Positions 1 through 64,000 of a stretch of DNA of 64,000 nt are shown piece by piece. The stretch's first letter is position 1, and the number at the start of each line of letters is the position of its first letter. Source of the DNA: Pratylenchus scribneri. Its lineage: Eukaryota > Nematoda > Chromadorea > Rhabditida > Pratylenchidae. The translations under genes were made by a program, and so were the position numbers. Location: contig JAQSEB010000109.1 of NCBI GenBank assembly GCA_030063045.1, forward strand, positions 558,001 through 622,000, read 5' to 3'. A model generated the notes under the pieces. It was not told the DNA's origin. It saw only the letters and a list, made by a program, of their open reading frames with translations, and did no database searches.

Positions 1-237
1 AGTAGTCTATTATATACTTTTAACCCGTTTTTTAAAAGACATTTTTTGATCATAATTAAAATTTTTTAAAGACATAATTTGAGCCAATACCTATCGAGCT
101 TTTTTAAAAATTTTAAAATTTGAGCCAAAACCTTTTGGGTATATTTTAGTGAATTTTTAGAAAATAATAATATTTTTCTCTCTAATTTGAAAGCATAAAT
201 AAGCGAATACCTATTGGCTACTTTTCAGTTAAAAAAT
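1..237 (+). repeat. Element 1 left terminal inverted repeat
   Basis: Inverted match to 17,622-17,823. The shared outer part covers the terminal ~95 bp, and the inner part ends at GCGAATACCTATTGGCTAC (about 213-231). The left copy carries an extra ~40 bp around 100-145 in which the GAGCCAA(T/A)ACCT motif is repeated, so the two TIRs are not identical in length. Confidence 0.9.
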
Positions 238-253
238 TGAAAATAAAAAAGAA

Positions 254-261
254 TATATATG
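254..261 (+). promoter_or_regulatory. TATATATG box upstream of ATPase
   Basis: TATATATG begins 24 nt before the ATPase ATG. The same octamer occurs at 893, 6,224 and 8,110, each 24-38 nt before a start codon of a virion-block gene. Read as a TATA-like promoter; in AT-rich DNA chance occurrence must be tested. Confidence 0.45.
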
Positions 262-277
262 ATAAAAAAATTAAAAA

Positions 278-892
278 ATGATATTTAAAATGTTTCAAGC
301 TCCGTTTACTATGATTATCTCTGGTGCCACTGGTAGTGGTAAAACTCAGTGGTTATTAAAATTTTTAAAATATTCAGACAAACTTATTAACCCTCCCCCA
401 AATAAAATTTTGTATTGTTTTGGTGAAATGAATTCAACTATTTTTGAACTTAAAAATGAAGGAATTACCACTTTTAATGGCATACCCGATGAAGAATTAA
501 TTAAAAAGCATCAACTATTAATACTAGATGATTTAATGTTGAATGTTCAAAATGAGTTTTTAGATCTATTATTTACTCGAGGTTCACATAATTGGGGCGT
601 AAGTATAATTTTTGTTACCCAATCACTTTATGGACGCGACATAAAAACAGCCAGAGCAAATTCCCATTATATTGTGCTGACCAAAAATCCTCAAGGTCTT
701 TTACAAGTAAGAACTCTCGGCTCTCAATTGTTTCCCAAAATGCTAAATTATTTCTTGGAAGCATACCGTGATGCAACTTCTAAACCATTTTCATATTTGC
801 TCGTAAACATGCATCCAAATTCAGATGAAAAACTCAGGTTATCAACAAATATTTTCCCAAATAAAAAAACGACTATATATTTACCCATTTAA
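278..892 (+). CDS. Polinton genome-packaging ATPase (FtsK/HerA type)
   Basis: 204 aa. The N-terminus has a Walker A motif, SGATGSGKTQ (residues ~15-24), and a Walker B stretch, LLILDDLM (~80-87). Both are characteristic of the A32/HerA-like ATPase that pumps DNA into Polinton and related DNA-virus capsids. The C-terminal SYLLVNMHPNS...LRLSTNIFP segment matches the end of the element 2 ATPase (27,597-28,381), which supports full length. The start may be this ATG or the in-frame ATG four codons later. It is the first gene of the plus-strand virion block, uninterrupted by introns, with a TATATATG box just upstream. The copy looks intact. Confidence 0.9.
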   Translation: MIFKMFQAPFTMIISGATGSGKTQWLLKFLKYSDKLINPPPNKILYCFGEMNSTIFELKNEGITTFNGIPDEELIKKHQLLILDDLMLNVQNEFLDLLFTRGSHNWGVSIIFVTQSLYGRDIKTARANSHYIVLTKNPQGLLQVRTLGSQLFPKMLNYFLEAYRDATSKPFSYLLVNMHPNSDEKLRLSTNIFPNKKTTIYLPI

Positions 893-900
893 TATATATG
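893..900 (+). promoter_or_regulatory. TATATATG box
   Basis: Octamer immediately after the ATPase stop codon and 34 nt before the ATG of the 117-aa gene; same motif and spacing as the other three boxes in element 1. Confidence 0.4.
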
Positions 901-926
901 TGTAAAAGAAAATAAAATAATTAAAA

Positions 927-1280
927 ATGCAATATAATTTCAGTCCATACATAAAAGAGAATTTTGAATTTTTGCAAAAATTGGCAAAAACTTCATCAGA
1001 TAAAAAGAGAAGCACATTATTGTTGACTGCTAGTGCCGAACAAATTTTGGCCATAGTCGAGATCTGTGCAAATATACTTAGGCACAATTTTATTTTGAGT
1101 AGAAAGCAAAAAAGAAAGCTTGTCCAGTTTGCTAATATCTATCGAGCAATTGCTCGTTCTCGTACAGAAACTACTGCGAGGAAACGAATTCAAGAGGGAG
1201 GAAATCCAGCATTAGCTGCAATTTTAATTCCTGTTCTTGGTGCCCTGGCTGAACATCTAATTCAAAAAATTACTTCATAA
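927..1280 (+). CDS. Small conserved Polinton virion-block protein (117 aa)
   Basis: 117-aa basic protein. Its central helical region contains SRKQKRKLVQFA, and the C-terminus is hydrophobic (GGNPALAAILIPVLGALAEHL). The element 2 counterpart (27,221-27,604) shares the order of an LxKLAKT(S/H)S(D/E)KK motif, an ILAL/IVEI helix, a (K/R)KQ(K/R)xKL motif and a Gly/Ala/Leu-rich tail. Proteins of this kind are common beside the ATPase in animal Polintons and adintovirus-like elements; the exact virion role is unknown to me. The stop overlaps the next start (TAATGA), suggesting coupled expression. Function not assigned. Confidence 0.8.
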   Translation: MQYNFSPYIKENFEFLQKLAKTSSDKKRSTLLLTASAEQILAIVEICANILRHNFILSRKQKRKLVQFANIYRAIARSRTETTARKRIQEGGNPALAAILIPVLGALAEHLIQKITS

Positions 1281-2179
1281 TGAAGCATACAAAGAAAATG
1301 TTAATGATACCAGAAAATGAATATTTGACATTATTGAGCATGGTAAAAGGAGCCGATAGTATGGGAACAGAGAGAGCTGAAACCGATTTGAGTATACAAA
1401 AAACATTGAATGATCCAAAGATTGGTGAAGATTTACGTGCTAAGCGCTATAATTGGCTCTATAAGAAACGTCGACAATTAAAAAATGAAATTGAAAATCG
1501 TCCACAAAAAGTAGTCCTTACGAATAATGAACCGAATGCAACAGTACCCCCATATGTGAATACAGGCAATACCCAATCTAGCAAACCTCATCTTCAACAG
1601 ATAGAAACCACCGAGTATGATACTGCAGCCGATGTAGCCACTCCACTTTTAGGATTAAGGGCACAGAGAACTCGAAAAAGTCCATATAATCAAGCAAAAA
1701 CTCCTTTTAAAGGAATTATTCGAAAAGATTATACTAATGAATTACACACATATGTTCGTAATAATAGAGAAAAATTCCGAATTCATGAAGATTCACAGTT
1801 TGAAACATATGAAAAAGGTAAAAAGATAAAGGAAAGTAACTATAAAAAAGTATTAGATTTTATGCTCGGTGATGCTCCGAGTCCAGGCAAGGGATTTAAA
1901 TTTCTTTTTAGTCGGATAACTAAAGACCCTATAATTAAACAATTGATTGAAAGATCGAAAGTAAATCCTCTTAGCGATAGTACAGCTTCATCTTCATCAG
2001 ATTATGAAAGTACAAGTGGTAGCAACACACCAATACAATCGGGTGAAGGTAATAAGAAATCGAAATTCAAAAGAAGAACACATGTTATTGTAAGAAAAAG
2101 TGCAGCACCGATGGGAAATATAAATGCAAAAAATCAAATAAAAAATAAATTTATACCAAAAATATGGGAAAAACTATAG
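1280..2179 (+). CDS. Conserved Polinton protein of unknown function (299 aa)
   Basis: 299 aa. It begins MKHTKKMLMIPENEYLTLLS, resembling the KLVLVPVDLYKGL start of the element 2 counterpart (26,308-27,237). The middle is polar and low in complexity. The C-terminal third has a conserved feature in both copies: SPGKGFKFLFSR here and SPVGLKYLHRSL in element 2. It lies between the 117-aa protein and integrase in both elements, so synteny supports homology although sequence identity is low. It overlaps the integrase start by 16 nt in another frame. I do not recognise a catalytic motif; a structural or assembly role is plausible but unproven. Confidence 0.75.
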   Translation: MKHTKKMLMIPENEYLTLLSMVKGADSMGTERAETDLSIQKTLNDPKIGEDLRAKRYNWLYKKRRQLKNEIENRPQKVVLTNNEPNATVPPYVNTGNTQSSKPHLQQIETTEYDTAADVATPLLGLRAQRTRKSPYNQAKTPFKGIIRKDYTNELHTYVRNNREKFRIHEDSQFETYEKGKKIKESNYKKVLDFMLGDAPSPGKGFKFLFSRITKDPIIKQLIERSKVNPLSDSTASSSSDYESTSGSNTPIQSGEGNKKSKFKRRTHVIVRKSAAPMGNINAKNQIKNKFIPKIWEKL

Positions 2180-3258
2180 ATAAGGTGTTAAAGGACGTCT
2201 ATTTTCAATTAAAATCTCCTGCATCCTTTTCTGGGCAAGAACGGGTCTATAAGGAAGCGCATAAACGAAATAATAAAATAACACGGAAACATGTTCGTGA
2301 TTTTTTATTCAACCAACGAGTTTACACAATGCATAAACCACAAAGAAAAAGATTTCCCCGATTGGCAACTAGACCTAGTGGACTACATTCAGATTGGCAA
2401 GCAGATTTAGCAATCTTTGATCGATTAGCTGATAAAAATGATGGCTATAAATATTTGTTAGTATGCATTGATGTGCTTAGTAGGAAAATGTTTGTTGCTC
2501 CTGTCCATTCGAAAAAATCTGAACATATGATTGAAGCTTTTGAGAAAATATTTAGCCAAGGTATTATTTGCTCAAAACTTTACACTGATCGCGGTTTGGA
2601 ATTTCAAGCTAATAAAATGAAAGAATATTTCAAATCAAAAGATATTGATAAAAGAGTTGTATACAGTCCCGATATTCATGCAGCAATGGCTGAACGAGCA
2701 AATCGAACAATTAAAGACCGTTTGTATCGCTATTTTAGTGAGCATAATACGGTTCGATGGATTGAACCTGTCCAAAAAATAGTGGCAGGAATAAATGAAA
2801 GTGTGAATCGTGTCACGGGCATGAAACCAAATGATGTAAATTATGGTAATGCCCGTCAACTTTACAATAGACTATATAAGGATGTTGAAGAACCTACTAT
2901 TCCAAAATCAAAAATCCTCAAAATTGGACAAATTGTACGTATATCTAAAGAAAAAGGCAAATTTGAAAAATCTTATTTGCCAAATTTTTCTGACGAACTT
3001 TTTCGCATAAAGTACGTCAATTCATCACATTTTCCCGTGGCTTATAAGTTGGAAGATTTGGAAGGTGAGGAAATTTCAGGTATTTTTTATCGAGAGGAAT
3101 TAGTGCCTACTTCATTAGAGGAAACAACACATAGAATAGCCGAAGTCCTTAGGAGCAGAATTCGACGTGGTCAAACTGAACATTTTGTACGTTGGATTGG
3201 TTATTCGGAAAAGTATAATAGTTGGATCAAAGATAGTGATATTGTGAGACATCACTAA
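2164..3258 (+). CDS. Polinton retroviral-type integrase with C-terminal chromodomain
   Basis: 364 aa and intact. The rve core shows the DDE triad: Asp in DWQADL (residue ~79), Asp in LYTDRGLEF (~141) and Glu in AAMAERANRT (~178). The C-terminus (~320-364) is a chromodomain with HRIAEVLRSR and HFVRWIGYSEKYNSW. In chromointegrases this domain binds histone marks and can bias insertion. The enzyme inserts the linear element between TIRs and produces a 6-bp target duplication. It overlaps the preceding gene by 16 nt. The element 2 integrase has the same architecture but two introns. Confidence 0.95.
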   Translation: MGKTIDKVLKDVYFQLKSPASFSGQERVYKEAHKRNNKITRKHVRDFLFNQRVYTMHKPQRKRFPRLATRPSGLHSDWQADLAIFDRLADKNDGYKYLLVCIDVLSRKMFVAPVHSKKSEHMIEAFEKIFSQGIICSKLYTDRGLEFQANKMKEYFKSKDIDKRVVYSPDIHAAMAERANRTIKDRLYRYFSEHNTVRWIEPVQKIVAGINESVNRVTGMKPNDVNYGNARQLYNRLYKDVEEPTIPKSKILKIGQIVRISKEKGKFEKSYLPNFSDELFRIKYVNSSHFPVAYKLEDLEGEEISGIFYREELVPTSLEETTHRIAEVLRSRIRRGQTEHFVRWIGYSEKYNSWIKDSDIVRHH

Positions 3259-3264
3259 TCAACA

Positions 3265-5778
3265 ATGGATTCATTTTATATTATTCTTCCTTCAAATACT
3301 GGTGATTTAGATCAAAATACCACCTCAAATTTTACTGTTCGTCTACCTGATACTTTAGAACTGGATTCAAATTGGACAGTTGCATTGTCAAGTATAATTT
3401 ATCCTTTCTCATTTTCTATGCTAGATGAGGAAGAAGACGAGAATAGTTCAATAACAATTTATCGTCGTTATGGAAATGAACTCCGCTCAATATTGGTCGG
3501 AATTCCGGATATTTTCTATAAGGATGGAGATGCATTAATGCATGCTATAAATTCCATTTTATTGGATGTTTGGGAAAAAGAATTGCATAAAAAAGGTGGC
3601 GATTATGAAAGGGATGCAGCTGCAGGGAAAAGTAAAAGACAATTGCCTCCTGAAGGACAATTGAAAAATCCAGAGAGAATTGAGGAATCAGAAGAGACTA
3701 AGAAAGCGGTAGCAGCCTTTTTGGCTGCAAAGGCACAACAAACCGGTGGGACTCAAACAGCTACCTCTATCCCTTCTGGAAAAGAAACTGAGGGTCAATT
3801 AGAAAGAATTGAGGAAAGTGAAGAAATTAAGAGAAAGGTACAAGAGTTAATAGATGCAAAACAAAAGGAACATTCAACTTCTTCTACCCAACCAATTGTA
3901 AATTCTTCCACATCGATATCTCAACAACCTGCAACTTCCCAAACGCCTCCCCAACCAGTTACTTCTATTCCCTCTGGACCAAGAACAGAGGGTGAATTAA
4001 AAATTGTCGACAGAATTGAAGAAAGTGATGAAGTCAAAAAGAAGGTACAGGAGTTTATAGACGAAAGACAAAGGCAGCAACAAGTACCAAGCAATCAGCC
4101 ATCAAGTGATGGTACTTCAACAGGAACAATTTCACAACCAACAACTAGTCAAACTCCAATGGATGGTACATTAACACCAATACCCAAGGATGCACCAGTT
4201 CCATTGCCTAAAGGCTTCGAACCAGAATTGCATGAGCCATTGCTGAAATTAGCAAAAAGTGCATCGGACAGAGCCTGGAAGAAAAGTGTCGAAGCAGCAA
4301 AGAAAGCTCAACAAGCCCAAGAATTGGCGGATCATCATTTCACACTTGCACGATTGAAATACGCCCGAAAAGATTATGTCGAAACAGCTAGTGGGACCGG
4401 GGAACTTATTCAAGTGAGTAAAACACCAGAACACATTTTTGAATGGGTCCGCGAACAAATTGAAATTATAAAACAAAGAAAAGATTTGGTGGCATCAAAG
4501 GCTCAAATTGCTGCTGATGCTGCTTCTCGTGCTGCTACCGCAAAAAGAGAAACAGATGCGGCTGTTGAAAGAAAAGATGTAGCTGAAGCAAGGAAAGCAG
4601 CGGATCGTGCTAAAAATGGTCGTAGGACAGCTGAGGATGGTAATAAACAAGCTCAAGAGGCTCTTGATGAATTAAAGAAACTATCTGAAGAAGTAGTAAA
4701 GAAAGTAGATACAGCTCTCTATGAACAAGACAATCCTTCGGAACCAGTGGTTTTGCCAATGCCTCCACCAAGCCCTCCACCACAACTACAAAATATACCT
4801 ACTACATTGGATGAAGGAAAAGTAGATGAAAGTAAATCAAAAGATGGACCATCAAAATTGGAAGAAGAGAAAGATCGGAGTGAATCATTGGATCAACAAA
4901 AAACAAAGGATGATGGAGATGAGGAAGGAACGGATGCCGATTTTGAAATAACCACTAGCGATTCAAAAATAAAGCAAAAACCAGATATTCTATTTGAATG
5001 GCCAGAATTTGATGATCAGAATATTGATTATACTGAGGAACAAACAAATGAAAAAAATGATATGAGAAAACCAAGTTCTAAAAAAGTCCCTAAAACGGGA
5101 ATATTTATTCCTCCTTCATATGAAATTCCATCTCCAATAGATGAGGCGGTTGAGCCATGGACTCCAACAGAACAATTACCTGCCTTACCTGAAGCACAAG
5201 CATTACAAGCAGGTTTCTTTGCCTCATCAATGGGAAGAGAACCTCAGCGAAGAATTCATTTTGCTGAGCATGCCTATCCCCCAGAGTACACTCGAATGTT
5301 GATGAAAATGACAAAGGAACAATTGGCTGATTCCCGCTATCAATGGGTCTATTTTCATTATGATACTGTGCATCATCGTTTCTGGGTTTCAATGCAGGGC
5401 AATGTCCAATATATTGTGTTGAGTAAACAATTGGCATATACAATGGGGTTTGATATCCAAAGACTCTACCATGGACATGTGGCAAAATACATGCCCGATA
5501 TTGCGGGAGGAGTACGGCAATTGGTAGTCTATGCTCCAAAACTAGTTGAGAATAGTATAATTGGGAATGTAACAGCCCCAATACTACGAGTGGTTAATGT
5601 TACAGGAAATCAAGGTCAGTGTATTTCTTCTATATATGAGACTGAACATCATCATCGTTTATTGGGAAAAAGACACCCAGAAATTACAATCGAAATTCGC
5701 ACTTTAGCAGGAAAATTGGTTAAATTTCATTGGGGAAATTGTATATTAACACTACATTTTCAACGAGCCATATTTTGA
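3265..5778 (+). CDS. Penton/minor-capsid-like structural protein with long repetitive insert (837 aa)
   Basis: 837 aa. Residues 1-90 (MDSFYIILPSNTGD... and VALSSIIYPFSFS) and the last ~170 residues (LSKQLAYTMGF, HVAKYMPDIAGG, LTLHF) match the termini of the element 2 protein at 30,456-32,285. This N-terminal signature is typical of Polinton structural proteins usually taken as penton or minor capsid. Between them are ~550 residues of low-complexity sequence: three ~70-80-aa repeats with RIEESE(E/T)xKK, Pro/Ser/Thr linkers, an Ala-rich coiled coil (~340-490) and an acidic stretch (~520-640). The insert differs entirely in element 2. Likely a virion surface or vertex protein; exact role inferred. 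Confidence 0.8.
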   Translation: MDSFYIILPSNTGDLDQNTTSNFTVRLPDTLELDSNWTVALSSIIYPFSFSMLDEEEDENSSITIYRRYGNELRSILVGIPDIFYKDGDALMHAINSILLDVWEKELHKKGGDYERDAAAGKSKRQLPPEGQLKNPERIEESEETKKAVAAFLAAKAQQTGGTQTATSIPSGKETEGQLERIEESEEIKRKVQELIDAKQKEHSTSSTQPIVNSSTSISQQPATSQTPPQPVTSIPSGPRTEGELKIVDRIEESDEVKKKVQEFIDERQRQQQVPSNQPSSDGTSTGTISQPTTSQTPMDGTLTPIPKDAPVPLPKGFEPELHEPLLKLAKSASDRAWKKSVEAAKKAQQAQELADHHFTLARLKYARKDYVETASGTGELIQVSKTPEHIFEWVREQIEIIKQRKDLVASKAQIAADAASRAATAKRETDAAVERKDVAEARKAADRAKNGRRTAEDGNKQAQEALDELKKLSEEVVKKVDTALYEQDNPSEPVVLPMPPPSPPPQLQNIPTTLDEGKVDESKSKDGPSKLEEEKDRSESLDQQKTKDDGDEEGTDADFEITTSDSKIKQKPDILFEWPEFDDQNIDYTEEQTNEKNDMRKPSSKKVPKTGIFIPPSYEIPSPIDEAVEPWTPTEQLPALPEAQALQAGFFASSMGREPQRRIHFAEHAYPPEYTRMLMKMTKEQLADSRYQWVYFHYDTVHHRFWVSMQGNVQYIVLSKQLAYTMGFDIQRLYHGHVAKYMPDIAGGVRQLVVYAPKLVENSIIGNVTAPILRVVNVTGNQGQCISSIYETEHHHRLLGKRHPEITIEIRTLAGKLVKFHWGNCILTLHFQRAIF

Positions 5779-5783
5779 GAAAA

Positions 5784-6215
5784 ATGACTCACGTAAACAT
5801 TGATTTGGACTCTCTGGATTGGACACCTTTCCTTATGGCTCAGGAGGGAAAAGGCAGTGGATTTGATGGAGGTAGTCGGTATTTCCAAGGAGTCCGCTAT
5901 CAAAGAGGATTTGGCCTAATGGCAACTGTTGGCCGGTTTCTGATGCCCATCGTTCGTAATATTGCATCCAGTGCTGGAGAACAAGCAATTCAAGCAGGTA
6001 GAAATGTTCTTGAAGATGTGGCCAAAGGTCGTTCTATCCAGGAAGCAGTGGCAGAACATGGAAGTCAAGGCCTACAAACTGTTGCCAAAAAACTTCAACA
6101 ATGTGGGAAGGGAAGAAGAAGAAAAAAGTTACCTCTAATTAAAACAACAGTTAACCCATTCCCACCATCCAAAAAACAAAAGCATTATCGTGACCAATTA
6201 AGTGGTAATTTTTAA
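5784..6215 (+). CDS. pVI/pX-like basic minor virion protein
   Basis: 143 aa from the ATG at 5,784; the frame is open further upstream, but that overlaps the preceding gene and lacks homology. Features are a Gly/aromatic motif, YFQGVRYQRGFG (~31-42), an amphipathic helix (LMPIVRNIASSAGEQAIQAG), and a Lys/Arg-rich C-terminus (GKGRRRKKL). The same order occurs in the element 2 gene at 32,337 (YFEGIPFQRGFG). The layout resembles adenovirus-type core and internal proteins pVI/pX carried by Polintons: membrane-active or DNA-binding, and processed by the viral protease. It lies directly upstream of MCP, as in element 2. Confidence 0.75.
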   Translation: MTHVNIDLDSLDWTPFLMAQEGKGSGFDGGSRYFQGVRYQRGFGLMATVGRFLMPIVRNIASSAGEQAIQAGRNVLEDVAKGRSIQEAVAEHGSQGLQTVAKKLQQCGKGRRRKKLPLIKTTVNPFPPSKKQKHYRDQLSGNF

Positions 6216-6223
6216 AATGAGGG

Positions 6224-6231
6224 TATATATG
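6224..6231 (+). promoter_or_regulatory. TATATATG box upstream of MCP
   Basis: Octamer 38 nt before the major capsid ATG, in a 46-nt gap after the pVI-like gene. Same motif as at 254, 893 and 8,110. Confidence 0.45.
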
Positions 6232-6261
6232 TCAACGATTTTAGAATAATTCCACATAAAA

Positions 6262-7652
6262 ATGTCTACAGTCAAAAAAATTGACAAAGATAGTGCTGAA
6301 GGGATTGATAATAGACTTACCTTCTTCTCGATTCCGGCAACAAATGTTGGTATTCAACGCTCATCGACCAAGGAAATACTCCCTTTGAATGCCCTCAACC
6401 AATCCGCTGGGCCGTTCATATTTCGATACTTTGGGGATTCATTGTATTTGGATTTGAGCAAAACTTATCTATACCTTGTGCTTTCGCTGGAACGCAAAGA
6501 TGCGGATGGTGATTGGGTGGCCACAACTGATGGAACCACTGCCGGATTTGAAGGTGATAAGCATGTTAGTGTAGCACAAATGATCGGATTGACCTGGATT
6601 CGTCGCCTAATGGTTTCAATAAATGGAGTCCAATGTTATGATTCAGGCATTCATTATGCATATCGCAGCATCATACTTCATGAATTGGGCTCAGCTCGCG
6701 ATCTGAATAAAGGTATTTATGAGGCAGCTCTCTACTATGATGATTCAATTGATAAAGATGCATACAATGGAGTCGGTTTCCAAGCTCGAGCCACTCGATT
6801 TGCTAAAGGAGTCGAATGTAGAATGCTTTCACATCTTGACTATGATTTAGCCCGACAAAATCAACTCCTAATCCCTCATAGCGATGTGGTTTGGACTCTG
6901 TATAGAAATACGGATGATTTCCTTATTCAAGCACTCAATTTTAAAAAGGCTGCAGCTGATGCAGCTTTGACAGCTAACGCCCATACTTACCGACTTCGGT
7001 TGCACGATTTAAGATTGTATGTTAAGCAGGTAGATCTTAGCCCTTCATTGAACAATGCAATTGCACGCCATTTGGAACAGACACCAGCAAAATATGCACA
7101 ACGAAAAATTGAAATAAGAAATGTATTTTTAGGAAAAGGAAGGCAAGAAATTACTCACCCTGCATTCACTTCGACTTGTCCACGCCGACTGGTAATATGT
7201 TTTGTGGAAGCTGATGCTTACACTGGCAGTGTGAAAAATCACCGTTTACATTTTCAAATGCAAAAATACGTTCCGTTTCTGCTGAATTTGGTGGACACAT
7301 TTTCCCTTCGGTGCCATATGATCTGAATTTTAATCAAGGTAATTTTGTTCGTGCCTATGTGGACATGTATGCTGGAATGGGTTTAGATGAATGGCCAAAT
7401 ACTGACCAACGAACACTGGGCATAAGCATGAAAGAGTTTTCAAAATCTTCATGCTTTTTCGTCATCCCAATGACATCTACGCTAGAGGATACATCCGGAA
7501 TGGAATTGATTCGTCAAGGCACAACAACAGTAAAATGCACGTTTAACGAAGCAATTGGTGACACAGGATATGAGATGCTTATTTTGGGTGAATTTGATTC
7601 TATCCTGTCCATAAATGCAGACCGTGTTTTAACATCAGATGGTTCAGTTTAA
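6262..7652 (+). pseudogene. Major capsid protein (double jelly roll), one frameshift
   Basis: The first reading frame (6,262 to ~7,257) covers most of the protein: DNRLTFFSIPATNVG near the start, then LYLDLSKTYLYLVL and TWIRRLMVSINGVQ. Homology with the element 2 MCP then switches to another frame, continuing as SAEFGGHIFPSVPYDLNF and LDEWPNTDQRTLG to the stop at 7,652. The break lies at a short A-run near 7,255-7,262 and is explained by one missing base. It could be a real mutation or a sequencing/assembly homopolymer error; programmed frameshifting is less likely, since the element 2 copy needs none. This is the hexon-like capsid building block. No introns here, versus four in element 2. 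Confidence 0.85.
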
Positions 7653-7661
7653 ATTTATCAA

Positions 7662-8108
7662 ATGAATTCCTTACAAATTGAAAAAATTCTAACAAGTTAT
7701 AAACCACTTAAAGGAATTTTCAAAGGCGTTTTTGCTTCTGATACAATTCCTACAGGATTGAAAGTCCCCTATTGTTTTATTGCAAATACAATGAGAGAAG
7801 GCACTGCGGGACAACATTGGATTGCTTGCTATTGCGAAAAGCGAAATACCATAGATTATTTTGATTCCCTGGCAGAAGAGGCGCCTCCCGAATTACAGAA
7901 ATTTTTAGAACAATTCACTCATGTGAATGCTAATAGTATTGCATTACAATCATTATTTTCAGAAACATGTGGGCATTATTGTATTTATTTTTTGGTGAAA
8001 AGAGGAAAAAATTCTTTTTCGCGTGTACTTAATCAACTCTATTCACTACCCATGATTGAAAGGGAAAAGATGGTAAAAATGTTTTTGCAATCATTAGTCA
8101 AATATTGA
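7662..8108 (+). CDS. Adenain-like cysteine protease (Ulp1/C5 fold)
   Basis: 148 aa. Catalytic elements are visible in order: His in QHWIACY, Asp in DYFDSL, and Gln seven residues before Cys in LQSLFSETCGHY. This is the His-Asp/Gln-Cys arrangement of adenovirus maturation protease and its Polinton homologues. The enzyme cleaves capsid and core precursors during virion maturation. It starts 10 nt after the MCP stop. The element 2 homologue (34,577-35,069) has the same motifs and one intron. No lesion seen. Confidence 0.9.
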   Translation: MNSLQIEKILTSYKPLKGIFKGVFASDTIPTGLKVPYCFIANTMREGTAGQHWIACYCEKRNTIDYFDSLAEEAPPELQKFLEQFTHVNANSIALQSLFSETCGHYCIYFLVKRGKNSFSRVLNQLYSLPMIEREKMVKMFLQSLVKY

Positions 8109-8109
8109 C

Positions 8110-8117
8110 TATATATG
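8110..8117 (+). promoter_or_regulatory. TATATATG box upstream of membrane-protein gene
   Basis: Octamer just after the protease stop and 37 nt before the ATG at 8,147, followed by a second TATATATTT run at about 8,129. Confidence 0.4.
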
Positions 8118-8146
8118 TTTAAGATAATATATATTTGAGAAGAATT

Positions 8147-8458
8147 ATGAATATTTTCATCCTATTTTTATTTCTATTATTTTGGGCTACCTCATTAGGC
8201 TTCCCATCATTATTTAACGGAACACTCGAAGAAAAACAATTATTTCCCCCTCCTATTAATGGGTGTTTTATTCTGGATCCCAAACACGAATTGCTCATAG
8301 GTCCTCCGACAGATATTGAGAAGCAAATTCCTAATTTTTGGATGATTTTTGCCTATACTCTAGATGTGGTTTTAATTTTTATTTTGGCAGTATTTTTCCG
8401 AATCCACTATATAAAGAATGGCAATAAGATTGAGGGTTGGACCACCCCGTCATCATAA
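8147..8458 (+). CDS. Small secreted/membrane protein (103 aa)
   Basis: 103 aa from the first ATG. The N-terminus (MNIFILFLFLLFWATSLG) is a signal peptide or first membrane segment. A second hydrophobic segment lies near residues 69-87 (MIFAYTLDVVLIFILAVFF), followed by a basic, hydrophilic tail. Element 2 has a different small one-TM protein next to its protease (34,375-34,596), so a membrane protein at this position may be functionally conserved. A role in envelopment, entry or exit is possible but not shown; no fusogen motif is visible. Confidence 0.65.
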   Translation: MNIFILFLFLLFWATSLGFPSLFNGTLEEKQLFPPPINGCFILDPKHELLIGPPTDIEKQIPNFWMIFAYTLDVVLIFILAVFFRIHYIKNGNKIEGWTTPSS

Positions 8459-8482
8459 ATTTTAAATTCAATTTTTAGAAAA

Positions 8483-9119
8483 ATGCGAACTACCGACATC
8501 CAGGAGAATATGTATCGAGCTTTGAAGAAACATGAACAAGAGGAGGCGGAAAAAGGAAATGAAAAATGCACACCATTAATTGATTTGTTGTGTCGTTTCA
8601 ATGGTGGTTGCCAGCCGCATTTACTTCATCAGCACATTAAGAGAAAAAATTTGGAAAATTTGAATTACTTACAATCATTGGCCAGCCGCACTGAGTCTGA
8701 AGCAATAGCGAACGGAAATGGACAGCGAGTCTATGAAGATGGAATGGTGCCAATGAAGAACACCTTTATTTTGACAACACATTTAAAAAATTTTCAATTG
8801 GATATTTTCCCTACAAAATTCACCAATTATGGTGCCGATCGTGTCCATGCACTTAATGGATTTTTGGGAATCAGCATTCGGTAAGTATTAGCAAAATCTA
8901 AAAATAAATTTATTAATTTTTAGACAATATTTTTATGTGCGTCATCGAATCAACCTTCGTTTTCCACACTTGCCATTGGTGGGCGTTTTCGGCGGATCTG
9001 GTCACAATAAACATTTTTATTTCTATCCATTGGAATGTCTTTGCCTACTTGAATTGCCCAATGAAGAACAAATACAAATGAACGAACCAACATTGGAACA
9101 ACCGGAAGAACAATCTTAA
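8483..9119 (+). CDS. Stand-alone PAZ-domain protein (Argonaute-derived), two exons
   Basis: About 195 aa in two exons (8,483-8,880 and 8,924-9,119) joined by a GTAAGT...TTTTTAG intron that keeps the frame. The C-terminal half carries the PAZ core: QYFYVRHRINLRFPHLP, then a short loop and FYFYPLECLCLLELP, matching the 'QYF..KY.I.L.YP.LP ... YYP.E.L.I' pattern of Argonaute PAZ domains. The element 2 protein at 28,901-29,451 has the same core. There is no MID or PIWI domain, so it cannot slice. The N-terminal ~95 residues are unrecognised. PAZ domains hold the 3' end of small RNAs, so an RNAi decoy or adaptor role is plausible (inference). It lies between the virion block and the TBP gene, inside the element. 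Confidence 0.8.
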
Positions 9120-9216
9120 AATTGTATCACATAAATTTTCACGCAAATTATTTTCTCATTATTGTTAAAATTTTAATCAAGATAAATTCATTTGGGTTTG
9201 TGCCCAAACATAAAAA

Positions 9217-9843
9217 ATGATTCCAATCAAACCTATAATCCAAAATATTGTTTCTACCCTATCTTTGGCTCTACCTAACGGAGAAAAATTTAATTTACAT
9301 ACAATTGTGAGCAAATTGCCAAATGCTCATTATCGCCCTGAACGCTTCTCAGCCATGATCATTCGATTGCCTCAACCAATAAGAACGACAGCCTTGTTTT
9401 TTTCCACCGGGCGCTTGGTGTGCGTCGGAACCAAATCTGAACAAGAATCCCTTTCCCAGCTTAACAAATTTATGGAATTAATTAAGAATGTAACTGAAGC
9501 GGATATTCGAGTCAAGGAGGAATTCAAGATACAAAATATGACGGCATCATTCAAATTTGAAGGCCTATTGAATTTGGAAGGTATGTAAAATAATTTTTGG
9601 AAAATATTTAATTATTTAGGTCTCTACATCTTTTTGAATAGCCTTTCAAAACCAAAATGGATTAGGCAATGTTCATTCAATCCAGAAATTTTCCCGGGAA
9701 TGTGCCTACGAATGAACACAACAAAATGTGTGGTTTTACTCTTCTCATCAGGGAAAAGTGTGATTACCGGAGGACGAAGCGAGAAAGAAACACTTGAAAT
9801 TTTTGAATTTATTTATCCGATTATTGTTGAATTTGTGAAATAG
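9217..9843 (+). CDS. TATA-box-binding protein homologue encoded by the element, two exons
   Basis: About 195 aa, exons 9,217-9,580 and 9,620-9,843 with a 39-nt GTATGT...TTAG intron. Two direct TBP repeats are visible. Repeat 1 has IIQNIVSTLSL, RFSAMIIRLPQP, TTALFFSTGRLVCVG and KSEQES; repeat 2 has FKIQNMTASF, FPGMCLRM, VVLLFSSGKSVITGG and RSEKET. The paired Asn residues (QN) that contact the TATA centre and the four minor-groove Phe positions (RF, FF, FP, LF) are conserved. The length equals the TBP core, with no long N-terminal tail. It lies 7.9 kb inside element 1, so it is element cargo. Likely role: promoter recognition with host or element transcription machinery. No copy is seen in element 2. 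Confidence 0.9.
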
Positions 9844-9923
9844 AGTAATTGTAATTGTGTTGTCATCCATCTGTTCATCTAAAAATTTTCGAAAATTTTA
9901 AATAAAATTTTAGATTACCTTCT

Positions 9924-10930
9924 TCAAAAAATGCTATGAACAAATTCATCTCGCAAATCCATCAAAATTTCTCCAAGAACATTTTCGCCCTGCCAATTGC
10001 TTGGATCTCTCAAATGTTGGATATTTCTTGGACTGACACCACAAGTCCAATGTGGGTTACAAATGGTGGCTTCAGTGAGCAATCCATCTCCAGTATCAAT
10101 CAATTGCTGGAAAAGCAAGGGATTCTGCGTGAATTTGGCTCGGCATCCCTCATACATTATCTTAAAAAATTAACAAATTCCTCCTTTTGAAAATACCTTA
10201 TCTCTGATATCAGCCCATTCCATAGCACTAAAATTGCGGACTCGTTGTGCCAAACGACGAATTTTAATTGTGTTTGTTTCCGTCAAAATTTGTTCAGCCA
10301 TCTCTTGATCTCCAAAATATCGAGCCTTTTGCTAGGCCAAATAATGTTCAGCAGTGAGGAAATTACGGCCCAGTAATGTGAAAAACGATTTGTAAGCATT
10401 GTGGAATCCAAAATCCTGACCAATGAAATACAAAATTTTCTGTCCGTTTATTCCTGTGATTTCAATTGGGGGCAATGGTTGTCTGAATTCCATGTCACCA
10501 ACAAAGACAGCAGCAGAACCTGAATTTTTTAAAAATGAAAGTAAATTCAAAAATTGTTACCAATTGGAACAAGTTCTGGATCGCTTATCATTCTGAAAAT
10601 ACAAAAAACTGAAGTAATATTAAAAGATATTCTTCTGGTAACGAAACCAAATTTAATAAATGAAAGTTTTATCAAATTAGAGGATTTATTATTGGATTTC
10701 CACGATATCCATAAGGGTAGCAAAGAAAATTCAAATCAATATGTCCTTTATCATATATTGGTGCATAACGTCTAAAAATGAAAAAAATTCAAATATAAAA
10801 TAATTTTTAACCTTTTCTGTGCCTTCGTCACAATAAATCCCTTTCGCCAATTTGGTTGAAACCCCAATCGTTCCAACAGCACCGGTTCCATATCCTCGCC
10901 ATTGGATTTTACTCAATTTAAAGTGAATAA
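9924..10930 (-). pseudogene. NADAR-domain protein, in-frame stop, several exons
   Basis: Minus-strand, with introns at about 10,763-10,802 (reading down), 10,585-10,670, 10,520-10,560 and 10,155-10,190. The NADAR domain (YbiA-like, DUF1768) spans FIGQDFGFHNAYKSFF, TAEHYLA-stop-QKARYFGD, and then GCRAKFTQNPLLFQQLI and NWQGENVLGEILMDLR. A TAG at 10,332-10,334 interrupts it where the family has a residue before QKA; the flanking sequence stays conserved, so the stop looks recent. NADAR proteins hydrolyse N-glycosidic bonds of ADP-ribosyl groups and related substrates. An upstream ~100-aa segment (RGYGTGAVGTIGVSTKLAKG) is unrecognised. It converges on the TBP gene and follows the truncated PolB directly. 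Confidence 0.7.
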
Positions 10931-10974
10931 AAAATTCAATTAAAAAATTCATTTTTAAATATATTTTTTATAGA

Positions 10975-13640
10975 AAATGGTAGTGTAAGTGAATTGGCAA
11001 TAACGTCATCGCGTTTAGAAGGATCTGTTGCCAATTTGAAAAACAATTGTTGAAATTTAACAATAGCATGGGCCAAAATTCTCACATCCTTTAAATTTGT
11101 ATTTAAAATTTTTTATTATTTTTTCTACCTGTTCACAATATGTGCCAATTTCTTTACCAAGGCAAAATGGTGTATTTTCATTTTCAGAATACCATCGATT
11201 AAATGCTTCCAATCGGTCTTTTTGCATAGTTTCGGGATAGTAGAATTTTCGATCAGGCAAATGGGGCAATTCGACATGCATGTTTCTATTCAAATTATAG
11301 CCATGTGGGAAGAATGCTTTTCCTCCTTCATTTATTTCCAAGCAAAGTGCTTTTGGCATTTTTTCCAATTTCATCATCATCCAATTAAAAGAATCTCGAA
11401 ATGATAAATGCGGAGAAATGCCTTGTTTCCTCTTTAAAAGTACTTCAAAAAGTTTATTCCCGCTGCGGGTGATTTTCGGCTCCATGCCTCCCACTTTCAA
11501 TAATTCATTTATCAGTAAATGCATGTCATAACGACTAAAATGATATGTTAAAATATTTGATCAAATTTTACCCTCCATAATGTGCTATTGCATATGTTCT
11601 CCGCTTTCGGAAAATTCCCGAACCAACTCCTCGAAGTAGCCATGTGATAAATTCGGCCAGAGGATTCGAATGAGTAGCAGCAGTCCACGTGTTCATCCTT
11701 TGACGATTGGGCATACAAATTTGACAATCGCCTGTGGTGTTCTGCTTCCATTTTTCCTCAGTCCTCATACAAAGGGAACACATCATATAAGTCTTAATTT
11801 AATTTTTATTCATTAAATTTTGTAATACAAATTACCGAAACGCAATTTACTTGATGCAATTTGAAATTTTCATCGTAGTTTTTGGTGGGAAATTCATGAT
11901 CCAATCTCAGTGATTTCCATTCTTTTTTATCGGTAATTGGAGAAATTTGTGTAGATTCAAAATCGTAAACAATCTAAATATATTTTTTTAAATATTGCAT
12001 TTAAAAATTACAATAAAATATTCTCCTCTTTTTTGCTTGGGAACTATTGGTTGAACATAACATTGATCATCTTTTTTATGAATTGAGCGACAAAGATTGC
12101 AATAGCGCATATGGCAAACATGTCCAAATTCATTTGGTTTATCGTTTGGATTGATTATCGGCTGCTCATCAACATTATCATCATCGCTTTCAATTTCTTC
12201 TTCTTGCATTTCACTTTCAACATCCATTGCTTTTTTGGGAGATTTGGCACTGTAGATTTGACCACATTCCAAACATCTAAACAGTGAAATTGTATTTTAC
12301 CAAATTAAATTAAATACCTTTTATATTTATCGCAAATATGTTTGTCCAAATGCCTTTTAAAACATTTGGGATGACGAAAAATATTATTACATTTTTTGCA
12401 CTCATTGAAGTATTTTTCCCGTTTTGGGCATGGAAATCCCCAACCAATTCCACAACATCTCGGACATTTGGCTGCCTAAAACACTAAATTTTATTCATAT
12501 TTCTCAAATCACTTACGCATTTTGCACGATGTAGAATGGGATCACTGAATGTGCTCTCACATTCCATACAATAATTTGTACCGAATAATTTAGAGATGTT
12601 CCTTATGGGTGAATAATGGCCATTTTTCAAATATAGACCAATCTCCTGTTTGGCGCGATTTGTTCCCTTCCACATTGGCCGCATTCGTCCTTTTTGTCCA
12701 AAAACAGAAAGTCGATATTCATTTGGCCAGCGCTTATTTAAATACTCCTGTATCATTGGCACATGTTTATCCACAGTATAGAAGGGCTCATCAAGTGGAT
12801 AATTGATTCCTCGTTTTTTCATTTGCAAGATGATGTCCATTATGAGCCTTGCTCTTCTATGTTTTGAAAATGTTCCAATTCCGTTCACCACACGTTGAAA
12901 TCTTTTATTTCCATTTCGATCTCCTTTAATTTTCTTATACATGATGGCAAGTTGTATGGCCAAAAGAAGACAATGATTTTCTCCAAAAAATAATCCTTCA
13001 TTTTTGGTCTAAAATAATTTTTTATTTTTATTGCAAATTTTTTACTGACGGGAATCAAATTGTTCAAATCTATTCCTTGTTCAATTTCACGTTTATGCCG
13101 TCCTGATCCACCCCGTGCCTGTTTAACCAATTCCATTGCTTCTTCTGTTGATGGCCCCATAACAATCTAATGGAAAATGATTCAGTAAATTACAGATTTT
13201 TCTAACCTCGATAAATATTGGTTGACTGAATAGAGAAGGACGACCCTTGTTCTTTCCGCTTTGATCTACATCATCAAACTGCTGCATAACTGTTTGTGCA
13301 TTGTTTTGTTCAAGAGTGCGATAAGGAATTTGAATTGGTTTTTCGAGAATTTCCGAACGGATTATTATTGAACATTTTCTGCCTGAATCCCTGAAGCTTG
13401 ATCCGCCAATGAAATGAAATGATCGATCAATTGCTCCATTAAAATTTCTCGGCCTTCGGGTGCATCCTCAGTGTTTTTCACGGAAAATGAAGCTCTAAAA
13501 TAGTTCATTTTTCTGATATGGATTTTTGGCTTACTTGAATACTCCAATTTTAAATCGACGATTTTTGATTTTTTCTTCTCCTTCGGTCTGATAAAAATGG
13601 GTAATTGGAAAATTACCATATCTTCGGGTGCGAGGCATCT
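10975..13640 (-). pseudogene. PolB N-terminal and exonuclease region; polymerase palm missing
   Basis: Multi-exon, minus strand, 5' end approximate. In order: a Polinton PolB N-terminal region (EILEKPIQIPYRTLEQNN), an OTU-like part ending NGHYSPIRN, Cys/His knuckles (CMECESTF, CPRCCGIGWGFPC, CNLCRSIH), Exo I (VYDFEST), Exo II (AIAHYGGRYDMHLL) and Exo III (YCEQ joined by splicing to DVRILAH). Homology stops after IANSLTL at ~10,985. The palm motifs A, B and C (DFxSLYP, NSLWG, DTDS), all present in element 2, are absent, and the NADAR-gene region begins almost immediately. A frame change near 13,370 sits at an A-run. It may be a deletion derivative whose exonuclease part survives, or a decayed gene. 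Confidence 0.8.
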
Positions 13641-13880
13641 AATAATTTTATAATTTGTTTGAACATTTTCAAAAATATGAATCCGAATTTTTGAAATCGG
13701 TTTTTTGAAATTTATTAATAATTAAATTTTTATCAAAATTTATAAAAATGATTTATCAAATAAATAATGCAATTAGTTCGGCCATTGTTTCTGAAAAAAA
13801 TAAATTTATTATTTTTAGAGATTAAAAATTGCCTTAATCCGATTCGAGCATAATATCATCAATCTTTTCTTTCATTTCTT

Positions 13881-14685
13881 TCATTTCTTTCCCACACCGA
13901 AATTGCTGTAGAGACGATTTATGGATGATTGCAAATCTTTATTTGCCATTGAGCAATATTGGCAAATCTAAAATTATGAATTAAATTAATAAAATTTATT
14001 TTTTACCAAGAAATTTAATTCATAAATTTTGTCGCGTTTCACAAGGAAAACATCATTGGCCAAATTCTTTTGTTTATCCGCACAATTTTGACACTAAATT
14101 ATTTGTTGTTATTTTTAGGATGACAATAATTTACCTGATGGAGGCACCATGCATATTTTAAATTGAGTAATTTCTCATCGCCTGCACCGGTTATGTTTTC
14201 GCCACGAAAAACATATGAAATCTCTTGACCATGTTCGTTGGCATTATTCACTAAAAAACAATATTTTCATTTTTTATAAATCAAACCTGCTTGATTCCAA
14301 TGACGATTATAGCTCATGTTCAATTGTATGTTATTGTTGAGACAATCAGCGCACATTTTAATTGGCAAAATATTCAAATCGGATTGGTCAGTCTTGAAGA
14401 CAATTCCTTCTTCTCGTTTGAAATGACCCTGTTTGCAATCCTGGCAGAATTGAAGGAAATAGGCAATTCTGGGAAGCTTTAGAATTTTTGCTCGATTCAA
14501 TAAAGCCAGCGGCACAGCTTTCAATGCTCGGGATTTTCCTAAAATAATAAGATTTTTCTAATAAAAATGAACCAACTTTCTTCCTTGCGGCGTAAATAAT
14601 CCCTCTCATCATCCCCTAGCGAAATGTTTTCATCCGTCTCAAAATCAGTAGAATCCATTTCATTTTCCGTAATTTCTTTTTCCAT
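13881..14685 (-). CDS. CxxC-rich putative zinc-binding protein, about five exons
   Basis: The likely start is the ATG at 14,685 (MEKEITENEMDSTD; an in-frame ATG also lies upstream at 14,778), and the stop is at 13,881-13,883. Exons are joined by short introns at about 14,535-14,575, 14,245-14,285, 14,096-14,136 and 13,970-14,010, all keeping frame. The acidic N-terminus is followed by FLQFCQDCKQGHFKREEG, MCADCLNNN, CQNCADKQ and ICQYCSM, that is, four CxxC pairs suited to two zinc sites. I recognise no family. It is upstream of and co-oriented with PolB. No counterpart of this length is seen in element 2, which has two other small CxxC proteins. Confidence 0.6.
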
Positions 14686-14778
14686 CTTTGTTGTGGATTT
14701 GGTCTTGAATAAATTAAATTTATTGGAATATTTGAGAATAATTTTAATAGGAAAAATTCTAAAATTTGAAGATTTCAT

Positions 14779-16213
14779 TTAATTTTATTATTTGAATTGC
14801 AAAAATATAAAATTAATAGAATTTTCGAGCTATAATAAGCATCGATATGTGAGGGAAACATTATGGAATAACGGAAACTTTATATTAGGGACCATCTCAA
14901 AAATGAAAAATTAAATTAAAGAAAGCCCAAATAAATTAAGGATGGATAATAATTTTATTTAATTGGATAAACTTTATAAAAGAAGTATGAGGAAAGGTAT
15001 ATTCTTAGTTTTGTTGGAATATTTGAATTTAAGAATGATGAAAAGTAGAAATTTTCGCCAGCTTTTATATCCGCTCGGTCCAATGCCTCAGGCATTGGTC
15101 TAATGCCGCTGGAGGCATCATTTAATGCCAAAGGCATTGGTCTAATGCCGCTGGAGGCATCAATTAATGCCAAAGGCATTGGTCTAATGCCGCTGGAGGC
15201 ATCAAATTAATGCCAAAGGCATTGGTCTAATGCCGCTGGAGGCATCAAATTAATGCCTAAGGCTTTAGTCTAATGCCGCTGGAGGCATCAATTAATGCCA
15301 AAGGCATTGGTCTAATGCCAAAGTCATCACTAAATTTGCCTATATAATAGTGTGAAATTTGTCTCTCAAAACATTTCCAACAACAATAAAATAATATAAA
15401 TATAAACTCAAATTTCTTCTCAAATCCTCCTCCTTCCTCCTATTTTTCAATAAATCTTTTAAGCTCCTCCCATCCGTTTTAACTCCCTATTAGAATCGTA
15501 TTGCTTAAATATTTTCCAAAATTTATGCATCGCTTTCCTCAATTTTTAATGCAAATTCTATTTTCAAATAGGCCTTTCCGAAAAAAATTCCAATATTTAA
15601 ATAATAATATTACCTCCTGAATTTCTTCACAAAAAAGACCCGATCCGAATATTTATTTAATTTTAAAATTTTAATTCAAATAATTTTAAGTTTTTAAGAT
15701 GAGTAAAAATTTTGTTATAAAAGCTATTTACGGGCGATGCATAAGATGGAATTGTAAATTTTATTTGTGTGGCTTCTATGGAATTAAGGAAAACAGGTGG
15801 ATTGAAGTCAGGAATTAAAATATTAGAATATTTAATATTATAAATTTAAGGAATGTGACATACCCCCATGTAAATTACGCCTTTACGAAAAGAATAAGCA
15901 GGTCGGAAGAAGAACTGGTGGCCACCCGAAATATAGAGAAGTGGAAGATAAGAAAAAGAAAGAAAAATAAAAAATATTCGTTTAACTTCATTTAAAATGT
16001 TGTTTCGGTCCTAAAACAACATTTATTGTTCCCGCGAACCAATAAATATTTTTAGTAATTTTTAATTACATTAGAGTTTTCTTTCATATCAATAATTCAT
16101 TAGTTGCCTCGCTTTTTTCCATTTTAATAATTTTTAATTAATAAATAATTTTCCCTCCATATCAATGGTCTTCTCTCCTCCTCCTTATGTTCAATAGTTT
16201 ATTTTTATAGAAA
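14779..16213. other. Non-coding region of element 1 holding a palindromic array
   Basis: No convincing gene on either strand. It contains the ATGCC/GGCAT array (15,083-15,335) and AT-rich sequence. Open frames inside the array only reflect the repeat. The 5' regions of the divergent CxxC gene (minus) and NADAR gene (plus) both fall here, so promoters for both are expected in it. Confidence 0.6.
15083..15335. repeat. 42-43-bp tandem array of ATGCC...GGCAT hairpins
   Basis: Six units starting at about 15,091, 15,133, 15,175, 15,218, 15,261 and 15,303. Each holds two small inverted repeats: ATGCCAAAGGCAT and ATGCCGCTGGAGGCAT. They are unusually regular and GC-richer than the surroundings. Such repeated dyads are typical of protein-binding iterons or of recently amplified satellites. 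Confidence 0.9.
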
Positions 16214-16832
16214 ATGGTAAAACCACCAATACTATTCCAATCAATTGATGGCGAATATTTTTGGGCATTTTTCGGCCAAGATTATATCTTCAATAATTCT
16301 TATCCCGCATCATTCACTATAGATTCCCACTCCTTTAATTGTAGTGAACAACATTTCCTTTGGCAGCGGGCTTTATATTTTGGAGATATGAATGTTGCCG
16401 ATCAAATACTGGCTTCAAAATCACCCGCAGAGCAAAAGATTATAGGCCAGTGGACCAAGAATGTTTCTAATGTTTCCGTAGATGATTGGGAGCAAAAGAA
16501 AGATAGAGTAAGGAGTAGGAAAATCGTTTAAATTAAATCTCATTATTTAGGCAATGTATAATTCTGTCTGGCAAAAATTTGCACAAAACGCGGAATTGTC
16601 AAATGTGTTGCTCTCCACTCGCCAAATTCCCATTGTGTGGGCATCGCTCTGGGACTATTATTGGTCAATTGCCGTGCCTAACTATGAAGAGGAAATTTTG
16701 AAGGATAGAAGCAAATGGAAAGGAGGCAATAAACTAGGTGATGTGCTCGCACTTGTCCGCCACGAATTGGAATTGTTCTATTTGGATCTGGGTTGGGACC
16801 TGCCAACAATCATGAGAATTGAGGGGCAATGA
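16214..16832 (+). CDS. NADAR-domain protein, two exons
   Basis: About 191 aa from exons 16,214-16,507 and 16,551-16,832 (GTAAGG...ATTTAG intron, frame kept). NADAR signatures: FSEQ-type motif NCSEQHFLWQRALYFGD, then WQKFAQNAELSNVLLSTR and KWKGGNKLGDVLALVRHEL. NADAR enzymes (YbiA/DUF1768) remove ADP-ribosyl-type groups by N-glycosidic cleavage; some reverse DNA or RNA ADP-ribosylation in anti-phage toxin systems. In the segment where the family usually has an acidic residue before Ala-Ser (EAS), this protein reads VWAS, so activity may be altered. It is quite divergent from the other NADAR gene at 9,924-10,930, so it is not a fresh duplicate. Confidence 0.75.
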
Positions 16833-17198
16833 ATTGGAAAACACAAGATAAAATGAATCTTATTATTTTTTTCATTTTGGATAAATTTCATTAATTTTAC
16901 TTAATAAATTTTTAAAAGATTAGAAAATTAAATGAATAAATAGTTAATTTTCTAAAAATTATTTTCTAAAATTTTTTAATAAGAATGTTTTCACATTTAT
17001 TTAATTACCAAATAAATTCAAATGGTTTTTCATCAAAGTAAACTCTATAGATATTAGCTCAAAATATTATTTTTTAATAATTTTGAATTACTCAAAAAAT
17101 TCAAAGGGAAAATATACTCAATAGGTATTTGTACTAAAAATGTCTTTTAAAAATTTTGACCAAAAAATTAATTTTAAAAAATGATTAAAATTAATATT
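16833..17198. other. AT-rich intergenic stretch with degenerate TIR-like repeat
   Basis: No gene seen. At about 17,100-17,170 a block (CTCAATAGGTATTTG then ATGTCTTTTAAAA) resembles the inner and outer parts of the element 1 TIR in the same orientation as the right TIR. Confidence 0.5.
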
Positions 17199-17543
17199 TC
17201 ATCTAAATTTGTAAAAACATTCTTCGCCTGGAGGGCAAATGATAATGTTCTCTAAATGCAAGTAAAAAAATTCGTCGTAAATAGTCCCATCTTCGAATAA
17301 AGATTCATTATAAAATGAATTATCAATTTTATTCGGAGTACACAAACAAATCAAATGTTCGGAATTAGAAGGAACAATATCAAGAATTTTTATTTCTTTA
17401 ATATGGTAGAAAATTTTTCCAATAGGATGTGCGCATCTATGAGGTGGAAGTTGAAAATTTGAAACGTATTCTTGTATTATTCGATTCAACTCTACCCCTG
17501 ATGAACATTTGTGAAAATCCAAAAAATAATCTAAGGTATTCAT
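17199..17543 (-). CDS. Hypothetical protein near right end of element 1
   Basis: 114 aa from the ATG at 17,543 (MNTLDYFLDFHKCSSG). A longer frame begins at 17,585, but that lies close to the TIR. The protein has several Cys residues (HLICLCTPN, IICPPGEECF) and no signal peptide or TM segment. I recognise no family. It is the last gene before the right TIR and is transcribed inward. The size and composition suggest a real gene, but there is no second copy in the window to support it. Confidence 0.45.
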   Translation of the reverse strand: MNTLDYFLDFHKCSSGVELNRIIQEYVSNFQLPPHRCAHPIGKIFYHIKEIKILDIVPSNSEHLICLCTPNKIDNSFYNESLFEDGTIYDEFFYLHLENIIICPPGEECFYKFR

Positions 17544-17621
17544 TTTGATGAAAATTTTCTTTTTCTTCCATTTATATAGCCACAATTTTCCAGAATGGAT
17601 TTCTCTTTATTCAAATATATT

Positions 17622-17823
17622 GTTACTTTTTTAAATGAAAAGTAGCCAATAGGTATTCGCTTATTTTTATGATCTCAAATTAGAGAGAAAAATTTTAATA
17701 TTTTCTAAAAGATTCAATAAAATGTACTCAAAAGGTATTGGCTCAAATTATGTCTTTAAAAAATTAATTATGTTCAAAAAAATGTCTTTTAAAAAACGGG
17801 TTAAAAGTATATAATAGACTACT
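17622..17823 (-). repeat. Element 1 right terminal inverted repeat
   Basis: Inverted copy of the left TIR, ending ATAATAGACTACT. A degenerate further copy of the same motif family (CTCAATAGGTATT followed by an ATGTCTTTTAAAA stretch) lies internally at about 17,100-17,160, so this end has an additional subterminal repeat. Confidence 0.9.
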
Positions 17824-17853
17824 ACTAATATTCTTACCGAATTGGAGGATATG
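17824..17853 (+). pseudogene. 30-bp host exon remnant between the two Polintons
   Basis: ACTAATATTCTTACCGAATT onward to GGATATG aligns codon by codon with the last exon of the intact gene at 37,996-42,307 (region about 42,167-42,199, AATTATATTGG...GAGGAGATG). It encodes TNILTELEDM in the same frame. The continuation of this exon is found at 36,554, after element 2. The first six bases are the predicted target duplication of element 1 and the last six (GATATG) that of element 2. Confidence 0.9.
17848..17853 (+). repeat. Left target-site duplication of element 2 (GATATG)
   Basis: GATATG directly precedes AGCAGCTATCCTC and is repeated right after ...GAGGATAGCTGCT at 36,548-36,553. Six bp is the length known for Polintons. 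Confidence 0.95.
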
Positions 17854-18550
17854 AGCAGCTATCCTCTCAGATTCCACCAATACGGTAGCCAGTACGGTAG
17901 CAGCGAATACCTAAGCGGCTACTTTAAGCGGCTGCCTATGAGCTTCCTTAAGGGACCAAAGATCACCACCCCAGCCTGCCAGCCGGTGCCTAGAGGCTTT
18001 GTTGTAAGGGGTAAGGGATCAAAGGTCACTCCCCTGCCCAAAAATAAAGCCGACGCCTAATGGCAAAAATTTAAAATTGGAAATGACGCCAAAATGATCC
18101 AAATTAAAATTACATAATGCCAAATAAAATAAATTTAAATAAAATTGTGGAAAAATAGAGCGCACAAGCACTCGTCGTAACTTGTGACGCCCTATAATTT
18201 TTAAATCCTATATATTTACCAAATAAAAATATAAAAATTTAATATAATCCAATTTTTATTTTTACTCTTCTTTTATTTAATTTATATTTAATTATTATTT
18301 TATTACATTTTCCAAATATTTTCCCTCAAATTTCCAACGCCAAATATATTCTTTTTATTTCCTTTGGTGGATATTTTTGCCAAAATGCCTTTGAGGGAAG
18401 GCGCCAAATACTCCCCACGCCATTCCGTCGACAAAAAAAAATCGATTCCCGCTTTTTGGCCAAGCGAGCAGACAAGAGTGCACATTACGTATGGCTTTCC
18501 CCACTATCTCTCCTATTTTGTTTTCACTCTGCCAAAAATTTGTAAACGTA
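17854..18550 (+). repeat. Element 2 left terminal inverted repeat
   Basis: Inverted match to 35,836-36,547. It includes the GC-rich outer ~200 bp (ACGGTAGCCAGTACGGTAGC, CTTCCTTAAGGGACCAAAG), the central CAAGCACTCGTCGTAACTTG block and the inner TTTTTGGCCAAGCG block. It ends near GTTTTCACT...AAATTTGTAAACG. Confidence 0.95.
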
Positions 18551-18606
18551 ATCATTTTTTTAATGGGGATATTTTATGCAAAATTGACGGGATAAAAAAG
18601 GTGACT

Positions 18607-18948
18607 TGTTCTATGGTTTTTTGTTCAGTGGCCTTTTTGTTCAGTGGCCTTTTTGTTCAGTGGCCTTTTTTGTTCAGTGGCCTTTTCGTTCAGTGGCCTT
18701 TTTGTTCAGTGGCCTTTTTTGTTCAGTGGCCTTTTTTGTTCAGTGGCCTTTTTTGTTCAGTGGCCTTTTCGTTCAGTGGCCTTTTTGTTCAATGGCCTTT
18801 TTTGTTCAGTGGCCTTTTTTGTTCAGTGGCCTTTTTTGTTCAGTGGCCTTTTTTGTTCAGTGGCCTTTTCGTTCAGTGGCCTTTTTGTTCAGTGGCCTTT
18901 TTGTTCAGTGGCCTTTTTGTTCAGTGGCCTTTTTTGTTCTAAGCCTTT
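18607..18948 (-). repeat. 17-bp subterminal array, variant TTGTTCAGTGGCC
   Basis: About 20 head-to-tail units of roughly 17 bp (TGTTCAGTGGCCTTTTT), starting some 55 bp inside the left TIR. On the minus strand each reads GGCCACTGAACAAAAA. The 17-bp period leaves all three frames open (repeated QWPF, FSGLF), which produces spurious ORFs. Confidence 0.95.
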
Positions 18949-19204
18949 TTTGTTCTGAAGCCTTTTTTGTTCTGAAGCCTTTTTTGTTCTGAAGCCTTTT
19001 TTTGTTCTGAAGCCTTTTCTGTTCTGAAGCCTTTTCTATTCTGAAGCCTTTTCTGTTCTGAAGCCTTTTTTGTTCTGAAGCCTTTTCTGTTCTGAAGCCT
19101 TTTCTGTTCTGAAGCCTTTCTTGTTCCGAAGCCTTTCTAGTTCCGAAACCTTTCTTGTTCCGAGGCCTTTCTTGTTCCGAGGCCTTTTTGTTCCGAAGCC
19201 TTTG
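18949..19204 (-). repeat. 17-18-bp subterminal array, variant TTGTTCTGAAGCC
   Basis: About 14 units continuing directly from the first array. On the minus strand they read GGCTTCAGAACAAAAA, grading into GGCCTCGGAACAAGAAA at the inner end. They share the GAACAA core with the first array and with the right-hand array. Confidence 0.95.
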
Positions 19205-19466
19205 AAAAATTGGCGGGAAAAGGGAGGAATGATGGAATGAAATTGGGAGGATGGAAAAAAAGGGGAAAGAAAGAAAAATTGGCAGAAAAAAGGAAGCATT
19301 GAATGAAAGGGAGGAAAATTTAAAAAATATATTTTCGCCAAAATGGATAGGAACAAAAAGGGCGGGATTAAGAGAGGGAATCATTTTTATAATTCATTAT
19401 AATCATTTTATTAAATCTAAAATTATTTCTTGAACTATATATTCGGCAAATATTAATTCCTTTAAA
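19205..19466. other. Non-coding leader before PolB
   Basis: Purine-rich then AT-rich; no gene seen. It probably contains the PolB promoter. Confidence 0.4.
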
Positions 19467-22400
19467 ATGGATTATAATAATTTGGATTCACCGCCTGTTC
19501 TTGAAATGGAGGAACCGCAATGGAATGGCTTAGATCCAATAACGCTTCAATTAATGCATGATGAAGATGGTTTTTCAAGATAATTTAACAATAATGATGT
19601 ACTTCACATAGATGACAAGGAAAGTAATATGGAATCGATGCCCATTCTAGAGAAAGAAGAGCCTCAATGGAATGGACTTGACCCATTAACGCTTGAATTG
19701 TTAGAGGATGAATCAGGTTTTATTAAATGTATAATAGCCAATTAACTAGAATTTTAGTTCCTCTTCAAAATAATGAGCAAATATCCGTATAATTTTATTC
19801 ATTTTTTAAATTGATCTATTAAATTTAGAATAATCACAATGAAAACAATGGTGACAATACATCAGAATCAAACCGTGAACATTCATTGGTCAATCTCTAA
19901 ATAGGAAATGTAAATAATTTCTTTTTAGTCTCAAATTGGAGGAGGAAGAAGAAGAAAGCGTTTTTATCTGGATCCATCTCACATGCCAAATGAAACTGGA
20001 TATAAACGACGACTAATTGGAAATGATCCGACAATGAACAAAAAATTGGATACGACACAATTTGATGGAGAATATTACAAATGTCTTGATGCAGCCCAAG
20101 CAACTTCTGGACAATATAAAGGTCAATTAGAAATTAATGATTTAAAACTGGTTTTAAATATAGGTTATCGTTTTCTGGGAACATTTGAATTAGATGAAGC
20201 TCACAAAGCGCCCTATCCTGATGAACTCTTGCGGGAACTCTTTCAACTTTGCTTGGATTTTGTTCACAAATCAGCGGAAGAAATTAAATTGAAGCCAAAT
20301 CGATATCTCGTTTCCATTGATTCAAAAGTTCTGGAATATCCAATCTTCCTTACTTTAAAAAATTTGAATGAAAATTCTGCATTGGAAATATTACATGAAT
20401 TCGAAAGATGTGATCAATCAAATCGTGCCAAAGGGAATGAATCAGCTTTATCCGGACCATTTTATATGGACATAACAGCATATGAATTAATTGAAGGAAG
20501 GAAGAAGAAACAAGGCAAACATCCAGGAGCAGGAAAACCACGAAGACTTCAACCAATCCATTTTAAAATCAATGAAAAAGCTCTATATAAAATTGAAGAT
20601 GGAGGCCGATACTGCCTTTTTCGCGCAGTTACAACATTAATGATGAAAGCGACTTTGAAACAGCAGCGATTCTCAGAATTTTTAAACGATGAAGCAATGA
20701 AACAAAATGCGGTTTTTGATCTTTTGGAAGAAGAAGAAATCGATCCAGGCCGTTTATTTTACGATATCGAAGATTTTGGTGACAAAATTCAAAATTATCT
20801 TGATCGCAAATTTCCTGGTCGGTTTAAAATATTTGCATTTGAAAATGATGGGCGATTGGGAAAGCCTTTTTGGCAAAGCAATGTTGGGAAATTTGATTTT
20901 CACGAACCGATTTGTATTTTCTATTGGAATGATGAAAATGGAGGACATTATGATGCAATCAAAACAATGAATCAATTATATTCCGAGAAAGAAAACTATC
21001 CATATTGTTATGCGGTAAATAAATGAAGTAAAAAATAATTTAATTAATTAATTTAATTTAGTGTGAAATGCCATTCAGCCAAAAAAGTAGGCATCGTATG
21101 AATTGCAAACATAAGTGCAAAAATTGCTTACAAATGGGCCCAAAATTTCCATGCAAAAATGATGAAATTTTCAAACAATTCTGTGCCGGATGCAATAAAA
21201 CGTTTCATAATAAAAATTGCTTTTTATATCATGTTAAAAATGATATATGTTTCAAATCAAAGAAATGTCATAAATGTGAAATTGTTTATCGACTTGAGGT
21301 AAATATAATATTTTTGACTATTATTTAAAAATAATTAGGATCATAAAAAACATCCTCACATTTGTTATGAAAAATTTTGCCGCCGTTGTCTTGGATATCA
21401 TGAACCGCGCAATTGCTATATTCGCCCATACAAATTGCCAAAACCCAAAGATTTTCGTTACATTTTTATGGACACGGAATCAATGATTGGCTTTCAACCC
21501 GATCCACAAATTATGCGTTTTCTTCATGAAGTATTTTTTAACTAATTTTCTAAAAATATTTTACTAAATTTCATTAAGACAAATTTTCTTTGGGCATATG
21601 TTACATGTTCTCGATGTATCAATTCTGGAAATTGGGATAAAGAACTCACTACTCCTTGCGAAATATGTGGAATAAATCGACTTTTTTCTTGGGCTCCATT
21701 CGATTACAAGGGAACAGAATGCGATTCAATGACGAAAACGGAAGATCCCATGAGCAGTTTTGTGGACTGGGCAATTAATTTTGAGCAAAGAGAATTAAAA
21801 ATGCAAAAAGGAGGAGATTATATATTGAATAAAGTTCTCGATGATATCCCAGATGAAGAAGAATATTCTAATGAAGAAAATGAAGAAGTTGAAGACACTG
21901 ATGAAAATGAGAGAATATGTCGCGGGAAGAAGAAAAAACAAAAAACATTCGACACAGTGATATATGCTCATGCCGGTATTTTTAGATAAAAAATTAGTCA
22001 TTTTACATAATATTTTTAGGATCCAAATATGATAATATTTTTGCTTTTCGGAAGATTCTCAAAGAATATACAATCGTGCCAAAATTAATCAGAAATGGAA
22101 ATCGCCTGTACCAAATGAAAGTGTCAGGCAGGGATATTACAACAACAATTTTTCGTGATTCGTAAGAATTTATTGTTAATGTTATTTCATAAAATAATTT
22201 AAGATTTCATCTCATACCAATAAAATTGGCGAAATTTGTGGAAACATTTGGATTGAATATTGAGACAAAAAAGTTCTTTCCTTATCATTATAATAAGGTC
22301 AATTTATAAATAAAGTAATAAAAAGTACACATTCATTTTTAGGAAGAAAATTATAACACTACACTTGATGGACTTCCTCCTCTAAAATATTATGGTCCAG

Positions 22401-25127
22401 GATCAATGTCTCCAAATGAAAAAGAAGAATTAGAAAAATGGTATGAAGAAAATAAGAACAAAATTAAATTCAATTTGAATGATCAACTTGCGGAATATTG
22501 TTCAAATGGTAAATATTATTAATATTATTAGAAAGTATCTGATCAATTATAGATGTGAAAATTTTGGTCCATGGAATGGTTGAAATGAGAAAATTATTTA
22601 TGAGAGTGACAAGACAAGATCTATTTCGATCAATCACAATTCCATCTGCATGTATGCGATTCTTCAGATCTGGCCTTGAATGGAATCATTTGGCTATGAC
22701 ACCACATTTAGGATATGAAAAAGAATTACATGGAAAACAACAAAGTACTTTAGGAAGGAAATATCTTAAGGTATTTATTGAAATAATAATCTATCATAAA
22801 TTATTAATTAAGTGGTATCAATTTTTAAATGGAGTGAAGCTTAAAACAGCGGATAATGGTGGAGAAGAAATTTATGAATTTATTTATCAAGCAGAAAACG
22901 GGGAATTGAAAAAGCAAAGATATTGGCTTGATGGCTATTTGGAACGACCAGGCGAAAAAGGATTGGCAATTGAAATTAATGGGTAATTAAGAAATATATT
23001 TTAAAAATTTCAATGAATTTATTAAGTTGTTTTTGGCATGCATGCCCTCACTGTTTCCCTGATGATGAAAAATATTTAGCTGGTGGTGTTTCTGCCAAAG
23101 TGATCAGAGAAAGAAATGCCAGAAGAATGGAAGATTTAATGGAGAAATATGAGGTGAAGGTTATTTGGGAATGTGAAATTTTAAGGATGTTGGAAAGCAC
23201 GAAAATATATCAAATTGCTATCAATGGCCAAAATAAAACTACCACAATGCAAGCTTTTTTTGATGAAATAGTCGATACTGGCCCTATCGAATTACACGAT
23301 GCATTTTTTGGGTAAAATATAATTTATTATTAATACATTTAATTTTTAATTTAGGGGGAGAACAGGGCCGGAAGCTATGGTTAGTAGTACGAAAACAAAT
23401 CCAAATAAGGAAATAAAATATCGGGATTTCAAATCACTTTACCCTTTCATGTAAGTTAAATTTACAAAAAAAACACTTTTTTAAATTAAAATGTATAGAA
23501 ATTGGTCAACACGATATCCTGTAAAACATCCGGAATGGAAATATTCGATATGGATGTAAATTGGAAATCATCAGAAGATATTTGTGATCAACAAGGACAA
23601 AAAATTGAAGGGGTAAATTTATTGAATAATTTTTGAACTATTAGGAAGATGATTTTAAGATTATCAAATGCTTTGTGGTTCCTCCAAGGCATCCACTCCA
23701 TGAAATTCCGGTACTTCCCATGAGAATCAACAAATCTTTATGCTTTGCGACATGTTACACTTGCGCATTGAAATATACCAATCAAAAATTTATGAAAAAG
23801 AAAAAGCCAAATTATCAATGTCCACATTTCAAAGATGAAGAACGAGGATTTTCCACCACTGCCAATACTATGGAATTGGGAATGGCATTGGATGCTGGTT
23901 ATCGTGTGACTCGACTCTATCGATGCTATAATTGGCCGGAAGAAAATGACTGGGACCAGGAGTTATTTCATCGATATATGCGAATTTTTATGAAACTCAA
24001 ATATGAAGCAGAAGGGTGGCCCAAAAATTGCACAGAAGAAGGAATATCGGAAGAAGAAAGGCAAAGAAGGAAGGATGAATACATTCATAATGCTAAACGC
24101 CTATATGGAATAATATTGGACCCGGCAAAAATATGAAAAATCCAGGCCTCCGTTTCATTGCAAACTTTGCCTAAATTCATTATGGGGACGGTAGAAATTA
24201 AAATATTTTTTCTTACAAAATATTAAGATTTGCTCTTCGAAATCGATTGAGTGTGAGTGTTATTGTGAATAATCCGGCAGATTTGGCAGCCATAATGCTT
24301 GATGACACAAAGGAGATAGTTTTGCATGATCCATTGGATGATCGGAATATACTCATTTGTTATCGAACAAAAAATGAATATATTCGAGAACATGATGCCT
24401 CAAATCTAATCGTCGCTTTATGGTTTTAATTGCTTTTTATTTTAAATAAATTAAAAATTAAGGACAACTGCTGGAGCCCGCATTCATTTATTGAAACATC
24501 TCTATAAAGCCGTGGAAAATCGTTCGGATTCAAAAATTCTTTATATGGTTTGATTTTAAAATTTGTGAATAACTAAATCTAAAAAATAGGACACGGATAG
24601 CATCATTTATGAATTTGACAAAATATTGGGTGATCCATTATATTCGGCCAGCACTGATCAACTTGGCGATTTGGCCGATGAATTTCCAGGCCATGAAATA
24701 GAAGAATTCATATGCAGTAAATTTTAAAATAAATTTTATTAATTTTTAATTAAATTAAGCTGCTCCGAAAGCTTATTGCATTTGGTTGAAGGATAAGAAA
24801 ACATCTGAAGATAATTTTATCTGGCGAATGAAAGGGATTCCAATTTCTGCAGACAACAAAGATAAATTCCGCTATGAAGAATTCAAAAATATGGCTGAAA
24901 AATATGGAGATGTCCCTGAAGAAGAAGTCACCGCAACATTCAAAATTGAGAAGAATTTTCGAATTAGCAGAGATGGTGAAGTGGCCACAGTTCCAATAAA
25001 TAAGCGATTACGTCCAGTCATAAACAAAGGAATTGTCTTGAATTCGCGAAAAATTGTGCCATATGGATGGTCTGATCATGAATGGTGCAAGAATAACAAT
25101 CCTCATAATTGTTCTTGCAAAATTTGA
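19467..25127 (+). CDS. Protein-primed-type DNA polymerase B of element 2 (multi-exon, several A-run indels)
   Basis: Around 15 exons. The likely start is 19,629; an upstream frame from 19,467 carries a first EEPQWNGLDP repeat but meets a TAA near 19,580. Domains: OTU-like part (DGGRYCLFRAV ... GGHYDAIKTM), Cys/His knuckles (CKNCLQMG, CAGCNKTFH, CHKCE, CRRCLGYH), Exo I (FMDTES), Exo II (YAHAG|SKYDN), Exo III (AEYCSND|VKIL), CFWHACPHCF, palm motif A (DFKSLYPFM), motif B (LCLNSLWGR) and motif C split by an intron (ILYM|DTDSIIYEF). The C-terminus is KNNNPHNCSCKI. The frame is lost at three A-runs: ~23,534, ~24,133 and ~24,163. These may be assembly homopolymer errors or real decay. This enzyme replicates the element, presumably by protein priming. 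Confidence 0.88.
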
Positions 25128-25159
25128 ATTCACTAATTTTATTTTGATAAAAATAATTT

Positions 25160-26320
25160 TCATACAATTAATTCATTTTCTTTAATCCAATATTTCTCAG
25201 GGTAACCAATAAATTTTACTAAATATTCTTTAATTCCTTTATTCCTTCTACTTTTGATAACTTTCTCAATTCTGTAGCTTGTAGCCTCATCAACGCGTGT
25301 TTTAACTAATTCAGGTCGATAGAATCTCTCCTTTAGTATATTTCCAGAATGATCTTTGATTTCATAATATTCTGGATCGAGTCCATGTCGTCTTTCAATA
25401 GTATAAATATGATCAGAGCGTGAAGGAAAATAGCCTTTGTCGAATATTTGTTTAGGTATGCTTGTCCTCACATGGTCTCCTTTTTTGAGTTTAGGTTCCT
25501 TGAATTCATTTAAAATGGTATCTCCATAAACTCTTTCCCATATTTCAGGCCAATTATTTTCATTTATGGAAGCTGGAGTTACTCCAGTCACACGACAAAT
25601 TGAATTATTAATAGCATGAAGGAATTTAGGCAATGGTGTCACCCAATCTGTTGTGTTCTTTTCACTAAAATATTTATAAAGCCTTGTTTTTAGTGTACGT
25701 ATTCCTCTCTCTGCCACAGCTGCCTTTATTTTGCTATTTTTAGCAGCGAATTTCTCTATATCCTTTTCTTCAAAATATTTCTTCATTTGAGAAGATTCAA
25801 ATTCCAATCCTCTAAATTCAATTTTAAACATAAAGTAAAAATATATATTTACCTATCAGTGTATATTTTTCGTGGAAGGAATGGCATTTGTTTAAACACT
25901 TCTTCAAATGCATCCTTCATATCCACCGTGGATTTGCTTTTCGTAGGTACTCCGAACATTTGTCGAGACAGCACGTCAACGCCAAGCAATAAATAGCGCA
26001 TTCCTTTATTTTCCTTAGACAAAGTTTGAAAGTCTCCCAAATCAAATTGTACATCTTGATTTATTTAATTTTTAATAATATATAATTTTAAAAAAAAAAC
26101 ACTCACCAGAAAGATAAGCTGTAGGAACTGTTCTACTTCTTGGAAATTTTTTTCTTGCTTGCTTAAATAGAGTGGCTGTTCTATTTCCTTCTAGAAAATT
26201 CAATATTTCCTTTCTTGAGATATCGGGATATTTTTCTTTAACTGCTTTTATCAAGGCTTCTGCGCTAGAATATGATCCAGGATTTTTAGGATTTGTATAT
26301 ATTTTGTTTATTTTTTCCAT
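25160..26320 (-). CDS. Polinton integrase with chromodomain, three exons
   Basis: Exons 26,320-26,107, 26,054-25,853 and 25,811-25,160; both introns (GTGAGT...CAAG, GTAAAT...TTTAG) keep the frame. Triad: Asp in VQFDLGDF, Asp in KIYTDRGLEF (split across the second intron) and Glu in AAVAERGIRTL. The C-terminal chromodomain is YRIEKVIKSRRNKG...EYLVKFIGYPEKYWIKENEL; it is slightly shorter than in element 1 because the usual Asn-Ser before Trp is missing. It converges tail to tail with PolB (32 nt apart) and starts within the end of the 309-aa gene. No lesion apparent. Confidence 0.92.
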
Positions 26321-27237
26321 TTGTCTGGTCGGAATAAATTCCTTTTATATTGCTGTCCCAATTTTCCTTCTCCCTTTTGTAAATATTTATCATGCAGAAA
26401 TTGGCTGGCCTCTTCATCTGCCAAGAGTGATCTATGCAAATATTTTAATCCAACTGGTGAAGGCGCATTTTGTGTTGCCGGGCTTACAAGTCTTTTGATT
26501 GCCCAATTTAAGTTGGATTTATTTACTGGCTTTCCGGTACTAGGATTTAAAATTTGTCCATCCTTTACTCCAAATTTTGCCGGATTATTATTTATAATTT
26601 CTAATAGACGATCGAATTTCAATCCTTCTACCTCCTTTTTGACCTCCGATTCCAAACGAACTGCCCTTTTCTTTTGACGAATAGGAGTATTATATAGAGG
26701 AGGATTAGTGGATTTGCCTCTTTTAATTTCCCTAGAATTTTGCCCGTTTGATGTATATTCACTATATGAGGATTGTGACATTGTTCTTGATCTCCCATTC
26801 GTTTCTCTTCCATCGGGTGTGTCATATTCCTCCTCTATGCTTGAACCAAATCTAACACTTGGTTCTTCCTGCTGTATTCTAATTCTTTGCAATTCGCCAT
26901 CTTCATCTACCACTGCAACTTTCATTGGCTCTTTTGGTGTTGTTCCAGCTTTTAGAATTTTGATATTTGTTGGATCATCGCTGAATTGCACTTTTAGCGG
27001 TCTATCCCTCGCTTGTTTCCTTGCTTTTAAAAATCGCCTAAGTTGCTGGTTGTATAATATATTTTTTGCAGATAAATTTTTTCCACCCTTTTTTGTCACT
27101 TTCTTCAGAATACTCTTTTCATATTGCAATGGTGCATGATCGTTCAAATCCTCTGCATTATTTCCATTATGTGTTGTTACAAGTCCTTTGTATAAATCTA
27201 CTGGTACAAGTACTAATTTTTTAGCCATTTCCAGCAA
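26308..27237 (-). CDS. Conserved Polinton protein of unknown function (309 aa)
   Basis: 309-aa frame, or 306 aa from the ATG of MAKKLVLVPVDLYKGL. An N-terminal basic region (NLSAKNILYNQQLRRFL) is followed by a polar low-complexity middle and the C-terminal SPVGLKYLHRSL segment that parallels element 1. It is the positional counterpart of 1,280-2,179, lying between the small helical protein and integrase in both elements. It overlaps the integrase start by 13 nt and the 127-aa gene's end by 17 nt, an operon-like packing. No catalytic motif recognised. Confidence 0.75.
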   Translation of the reverse strand: MLEMAKKLVLVPVDLYKGLVTTHNGNNAEDLNDHAPLQYEKSILKKVTKKGGKNLSAKNILYNQQLRRFLKARKQARDRPLKVQFSDDPTNIKILKAGTTPKEPMKVAVVDEDGELQRIRIQQEEPSVRFGSSIEEEYDTPDGRETNGRSRTMSQSSYSEYTSNGQNSREIKRGKSTNPPLYNTPIRQKKRAVRLESEVKKEVEGLKFDRLLEIINNNPAKFGVKDGQILNPSTGKPVNKSNLNWAIKRLVSPATQNAPSPVGLKYLHRSLLADEEASQFLHDKYLQKGEGKLGQQYKRNLFRPDKWKK

Positions 27238-27604
27238 TTTCCGAAATTAAATGTCTTGCCGCTTCCACTAGAATTGGTGTTAATAATGCACCCAAAATAG
27301 CCTGTCCTCCTTGTTGATTTATAAATAATTTTCTTGCACCCTCTTCACTTCTTGCACGTGCAATTTTTCTAATATATTTTGCAAATGGCAAAAGTTTTTC
27401 TCTTTGTTTTTTAGTTAATTTAAATCTTCCAGCCAATATATTCGTACTTATTTCTGTCAATGCCAATAATTCTTCTTTATTTGCATTTTGAACAAATGAT
27501 TTCCATTTCTTTTCGGAATGAGTTTTAGCAATTTTTTTGAGAAAATTATAATTCTCCAATACACGATTTCCAATAAATTGCAATGTCTTCTTTCGTCTAC
27601 CCAT
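27221..27604 (-). CDS. Small conserved Polinton virion-block protein (127 aa)
   Basis: 127 aa from MGRRKKTLQFIG. Shared features with the element 1 protein at 927-1,280: FLKKIAKTHSEKKW, ELLALTEI, LTKKQREKLLPFAKYI, and the hydrophobic tail GGQAILGALLTPILVEAARHL. The start codon overlaps the ATPase stop (ATGGGTAG), so translation is probably coupled or the genes are co-transcribed. Precise role unknown; it sits next to the ATPase in both elements. Confidence 0.8.
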   Translation of the reverse strand: MGRRKKTLQFIGNRVLENYNFLKKIAKTHSEKKWKSFVQNANKEELLALTEISTNILAGRFKLTKKQREKLLPFAKYIRKIARARSEEGARKLFINQQGGQAILGALLTPILVEAARHLISEIAGNG

Positions 27605-28381
27605 TCTTTGGCACAAAAACAATTCCTTCTTCTTCAGGAAAAATATTAGTTCTCAGTCGCAATATATTATTTGAATTTGCATGCAAATTAACTAAAAAAT
27701 TTTATAAAATTTCTTTCAATGAAAATAAACCTAATAAATATCCAAAGGGATCAGAACAGGCTTGCTTATAGGCATCAAGAAAAAATGAACTTTCCTTAGG
27801 AAACAATTGATGTGCTAGATTGCGTATACTCAACATATCATTCTGCAATATATATTTTCTGCGGAATATTTTTGAATTAATTACTTACCGGTGCTCTCAT
27901 TAGGAAGATGAATTGGGCATTAGATCGAGGTACTCTCATTGCCTTATCAAATAGATTCTGACTAATAAAAATGACAGAAAAATTGTTATGATGACTTTTC
28001 TTTGTGAATAAATCGGCTAAACGTTTTGGTTCAATTTCACCCATAAGATCATCCAATACAAGAATAAAAGGCTTGGGAATTTTATTTAAGAATTCATCAC
28101 TCGGCAATCCTGCATGAACAATGACTCCTTCTCTTTCCAATGACGGAATTAATTTTGAAAACTCCCCATAAGCCCAAACTAAGAATGTAAATTATTTTTT
28201 TTAAATAAAATTCTCTACCAATTGCTTTAGGCGATGGATCAAATAATACACCGACATTTCTAAGAATTTTTAATACTAATTCAGTTTTTCCTGAGCTTGA
28301 AGGGCCAGAAACAATTATTCCGGAAGGAATAAATAATTTTAATTCTTCTTCAGATACATTTGGATATTCCATTTTATCCAT
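27597..28381 (-). CDS. Genome-packaging ATPase, four exons
   Basis: Walker A is VSGPSSSGKTELVL (residues ~24-37) and Walker B is FILVLDDLMGE. Introns at about 28,175-28,216, 27,845-27,887 and 27,680-27,716 (TTATTAG|GTTTATT...TTTAG) restore a frame ending in YLLVNLHANS and RLRTNIFPEEEG, closely matching the element 1 ATPase. FtsK/HerA-type motor for capsid filling. The element 1 orthologue has no introns. It overlaps the next gene by 8 nt. Intact when spliced as described. Confidence 0.88.
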
Positions 28382-28408
28382 GAAATTAAAAAATATAAAT
28401 GAATGATT

Positions 28409-28901
28409 TTATTGTGGTATATCTCCAAGATCAAAATATCGATTTTGTCCCTGGGCCTGTTTTGGTGGCAGAGGAATTTGGTTATAGTATTGATGGTCAT
28501 AATTGTTGACAATTTCTTCTCTTGCCACTTGCATCAATTCAGGCCGTTTGAATGGAATATTGAGGACTTTGTTCCTTGCCCTGATTCTCATGAATGCTTG
28601 ATCTCCGAATTGCGCCACTTTGTCGAATGCGATGAATTTTTCGCCACCTTTTAATCTCGGAGAAAAAATTGAAACACCCTGGTCTTGAATGACATAATCA
28701 ATTTCCACTGTGCCACTTTTGCAACGAGAACAACGTCCAGGCAAATCCCATGGGACAAATCTTGGAGTAGCCAAATTTTCTGGGCTAAATTTTTTTTCTT
28801 TTAAATTTTATAATTAATAAATTTAACCAATAGATTGTAAGCCCGGTAGTATTAACAGAAAATTCCAACTCAGGCAAATTCATGCTGGCTTTAGGAGGCA
28901 T
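28409..28901 (-). CDS. CxxC-containing hypothetical protein following PAZ gene
   Basis: About 150 aa in two exons: ATG at 28,901, intron of about 40 nt near 28,785-28,825, stop at 28,409. The start overlaps the PAZ stop as TAATG, implying coupled expression with the PAZ protein. Visible features: MPPKASMNLPELEFS, then PGRCSRCKSG (one CxxC), and a Gln/Pro/Tyr-rich C-terminus (QYYNQIPLPPKQAQGQ). No family recognised. Because of the overlap, it may act with the PAZ protein. Confidence 0.6.
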
Positions 28902-29451
28902 TACCAACAAATATAATTGTATGGAGTTTCAGTGGGAACTTTGAAATTAAGGTAGTCTGGGTATTCGTCTTCCTTGTTTTTGGTTTCTTCTCCTGGTTCA
29001 ACAATGGCCAAAAGTTCTGTAAATAAATTAAATTTTAAAATATTTATTGTTAAAAAATACCGATTGGATAATATTTGGCGTGGCCTTTATTGTGGTATTC
29101 AATAATCGTCTTCAAATTTGGGTACAATAGACGGATTCTGTACTTTACGTAAAAGTACTGTGGCAATTTTACTTCTAAATTTTTGTATATTATTTGATCA
29201 TTTTTAAATAATTTTTATATACCGAGATAGCCTTCAAATGCGTAAGTTTGACTGCAAGGTTTGAGCGAAATTCCACCAAATTTGACTTCTTTCGTTTCGT
29301 TGTTTTTGTCAAGGTAAGTTGTTCTTAATTTTTTCCCTTTCAGAAATTCGGATGCACGATTAATGGATTCAGGGTGATTTAAATATTCAGCAAGATTTTT
29401 GGGTTCACAGCCAAATAATTTTGATAGAGCGGAAGTTAATGGTAGAACCAT
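28901..29451 (-). CDS. Stand-alone PAZ-domain protein (Argonaute-like), three exons
   Basis: About 150 aa. Exon 1 encodes LAEYLNHPESINRASEFLKG, KLRTTYLDKN and VKFGGISLKPCSQTYAF; exon 2 QYFYVKYRIRLLYPNL and GHAKYYPI; exon 3 ELLAIVEPGEE. This is the complete PAZ pattern of nematode Argonautes: the pre-PAZ linker helix, the TTY strand, the aromatic QYFxxKY helix and the YYPxELL end. No N, MID or PIWI domain precedes or follows. Introns (GTATAT...TTTAG and GTATTT...TTACAG) keep frame. Lying inside element 2 and paired with the next gene, it is cargo. It is better preserved as PAZ than the element 1 protein, suggesting separate or older capture. Role in small-RNA binding is inferred. Confidence 0.85.
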
Positions 29452-29824
29452 AATTTATAAGGAATGAATTATTTTATGTCTGATAAGTGTTTTAATATTG
29501 ATTAAATGCTTTAGATTAATAGGCGGAGTCTATTTTAAGAGATGGTCCCCTTTTAGTGATGGCCCCAATCTCTATTGGGTACTCATACACAAATTAAAAA
29601 GCAAGCTATTTCGAAATTTGGCGCCAAAAATAAGAGAGAGGTGGAAGGGGAGGGCTTGGAATTGACGTCAAAAAAACGAGAGTAGGGAAAGTGGGTTTTG
29701 CCAACTCACTATTATTAATGGCAGTCTATTCAATTGCGATGCATCATTTCATTACTCTATTAACCCCAACAATTTCCTATCAATTTTAGATAAAAATAAT
29801 TCGCAAAATATTTTCTAAATAAAT
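29452..29824. other. Divergent intergenic region
   Basis: Lies between the leftward PAZ gene and the rightward CxxC gene. It holds GAGATGGTCCCC, a CAATCTCTATTGGG stretch and GC-richer sequence than its surroundings. No gene seen; likely bidirectional promoter. Confidence 0.4.
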
Positions 29825-30395
29825 ATGCCAGGACGTAAACAAAAGATCGAAAATGTTGCTGCTTCCCAAGGTAATGTGCTGGGGGATTTGGTCAATTTGG
29901 ATGATGCGAAAATGGATGAGCACGAAGTGGAAAATGGTTTAATACTGATTTATTTAATTGATTAATGATGAAATTTTTAGTTGTGGAAATGATGCCCAAT
30001 GAGAAAAAAAAAACACGAAATGAAGAAGCCAAATCGACCTGAACCATATCCCATAGGTGGCCCATTGAAAAAAGCGGAGGAGACGCCGTTTGGAAACCCA
30101 AAATTGTTTTGGAAGGTAATAATTTCTAATTTTTTGAAATTATTAAATAAAAATAATTCAGTTTTCTCGTCCAAAATATGGAGTCACCAATTATCAATGC
30201 GATAAATGCCGCAATGAGAACCAAATGTTGGAAAATCGCTTCGAGATTGTTTCGACCAAGAATGGGGAATCACGTTTTCTGCATACCCAATCGTATTGCC
30301 TTGAAGATGTGCAATTGAACCAAGAGATGACTGATCTACTCATGAAGCATACCGAAAAGACTCGCGGACCAATGATGAAGAATATTTGGGGCTGA
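29825..30395 (+). CDS. CxxC hypothetical protein, three exons, one A-run frame problem
   Basis: Exon 1 begins MPGRKQKIENVAASQG. Exon 2 (from about 29,980) contains KKPNRPEPYPIGGPLKKAE, and exon 3 (from about 30,162) contains YQCDKCRNENQMLENRFE and ends KNIWG. Exon 1 and the body of exon 2 are in different frames across a run of ten A at 30,004-30,013, so one base is probably wrong there, by mutation or sequencing. No family recognised; the single CxxC and nearby Cys (SYCLED) could bind zinc. It is the first rightward gene before the capsid block. Confidence 0.5.
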
Positions 30396-30455
30396 ACCAG
30401 AAGAAGAATAAACCCGGAAAAAATCTCATTCATTTTATAATTTTCTTTTGATAGA

Positions 30456-32285
30456 ATGAGTAATTCCTTTTATGTTATTGTCCCGAGTAATACGCCGGGT
30501 TTTCCTGATAATCGAACGAATAAATTTAAAATACATTTACCGAAAAAATTGATTTTTGATGGGCCCGGATGGGTTGTTGGGTTATCTTCAATAATATATC
30601 CCAATAGGTATTTTTAATTTGGAAATTTTAAAAATCTTCTTTTGAAGTTGGTCCACAATTGGAACAACTGAAAAGCAATATGTCACAGCTCATTTGAATG
30701 ATGGCAGGAAATATCGGTTCAAAGTGCCTAGAGGCTCATATTTGTCCCCACACCAATTGGAAAATGGAATTTATAATGGTATGTTGGCAGAATTAAATCG
30801 TTCAATTGGAAGCCATTTGACTCGAAAAAGACGTGCCAACGAAACAGAAGAGGAAGGTCCACTAGAAGAGCCTGAAGATGTCATTGAAGAAGAAACACCT
30901 GTATATCCACAGGCTAAAAAGCGAGAAGATGAGAGAAAAAGGCAACAGCAATTAGCCGAGGCAAATCGACGCGCTGAGGAAGAGAGGAAGAGGAATGAAG
31001 ATGAGAGAAATCGACGCACTGAGGAAGAGAGGAAGAGGAATGAAGATGAGAGAAAAAAACAACAAGCAGAAGCACGGCGTAGGGCTGAGGAAGAGAGAAA
31101 GAAGGAAGAAAGAAAGAAGGCCGAAGAAAATGAGAGAAAAAGACAACAAGCAGAAGCACAGCGTAAAGCTGAGGAAGAGAGAAAGAAGGCCGAAGAAAAT
31201 GAGAGAAATAGACAACAAGCAGATGAACAGCGTAGGAATGAGGAAGAGAGAAAAAGGCAAGAACAATTAGCTGAAGCACAACAACGAGCAGAAAATGAAA
31301 GTAAAAGTCAAGAAAAACAAGCAGAAGAGGAGGGCGAATTAATAGAGCCAGAGGATGTGGATGATGCTAGGCAAGAAGTGAGGAGGATAGTGATAGAGAA
31401 AGAAGCAGAAGATGCATTGGAATTGGAAAGAAAAAAGGGTGAATCAATAAAGACTGATTCATCCGTTTTGGTATACCATCCCAGTGAAATCGATCCAAGC
31501 TTAACTGCATTTGGCCAATATGGCTCAATAAGATTGGTTAAAGGCAAAGATCCATATCCAGAATTGCGCTTTATGCATGAACAAGATCATTTTGTATTTG
31601 ATTTGGCAAAAGCAAAATACATTGAAAAGTACAAATTAAAATGGGATGAGAAAATGCGAATTTATCCTGAATTCTTGGAGCATGCTAATAAACATATCCA
31701 TGAATTCCGATCTATATATGAGCGTGAAGAATATGATGAGAATTATGCAAACAAATCAGCTGCCGAAAAGCAGGAAATATACAACATTGCAAGAGGAATC
31801 CAATTTTATTATTTGGATGATATAGGGAGATTTAGCTTAAAAATTAATAACCCTCTTATTAAACATGTGACTCTGAGTGACCAAATTTGCTATGTGATTG
31901 GTTATGAACCAAACTATCCTATTTTTAATGGACAAATTGCCAAATATATGGTTGATCTTCATGGTGGAGTTGGTCATCTTTGCGTATATTTGAACAGTGG
32001 ATTAATTGTAAGTGAGAATACGAATAAATGAATTTTAATTTACAACAATAGGAAAGCATGATTGTCGGTAACACATTCGCAAATCTTCTGCAAGTAATTG
32101 CTGTTGAAGGACAAGTTGGCCAAATAGTTGAGAAGAATTTTCCCTCGCCACTCTTTCATAAGATAATTGCAAAGGATATGGATATGATTGATATAGAAAT
32201 CAAATCACTGAATGGAAGACAAGTACCTTTCGAATTTGGAGAAGTCATATTGAGTCTACAATTTAAAAAGACACTTATATTCTAA
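30456..32285 (+). CDS. Penton/minor-capsid-like structural protein with Glu/Arg coiled-coil insert, three exons
   Basis: Exons 30,456-30,607, 30,648-32,007 and 32,052-32,285. The N-terminus (FYVIVPSNTPGFPDN ... VVGLSSIIYP) and C-terminus (QICYVIGYEPNYP, IAKYMVDLHGGVGHL, VILSLQFKKT) match the element 1 protein at 3,265-5,778. Between them is a ~150-aa charged region of RRAEEERKRNEDER-like repeats, predicted to be a long single helix or coiled coil, unlike the insert of element 1. The variable insert flanked by conserved ends suggests a vertex or spike-like exposed module (inference). Confidence 0.8.
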
Positions 32286-32336
32286 TTTCATTTTACAAAT
32301 ATTATATTATTATATTGAATTATTCTATCATCTAAA

Positions 32337-32868
32337 ATGGTCCGTGTTATATTTGATGGATCGAAATTAACTGTGGATAAAATTTACCAACAAACGGGTT
32401 CTGGTGCTTTATCATACTTTGAGGGAATACCTTTCCAACGAGGATTTGGCTATGGAATTAGTAGGCAGAAAGGTGCAGGAATAGGGAGTGTATTGAAAAG
32501 TCTTTGGAGAATACTTAAACCACTAGCGACTACAATTAGTCCAATAGCCATGAATGTAGGTAAAGAACTCGGCAAAGAAGGATTAGCCACAACAGCTAGA
32601 GTATTAAATAAGGTAACGCATTAGTATGCGAGCATAAATATATATTACTAAGGTCGTGGAAGGGGGTGATGTTAAAGAAGCAGTGACTGGTGAAACTGCG
32701 CAAGGAATAAAAAACCTTGTTGGCAAACTACAAACTGGTGGAGGAAGAAAAAGAAAATCTCGTTCAAAAACAGGAATCATTATAAAACCTAGTGACATTA
32801 TTGGAAAAACAGTTCCTCAGAAAGCTCTCTTAAAAAAGAAAAGAATTGATTCTCTCGGATATTACTAA
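32337..32868 (+). CDS. pVI/pX-like basic minor virion protein, two exons
   Basis: Exon 1 ends VLNK near 32,612; after a ~42-nt intron (GTAACG...ACTAAG), exon 2 begins VVEGGDVKEAV. Conserved order: YFEGIPFQRGFGYG, an amphipathic Ala/Ile helix (KPLATTISPIAMNVG) and a Lys/Arg tail (GGGRKRKSRSKTG). Matches the element 1 protein at 5,784-6,215, which lacks the intron. Three nt separate it from MCP. Confidence 0.75.
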
Positions 32869-32870
32869 AA

Positions 32871-34373
32871 ATGTTATACAAAAAAGTGGATGCATCCTCT
32901 GCCGACAGTATTTCGTCGGGATTGGACTTTTTTTCTACGCCCCCTACTAATTGCGCAATTTCCAACTCTAGTAGTAGAGAATATTTAACGGTAAATCAAA
33001 ATCTTTATAATTAGATTAATAAAAATAATTTCAGTTGAATCCAATTAGTTCTAGTCCCTTCCATTTTAAAATCCATCCTATAACAAGCTATATTGATTTG
33101 AGTAAAATCTATGTATTGGTAGAATGCCGAATTAGGAAGATTGCAGAAGATGGAGTTGAACAAGATTTAGAAGATGCGGATGTAGTATCGACAATACAAA
33201 TTCCTGGAGCAACTTGGATAAAAGACTTGAAAATTTCAATAAATCAACGGGAAGTTTATTCATCGAATCAATTATATAGCTATAAAGCATATTTTGATAC
33301 CGAATTGAGTTATCCAATTACTTCCAAGGATAGTTTTCTCTCGGTCTCTGGCTACCATAAAGAAGAAAAATTAGATGATGTTACTGATAAAGGCTATATA
33401 GCGAAAAAAAATTTATTTGCTAAAAGCAAAAATGTTCAAATGATTAGCAAGCTTTTCGCTGACCTAATGAATCAGGATTTATATTTAATTAGGTTTAAAT
33501 TATTGCCATTTTGGAATTAATATTTGTTAATTTTAGCAATGTTGAAGTGGATTTCGAAATTATCCCACAGAGTAGCGATTTTATGATCATTCAACAAAAA
33601 ATTGCAGGGGCAAATGCGGCACAGAAAAAATTTAAATTTGAAATTATGGATGTTAGACTGCTCGTGAAAACAATAGATGTAATGGATGGATTAAGTTTGT
33701 CTATTGCTCGGAAATTGGATACAGAACCCGCTAGATATGGAATCAGAAAAACACTTATGAAATCCTTATTCATAACTCAGGGTACAACCAACTTTAGTGC
33801 GAATTTATTCACAGAGGAGTATGAAAGATAAACTGATCCTAAACTAATATTTTTATTATTAAGGGTTCCAAGAAGAGTCGTTATTGGTCTGGTTAAAAAT
33901 GACAGATTTATTGGCGACAAATTTCAGAGCCCATTCAAATTTGAACATCACAAAGTACGCGATATTGAATTGACAGCAAATGGCCGTGTCTATCCTCAAT
34001 TTCCTTATAATCTCGATTATGAGAATAAAAATTATGCGCGTGCATTCCATGACACTATGGAACACTTAGGATTTGCTTATACTAATGAAAGCAACGGTAT
34101 AAGTTATTCAATGTTCAAGGATGGATGGACAATATATGTTTTTAATCTGACAAATAGTCAAGAAGATTCAACAGGCTTTGAATTGATTAAGGATGGATGC
34201 ACTACAGTCAATATACGTTTTAATTCGGCAGTGCCAGATAAGGGTTTACAATTAATTGCATATGCAGAATGTGATGGGCTCATTCTAATTGACAGTATTA
34301 TTTATTTTCCTTTTATTTATTAATATTTCAATTTTTAGGAAATCGTACAATTACTTCTGATTTAACTATTTAA
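32871..34373 (+). CDS. Major capsid protein (double jelly roll), five exons
   Basis: Exons 32,871-32,990, 33,035-33,492, 33,537-33,818, 33,864-34,294 and 34,339-34,373, each junction keeping frame. Segments parallel the element 1 MCP: SGLDFFSTPPTNCAI (start), TWIKDLKISINQREVY, SIARKLDTEPARYGIRK, RRVVIGLVKND and FELIKDGCTTVNIRF. No frameshift is needed, unlike element 1. It is the hexon-type shell protein. Four introns of ~42-46 nt in a capsid gene imply transcription in the nucleus with host splicing. Confidence 0.88.
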
Positions 34374-34374
34374 A

Positions 34375-34596
34375 ATGAATGAAAATATAACGGCTGAAGC
34401 TATAACTAGCACTGATCCATTAGACAATTTGTTCGTAAGAATTGAACCAATTGCCTGCTTCCCAGAAATTTTGGAATCATCGCCGAAAAATTTCGTATTG
34501 TGCATATTATATTTTCTTGGGACTGGAGCTGCTGCTGCTACTGCTATTTTTCTTTATTTAAAGGAACGTCGAAGGAATGGATACCCAAACAATTGA
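34375..34596 (+). CDS. Small single-TM membrane protein (73 aa)
   Basis: 73 aa. The N-terminus is hydrophilic; there is one TM segment near residues 42-61 (FVLCILYFLGTGAAAATAIF) and a short basic tail (LKERRRNGYPNN), predicting N-out/C-in. It starts one base after the MCP stop and overlaps the protease start by 20 nt. It holds the same neighbourhood as the element 1 membrane protein (8,147-8,458), but there is no clear sequence similarity. Confidence 0.6.
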   Translation: MNENITAEAITSTDPLDNLFVRIEPIACFPEILESSPKNFVLCILYFLGTGAAAATAIFLYLKERRRNGYPNN

Positions 34597-35069
34597 CAAA
34601 ATTCTAGCTAATCATCCTATCACTAGAAAATATTTCCGCGGTGTTTTTCCTGCTGATCGTATACCTAAATTATCGAACTACCCAAGCTCAGTCGTGGTAA
34701 ACTTGGTATTAATTGTAATGTTTTTCTAATCTGACTTTATTCTTTAAGGATACAGCAGCGAAAAAGGGATCTCATTGGTGTGCGATATGGGCAAAAAACC
34801 CAAATCAAGCATTTTATTTTGACTCATATGGAGACACTTCAAATGAAACAATATGGAAATATTTGAGTGAAAATTTTACAAAAGTGGAATACAATATTGT
34901 TAAATTACAGAATTTATTTAGCTCTGTCTGTGGAGATTATGTAGTTACATTTATATATTTTTTATCGTTAGGATTTGAATTCCCTCATATAATAAAAATG
35001 TATAAGCGATATAAATTCCCCGATCAATTTGTTCGATATTTTATGAATTTGATAAATCGAAGTTTTTAA
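34577..35069 (+). CDS. Adenain-like cysteine protease, two exons
   Basis: The ATG at 34,577 (MDTQTIDKILANHP) parallels the element 1 start (LQIEKILTSYKP). An intron near 34,697-34,748 (GTAAAC...TTTAAG) joins to KKGSHWCAIWA. Catalytic His in SHWCAIW, Asp in FYFDSYGD, and Gln and Cys in LQNLFSSVCGDY, with the same Gln-to-Cys spacing of seven as element 1. Maturation protease. It is the last gene before the right-hand subterminal array. Confidence 0.9.
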
Positions 35070-35174
35070 ATTTTTGGAAAGTCTTTTTGAACCTAAATAC
35101 TTGGCCGAAAAAACAAATGCAAACTTTTTTCTTTCCAAGTAATTTTTCAAAGGCCATGGAAATAAAAAAAAAAA

Positions 35175-35513
35175 GCGAGAAGGCTTCATCACAAATAGGG
35201 CTTCATCTCAAAAAGGGCTTCATCACACAAAAGGCTCCATCACAAAAAGACCTCAGAACAAAATGGAGGACGGAACAAAATGGAGGACGGAACAAAATGG
35301 AGGACGGAACAAAATGTAGGACGGAACAAAATGTAGGACGGAACAAAAAAGAGGACGGAACAAAATGGAGGACGGAATAAAAAAGAGGACGGAACAAAAT
35401 GGAGGACGGAACAAAATGTAGGACGGAACAAAAAAGAGGACGGAACAAAATGGAGGACGGAACAAAATGGAGGACGGAACAAAATGGAGGACGGAACAAA
35501 ATTGGTGATGGAA
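35175..35513 (+). repeat. 17-bp subterminal array, right side (GGACGGAACAAAAT)
   Basis: About 16 units of GGAGGACGGAACAAAAT with TGTAGGACGG and AAGAGGACGG variants, preceded at 35,175-35,260 by GGCTTCATCACAAAAAG-type units. Unit length and the GAACAAAA core match the left arrays read on the opposite strand, so the two arrays are mirror-placed like the TIRs. Confidence 0.95.
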
Positions 35514-35835
35514 AAAAAGCCCCGTTATCCGTTTGCCCTTTTATTTGTACCAAAAAAATTGAAAAGAAATCAATCATTAATTAATTAATAAATTTTTTAT
35601 TAAATTTAGTTTAATAATTATTACTTTATTATAATTATTCATTATTTATTTATTTTTCCTTTATTTTATTTTTTATTCCTTTTGTGATTTTATATTTTTG
35701 AAAAGTAAATAATATTTATTGATTTTGGAGTAGCGCTTTAAAACTTTGAAATTAAATGATATTTAATTAGAAATTATAAAAGAAATAAAAAAATATTGAA
35801 AAAATTATCTCCACATTCGGGTTAATTGGCGTTTA
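35514..35835. other. AT-rich spacer between right array and TIR
   Basis: Strongly AT-rich (long A/T runs); no gene or clear motif seen. Confidence 0.4.
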
Positions 35836-36547
35836 AATTTTTGCATTTTTTGGCTTAGTGAAAACAAAATAGGGGGTGGTGGGGAATTTGTACGTAAAGT
35901 GCACTCTTGCCTCCCCGCTTGGCCAAAAAGAGGGAATCGATTTTTTTGTCGGCGGAATGGCGGGGGGAATATTTTGGCGCTTTCTCTTAAAGACACTGAA
36001 AAATAATTTCCGTCGAAAATAAAAGGAAATATATTATGTGGCATTGGAAATTTGAGGGAAAAATATAAGGAGAATCAAATAATTATTAAGGGAAAATATA
36101 TGAAAAATTAAATAATTATAATAATTTAATATAAATTAAATAAAAGAAGAGAAAAAATTAAAAAATTGAATATTTTTATTTGCTAAATATATAGGATTTA
36201 AAAATTACAGGACGTCACAAGTTACGACGAGTGCTTGTGCGCTCTATTTTTCCACAATTTTATTTAAATTTATTTTATTTGGCATTATGTAATTTTAATT
36301 TGAATTATTTTGGCGTCATTTAAACTTTTAAATTTTTGCCTATAGGCGTCGGCTTTATTTTTGGGCAGAGGAGTGACCTTTGATCCCTTCCCCTTCCAAC
36401 AAGGCCTTTAGGCACCGGCTGGCAGGCTGGGATGGTGATCTTTGGTCCCTTAAGGAAGCTCATAGGCAGCCGCTTAAAGTAGCCGCTTAGGTATTCGCTG
36501 CTACCGTACTGGCTACCGTATTGGTGGAATCTGAGAGGATAGCTGCT
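35836..36547 (-). repeat. Element 2 right terminal inverted repeat
   Basis: Inverted copy of 17,854-18,550 with scattered differences, including GGATGGTGATCTTTGGTCC and ACGACGAGTGCTTGTGCG. Ends GAGGATAGCTGCT, abutting the GATATG duplication. Confidence 0.95.
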
Positions 36548-36553
36548 GATATG
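36548..36553 (+). repeat. Right target-site duplication of element 2 (GATATG)
   Basis: Second copy of the hexamer at 17,848-17,853. Confidence 0.95.
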
Positions 36554-36661
36554 AACGAGAAGGGTGTGAGGATGGAATATTTTGAGAGGAAAAGATTGGA
36601 ATCTGCCATCAAAAAACTTATCATTTATGAAAATTATTATTCAACTTCTCGGGGAAATTGA
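36548..36661 (+). pseudogene. 3' half of the host exon interrupted by both Polintons
   Basis: Continues the 30-bp remnant at 17,824: after GATATG the frame reads MNEKGVRMEYFERKRLE and ends STSRGN before a TGA at 36,659-36,661. It parallels EMNEKGLRIEFLERKMLE ... SSLLGN at the end of the gene at 37,996-42,307. The frame is still open apart from the insertions. The rest of this paralogue (its 5' exons) should lie left of position 1. Confidence 0.9.
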
Positions 36662-36984
36662 ATTGTTGGAATTCGCAGCAACCGGAGGGCTAATTTTGAT
36701 TTGATTGAATGATTTTTATTTAAATATTTTTTATTATTCAACAAAACAACAAATTATATTTTTTTAAAATTAATGCTTTATAAATTGATTTGGTATTTAG
36801 AGAAAAAAAATTAAAGTTGATTTTGTATTTTATTGGAAAAATTTTAAATTTTTCCACAATGGTTTTCAAGAGCATTGATTGGGATGGGAAATTTTAAAAG
36901 AGGTAAAAATGAAAGTTAGGTTTTAGGTAGATATAAATTCGAAGAAAAAAACAGGACAATAATTTTACTGTATTTTTATCAATA

Positions 36985-37160
36985 TCGTATTCTACCAATA
37001 TTTCTGAATTTATTTTCATTTGAAATAATATTTGGCCGGACCGCAATGACGGTGATCCCATGTATTTTTTGAACTTTGCTGGGCAAAAACAATTTATAAA
37101 ACATCATTCGGCAATCATGACGAATTATTTCATTCAATGCCAAATAAATGCGTCAAGAGC
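36985..37160 (-). pseudogene. Last-exon fragment of an srt chemoreceptor gene
   Basis: On the minus strand it reads a short conserved stretch (LALNEIIRHDCRMMFYKLF, then KVQK and HGITVI) equivalent to the last exon of the srt copies downstream. The exon's 5' end (HIHGFPPVIY) and other exons are absent. It lies ~330 bp after the interrupted coiled-coil exon, the same relative arrangement as gene A and srt copy A. Confidence 0.75.
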
Positions 37161-37995
37161 CAAGACTAGGAAAATAGCCTGGGCCTGGGCATAGAACTCT
37201 CAAGTCTCAACGACTCTATCACCCCTCTCCCATTTTTTGTTGGGTAATGGGACTCTGCGCAACCTTCCCCTCTACCATCGTCCTCCCTTCACCCGGACTT
37301 CGAAAGGCTATCCTTCCCAGTGGAATTGGCCAATAAATTCCCCTCCCTTTACGCCATCAACCCTCCAATAGGCAATAGGTCCCAGATGCTCTCCCTATAT
37401 CCCAGGAAAATCAATCTTGTTTTGGTGATCTTTTTTCCCTAATCCATCTTATTTTGTTGATCCTTTTCCCTAATGGTTACGTTTTCCTAAATCCTCGCTC
37501 AATCCGTTCGATTAGGGTTAATTCATAGTCAACGTTAAACGGTAATTTACCGGAGACGGTGGCTGATTTTTGGGCAATTAACCGTCACCCGAATTCACCG
37601 CTGCTGGACCCTTTCTCTAGCTCTACTCTAGCTTTTATGTAATTACAAATTATGTGGGAAACGGAACCAATAGAATGGCCAATATCTCAATTTCTGTTAG
37701 TGGCTCCGGTTTACAAGATTTCGAATCTAGATTCTAGAACCGACCAGAATTTTGAAAACCGTTATAAATTGAAATCGATTTGTAACCGGAACCGCGGAAC
37801 CGTTTAAATCTAGAACTATTTTGGAAGCGGAAACGTTAAAATAGAAACTCTAAATCGGAACGGTGGAACCAATTGGAATCACTGCAAATTCTCAAAGTAT
37901 CAATTTCTCCCAAATTCCTTCAAGGTCATAAAATCAAATATATTCGCATTCGCACAGTCCTCAATAATACTGCAAAATCGAATTCAATTTATTAT
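37161..37995. other. Intergenic region, GC-richer, no gene
   Basis: Contains CTCTAGCTCTACTCTAGC and several CGGAACCG/AACCGGAACC repeats (37,740-37,870). Likely decayed repeat DNA plus the promoter of the next gene. Confidence 0.4.
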
Positions 37996-40900
37996 ATGAT
38001 GAAAATGTCATCCTCAATGAGGAAGATATTGTGCTTCAGGCTTTATCTGGTGCTTATTTCCATCGTCTTAATTTCTAAATGCGATGCTACTGCTGGTGAT
38101 GAAAAGGAAGGTGAGCGGATTTGATCAATGGGAAAAATAATGTTTGTTGGTCTAGTCAAAATCTTAAATAAAACCCTAAATATAGTGTCACACATTTTAG
38201 TCATCGACAATAGTACAACAGGAACATATTTTAGCCAAAATTAGCCAATTGGAAATAAAAAAAACAAAGATTCGCCTCTTAAATTTTGTTCTCTCTTTTA
38301 CCTGGATACGAATCTGATTGATGGGTTTTTCCTATATTCTTTAAACTATATAATATTTATCATCGGGGGTGTAGAACTCGTTAAAAAATATAATGTTATT
38401 GTTATAGTTTAGTCAAATGTCAAAGTTAAATTTATTTTAATTCTTTTTAATCGATTTTTAATTCAAATCTATTTTAGTATTAATTAAAATAATAAAAAAT
38501 AAACAATTTATGCATCTCAATAAAATTCATTGATAATAGTTGACTTTTTACACACATTTTTTTAAAAAAAATACTTTTCAATTTTTTGCCTCAAAAATGT
38601 TTTTTTTTGTGGTAATCGAGGTCGAGGAATTCGATTCCGACGTCCATTTTGCCATATCTTGTCATCTTAGTAAAGAATTGTCGACTTTTACCAAGAAAAA
38701 GCAAAGAGGGGACCAAGGAAATTTTTGTATGGCCAATATATAGCTCATTCGACGCAGTTCGTTGAGCTGAATCGAATGATATCATTTTGATTATACAATT
38801 CCGCGATTTAAGAGAATTTATAATCGATGAAAAAATTTTGACCAAAAATGCCCTTGTTCCCCGTTTAATTTTCTTAGTAAAAGTCGGAATTTCTTTACCA
38901 AGATGACAAGATATGGAAAAATGGACGTCGGAATCGAATTTCCCGATTATTCTAAAAACACATTTTTGAAGGAAAAAAATTAACTTAGGAATTTTTTCAA
39001 AAATGTGTGGAAAAAAGTCAACTATTACCAATTCATTGACTTGATATATGGACTAGGATTGAAACGTTATAAAATTTGTCAAAAAATAAATATTTTTGAA
39101 GCCTAAAATTTTTTATTAAAATCATACTCATTTCAAAATCCACCCCTGCATCAAATCCTAAGCCTAATCTAAATGCCCCGTAGGACTTAATTAATGGCCA
39201 AGTTTTATGTTAAAGGATAATATTATTTTAGACAAAGTAAGTTTTTCTGAAATTATATTTTTTGATAGAATTTTTTATAAATATTTATTTTGAAGAATTA
39301 GGAAAAAGAAAAAGAGCAGAGGGGGATAGTTCGAATTCGGATGGATCAAAAAGGCACCACGGTGAAAAGGAGAGAAATTTGAATGACATTTTGAAAAATG
39401 CTCCCCTGCTGGAAAGAATAGATCAATTTCCACAATATTTTACTGACATTCTTCTCACAAATGGACTCATTGATTCGGTCAAATCCATTGAGCCATTGGT
39501 GGGGCATCAAAAATTTATGGTGGAGAAATTGGGACAATATGATGCTGAATGGCAAAATGGTGAAATAATTATCAATGAATTTAAGAAGAAAATTACGAAA
39601 ACTGGAGATTTATTAAAGAATGGAATTGAAGGAGTCATCAAAGAAATTGAAGAAATGGAAATATTGCCTAAAGTAATAGAGGAAATGGAACCGATAAAAA
39701 ACGATTTGGATAAATATTTGAAGAGTGAATTATTGGTCAACAAGAAGGTGGGTTATATTAAATATAAGGAAATTTTTATATGCAAATTTTTAGACTAGGT
39801 GGTTGGGGATTAAAAATTTTAGAAAGCACGGAAAAATATGCAAATTTTTGGACTAGGTGGTTGGGGATTAAAAATTTTTGAAAGCCTAGAAAAAAATGCA
39901 AATTTTTGGCCTAGGTGGCAAAGGACTAAAAATTTTTGAAAGCCTAGAAAAAATGCAAATTTTTGGCTTAGGTGGTTGGGGAGAAAAAATTTTTGAAAGC
40001 CTAGAAAAATATGCAAATTTTTGGCTTAGGTGGTTGGGGAGAAAAAATTTTTGAAAGCCTAGAAAAATATGCAAATTTTTGGCTTAGGTGGTTGGGGAGA
40101 AAAAATTTTTGAAAGCCTAGAAAAATATGCAAATTTTTGGCTTAGGTGGCAAAGGACTAAAAAATTTTTGAAAGCCTTGAAAAAAATGCAAATTTTTGGC
40201 TTAGGTGGTTGGGGAGAAAAAATTTTTGAAAGCCTACAAAAATATGCAAATTTTTGGCTTAGGTGGTTTGGGAGAAAAAATTTTTGAAAGCCTAGAAAAA
40301 AATGCAAATTTTTGGCTTAGGTGGTTGGGGAGAAAAAATTTTTGAAAGCCTAGAAAAATATGCAAATTTTTGGCTTAGGTGGTTGGGGAGAAAAAATTTT
40401 TGAAAGCCTAGAAAAATATGCAAATTTTTGGCTTAGGTGGTTGGGGAGAAAAAATTTTTGAAAGCCTAGAAAAATATGCAAATTTTTGGCTTAGGTGGCA
40501 AAGGACTAAAAAATTTTTGAAAGCCTTGAAAAAAATGCAAATTTTTGGCTTAGGTGGTTGGGGAGAAAAAATTTTTGAAAGCCTACAAAAATATGCAAAT
40601 TTTTGGCTTTAGTTGGGGAGAAAAAATTTTTGAAAGCCTAGAAAAAAATGCAAATTTTTGGCCTAGGTGGTTGGGGAGAAAAAATTTTTGAAAGCCTAGA
40701 AAAATATGCAAATTTTTGGCTTAGGTGGTTGGGGAGAAAAAATTTTTGAAAGCCTAGAAAAATATGCAAATTTTTGGCCTATGTGGTAAAGGACTAAAAA
40801 TTTTTTAAAGCCTAGGAAAATATGCAAATTTTTGGCCTAGGTGGTAAAGGACTAAAAATTTTTGAAAGCCTAGAAAAAAATGCAAATTTTTGGCCTAGTT

Positions 40901-42307
40901 GGTAAAGGACTAAAAATTTTTGAAAGCCTAGAAAAATATGCAAATTTTTTGGCATAGGTGGCAGCAAACTTTTGGCCTAGGTGGCAAAGGACTAAAAATT
41001 ATTGAAAGCCTAGATTTAATAAAAATTAACGATATTGATTTTTGGTTACAAAATTAAGCTAGAATTGCTTTTAAATTTAACTAAAACAAAATAAATGATA
41101 CATTTTGTTTTTGGAATTAGTATTAACTTCTGATTTTGACCATTTTTAGGAAAATTTTAAAAAGTCACAATTAATTGTAGAAGAAATTTTAAATCTACCA
41201 ATGGCCATACTTTTTCAAGTAATTACTATCTTCACAGAGATAGGACAAAATAAGTCACCCTTTGCCTACTCAAAAAATTTCTTAATGAATTTTTTCAGGA
41301 TTCAATGAACTTGAACAATAAATTGGAAGGGATTTTAATAATGTTGGGAAATAAAAGATTTGACGAAATTTTGAAAGTAAATTTCGACCATTTGAAGGGA
41401 AATTTGCAAAAATTTGGAGCGATGAAAATTTTGGACAGTCGTCTGAGAATATTACAAAGGTTGATTGTGGAATTTGAATATTTTCTGACGAGAGGACAAA
41501 AATTGTGGAAGAAATTTGGAAATAAGTCTACAGAAAATGATGGTCAATCGAAAGGGAAAGAACACAAAAATGATACTGGACCAATTAATTCACCTAATAC
41601 GGAAATTATTAAGGTAAAAAATGAGTGAAAAAATAAAATGTTTAAATTCGGCATTTTTTAGTCATTTTTTCAAAAAAAAAAAATTAAGAAAGAAGAAAGA
41701 TACGAAAAAATTTATATCCCATCGAGATTGTTATCAAGCTGAATTGATTAATAATTATTGTTTTTTTTTTTCAAATCAATGCTAAGAATAGAAATGAAAA
41801 TCAGTTTAAAAAACAATTTAATACCCATTTAATTTTGAACAAACTATGGACAAATTTTATGCCATTCATCCTATAAAAATAGTAAGTCTACTCTTTTACC
41901 GATCAACATTCAATTTGGCATTTTCTGTATTTTTTCTGTTAAACGAAATTATAAAAATTTAGGAAATATTCGATGAGGAAATGGAAATTTTAGGATGGAT
42001 GAAAAAATTGAAGGAAATTGGATTGGATGCTATCGAATTGCATGTTTCCCTGCAAAAATGGTATTTATCTCCAAATGACCAAAAATTACGAGAAGAGACA
42101 AAAGAAAAATTGACAAAATTGAAGACATTTTTGAATGACCAAATGGAAATTGTAGGAACAGCAGGAGCGAATTATATTGGTACAAAATTGGAGGAGATGA
42201 ACGAGAAAGGGTTGAGGATAGAATTTTTGGAGAGGAAAATGCTGGAGGCAGTTATCAAAAAACTCATCAATTATGAAAATCATTATTCATCTTTGCTGGG
42301 GAATTGA
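37996..42307 (+). CDS. Host secreted coiled-coil protein, five exons (gene A)
   Basis: Exons 37,996-38,110, 39,296-39,747, 41,150-41,218, 41,299-41,613 and 41,963-42,307, with GT-AG junctions keeping frame. The N-terminus is a signal peptide (RLYLVLISIVLISKCDA). It is followed by a Lys/Arg/Asp/Ser region (LGKRKRAEGDSSNSDGSK) and long amphipathic helices rich in Leu/Ile/Lys/Glu (IKEIEEMEILPKVIEEMEP; LKTFLNDQMEI). No conserved domain recognised; it is probably a secreted helical-bundle protein of a nematode-specific family. Intron 1 contains a fold-back element and intron 2 a 58-bp minisatellite. At least two partial paralogues of the last exon exist in the window. Confidence 0.7.
38528..39040. 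mobile_element. Fold-back MITE in intron 1 of gene A
   Basis: Long inverted repeat: ATTGATAATAGTTGACTTTTT at the left against AAAAAGTCAACTATTACCAA at the right. The arms extend through ACGTCCATTTT and TTACCAAGAAAA blocks to the centre near 38,790. It shares its inner sequence with the element at 58,142-58,707. No coding capacity. Confidence 0.8.
39785..41015. repeat. 58-bp minisatellite in intron 2 of gene A
   Basis: About 20 units, for example GCAAATTTTTGGCTTAGGTG through GAAAGCCTAG, period 58 (+/-1). Two unit types alternate: GGTGGTTGGGGAGAAAA and GGTGGCAAAGGACTAAAA. A multi-unit block at 40,069-40,260 reappears almost unchanged at 40,418-40,610, so there is higher-order duplication. Confidence 0.95.
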
Positions 42308-42709
42308 AATTAAAATGACGAAATCAGATGATTTGATTGGGTGATTCATATTTAAAAACAACGAATTATGTTTTTTAACATTCATGCTTTTTATGAAATC
42401 ATGTGATATTTCTAGGGAAAAATAAAGCTGATTTTGAATTTTATTGGAAAATTTAAATAATTAAATTTAAAAAAAATTTTTTTACAATTACAATCGAAAA
42501 CACATTTGCAATCGAAAATATATTTACAATTATAATCCAAAAAAATTGCTAATTACAATCGAAAACACAATTAAAATGAAAGCCAGATGTTCAAAGGCAT
42601 TATCTTACTAAGATGTGAACATATTTTAAAATGAAGGTCAAAAATATGAATTTATTGAACAAAAGACCACAGAGAAAAAGACAAAAGAGTTTAATCGTAT
42701 TTTTCATGA
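42308..42709. other. Spacer between gene A and srt copy A with short CAATCGAAAA repeats
   Basis: At 42,480-42,570 four degenerate copies of ACAATTACAATCGAAAAC occur, the same unit that forms the long array in srt copy D. No gene. Confidence 0.6.
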
Positions 42710-45213
42710 TTATCCTATTTTAACAATATTTTTGAATTTGTCTTCATTTGAAATAATATTCGGCCGAACCACAATGACGGTGACCCCATGCAATTTTTGA
42801 ATTTTATTTGGCAAAAACAATTTAAAAAACATCATTCGGCAATCATGACGAATTGTTTGATTCAGTGCCAAATAAATGACTGGAGGAAAACCGTGAATAT
42901 GGAACCTAGGAAAGAATAAATATTAATTTATTTTAATTATCAGATCGAAATATTCTTGATCGTTTTATTTTTGAAAAAGTAAATCTAAGTGATTTGATTA
43001 TCTAATTTCAAAAATAATTTTTCAATAAAATTTACATTTTTTTTATTAATTATATTTTAAAATTGTAAAAATTCAATAATAATAATAATAAAGCAAAAAT
43101 TTTTAAAAAAATTAAAAATATATTCAGAAATATTAATTCATATATATAAATGCTCAACTAAAATTTTTTGATCAAAAATATCTATTTTTATTGACTTGCC
43201 ATTTTAGTCAAAATAAAAAGATAAATTACCATGCAAAATGGGCTATTGTGATCAACCATTGGCCTGGAATGATGTAATACATGAATATATAAATGTAACT
43301 AGCTATGGCATTCATTGCGGAAATTAAAAAAACTTGTAAAAATGCCTTGGAAAAAATGAAATTAAATAATAGAATTGGCTTTACCATTTTTTGTTGATCT
43401 TGGATGGCTTGGCCTACTCCCCTAAATGAACGCATTTTGATCCACATTACGATGGCAAATACCCCATAAAATAGGTGGAACAAAATTACAATAGCGACAT
43501 CATGGAAGACTTGTAGTGCGAAAACAAATTGACCATGCAAATCAGGCCGATATCCAATGAATGGATCAAAGGACCAGGCAAAAATCAAAATAGAAAAGAT
43601 TGTTGGGAGCACAAAAAAGAATCTATATAAGGCGTAAATTGTGCAGAAAAAAAGCCAAATGTGTATTTTAAATCCGGAAAAAATCTTTCTGGAAATTTTC
43701 GGTGACATAACATCCAAACAACGGTTAAGAGCCAAAACCTAAAATACGAAAAAATGATAACAATTAATTTCAAAGAAATATTGAAAATTCTCATACCTCA
43801 AATTTTCGGTATTTTTTTATCCTTATATGCCTCAAGCAAAAAAATGAACCAATATTGGGAATCCCATATTAGGGATTTAGATTTTAAAATTTTATTCTGA
43901 CTCGTATTTCAGAGTTCTGGCATTAAATTTAAATCATTCGAACTTTTAATTTTTGATTTTCTTCTAAGTTCTGTTTTTATTCTGATTTCTAATTTCTGAT
44001 TTTATTTTATTTTGATTTCTAATTTCTGATTTTATTCTAATTTCTGATTTTATTCTAATTTCTGATTTTATTCTAATTTCTGATTTTATTCTAATTTCTG
44101 CTTTTATTCTAATTTCTAATTTCTGATTTTATTCTAATTTCTGATTTTATTCTAATTTCTGTTTTTATTCTGATTTCTAATTTCTGATTTTATTTTATTT
44201 TGATTTCTAATTTCTGATTTTATTCTAATTTCTGATTTTATTCTAATTTCTGATTTTATTCTAATTTCTGATTTTATTCTAATTTCTGATTTTATTCTAA
44301 TTTCTGCTTTTATACTGATTTCTGCTTTTATTTTGATTTCTGATTTTATTATGATTTCTGCTTTTATTCTGATTTCTGCTTTTATTATGATTTCTGCTTT
44401 TATTCTGATTTCTGATTTTATTATGATTTCTGCTTTTATTCTGATTTCTGCTTTTATTCTGATTTCTGATTTTATTATGATTTCTGCTTTTATTCTGATT
44501 TCTGATTTTATTCTGATTTCTGATTTTATTCTGATTTCTGATTTCCGCTTTTATTCTGATTTCAAATTTATGATTTTATTCTGATATATTATTTTGATTT
44601 CATAATTCTTATTTATTAATTTCTGGTTTGATTTTTAAAATTATTAATTGTTTATGTTCTAATTTCTGGTTTTAGTCTGATTTCTAAATTCATATTAAAC
44701 CTAAGAAATGATTTTTATATTTTTTATTTAAGAAGGCATAATCAAAAAATATAATTTTTTATCTCCTGGCATCAACCCTAATAGAGTTTACCAATTCAGC
44801 ACAACTTTCAGCAAGATACAATGCTAAAACAAAACAATTTATTCATTTATAAAATTCAATATACTTACATGTTGCGATGGTGCCGAACAAAAAATTGAAG
44901 ATTGGACTGCTGCAGAAAACATTTCCATTTAGGCTAAACACAGCATGAACATATCCAATTATCCAGAGGATGGCAATATCCAAAATGCCAATGTAGAAAA
45001 GTAATTTGTAGCAAATATTTTATCATCCAAATGTTTCCAAATTGAGATCATACATGGAATATAGAGGAAATAATAAATTGTGGAAAGTATAATCAGGATA
45101 TATGCTTCTGGCACAAATTGATGCCTTTTCTCGAATGGAATCGGATCCACATCAATTCCAGAGCAATTATAAATTTGTACCCATTCAGAATGACGAAATA
45201 TTAACATTTCCAT
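42710..45213 (-). pseudogene. Srt-family chemoreceptor copy A, frameshifted in exon 1
   Basis: Exon 1 (from 45,213) has MEMLIFRHSEWVQIYNCSG and FVPEAYILIILSTIYYFLYI, then leaves frame after HLDDKI. The other copies read HLDDNICYKLLFYIGILD, and here about two extra bases occur near 45,020. Later exons are recognisable: ALNRCLDVMSPKISRKIFSG (exon 3), AFLQVFLISAMNAIAS (exon 4) and HIHGFPPVIYLALNQTIRH (exon 5). Srt receptors are nematode 7TM chemoreceptors of sensory-cell membranes. Intron 2 carries an expanded TTCTGATTTTATTC array. Confidence 0.8.
43925..44590. repeat. ~18-20-bp AT minisatellite in srt copy A intron 2
   Basis: More than 30 units of TTCTGATTTTATTCTAAT and variants (TTCTGCTTTTATTCTGAT). 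The corresponding introns of copies B (47,860-48,045) and C (~52,205-52,270) hold much shorter versions. Confidence 0.9.
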
Positions 45214-45409
45214 TGTTCTGTTGGAAAAATAAATAAGAATTAAATTAATAAAACTATGTAGATAAAATAGACAAAACTTAATTGGTGAAATAATTACTAA
45301 ACTGGATGGTCTGTTAATAAGAAAATTTAGACATAAATGTTCCCTTTAGGGGAAATTTTATCTATAAATGACTTTAATATCCAACCCCAAATATCATTTA
45401 CAAACCTTC

Positions 45410-45457
45410 GCCTCCGACTACATTTTTATTCTCGAATAGCTGCTGCAGTATCGTGAC
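45410..45457 (-). promoter_or_regulatory. Conserved upstream block of srt copy A
   Basis: On the minus strand it reads TCACGA...CAGCTATTCGAGAATAAA then TAGTCGGAGG, located ~200 bp before the start codon. The same block lies upstream of copies B, C and D. Confidence 0.45.
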
Positions 45458-45726
45458 AATATTTCCCTATTTCAATTTAAAAAATTTTGAGCGTTTAGCG
45501 TGTCAAATTTTTTATTTATTAAAAATACAAATATTTAAGAAATATGTGAATTCCTTGTATTTATTTATTCTGTAAAATTTTTATTGAACTACAATAATTT
45601 TTCTTTTTAATAAACTTATGAATTGAATTGAAAGCAAAAATTTCGGTCATTTTTTGTTGCCGAATTTCTCTGAATTGAATTGAAAGCAAAAATTTCGGAC
45701 ATTTTCTGATATCTTTTTTCTGTGAA

Positions 45727-45900
45727 TTGAATTGTGAATTTGTTACGAGAAAAAGGCTGGAGACAGTTATCAAAAAAAACGAATCAATTATGAAAAGTTT
45801 AATTTATCATCTTCTCAGGGGAATTAAATTGATGATGTCAGCAGTAACCGTAGAGTTGATTTTGATTTGATTGGATGATTGATTTTTATTTAAATATTTT
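45727..45900 (+). pseudogene. Remnant of the gene A last exon and 3' flank
   Basis: GAGAAAAAGGCTGGAGACAG and TTATCAAAAAAAACGAATCA match the end of the gene A last exon. The following GATTTTGATTTGATTGGATG and TTTATTTAAATATTTTT match its 3' flank, best to the 36,662-36,735 copy. It has lost most of the exon. Confidence 0.75.
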
Positions 45901-46724
45901 TATTTCTACTAATGGAGTGGGATGATAAAAGGGTAACTATGATGATCATAAGCGTTTAGCCTCCCTTCGAACATTAAAAATGATTTTTTCTCGAAGATCG
46001 TTCCCCGACAATTCCCCGTCCCCGAAAATCGTTCCCCGGGCTCCGGAGTGCAACCCTACTTTAAAATATCACTTTTTGCAAATTTAGGTCATTTTAATTA
46101 AAAATTCATAAAAAATCAAAGAGTGAAAGAATTTTGAAGTGCTCTTTTGCAAATAGATGCAGAAAGGATTGGGCTACACCGTGGTAACAAAAAACCCATC
46201 GCCACTCACATTAAATCGGTTCTAAACCGGAAAAACCGATTTTTCCATTTTTGAACCACTCATGTCAGCTAAGGAAATTTTTTTCTCGACAATTTTAGAA
46301 CCTAGGCTAACCATTCTAATTACAAATTGTAGTGCTTAAATGGATCAATAAATATTTAGTAAAGCAGATTTTTTTCCTAATAATATTCTTAGATTTTAAG
46401 ACAAATATACAAAAAGCGTAAATAATTATGTTCCAATTCCTCCAACCCAATATTTTAATTTCAAAACCATCTTATTTGCTTAATAGCTCTATAAAATTTC
46501 TCGTATTCGCTGACGGATATATTTTTATTCCAAAATGTAAAAGGTAAAATTTCTTTTTTTTTCTTTGATAATTGTGCATGACAGAATGAAAAATGGGATG
46601 TAAATTATATTTTTTAAAAAGTACCAGTCCTAAAAATAAGTATTATTTACTTATAGGTTGTAAAAATATGAACAAAGATATGAATTCATTGAACAAAAGA
46701 CCACAGAGAAATAATTTTTCATGA
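45901..46724. other. Intergenic region, no gene seen
   Basis: Contains repeated ATCGTTCCCCG motifs (about 45,985-46,035) and TTAAATCGGTTC...AACCGGAAAAACCG near 46,200, probably decayed transposon sequence. Confidence 0.4.
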
Positions 46725-48528
46725 TTATCCTATTCTAACAATATTTCTGAATTTATCTTCATTTGAAATCATATTCGGTTGGACCACAATGACGGTGACT
46801 CCATGCATTTTTTGAACTTTGCTGGGCAAAAACACTTTATAAAACATCATTCGGCAATCCTGACGAATTGTTTGATTCAGTGCCAAATAAATGACTGGAG
46901 GAAAACCATGAATATGCAACCTAATTGAAACAAAATTTAAAAATTATTACGTTAAATCAATGAATTATTCTTGATCTTTTATTTTTGAAAAAATCCAGGA
47001 TTATCTAATTAGTAATTACAAAAAAATTATTTTTCGTAACTTCTTAATTTTTAAAAATTTTTTTCACTAAAATTTAATTTTTTGTTTAATTGGATTTTTA
47101 AATTAAAATAATAAGTATATTCAAAAATATTTATTCGTATACATAATATAAAGAACAAAATAATCCAAAAATGCTATTTTTTATTGACTTACCATTTTTT
47201 ATCTTTATAAAAATAAGTAGTCAAAATTAAAATGTTAAAAAGTTACCATGCAAAATGGGCCGTTGTGATCAACCATTGCGGTGGAATGTAGTAATCCATG
47301 GATATATAAATTGAGCAGGCAATAACATTCATTAAGGAAATTAAAAAAACTTGTAAAAATGCCTTGGAAAAATGAAATTATATGTATAAAAATAATAAAA
47401 TTGATTTTACCATCTTTTGTTGATCCTGAATGACTTGGCCCACTCCCCCAAATGAACGCGTTTTGATCCACATTACGATAATAAATACGCCATAAAAGAG
47501 TGGGGACAAAATGACAACGGCCCCATCATGGACGGCATGTAATGGGATAACAAAATTACCTTCCAAATCGGGGCGATATCCAATGAATGGATCACGGGGC
47601 CAGGCGAAAATTAGACTAGAGAAGACGACTGGCGGTAAGAAAATGATCCAAGCAAATGAGTAAATTGTGCAAAGAGCAAGCCAAATATGAAGTTTAAATC
47701 CGGAAAAAAGATTTTTGGAAATTTTCGGCGCCATAATTTCCAAACAACGGTTAAGAGCCAATACCTAAAGTAAGAAAAGAGTGTGAATTTTGATTTCAGC
47801 GATAATTCATTTTTGGTACTTTTCAGTTATAAGCCCCAAATAAAAATTACTCTTTAGAATTTTATTTTATTCTGATTTCTAATTTCTGATTTTATTCTGA
47901 TTTCTAATTTCTGATTTATTTTATTCTGATTTCCAATTTCTGATTTTATTCTGATTTCTAATTTCTGATATTATTTTATTCTGATTTTTAATTTCTGATA
48001 TTATTTTATTCTGATTTTTAATTTCTGATTTTATTTTATTCTGAGATTTGTGCATAGTCAAAAAGCACCCATTTATCAATCTTTAGACTTTAACACCAAA
48101 ATATTTACCAAATCAGCAGCGCTCTCGCAACCAAAAAATACTAAAATAAATTTATTCATTATAAAATTCTTTGATAATTAATTACATGATACACATGCGC
48201 CAATAAAAAAATTGAAAGTAGGGCTGCTGCAGAAAACATTGCCATTTAGACTAAAAATAGCTTGAGCATAGCCCAATATCCAGAGGATTGCCAAATCAGA
48301 AATTCCAATGTAGAAAAGTAATTTAAAGCAGACATTCTCGTCCAGATGATTCCAAATTGAGATCATGCACGGAATATAGAGTAAATAATAAATTGTTGAA
48401 AGCACTATCAAGGCCCATGCTTCTGGCACAAATTGATGCCTTTGCTCGAATGGAATCGAATCGACATCAATTCCAGTGCAATTATAAATTCGATCCCATT
48501 CAGAGTGACGAAAAAAGAACATTTCCAT
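46725..48528 (-). CDS. Srt-family chemoreceptor copy B, five exons, intact
   Basis: Exons 48,528-48,186, 48,140-48,109, 47,764-47,411, 47,362-47,247 and 46,920-46,725, all with GT-AG junctions in frame. The extracellular N-terminus is MEMFFFRHSEWDRIYNCTG. TM1 contains VLSTIYYLLYIPCMISIW and TM2 NVCFKLLFYIGISDLAILW. After GNVFC and ESAADLVLALNRCLEIM (the Srt intracellular-loop motif) come FLPPVVFSSLIFAW, AFLQVFLISLMN and LHIHGFPPVIYLALNQTIRQ. This is a seven-TM serpentine receptor of class T, expected in chemosensory neurons. It is the best reference copy in the cluster. Confidence 0.85.
47860..48045. repeat. Short AT minisatellite in srt copy B intron 2
   Basis: About eight units of TTCTGATTTTATTCTGATTT, homologous to the expanded array of copy A. 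Confidence 0.85.
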
Positions 48529-48845
48529 TTTTCTGTGTTGGATAAAATAATAATTGGTTCAATTGATGAAATGATGGATAAACAATAAGTAAAAGAAAGA
48601 ACTCTAATGAACTTCATATTTATATCCAATCCTATTTATACTATTAATCATAAGACACAAGCTACGAATACATAATTCAATATTGGCAGCGTTTCGTGAT
48701 AAATTCAGAAAAAATTAATTAAAAAATAATAATCAGATTAATTGAAACGATGTGGGTGGCTGAATCGGTGGAATGATGGCTAGGCTAGAAAAAAGATCAA
48801 ATTTCAAAATCAAACTGACCTTTAATATCCATTCCCCCATAATCA

Positions 48846-48909
48846 CAAGTCTGCAATGGCGACTGCATTTTTATTCATGAATAGCAGCAGCTTTTCGTGA
48901 TTCGTGATA
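48846..48909 (-). promoter_or_regulatory. Conserved upstream block of srt copy B
   Basis: Minus strand: ATCACGAA...CTGCTGCTATTCATGAATAA then GCAGTCGCCATTGCAG, ~320 bp before the ATG. Confidence 0.45.
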
Positions 48910-49724
48910 ATATTATAATTTAATAGAAAATCAAATTAAAAATATTGAGCATGTCGTGACAAATTTTATATTATTAAAAAACAAATATCCATGAAATGTA
49001 CTATTTGCTTATTCTTTAAATTTTTGATAAACTACAAAAATTTTTCAATTTAATTTTATCCATTTCATAGCGTGTGATCAAAAACTTTTATAAAATTAAA
49101 TTCAAGAATTTTGACAGTGAAGGAAAAAATTTAAGAATTTTAATTTTTTATTTAATTAATTCAAATTTCAAATGCTTAAGTACATTTTTTGTATTAATGA
49201 ATATTTAAAAAATAAATAATGAAGTGAATTCTTAGCTAGTTTAATAATGAAAAACCAATTTTTAGATCATTGATTTGTCGATTTTATAAAAAGTTGGATT
49301 GTTTTAGAATTAGAATTACAATCATAATCATCCATAATCATTTGATAAAAATTTTAACATATTCTGATGGAATATCGTCAAAATATCAGAAACATTTCAC
49401 CATAAGCCAATAGCATTCTAAATAGTGAACTGCATTTATGCCCAATTTTCCAGAAGCAGTAAAATATAAAATTATTCCCTTTGGTATTAAAAATAGGTCT
49501 ATTCTATTGAAACATTTTATCCATTAAGAAAATTGTTAATGATACAAAAAATGAATATAAATGTTTATATTATTTTAAGATGTCTAATATTAGCATTGTT
49601 TGTTTATATCATCATTTCCATCTATAGATAGTTTTTTTGACTTCAAAGAACACTTAAATTGTTATTATTTTTCATAAAAATTTTATTTTCTTCCAACTTC
49701 GAAAAACAGATGAGATTCTGATTT
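48910..49724. other. Intergenic AT-rich region, no gene seen
   Basis: No coding potential on either strand beyond short AT-rich frames. Confidence 0.4.
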
Positions 49725-50450
49725 TGTTTCCGGAAAGTTTTAATTCAGATTTTGTTCCGGAAAGTTTTAATTATGATTTAGTTTCCGGAAAGTTTTAATT
49801 CTGATTTTGTCCCGGTTGTTCCGGAAAGTTTTATTTCTGATTTTGTGAAAATATTAATTCTGATTTTGTTCCGGTTGTTCCGGAAAGTTTTAATGTTGAT
49901 TTTGTTCCGGTTTTTCCGGAAAGTTTTAATTCTGATTTTGTTCCGGTTGTTCCGGTAAGTTTTAATTCTGATTTTGTCCCGGTTGTTCCGGAAAGTTTTA
50001 TTTCTGATTTTGTGAAAATATTAATGCTGATTTTGTTCCGGTTGTTCCGGAAAGTTTTAATTCTGATTTTGTTCTGGTTGTTCCGGAAAGTTTTAATTCT
50101 GATTTTGTCCCGGTTGTTCCGGAAAGTTTTAATGCTGATTTTGTTCCGGTTGTTCCGGAAAGTTTTAATTCTGATTTTGTGAAAATATTAATGCTGATTT
50201 TGTTCCGGTTGTTCCGGAAAGTTTTAATTCTGATTTTGTTCTGGTTGTTCCGGAAAGTTTTAATTCTGATTTTGTCCCGGTTGTTCCGGAAAGTTTTAAT
50301 GCTGATTTTGTTCCGGTTGTTCCGGAAAGTTTTAATTCTGATTTTCTTCCGGTTGTACCGGAAAGTTTTAATTCTGATTTTGTTCCAGAAAATTTTAATT
50401 CTTATTCTGATTTTGTTTGTTTCCGGAAAGTCTTAATTCTGATTTTGTTT
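49725..50450. repeat. 36-bp minisatellite between srt copies B and C
   Basis: About 19 units of GTTGTTCCGGAAAGTTTT followed by AATTCTGATTTTGTTCCG (36 bp). Variants lack the GTTGTTCCGG part or replace it with GTGAAAATATTAAT. The period is a multiple of three, so one frame stays open (FRKVLILIL), which is not a gene. Confidence 0.95.
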
Positions 50451-51007
50451 GTTTCTATCTAGAAAGTAGTACAAATGTTTCCAAATTGAAATCATGCCTG
50501 ACATATAAGAGTATATAATAAATTGTGCAAAGAAAAACAAAATTTTCCAGAAGGAAATAAAAAATTACAACTTATCAGAATAAAAATTTTATTTGAATCA
50601 CTTAATGTTAATTTGGATTGTTAAAAAAAAATCTGAAAATAACATCATTTCATCATTTACTTTAGTAAACAAGCAAATGTGCAATAATTAATGAACCAAA
50701 TAATGACTAACATCAAAATGTCTTTTATTCTTAATACCGTATATACTCTTTTAAAACACATGAAGAATTATTTTTTATAATGTCCGATGGTAACAAATTC
50801 TTAAACGATTTGAAGTTTGTAAATGTGTGATAGTGACCGAGGAATTTTAAAAGGGATGTAAATGAAAGTAATATAAATTTAAAGAGAAAAAACAACAAAA
50901 GAAGAAAAAATTTTACTGATTTTTTATGATTTATCATATTCTAACAGTATTTCTGAATTTATAATATTCTGATGGAGCCTGTGGCATTTTACATTCCATT
51001 CCAAATC
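50451..51007. other. Intergenic region, no gene seen
   Basis: AT-rich; includes a short degenerate srt-like stretch (ATCATGCCTGACATATAAGAG near 50,490). No gene. Confidence 0.35.
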
Positions 51008-52900
51008 TCATGTTCCAAGTGGAATTGAATTTGGCCCCTGGACCACCATTACGGTTACTCCATGCAATTTTTGAATTTTGTTGGGAAAAAATATTTTATA
51101 AAACATCATTCGGCAATCATGACGAATTATTTCATTCAATGCCAAATAAATGACTGGAGGAAAGCCATGAATATGAAACCTAGTGAAACAAAATAAATTA
51201 TTGAGATGAAATATTTTTGATTCTTTTATTTTTGAAGATAGCAGAAAATTTAAATGTTGAAAAATCAACATTATTATGTCCTATTTATCTCCTAGCTTTA
51301 TTTAGTTTTAACCTATGCCTAACCTTAATATTTAAGTCTGAGCATATACTTCTTTGTGAAGAATAAAATAAGGCTTTAAAAATTATTTACTAAAAAATTA
51401 AAAAATAACGATATAATGAATTATTGATTAAAGAAGATATGTGTTCAAAATTTTTTTCTATATATAATAAAAATATTAGAGAAGAATAAAAAATTTTTAA
51501 CCCAAAAATCCTATTTATTAATTGTCCTTTATAATCTAAAAATTGAATTTAACATTAATGTTTTTCATCTTTAATTGGGTCAAAATAAAAAGATTAAAAA
51601 AGATACCAGAGAAACTGGGCCAATGTAATCAACCATTGCGGTGGAATTATGTAATCCATCAACACATAAATAGAACAAGCTATAGCATTCATTGCGGAAA
51701 TTAAAAAAACTTGTAAAAATGCCTTTAAAAAATGAAATTTAAAAAATAGAATTTCCTATACCATCTTTTGTTGAGCCTGAATGGCTTGGCCCACTCCCCC
51801 AAATGAACGTGTTTTAATCCACATTACAATGACAAATACGCCATAAAAGAGGGGACACAAAATTATAACGGCACCATCATGGAAAGCATGCATTGGGAGT
51901 ACAAATTGGTCATCCAAATCAGGGCGATATCCAAAGAACGGATCACGGGGCCAGGCGAAAATTAGACTGGAAAAGACGACTGGAAGCATGAAGAAAAGTA
52001 TATATAAGGAGTAAATTGTACAAAAAGCCAGCCAAATGTGAATACGAAATCCGGAGAAAAGCTTTCTTGAAATTTTCGGTGACATAATCTCTAAGCAACG
52101 GTCAAAAGCCAAAACCTTAAATAAGAATATTGATAATATACATTTTTCAATGCTTTTCCTTTATAGGCCTTGAAATAAAAGCTATGAATATCGTGGAATA
52201 TGGGTTCTGATATTTATTTTTGATTTTATTCTGATTTTTAATTTCTGATTTTATTCTGATTTTACTTAATTTTGTTCATTAATTTTGGATTTTAATCTTA
52301 TTTAAAATTTCTATTTTTATTCACCTTTTTAGGTTGAAATTTTATTTTTTTTATAATTCTATGTTCTTATTTATCCTATGAATCAATTTTTATAATTTTT
52401 ATTTAAAAGGGAAGGGGGATGAGCATAATTGAAAAGTATCTAATTATAAATCTAGTGACTTTTACCCCTATAAATTTTACCAAATCAGCACAGCTTTCAG
52501 CAACGAACAATGCTAAAATTAATTTATTCATTAATAAATTAAAATGATAATTAATACATGAGAGAGCGGCTCCCATCAAAAAATTAAAAATTGGGCTACA
52601 GCAGAAAACATTCCCATATAGGCTAAATATTGCATGAGCGTATCCTAATATCCAGAGGATGGCCAAATCAGTAATGCCAATATAGAAAAGTAGTTTAAAG
52701 CAGACATTCTCGTCCAGATGCTTCCAAATTGAGATCATGCATGGAATATAGAGGAAATAATAAATTGTGGAAAGTACGATCAAGGCCCATGATTCTGGCA
52801 CAAATTGATGCCTTTGCTCGAATGTAATCGAATCGACATCAATTCTAGTGCAATTATAAATGCGAGACCATTCAGAGTGACGAAAAAAGAACATTTCCAT
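51008..52900 (-). CDS. Srt-family chemoreceptor copy C, five exons
   Basis: Exon 1 has MEMFFFRHSEWSRIYNCTR, FVPESWALIVLSTIYYFLYI and LLFYIGITDLAILWILGY. Exon 2 is FVAESCADL. Exon 3 is VLAFDRCLEIMSPKISRKL to IQAQQKM. Exon 4 is AFLQVFLISAMNAIACSIYV. Exon 5 is HIHGFPPVIYLALNEIIRH, ending VVQGPNSIPLGT. The C-terminus differs from copy B (PNMISNEDKFRN), with a different tail after MVVQ, so the end may be altered by mutation. No frameshift detected otherwise. Class T 7TM chemoreceptor. Confidence 0.82.
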
Positions 52901-53040
52901 TGTTTTTTGCTGGATAAAATAAATAATTATCTAATTAATTGAAATGATGTGGTTTGCTTTTTTTATAGATGGAATGATGGCTAAACAAGCAGGAGCGGAA
53001 CAAAATCAAATTAATTTTATATCCAATCCAACTATTATTC

Positions 53041-53100
53041 ATAGGCCACCCGCATGGACTCAATTTTAATTCACGAATAGAAGCAACGATTCGTGATTTA
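53041..53100 (-). promoter_or_regulatory. Conserved upstream block of srt copy C
   Basis: Minus strand AATCACGAATCGTTGCTTCT and ATTCGTGAATTAAAATTGAG, ~150-200 bp before the ATG; homologous to the blocks of copies A, B and D. Confidence 0.45.
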
Positions 53101-54186
53101 AAAAAAATATTTTCATAGGAAGTTAATTAAAAAAATCTGAGCGTATGGCATGTAGAAGATACAAATATCCAGGAAATAATAAAGCTTTTCTATTTACTTA
53201 TTTTTTCACTATCCCATAAACTACAATAATTATTTTTCCAATTTGTGTGGTCAAAAATTTTATATATTTAAATTCATAAATTTTTAAAGTGAGTAAAAAA
53301 TTCTTAAGAAAAAAAATTCAGGTTTAAAATACTTCCATGCATTTTTCTGGTGATTAGTGAATATTTAAAAATAACAAATTTAACAATGAAAAAGCAATGA
53401 TTTGTCAATTTTATAGAAAGAGCTAGATTGATTTTAGAATTATTTTCATAATCATTTGATCAAACATTTTATATCATATTAATTCTTCTTGCCAGAAAAT
53501 TTCACCATATGTCAAAATCAATTCAAAATAGTAAACAGCCTTGAAAAGCATACCTATTCCGCACATCATTTAGCACCTTTCGCTCCATTTCCAGCCTGTT
53601 TATGGCAATGCTTGAGGAATGTTTGAGGATAATGGGATTATTCTTTGTAGAGCATTTCCCTTGTAGGTTTTATATACATATATTAACCATTTTTTGTTTT
53701 TTTAATCATCATTTTAGGTTTCATTTTAATTATTTTCTGTTACTTTTATGAATATCATTTATCATTTTTGTCGGTTTAAATCTGTTTTATGCAGTTTTTA
53801 TCAAATAGAAATTTTTGACTTTATCTGCGCTCACAGTGCTAAACCAAATCCTATCAAATTTTTTTTTCTCAACTTTCTAAAATCAAGCTTATTTTCCAAA
53901 ATAAATAATGGATGAAATTAATTTTTGAATTTCAACTAATATATAATATATAATCATTGTTTTCCTTATTCTCAGAAATTATTCAATTTAATTTTGTAAA
54001 AATTCCCAACACTTCACGCTATTGGATAAAATGAAATAAAAAAATTATTGCATTTCTTTAAAAACTGACAGAATAAATGGAAATTAAACTTTTATATTAC
54101 ATGGATATTTGAACTTTATAATAATAAAAATTGTCAAGTATATCACATGCTCAGACTAATTAACTTTCATGGAAATGTCAATAATG
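53101..54186. other. Intergenic region between divergent srt copies C and D
   Basis: AT-rich; no gene. It separates the minus-strand srt copies from the plus-strand copy D. Confidence 0.4.
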
Positions 54187-54240
54187 TCACGAACAATTGC
54201 TGTTATTCGTGAATAAAATGTAGTCGGAGGATTCGTGATT
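54187..54240 (+). promoter_or_regulatory. Conserved upstream block of srt copy D, distal
   Basis: CACGAACAATTGCTGTTATT then CGTGAATAAAATGTAGTCGG; first of two tandem copies before copy D. Confidence 0.45.
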
Positions 54241-54371
54241 AATAGTTGGAGTTGGATGTAAAGTTTAGTTTGATTTTGTTCCTCTGCATTATTAGCCATT
54301 ACCCTACCGATTAAGTTATCAAGGTTTCAATTAATTTGATTATTATTTTTTACTGTGATATGATAATAATA

Positions 54372-54420
54372 ACACGAACCATTGCCATTATTCATGAATA
54401 AATGATGTGGGTGGCTTATA
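54372..54420 (+). promoter_or_regulatory. Conserved upstream block of srt copy D, proximal
   Basis: CACGAACCATTGCCATTATT then CATGAATAAATGATG; second copy, ~140 bp before the start codon. Confidence 0.45.
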
Positions 54421-54557
54421 ATTAATAGTAGAATTTCATATAAAATTAATTTGAATTTAAACCTCTCTGGTTGTTTAGTTATTAGTCATTACTCTACCAA
54501 TTTAGTTATTCACATATCGTTTATATCAAATTTATTATTATTTTGTCCAACAGAAAA

Positions 54558-56093
54558 ATGGAAATGTTCATATTTCGTCATTCTGAATGGTCTCGCATTT
54601 ATAATTGTACTGGAATTGACGTCGATTCGGTCCCTTTCGAGCAAAAGCGTCAATTTGTGCCAGAAGCATGTGTCCTAATCGTACTTTCAACAATTTATTA
54701 TTTCCTCTATATTCCATGCATGATCTCAATTTGGAAACATTTGGATGATAATATTTGCTACAAATTACTTTTCTACATTGGCATTTTGGATATGGCCATC
54801 CTCTGGATAATTGGATATGTTCATGCTGTGTTTAGCCTAAACGGGAATGTTTTTTGCAGCAGTCCAATCTTCAATTTTTTGATTGGCACCGCCGCAACAT
54901 GTATATTATATTGAACTTAATAAATGAATAAATTTTTATTTTTTAGCATTGTATATTGCTGAAAGTTGTGCTGAACTGGTAAATTCTATTTGGGCTGACT
55001 AAATGATTATTTGTGGGACCTGGCGACAAGATGGGTCTCATAACTCTTTCCTTATTTTAGATTTTGTCTTTTAACCGATGTTTGGAAATTATGTCGCCGT
55101 CAATTTCTGGAATGATTTTTTCCGGATTTCGATTGAATATCTGGCTTTCATTTTGCGCAATTTACGTCTTATATTGGATATTATTCCTGCCGCCAGTCGT
55201 CTTCTCCAGTCTCATTTTCGCCTGGCCCTATGAATCGAAAACACAATTACAATCGAAAACAAAATTACAATCGAAAACACAATTACAATCGAAAACACAA
55301 TTACAATCGAAAACACAATTACAATCGAAAACACAATTACAAACGAAAACGCAATTTCAATTACAATCGAAAACACAATTACAATTACAATCGAAAACAC
55401 AATTACAATTACAATCGAAAACACAAATTACCATCGAAAACACAATTACAATTACAATCGAAAATACAATTACAATTACAATCGAAAATACAATTACAAT
55501 TACAATCGAAAAAACAATTACAATTACAATCGAAAACACAATTACAATTACAATCGAAACACAATTACAATTACATTCGAAACACAATTACAATTACCAT
55601 CGAAAACACAATTTAAATTACAATCGAAAACACAATTACAATTACAATCGAAAACACAATTACAATTACCATCGAAAACACAATTACAATTACAATCGAA
55701 AATAAAATTAAAATTATTATCCAAAACACAATTATCATATCATAGAAAAAAATTAAATATTTCCAAATTTCATTAGAAAAACAATAGTAAAAATTAAGAA
55801 TCTGCCAAAAATAAAAAAAAAATTAAAAATTATATCTTTTGTTTTTATAAAGTATCAAAAATTTTTGAGAATATCCTAATAATTAAAATAAATTAGCTTT
55901 TTTTACTAGGTTTCATGTTCATGGTTTTCCTCCAATCATTTATTTGGCGCTGAACCAAACAATTCGTCATGATTGCCGTTTGATGTTTTATAAATTGTTT
56001 CGACCCAACAAAATTCAACGATTACATGGGGTCACTGTCATGGTAGTCAGCCGAATATTTCCAATGGAGAGAAATACTTATGCAATACGATAA
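54558..56093 (+). pseudogene. Srt-family chemoreceptor copy D, exon 3 overrun by minisatellite
   Basis: Exon 1 (54,558-54,900) is intact: MEMFIFRHSEWSRIYNCTG, YKLLFYIGILDMAILWIIGY. Exon 2 (~54,948-54,979) and the first part of exon 3 (FNRCLEIMSPSISGMIFSG, VVFSSLIFAWPYES) follow. After AWPYES, where other copies read RDPFIGYRPDL, an 18/24-bp repeat runs to ~55,735, and the rest of exon 3 and all of exon 4 are missing. The last exon returns at about 55,912-56,093 (FHVHGFPPIIYLALNQTIRH, ending RNTYAIR). Two TM segments are thus lost. It is the only plus-strand srt copy with upstream exons. Confidence 0.85.
55237..55735 (+). repeat. 18/24-bp minisatellite inside srt copy D exon 3
   Basis: Units ACACAATTACAATCGAAA (18 bp) then ACAATTACAATTACAATCGAAA-type units of about 22-24 bp. 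Being mostly multiples of three, they extend the exon 3 frame as KTQLQS repeats and then ITIENT repeats to ~55,705. Confidence 0.95.
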
Positions 56094-56916
56094 GCATGAA
56101 AAATACTTTATAATTTTTCTTTGGTTTTCTCTGACCTTCATAATAAAATTTAATTATTGAAAACAAATAAAACGACCATCAGCAGAAGCGACTGCATCAT
56201 ATAACATTAAATAAAGAACACAAATTCAAACTAGGCAAAATAATTTTTGAATATTTTTCATCTAATAGGATAAAGTTCAGTGAAACTGAATCAAATTCAA
56301 ATTATAACAGGAAAGAAAAATATGAGAATGTAATGGTTATGATAAGTAAAAATTGGTTTACTCTGCTGGGTTTTGTGGCATGGTAGACATCTATTTTTGA
56401 ATATTCAAGGAGAGATTCCCCGACATTCATTCATTATTTTAATTCCACTTGGACAAAATAAATGTGATTCAAATCAACTTAAATGTTAAATCCCCATCCA
56501 TCGACAATGAGAACAATAAAATTGTCCGCTGCTGATTGATTGATGAATTGCCTCATTCCAATTGTTGACCTATTTTTGTTCGCCAATTTGAATTTTTTTT
56601 TAATAGAAAATTTCCATTTTTGTCTTAATTCATTCATAGACAATCTTCCCAAATTTACTGTCTGATTAGGATTATTTAAATAGAATAATAAAATTGCTCA
56701 CTAATAAATTTATCAACCTTCAAAAATGCGAAGATTAATGGAGGAATTTGAATTCTTCAATTATTAAGAGGAATTTATCGCTGTTTGATTTAAGTATTTT
56801 TCTTTAAATTATCTTTTTAATAATTTAAAAATATTTTTTAAATTTTAGTCAGTAAATTTATATTGTTATTTTTTAAATAATCAATTAAATTCATCAACAA
56901 CCTCTGAATTTGGAAA
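56094..56916. other. Intergenic region, no gene seen
   Basis: AT-rich with no supported coding frame; expected to contain the promoter of the gene at 56,917. Confidence 0.4.
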
Positions 56917-59260
56917 ATGTCTGAAGAAAATTCGAAATTGACCAACGAAATGAATGATTTGAAGGAAAAATTGGACAAAGTTAAAGGGCACAATGCAGAA
57001 TTGACGAAACAAAACGCAGAAAAGAATGAACAAATTGCCAAATTGATGGATAAAAATGCAAAATTGATGGAAGAAATTGGAGCCATGAAAGCGGAAAAAA
57101 TTAAAGTATATTTTCAATATTTTAAAATTTTTAATATATTAATTAATTTTTAAATCATTAATTTGTAAATAATTAATTATTAAAAATAATTAATTCATTA
57201 ATTTAATATTAAGGAGAATGATCATACACAACAAATTGTTTCAAATTCTGATTTTCAATCAATGAAAAGAAAACTTCAAGAAAAATCAACTGATCTGGAA
57301 GATAAAAGAGCAAAATTAGAAGGGAAATGGTAAAATAAATTAATAATATTATTGTTTTAAAAATCATTCAGTGTGCCAAATTGGTTAATCGAAGTTTTAA
57401 AATGGATCAAACGAATGGAAATGGTCTACTCCTCAATGAGTACATCAAGTTGGACATTCAGGCAATTATGTTGGCCAAAACTTCACGGAAATGTTCAGCC
57501 ATACAAAGTCGCTAATTTGTATTTTCTGGGTGAACGCAATGAATCAAAAGGCATTTATCAAGTCAAATTGGAACGAATTGAAAGAGACATCGTTAAGATT
57601 ATCCCGATTGCAAATATTTCACCTCCAAAATACATCGCTGGATTCAAAGGAATTACAATAAAGTAAAAGAAATATTCTATAGAGAGTTGAGAAATTTTTT
57701 TTTATTATTATTCCAGTTTTTTTGATGGTCACGTTATGCAATTTGTTGAATGCATTCTTCCAAAATTGGATCCAATTTCATTGTACATTGGTCGTATTGA
57801 TATTCAAATCTGCAACTCTACAAAGCAATTTGGCCAAATTCATCGCTTTTTCGAAATGTTAACAAAGAAAGCCACTTCAATTAGCAATGAAAATTTATTC
57901 AATTTTTTGCGATTTAATTCAAATGCGCTGGATTTAATTGAAAATTTAGAATCAATTAGAGAAGTCAAATTAGTGAATCATTGGGATATTGATTTATTGA
58001 TTCAATGGTTGATTAAATCCTGTCCTGACAAAAAGCCAAAATTGCTTCCATCAATCAAACATAATGGATTGAAATCCATTTTTATTGATAAAATCAAAGA
58101 GGTAGAAATTTATCTTTTTTATTTAAATTTATGGCCATCCTTTCCTTACGAATTGGGGTCCCAAAAAATTGTTTTGATTTTTCAAAAATTGATTTCTGAG
58201 GGTTTTCAAGGGCGTAGAACACGAATCTGACATCCATTTCGTCATATCTTGCCATCTTGGTAAGATATTTTCAACTTTTACCAAGAAAATGTCAAGAGGA
58301 ACCAAGGTCAATTTTTAAAATATTTTTAATATAGCCATATTAGTAACTCAATCGAGGCAGCTCAGCGAGTTGAATCGAATAGTACCATTTTAATAAGGTA
58401 ATAATGTAATCTGGTTAACGTTACCAAGGTGAATATTTCTTTGGGTCATAACTTGTCCAAAACTCTATTGTGATTTATAGCTCGCTGAGCTGCGTCGATT
58501 GAGCTATAATTTGGCTATGATAAATATTTTGAAAATTGACCTTGATCCCCTTTGACATTTTCTTACTAAAAATTGACAATCTTACCAAGATGGCAAGATA
58601 TGACGAAATAGATGTCAGATTCGTGTTCTACGCCCTTGAAAACTTCCAGAAACCAATTTTTGAAAAATCAAAAAAAAAAATTTTTTAGGACTCCCAATTC
58701 GTAAGGATTACCAAATTTATTTTATTTATTTCAGCAATTCATTGGCTCATCAACCCAAACTGCCAATTTCCTAATGTCATTCAGCAGTGAAGATCAAGTA
58801 GATTATGCAAACTTTAATATGGAAAATGAACGGACTGGAGAGGTGCTTTCTCTTTATCAAAATCCATCATCAACACGACCATTTGTAAATGCAAATCCAC
58901 CACTATTATTAAATGGAAATCAAATTCCATTATCTTCGCTGCTGTTTTCGTTTTTTCCTCCACCATCACCACAATTACTTGTTCGACATCCAAAGGGCCA
59001 AGAATATTTACGGGAAGATTGGGAGCAAAAATTGCTATTGCGGCATTTGGATAATTTGCCCCATGTCTACATAGAATTGGCAGGAATCGGGGTAAAAAGA
59101 TTTAAAATAAATTTTTCAATATTTTAATTTATAAATTAAGGAATTCTAGAAATTTAAAATTCTGATGAGATTGGTCAGAGATCGGCAAAACCAAGAAAAT
59201 GAGGATAACATAATAATAAGTATTTTTTTGATTATTTTTTTGAGAACAATCCATCTTTAA
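56917..59260 (+). CDS. Uncharacterised host coiled-coil protein, about six exons
   Basis: Exons 56,917-57,105, 57,214-57,329, 57,372-57,662, 57,717-58,101, 58,736-59,091 and a probable last exon ~59,150-59,260. Exons 1-2 are a Lys/Glu heptad coiled coil (LTNEMNDLKEKLDKVKG, EIGAMKAEKIK). The globular part follows: VPNWLIEVLKWIKRMEM, GFKGITIK|NFFDGHVMQF, LNNRQ-free Leu-rich stretches such as LLIQWLIKSCPDKKP, and a C-terminal KILMRLVRDRQNQEN. The arrangement resembles large nematode-specific families with F-box-associated-type folds, but no F-box is visible, so I do not assign function. The last junction is uncertain. Intron 4 carries a fold-back MITE. Confidence 0.6.
58142..58707. mobile_element. 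Fold-back MITE in intron 4 of the 56.9-kb gene
   Basis: Arms start CCTTACGAATTGGGGTCCC and end GGACTCCCAATTCGTAAGG. Internal inverted blocks include GGGCGTAGAACACGAATCTG against CAGATTCGTGTTCTACGCCC, and CTTGCCATCTTGGTAAGAT against ATCTTACCAAGATGGCAAG. Its centre is near 58,425. It shares its inner blocks with the element at 38,528-39,040. Confidence 0.88.
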
Positions 59261-60919
59261 AATACTAAATTTGTTTATTTTCATGATTTTGTTAATTCTA
59301 ATTTACTATTTACTTATATGTTGAATAAATAAAATAAATAAATAGACTTTGATCCAATTTAATAGTGGAAGTATTATTATAAGTGTACCCGCACACGTTC
59401 TTTGGAAAAAATTCAAATTATTATCCGTGAGAAGTGCTATAATATAATATCATCGAAAATTTCCTCTATAGAAATTGTAAATAAAATCGAAGGTATGGGT
59501 TTCATTTTAGGGGCAATTATTGACAGCAAATTCCATCCTAATTTGGGCAATCCTTTTCCCATCATCATATTTTGAAAGCCCATTCTGATTTTATTTCCAT
59601 TCGTTCTGATTTTATTTCTATTTTCAAAATCGACTATCCGATTTTGAAACATTTCAAAACCGGATATTCGCTTCTTAAAAAGGATAATTTTCAAAATCGG
59701 ATACAACAGATAAAAGAAAATATACTCTGAAATTCCATTCAAAATACTTTATAAGAAAAAAAACCCCCGAAATATAAAAAAATCGCATACCTCCGAAGTC
59801 CCGAATAGACGAAGTCCCGAAAAGACGAAGTCCCAAAAGACGAAGTCCCGAATAAAGGGAAGTGGACGAAGTCCCGAATAGACGAAGTCCCGAAAAGGAG
59901 AAAATGGGACGAAATCCCAAAAACTTGAACTTATGGACCACAATTTTTTCGATCGATACCTCAATCGACGCGCCTTGGTGCCAGGATCATGAATATGCCA
60001 TTAGTTTTTCAAAAAACTCAAAAATAAAAAAGTTATGGAAAATGATCGATTAGGAGAAAAAAACTGTTTATATATGAATTCTGAAGATTTTAAAAATATA
60101 ACCGTGCTTTTTAAATTTATAAAAATAAATAAGTTCGATTAACGATTTTAAAAAAATTTAAAATATATTTTTTATTAAATTCTTACTTAATAATTCGATT
60201 TTATCATGAAAGTTATTATTTTCGAAAAAATTTCTTTTTGAATAATAATTAACTTAAAGTTGACACTTATAATTGCAGCTGCTTATATTATTTAATTATT
60301 TCGTAAAAGAAATTCAGACTAGCAATTAGGGGAAAATGTAAACAGAAAAGGGAAAAGATACAATGAAAATGAAGTCAAATGTAAGTCACAAACCATCGAC
60401 TTGGCATACCCAGTAGCCAGTACCCACATCCATCATTGTACTATTATTTTAATTTTCCCCTACTACAAATGATTTGAAGAATTGGGATCTATTAAAGATT
60501 TATTCTTTCGGACCTGTAATCGAGCTTATGGTCAAAGCTTCAATCCTAAAGAAATCCTCGAAAAAATTTGCAATATCTTTCCGAATTATTAAACAAGGCA
60601 AACCGGTAACCGCTCATTTCAATTAATTTTTATATTGGAAAATTTTTTTTCATAACAATTGATAATTAATTGCTTTTTTTATTTAAAAATGATTAATTTT
60701 TAAATTCGAAGAAACAATTTTTATTTCGGACATTTTAAAATAAATTTTATACTAAATTATGATATATTTTTATATTAAATTTTCTAACATACATAATAGC
60801 TGATGGTGTAAAAAATTTAAAAAAAATAATAAAAGTATCCGAAAATATTCCGTTAATGCTTGAATTTCCCATTCACCAATCAAAATTTTGGACAATAATT
60901 AATTAAAATTTATAGATAA
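59261..60919. other. Intergenic region with short GACGAAGTCCCGAA repeats
   Basis: At 59,795-59,915 there are about eight units of GACGAAGTCCCGAA(TA/AA). The remainder is AT-rich with no gene. Confidence 0.5.
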
Positions 60920-63248
60920 ATGGCACTAATGATGGATTCGATGTCGACTCCTTCGCCTCCACTTCATTTGCAACCATTTCCAATATTTCTTTCTTGGATT
61001 GATTTGATTATTTGCGTGATTTGTATTTTCACAAACGGTTCAATCATTTGGATTACATTCATTTCAAAGTGAATTTTTAAAATGTTGAATTAAATTATAT
61101 AAATATTTCCATTATTTCAATTTTTTTCGCCTTTTTATATAGGAAAATTCACAATAATCGATGTTGCCTGCTGATCGCCATTTTAGCCGGATTGCACATT
61201 GGGGCAAAAACGGGAAGCATTGTGCCCACAATAATCGCTTGGACTGTGGTCACTGTGCCCCGGCTTACTTGCATTTGCCTTCATACGGTGGGCATTATGT
61301 CGGGCCCAACAGCGCCTTGCATAATTTTGGCAATTGCCATTGATCGATTAATTGGGGCCGCATTGCCAATGCAGTAATTTAATGTTGGGTACACCCCTAC
61401 TGCTGGGCGCAAGCCAACTGGGCGCAAGAAAGTTTGGCGCATTTTAACTTTTGAAATTCTGAACCATTTCTAATGAAAGTATTGTCATATTTAATGGCTA
61501 AATTTTGGCTATTCAATGGTATATAATATATAAAAATTGGTTTAGTATTCCCGAATTTATGACTTTGTGAACAGGTGTTATACCATTTTTCATCACTTTT
61601 TTTTCACTTTTTTGGCCATAACTCTTTGAAACCGTTTAATATGAATTCCTGGTACTATCCCATTAGCCATTAGCGGGGGGGGGGGGGGGGGGGTAGTACC
61701 GAATTCCTTATTATTCGATAGATTTTTTCAAGCTCTATAATCTTTTACATTAATTTCATTAAAAATCCTTCAGTACTTTTCAAGATATAAAGCCTTGCGT
61801 CCATTTAGCATACGCCCAATTGGGATGCTCTCTTTAAATTGATTTTATTTTCAAATTCATATTTCAAATCCAAATTAAATAATTTTTATTTAATTTTATG
61901 TTTTCTTCTAATTGAAATATAATACAGATATGATGTTTTGAAAACGACTCCATATATTTTGGGTATTGTTTCTGCCAGTCTGTTGGTCTCCATCTATGAT
62001 ATGTTCGCCATATGGCAATTTTCATTAAAACCCGAAAACGCCGCAATGTTATATCATAAAAAATAGATGAATTTTTTAATATTAATTTTTAGACAAGTTT
62101 CATGCACAGGATTCTATGTTGTGACGGAACAATCTGGGCTTGTCACTTGGCTGAATGGATTAATCACAACAATTGTTTCGGTGTTTGCATATTTTGCCAT
62201 TTGGATAATTTTTATGTGGCATAAAAAGCGAAGACCGGATTCAGCATGCAAGTTTTTTTTTAAATTTGATAATATAACGAAATAAGCAAAATAATTTATT
62301 TTCTGCACTAACAAAGTTGAAAATTATTTTATAAATTATTTCGATAAATTTTCATTATTTTTCAGTTATTAAAAGCACGAAAGCAATTTTTCGCTCTTTG
62401 ATGGCATTGATGGCGGTGAACACATTCGGATGGGTATTGGGATTTTCTTTTGTTTTCATCACTCACAAAATTGTACCCAACATTACTCCATTTGATCAAA
62501 TTATCTCTGAACATATTGAAACCATCGTTCTGGATTTGGCCTCTTCTTTGGATGCCTTCATTCTTTATAAAACAAGGCAATAAATGCATATTATGTTGCA
62601 GCCGATGTCATTTTTAGCCGATCTCGTTTTCCAGTTTCCACTAACCAGAAATAGTGTAGTGGCAGACATTGTAATTTGTAAATAATGGCCATATCTCTGC
62701 TCCTAGGCCACCTAGAGCAATAATTTTTTTCCTATTCTTAGTCCTACCCTAGACCTAGCCCTCTAAAACCCATACGGGCTTATCCTAGCCCTACCCTAGT
62801 TAAACCTGTTTGAAAACCCGAAATTTCAAATTATTTTGAAATTGATATCTAATAAACAAAACCAATTCTGACGAATCGATTGAGCTATTGATCAAGGCTG
62901 TACGATAACTAGAACATGCCGTAACGAGATCAGTTAAAAAACGAGATCGGCTGCAACACATAATAAATTGATTTAATTTTACTGATTTATTATTTTTATC
63001 CCTTTTTCAGTAGCATTTATTTCAATGCATATAATCGTAATTTTGCTTTAATTCGAGACAAATTGTGTCGAGCATTTAACAATTCATCCCATATGGTGAC
63101 ACCAATTGCAATTGGGCAAATTGACCAAATTAGGGGTGGCATTTTTGTTGCAACCAACGCACATCAACAATTGAATAGCACAACAAATCCCCGAATTTTA
63201 AATGGCCAAATGATGGGTGCGGCATTGAATATGAATGCTGAGCGATAA
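60920..63248 (+). CDS. Srsx-like serpentine chemoreceptor, about six exons
   Basis: Exon 1 (60,920 to ~61,069) has TM1 LIICVICIFTNGSIIWITFI. Exon 2 (~61,142-61,373) has CCLLIAILAGLHIGAK and the DR-like loop AIAIDRLIGAALPMQ. Exon 3 (~61,928-62,047) is TPYILGIVSASLLVSIYD. Exon 4 (~62,094-62,250) is VSCTGFYVVTEQSG and FAYFAIWIIFMWHKKRR. Exon 5 is TKAIFRSLMALMAVNTFGWVLG to FILYKT. Exon 6 (63,012-63,248) is SIYFNAYNRNFALIRDKLC. The pattern of TM segments and the FRSL...FGW motif fit class Sx receptors. The exon 5 donor appears to be GC rather than GT. Exact exon 4-5 junction uncertain. Confidence 0.72.
61385..61830. mobile_element. Possible MITE in intron 2 of the Srsx-like gene
   Basis: Loose inverted ends (CTGGGCGCAAGCCAACTGGG against CCCAATTGGGC...CTTGCGTCC reading inverted) and a run of about 20 G at ~61,675-61,694. 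GC-richer than the surroundings. Assignment tentative. Confidence 0.4.
62590..62975. mobile_element. MITE in last intron of the Srsx-like gene
   Basis: Terminal inverted repeats ATTATGTTGCAGCCGAT and ATCGGCTGCAACACATAAT, with inner AGCCGATCTCGTTTT against AAAACGAGATCGGCT. Around 385 bp, no ORF. It lies immediately after the unusual GC donor. Confidence 0.82.
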
Positions 63249-63928
63249 AATTTATATCATATTTAATATATGTTATATCAATTTTAAATAGTATAATATA
63301 ATTTAAAATAATTTTTAAAGAATGATGTGACAATATGTATACTTAAAGAATTGTCTCTCCCGCTGAAAAAATAAATTCTCTAATCAAGGAATAATTTTTA
63401 CACATTGAATGAAAATCAAACATTGATTTTGTTCATCTTATTTAGTTAGAAATTTATTTTATAAATTTTAAGTGAGGAACGAAGGGAATTTTTCTCAAAA
63501 TTTAGCTATAAAAATATTCATAAATTTTCATGTTAAAAATCCATTCCTAAAAATTAGTGTAAAATTAGAATTAATTTAGCATTTGAATCAATTGAATCAG
63601 AAATTTTTATTTATGAAAATAAATATTCTTGAATTTTTTTAAATTATTCATATCTCCTTCTCCATCCATCCAAATTAAAATAGGAAAACCATTTAAAAAT
63701 CCAATTAATCATATAAATTCATTCAAAATTATACCTAAACTCATTCCAAATATTCCATACTTTTTCTAGCACAATAAGGGCAATAATTTCAATCAGAATT
63801 TTTTGAATTTCGGTTAAATTTGATTTACCAAATTTATTTCAATAACATAATCAATAATGAGTTCAAAAAAATAAAAATGGGGAGTATCCTAATAATTAAA
63901 ATACTTAATTTTTTATTTTGTTAACTAG
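63249..63928. other. Intergenic region, no gene seen
   Basis: AT-rich. The last ~40 bp (ATCCTAATAATTAAAATACT...AACTAGG) match the intron preceding the last exon of srt copy D (near 55,875-55,918). Confidence 0.4.
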
Positions 63929-64000
63929 GTTCCATGTTCATGGTTTCCCTCCAATCATTTATTTAACGCTGAACCAAACAATTCGTCATGATTGCCGAAT
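63929..64000 (+). pseudogene. Srt last exon, cut by window end, without upstream exons
   Basis: Reads FHVHGFPPIIYLTLNQTIRH at the window end, nearly identical to the last exon of copy D. The 680 bp upstream hold no other srt exon (the Srsx-like gene is there), so this is a fragment unless exons lie elsewhere. Confidence 0.7.

Follow-up and report, generated by a model that had tools for sequence, protein, structure and literature searches.

The genome of the nematode Pratylenchus scribneri contains Polintons that carry a gene for a TATA-binding protein (TBP). One of them fills the first 17.8 kb of the window, the stretch of 64,000 nucleotides analyzed here (C109:558001-622000), and a search of the complete genome (227 Mb in 276 contigs) places 64 of 70 TBP loci in such elements. 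As far as can be judged from their sequences, the encoded proteins likely bind TATA boxes of the elements and would bring in TFIIB and RNA polymerase II of the host, a reading to which we give somewhat better than even chances.

An intact TBP gene in a damaged Polinton

The DNA at the left end of the window constitutes a single Polinton, named element 1 in the following. Its features, together with one from the neighboring element 2, are given in window coordinates:

1..255, unstranded: left terminal inverted repeat (TIR) of element 1, perfect over 1-47; AATATT stands just left of it, outside the window
275..889, plus strand: A32-type packaging ATPase, ATG at 278 (Pfam 5.1e-7, above cut-off)
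2149..3255, plus strand: integrase (rve 1.6e-8, above cut-off) with chromodomain (Chromo 8.5e-5, below cut-off)
6262..7652, plus strand: major capsid candidate, in two frames here, no Pfam match
7653..8105, plus strand: adenovirus-type cysteine protease (Peptidase_C5 0.014, C48 0.021, both below cut-off)
8483..8880, plus strand: exon 1 of a PAZ-like gene candidate, directly upstream of TBP (E 0.15 with a profile built without it)
8924..9119, plus strand: exon 2 of the PAZ-like gene candidate, including the stop (Pfam PAZ E 0.0046, below cut-off)
9217..9580, plus strand: exon 1 of the TBP gene, ATG at 9217 (Pfam TBP and PDB match)
9581..9619, plus strand: intron of the TBP gene, 39 nt, GT-AG, phase 1, within the Gly of LEG/L
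9620..9843, plus strand: exon 2 of the TBP gene, including the stop TAG at 9841-9843
11060..14557, minus strand: PolB region, fragmented (DNA_pol_B_2 6.4e-6 for 11060-11560, just below cut-off)
16211..16829, plus strand: NADAR-domain gene, cargo (Pfam 2.9e-12 and 2e-15)
17608..17826, unstranded: right TIR of element 1, with one extra AGT/ACT unit at its end
17827..17832, unstranded: candidate target-site duplication AATATT, 6 bp, palindromic
29053-29214, minus strand: PAZ-like frame of element 2 (E 0.0008 with a profile built without the window)

Element 1 is delimited by TIRs and a 6-bp duplication in the manner of Polintons/Mavericks, the palindromic nature of AATATT making the duplication a weaker proof, and both the rve integrase and the A32-type ATPase score above the Pfam cut-offs. 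For PolB, a single piece reaching 25.7 bits against a cut-off of 25.8 was accepted as sufficient; in other Polintons of the genome PolB frames comprise 1300-1400 amino acids. Outside of the TBP gene the element is damaged: the capsid frame is broken and approximately 2.2 kb of the PolB side are missing near 10902-10982. Five more copies of the window type reside on five other contigs and exhibit 95.5-99.7% DNA identity across a 6.4-kb block. All five possess the missing stretch and encode the capsid candidate in a single frame of 467 amino acids. The homologue of this candidate in element 2 gives a match to a DJR-like domain below the cut-off (0.003), and homologues of the cysteine protease occur in other Polintons of the genome. 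A NADAR-like match in the vicinity of TBP was also observed in the other window-type copies.

The TBP gene of element 1 itself is intact and encodes a product of 195 amino acids; in two of the six window-type copies the gene is broken. The protein matches Pfam TBP with an E value of 9.8e-41 over two repeats, the pseudo-repeat arrangement of TBP, and human TBP is its best match in the PDB (E 2.5e-33, residues 4-193). At the positions that we take to be those of the TATA-contact Asn residues both are retained, as are all four intercalating Phe residues. The latter are named in PMC3142196. The first-pass annotation had assigned the gene to a Polinton and had pointed to the very same residues. Both statements are borne out, as the gene lies intact between the TIRs and recurs genome-wide, and with 64 Polinton TBP loci instead of one the phenomenon exceeds the scale originally noted.

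TBP loci across the genome

The genome search with PF00352 yielded 128 matches, each of the 140 candidates having been scored. These were grouped by hand into 70 loci, a number also returned by a script allowing gaps of at most 2.5 kb, which are not to be equated with independent insertions; some have the appearance of homeologues or of contig ends present in duplicate. At least 63 of the 70 loci have a Polinton marker (a match to ATPase, PolB, INT or PAZ) within 12 kb, and a PolB-like match identifies C25:575978, at a contig end (L027), as the 64th Polinton TBP locus. A random point would fall within 12 kb of one of these markers, 368 in number, with a probability of no more than 3.9%. All marker lists are lower bounds: the ATPase list holds the best 150 of 313 candidates scored, the PolB list the best 72 of 317 candidates (72 loci entered by hand) and the PAZ list the best 142 of 308 candidates (115 loci, by hand). 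The 31 rve markers were chosen by match range and frame length from the best 150 of 603 candidates.

Besides the window, the surroundings of 28 of the 70 loci were read in stretches of 5-10 kb, which revealed six loci outside of Polintons and homologues of element genes at all of the 22 others; at three contig ends (L024, L027 and L028) the evidence for an element consists of one PolB-like piece each. The six non-Polinton loci comprise the canonical host TBP (two loci), a second host TBP gene (two loci), a TLF-like exon and a fragment that sits beside a gag frame. The second host gene (L010 and L011, on C33 and C115) bears introns; the window-type TBP may have been derived from it.

Carriage of TBP is not universal. 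A TBP lies within 12 kb of 12 of the 150 best-scoring ATPase matches, in a list that ranks matches by their similarity to the window and therefore under-samples TBP groups other than that of the window, and a TBP match occurs within the same distance at 7 of the 72 listed PolB loci. For the remaining 138 of these 150 ATPase matches a TBP match was not obtained within that distance, and it follows that Polintons in this genome do not need TBP. GC contents of 0.51, 0.49 and 0.45 were determined for the TBP-bearing Polintons L030, L034 and L031, respectively, and values of 0.25-0.40 for the window (2-kb steps); the GC-rich elements look as if they had arrived recently. Another TBP-bearing Polinton carries a thymidine kinase gene (L037:1588-2214, minus strand, Pfam 3.1e-37).

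Scans of IMG/VR with TBP, the TBP alignment and the ATPase did not find a relative. Since the Polinton ATPase likewise lacked a relative in IMG/VR, the scan is uninformative with regard to TBP elsewhere. A contig scan retrieved one other TBP (L038), from a sequence classified as part of a bacterial MAG; it served solely as an outlier in the TBP tree.

Groups and origin of the Polinton TBPs

On the basis of sequence and context the Polinton TBPs fall into three groups: P1, the window type, with six loci; P2, with four single-exon loci beside PolB; and P4-P7, to which all remaining Polinton TBP loci belong. At C131:357892-376616 two P2-type PolB-TBP copies are arranged in inverted orientation about 12 kb apart and resemble a palindromic composite element. 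P4-7, P2 and P1 form separate starred groups in the TBP tree (19 rows, 216 columns). The branches of this tree are long and its deep joins uncertain, and it is with this reservation that, in two builds each, one clade for all Polinton TBPs is not rejected (p-AU 0.082-0.085), a clade of P1 with both host TBPs is rejected (p-AU 0.0085-0.012), a clade uniting P1 and only the host paralogue is not rejected (p-AU 0.13-0.14) and a clade of P1 with P2 is borderline (p-AU 0.043-0.051).

In the ATPase tree (12 rows) the window element groups with two TBP-less relatives (100/99), and a single clade of the tested TBP-bearing elements is rejected with a p-AU of 0.0008. This rejection implies at least two changes of TBP state, be it gains or losses; TBP has likely been taken up by Polintons more than once.

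The intron in the P1 genes is located in the same Gly codon and in the same phase (phase 1) as an intron in host TBP and in the host paralogue. The TBPs of P2, P6 and P7 are single frames and the P4/P5 intron is found at another site. An intron common to P1 and the host TBP genes speaks for capture as DNA and not as a retro-copy, and it points to the P1 TBP being a host-type gene that would have been acquired in this form, possibly from the host paralogue. A very recent retro-copy of host TBP, which the first-pass annotation had named as an outcome adverse to its own proposal, is ruled out by this shared intron and by an identity of only about 40% between the window-type TBP and the paralogue.

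Selection and residue conservation

The TBPs of the divergent groups are clearly under purifying selection. Calculated according to Nei-Gojobori, dN/dS amounts to 0.07-0.15 in P2 (three pairs), 0.09-0.16 in P4/5 (five of six pairs, one being saturated), 0.16 in P6 (one pair, dS 1.6) and 0.22 in P7 (one pair). For exon 1 of P1, ten pairs from five copies were compared, the sixth copy with its missing codon having been left out, and the nine pairs with dS above 0 gave values of 0-0.38 on the basis of at most eight changes per pair.

In 14 Polinton TBPs from the three groups the first three intercalating Phe residues are invariably Phe, and the fourth position is occupied by Phe in eight and by Tyr in six proteins. 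The second TATA-contact Asn is kept in all 14 proteins and the first in 13, the exception being a Tyr in L036. The protein surfaces are more variable. The basic stretch in the helix of the N-lobe, presumably the contact site for Mot1, NC2, TFIIA and TAF1, contains two Lys or Arg residues in P1 and in P2, three to six in P4-7 (P4_L029 left out of the counts), five in host TBP and four in the paralogue. The pair of Glu residues that contact TFIIB reads N/E in P1, the window TBP having Asn at one of the positions, E/E in P2, and in P4-7 combines D or E with T or S; the last group keeps the basic N-lobe stretch and has lost one of the two TFIIB-contact Glu residues. Both Glu positions are named in PMC7221094, where the TBP N-lobe is reported to meet the four regulators and where surface changes of the same kind in viral TBPs are read as escape from host regulators.

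A PAZ gene followed by TBP or TFIIB

At the loci read, a PAZ-domain gene near TBP is situated upstream and on the same strand. With a profile that was built without the window and contains L030, L034, L036 and L037 in its seed, PAZ is clear (E 1e-31 or better, one exon) in L025, L026, L029-L032, L034, L036 and L037. It is weak in all six P1 copies (exon 2 frame 0.0009-0.0033, exon 1 0.017-0.47). For the window, the exon 2 frame gives an E value of 0.0015 against the profile of its relatives built without it; an E value of 1.2e-35 for exon 1 is due to construction, that exon having been part of the seed of the profile in question. In the PDB the L034 protein matches PAZ domains of Argonautes (6.6e-5), and the PAZ genes of L041 and L042 exceed the Pfam cut-off (8e-9 and 3e-9, respectively), whereas the pieces from L034, L036 and the window stay below it. 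Judging by its domain, the small PAZ protein could act on small-RNA silencing.

A PAZ match lies within 2 kb of TBP at no fewer than 50 of the 64 Polinton TBP loci, and near eight others (the four P2 loci, two on C25 and one each on C235 and C96) there is none among the matches listed. The gene is also present in Polintons without TBP: at least 115 PAZ loci were counted, 50 of them with TBP within 2.5 kb, and in the TBP-less relative L042 neither TBP nor TFIIB stands behind PAZ.

A search for TFIIB returned eight matches at seven loci, four of which are devoid of a Polinton marker and are taken as host exons. The other three TFIIB genes (L039, L040 and L041, on C48, C157 and C150) belong to Polintons. 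They combine TFIIB repeats with a zinc-ribbon match, all three are located directly downstream of PAZ, and no TBP match was obtained within 20 kb of them. It appears as if TBP or TFIIB could each serve behind the PAZ gene. Nor did any TBP locus have a TFIIB match within 20 kb, in a search that a very divergent TFIIB could escape. An element-own pair of TBP and TFIIB was discarded on these grounds, and we infer from the same result that the proposed partner is host TFIIB.

TATA boxes at element gene starts

The sequence TATATATG occurs five times in element 1, always on the plus strand (mean of 0.96 and maximum of 5 in 200 shuffles). Four of the five copies are positioned 24-38 nt ahead of the first ATG of a gene:

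254..261, plus strand: TATATATG box, 24 nt before the ATPase ATG (278)
893..900, plus strand: TATATATG box, 34 nt before ATG 927
6224..6231, plus strand: TATATATG box, 38 nt before ATG 6262 of the capsid candidate
8110..8117, plus strand: TATATATG box, 37 nt before ATG 8147

The fifth copy (5631) lies inside the end of the ORF 3259-5775. When 14 chosen gene-start windows of element 1 were evaluated from -60 to -15, with the frames of the PolB region left out, TATATATG was present at four in sense and at none in antisense orientation (shuffle mean 0.06), and TATAWAWR at six in sense and at none in antisense orientation (shuffle mean 0.88); none of 2000 shuffles reached the observed counts. The box is present at the three sites covered in all five other P1 copies, which are near-identical. 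Ahead of genes in the TBP-less relatives there are TATATAAA, TATAAATA and TATAAAAA. TATATATA reads identically on both strands and is hence directionless. TATAWAWR was found in none of seven gene-start windows of the P2 loci, and an eighth window counted with P2 stems from L023, a P4-type contig end.

When all supported genes are considered together, TATATATR was encountered in 7 of 66 cases at TBP-bearing as compared to 0 of 22 at TBP-less loci (p 0.19). TATA boxes as a whole are not enriched in TBP-bearing elements, the respective figures for TATAWAWR being 12 of 66 and 5 of 22 (p 0.76). At the ATPase promoter, TATATATR is present within 120 nt at eight of nine TBP-bearing loci (not at L029) versus none of nine TBP-less loci, in a hand-curated comparison that covers few independent lineages and a gene chosen after the window had been seen. 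In this comparison L025 and L026 share one ATPase promoter, the sequence read at C126 stops short of the ATG, the ATPase starts of the window, C195, C126 and C15 were read by hand, and C145, which combines a window-type ATPase and TATATATG with no TBP match, was left out.

An element-specific promoter system, as envisaged in the first-pass annotation, is therefore upheld in part. TATA boxes at element gene starts and the contrast at the ATPase promoter are in its favor; the all-gene frequencies, which do not differ significantly, and the TATA boxes of the TBP-less relatives are not. Because of the latter two results a private promoter code is a possibility that is not established by the mixed evidence. 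TATATATG followed by ATG proved unsuitable as a mark for Polintons, with 4711 matches genome-wide against 1711 in the reversed control.

Possible function of the Polinton TBP

We propose that the element makes its own TBP protein, which would bend TATA DNA ahead of the element's own genes, work with host TFIIB and nucleate host RNA polymerase II on these promoters, while its changed surfaces may loosen host control. What the element would gain is the ability to drive its own transcription once it has become active. A diversion of Pol III initiation, which had also been considered in the first-pass annotation, is not supported. In a more far-reaching scheme, which we regard as doubtful, the Polintons would possess a swappable slot for an initiation factor, TBP or TFIIB, beside the Argonaute-PAZ-like gene; TBP would have been taken up independently at least twice, on each occasion the box would have shifted to TATATATR and would form with TBP a private code for steering host Pol II, and the PAZ protein would blunt small-RNA silencing, the whole acting as a combined module for self-expression and against silencing.

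The same low probability is assigned to a host-directed mimic that competes with host TBP for TFIIB, TAFs or TATA promoters, has no special role at the promoters of the element and would shift or dampen host transcription to the element's benefit. Altered regulator and adapter surfaces alongside kept DNA contacts, as in viral TBPs (PMC7221094), fit such a mimic, and so do TATA boxes that are about equally common in TBP-bearing and TBP-less elements. It is less easily reconciled with the placement of TATATATG at 24-38 nt ahead of four genes in one and the same element and with an ATPase box type that tracks TBP in two distinct parts of the ATPase tree. Pol III factors serve certain retroelements as guides for integration. 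A TBP that guides the integrase to TATA-rich or promoter DNA would agree with the AATATT target duplication of the window element and with the chromodomain of the integrase encoded by it; however, the argument rests on one insertion site, a homologous integrase is present (in part) in a TBP-less element (L040), and retention of the kink-forming Phe residues suits promoter use at least equally well, so that we consider a role as integration tether improbable.

No greater credit is given to the view, already disfavored, that TBP is a chance pick-up hitchhiking with the elements. While the host-type intron retained by the window group and the two broken genes among six window-type copies are what would be expected of a passenger, at least two changes of TBP state in the ATPase tree, dN/dS values of 0.07-0.22, contact residues kept across 14 proteins and the occurrence of TFIIB behind PAZ in other elements argue against it. 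Three further possibilities, namely a host gene trapped between elements, a retro-copy and an assembly join, can be regarded as refuted. Element 2 does adjoin element 1 directly, but the gene order around TBP is kept in the five copies on five other contigs, which rules out an assembly artefact; the intron shared with host TBP argues against a retro-copy, and the 64 Polinton TBP loci are further evidence against these readings. Promotion of the element's own transcription by its TBP stays the reading that we prefer.

Comparison with known systems

Giant viruses and mirusviruses carry general transcription factors along with much of their own expression apparatus. Nematode Polinton/Maverick elements are characterized by TIRs, PolB, INT, ATPase, protease and varied cargo. 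The elements described here share TIRs, PolB, INT, ATPase and varied cargo, carry a candidate protease, and differ by the addition of TBP, TFIIB and the PAZ gene. Neither an animal Polinton with TBP nor any of TBP, TFIIB and PAZ as Polinton genes was found in the literature searched, a mention in Jeong 2023 or Widen 2023 being possible; to this extent the earlier remark that Polintons are not usually described with TBP holds true. TBP has been reported for algal elements of putative mirusvirus origin (PMC10675990) and for 59% of mirusvirus genomes (PMC10132985). Mirusviruses resemble the Polintons of this study in being a group of DNA viruses with TBP as a frequent gene, but they are giant and marine, whereas the Polintons are short (17.8 kb for element 1), reside as integrated DNA in the genome of an animal and are equipped with A32 ATPase, PolB and integrase. 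The TBPs of large dsDNA viruses and Polintons have in common that DNA contacts are kept and adapter and regulator surfaces have diverged; almost all large dsDNA viruses with TBP also encode TFIIB (PMC7221094), while in the Polintons TFIIB was found only in TBP-less elements. The duplicated TBP core is shared with the animal paralogues TRF1, TBP2 and TLF (PMC3142196). Unlike these, the Polinton TBPs are borne by mobile elements and exist in many copies, and in contrast to TLF, reported to lack TATA binding (PMC3142196), they have kept the TATA contacts.

Dozens of short animal elements equipped with TBP suggest that integrated viruses of small size, too, seize the first step of host transcription, and they raise the question of how long-silent Polintons switch on. 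TBP and TFIIB alternating behind the PAZ gene suggest a module. The Polinton TBP variants may furthermore be viewed as natural experiments in which DNA contacts are kept and adapter and regulator surfaces are altered.

The neighboring element and other features of the window

Element 2, a second and different Polinton, adjoins element 1 and spans 17849-36552, with TIRs at 17849-18240 and 36162-36552. A TBP match was not obtained in it (best E 0.11), and an Rfam search of the window found nothing. With the model for nematode SL1 RNA, 41 of 50 scored candidates give matches that span it in full, the best of them attaining 54 bits; all stay below the gathering score, which is 75. The result agrees with a nematode host without being proof of it. 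Close to the left end of element 2, at 18606-19203, blastn self-matches with many small shifts reveal an array of short direct repeats.
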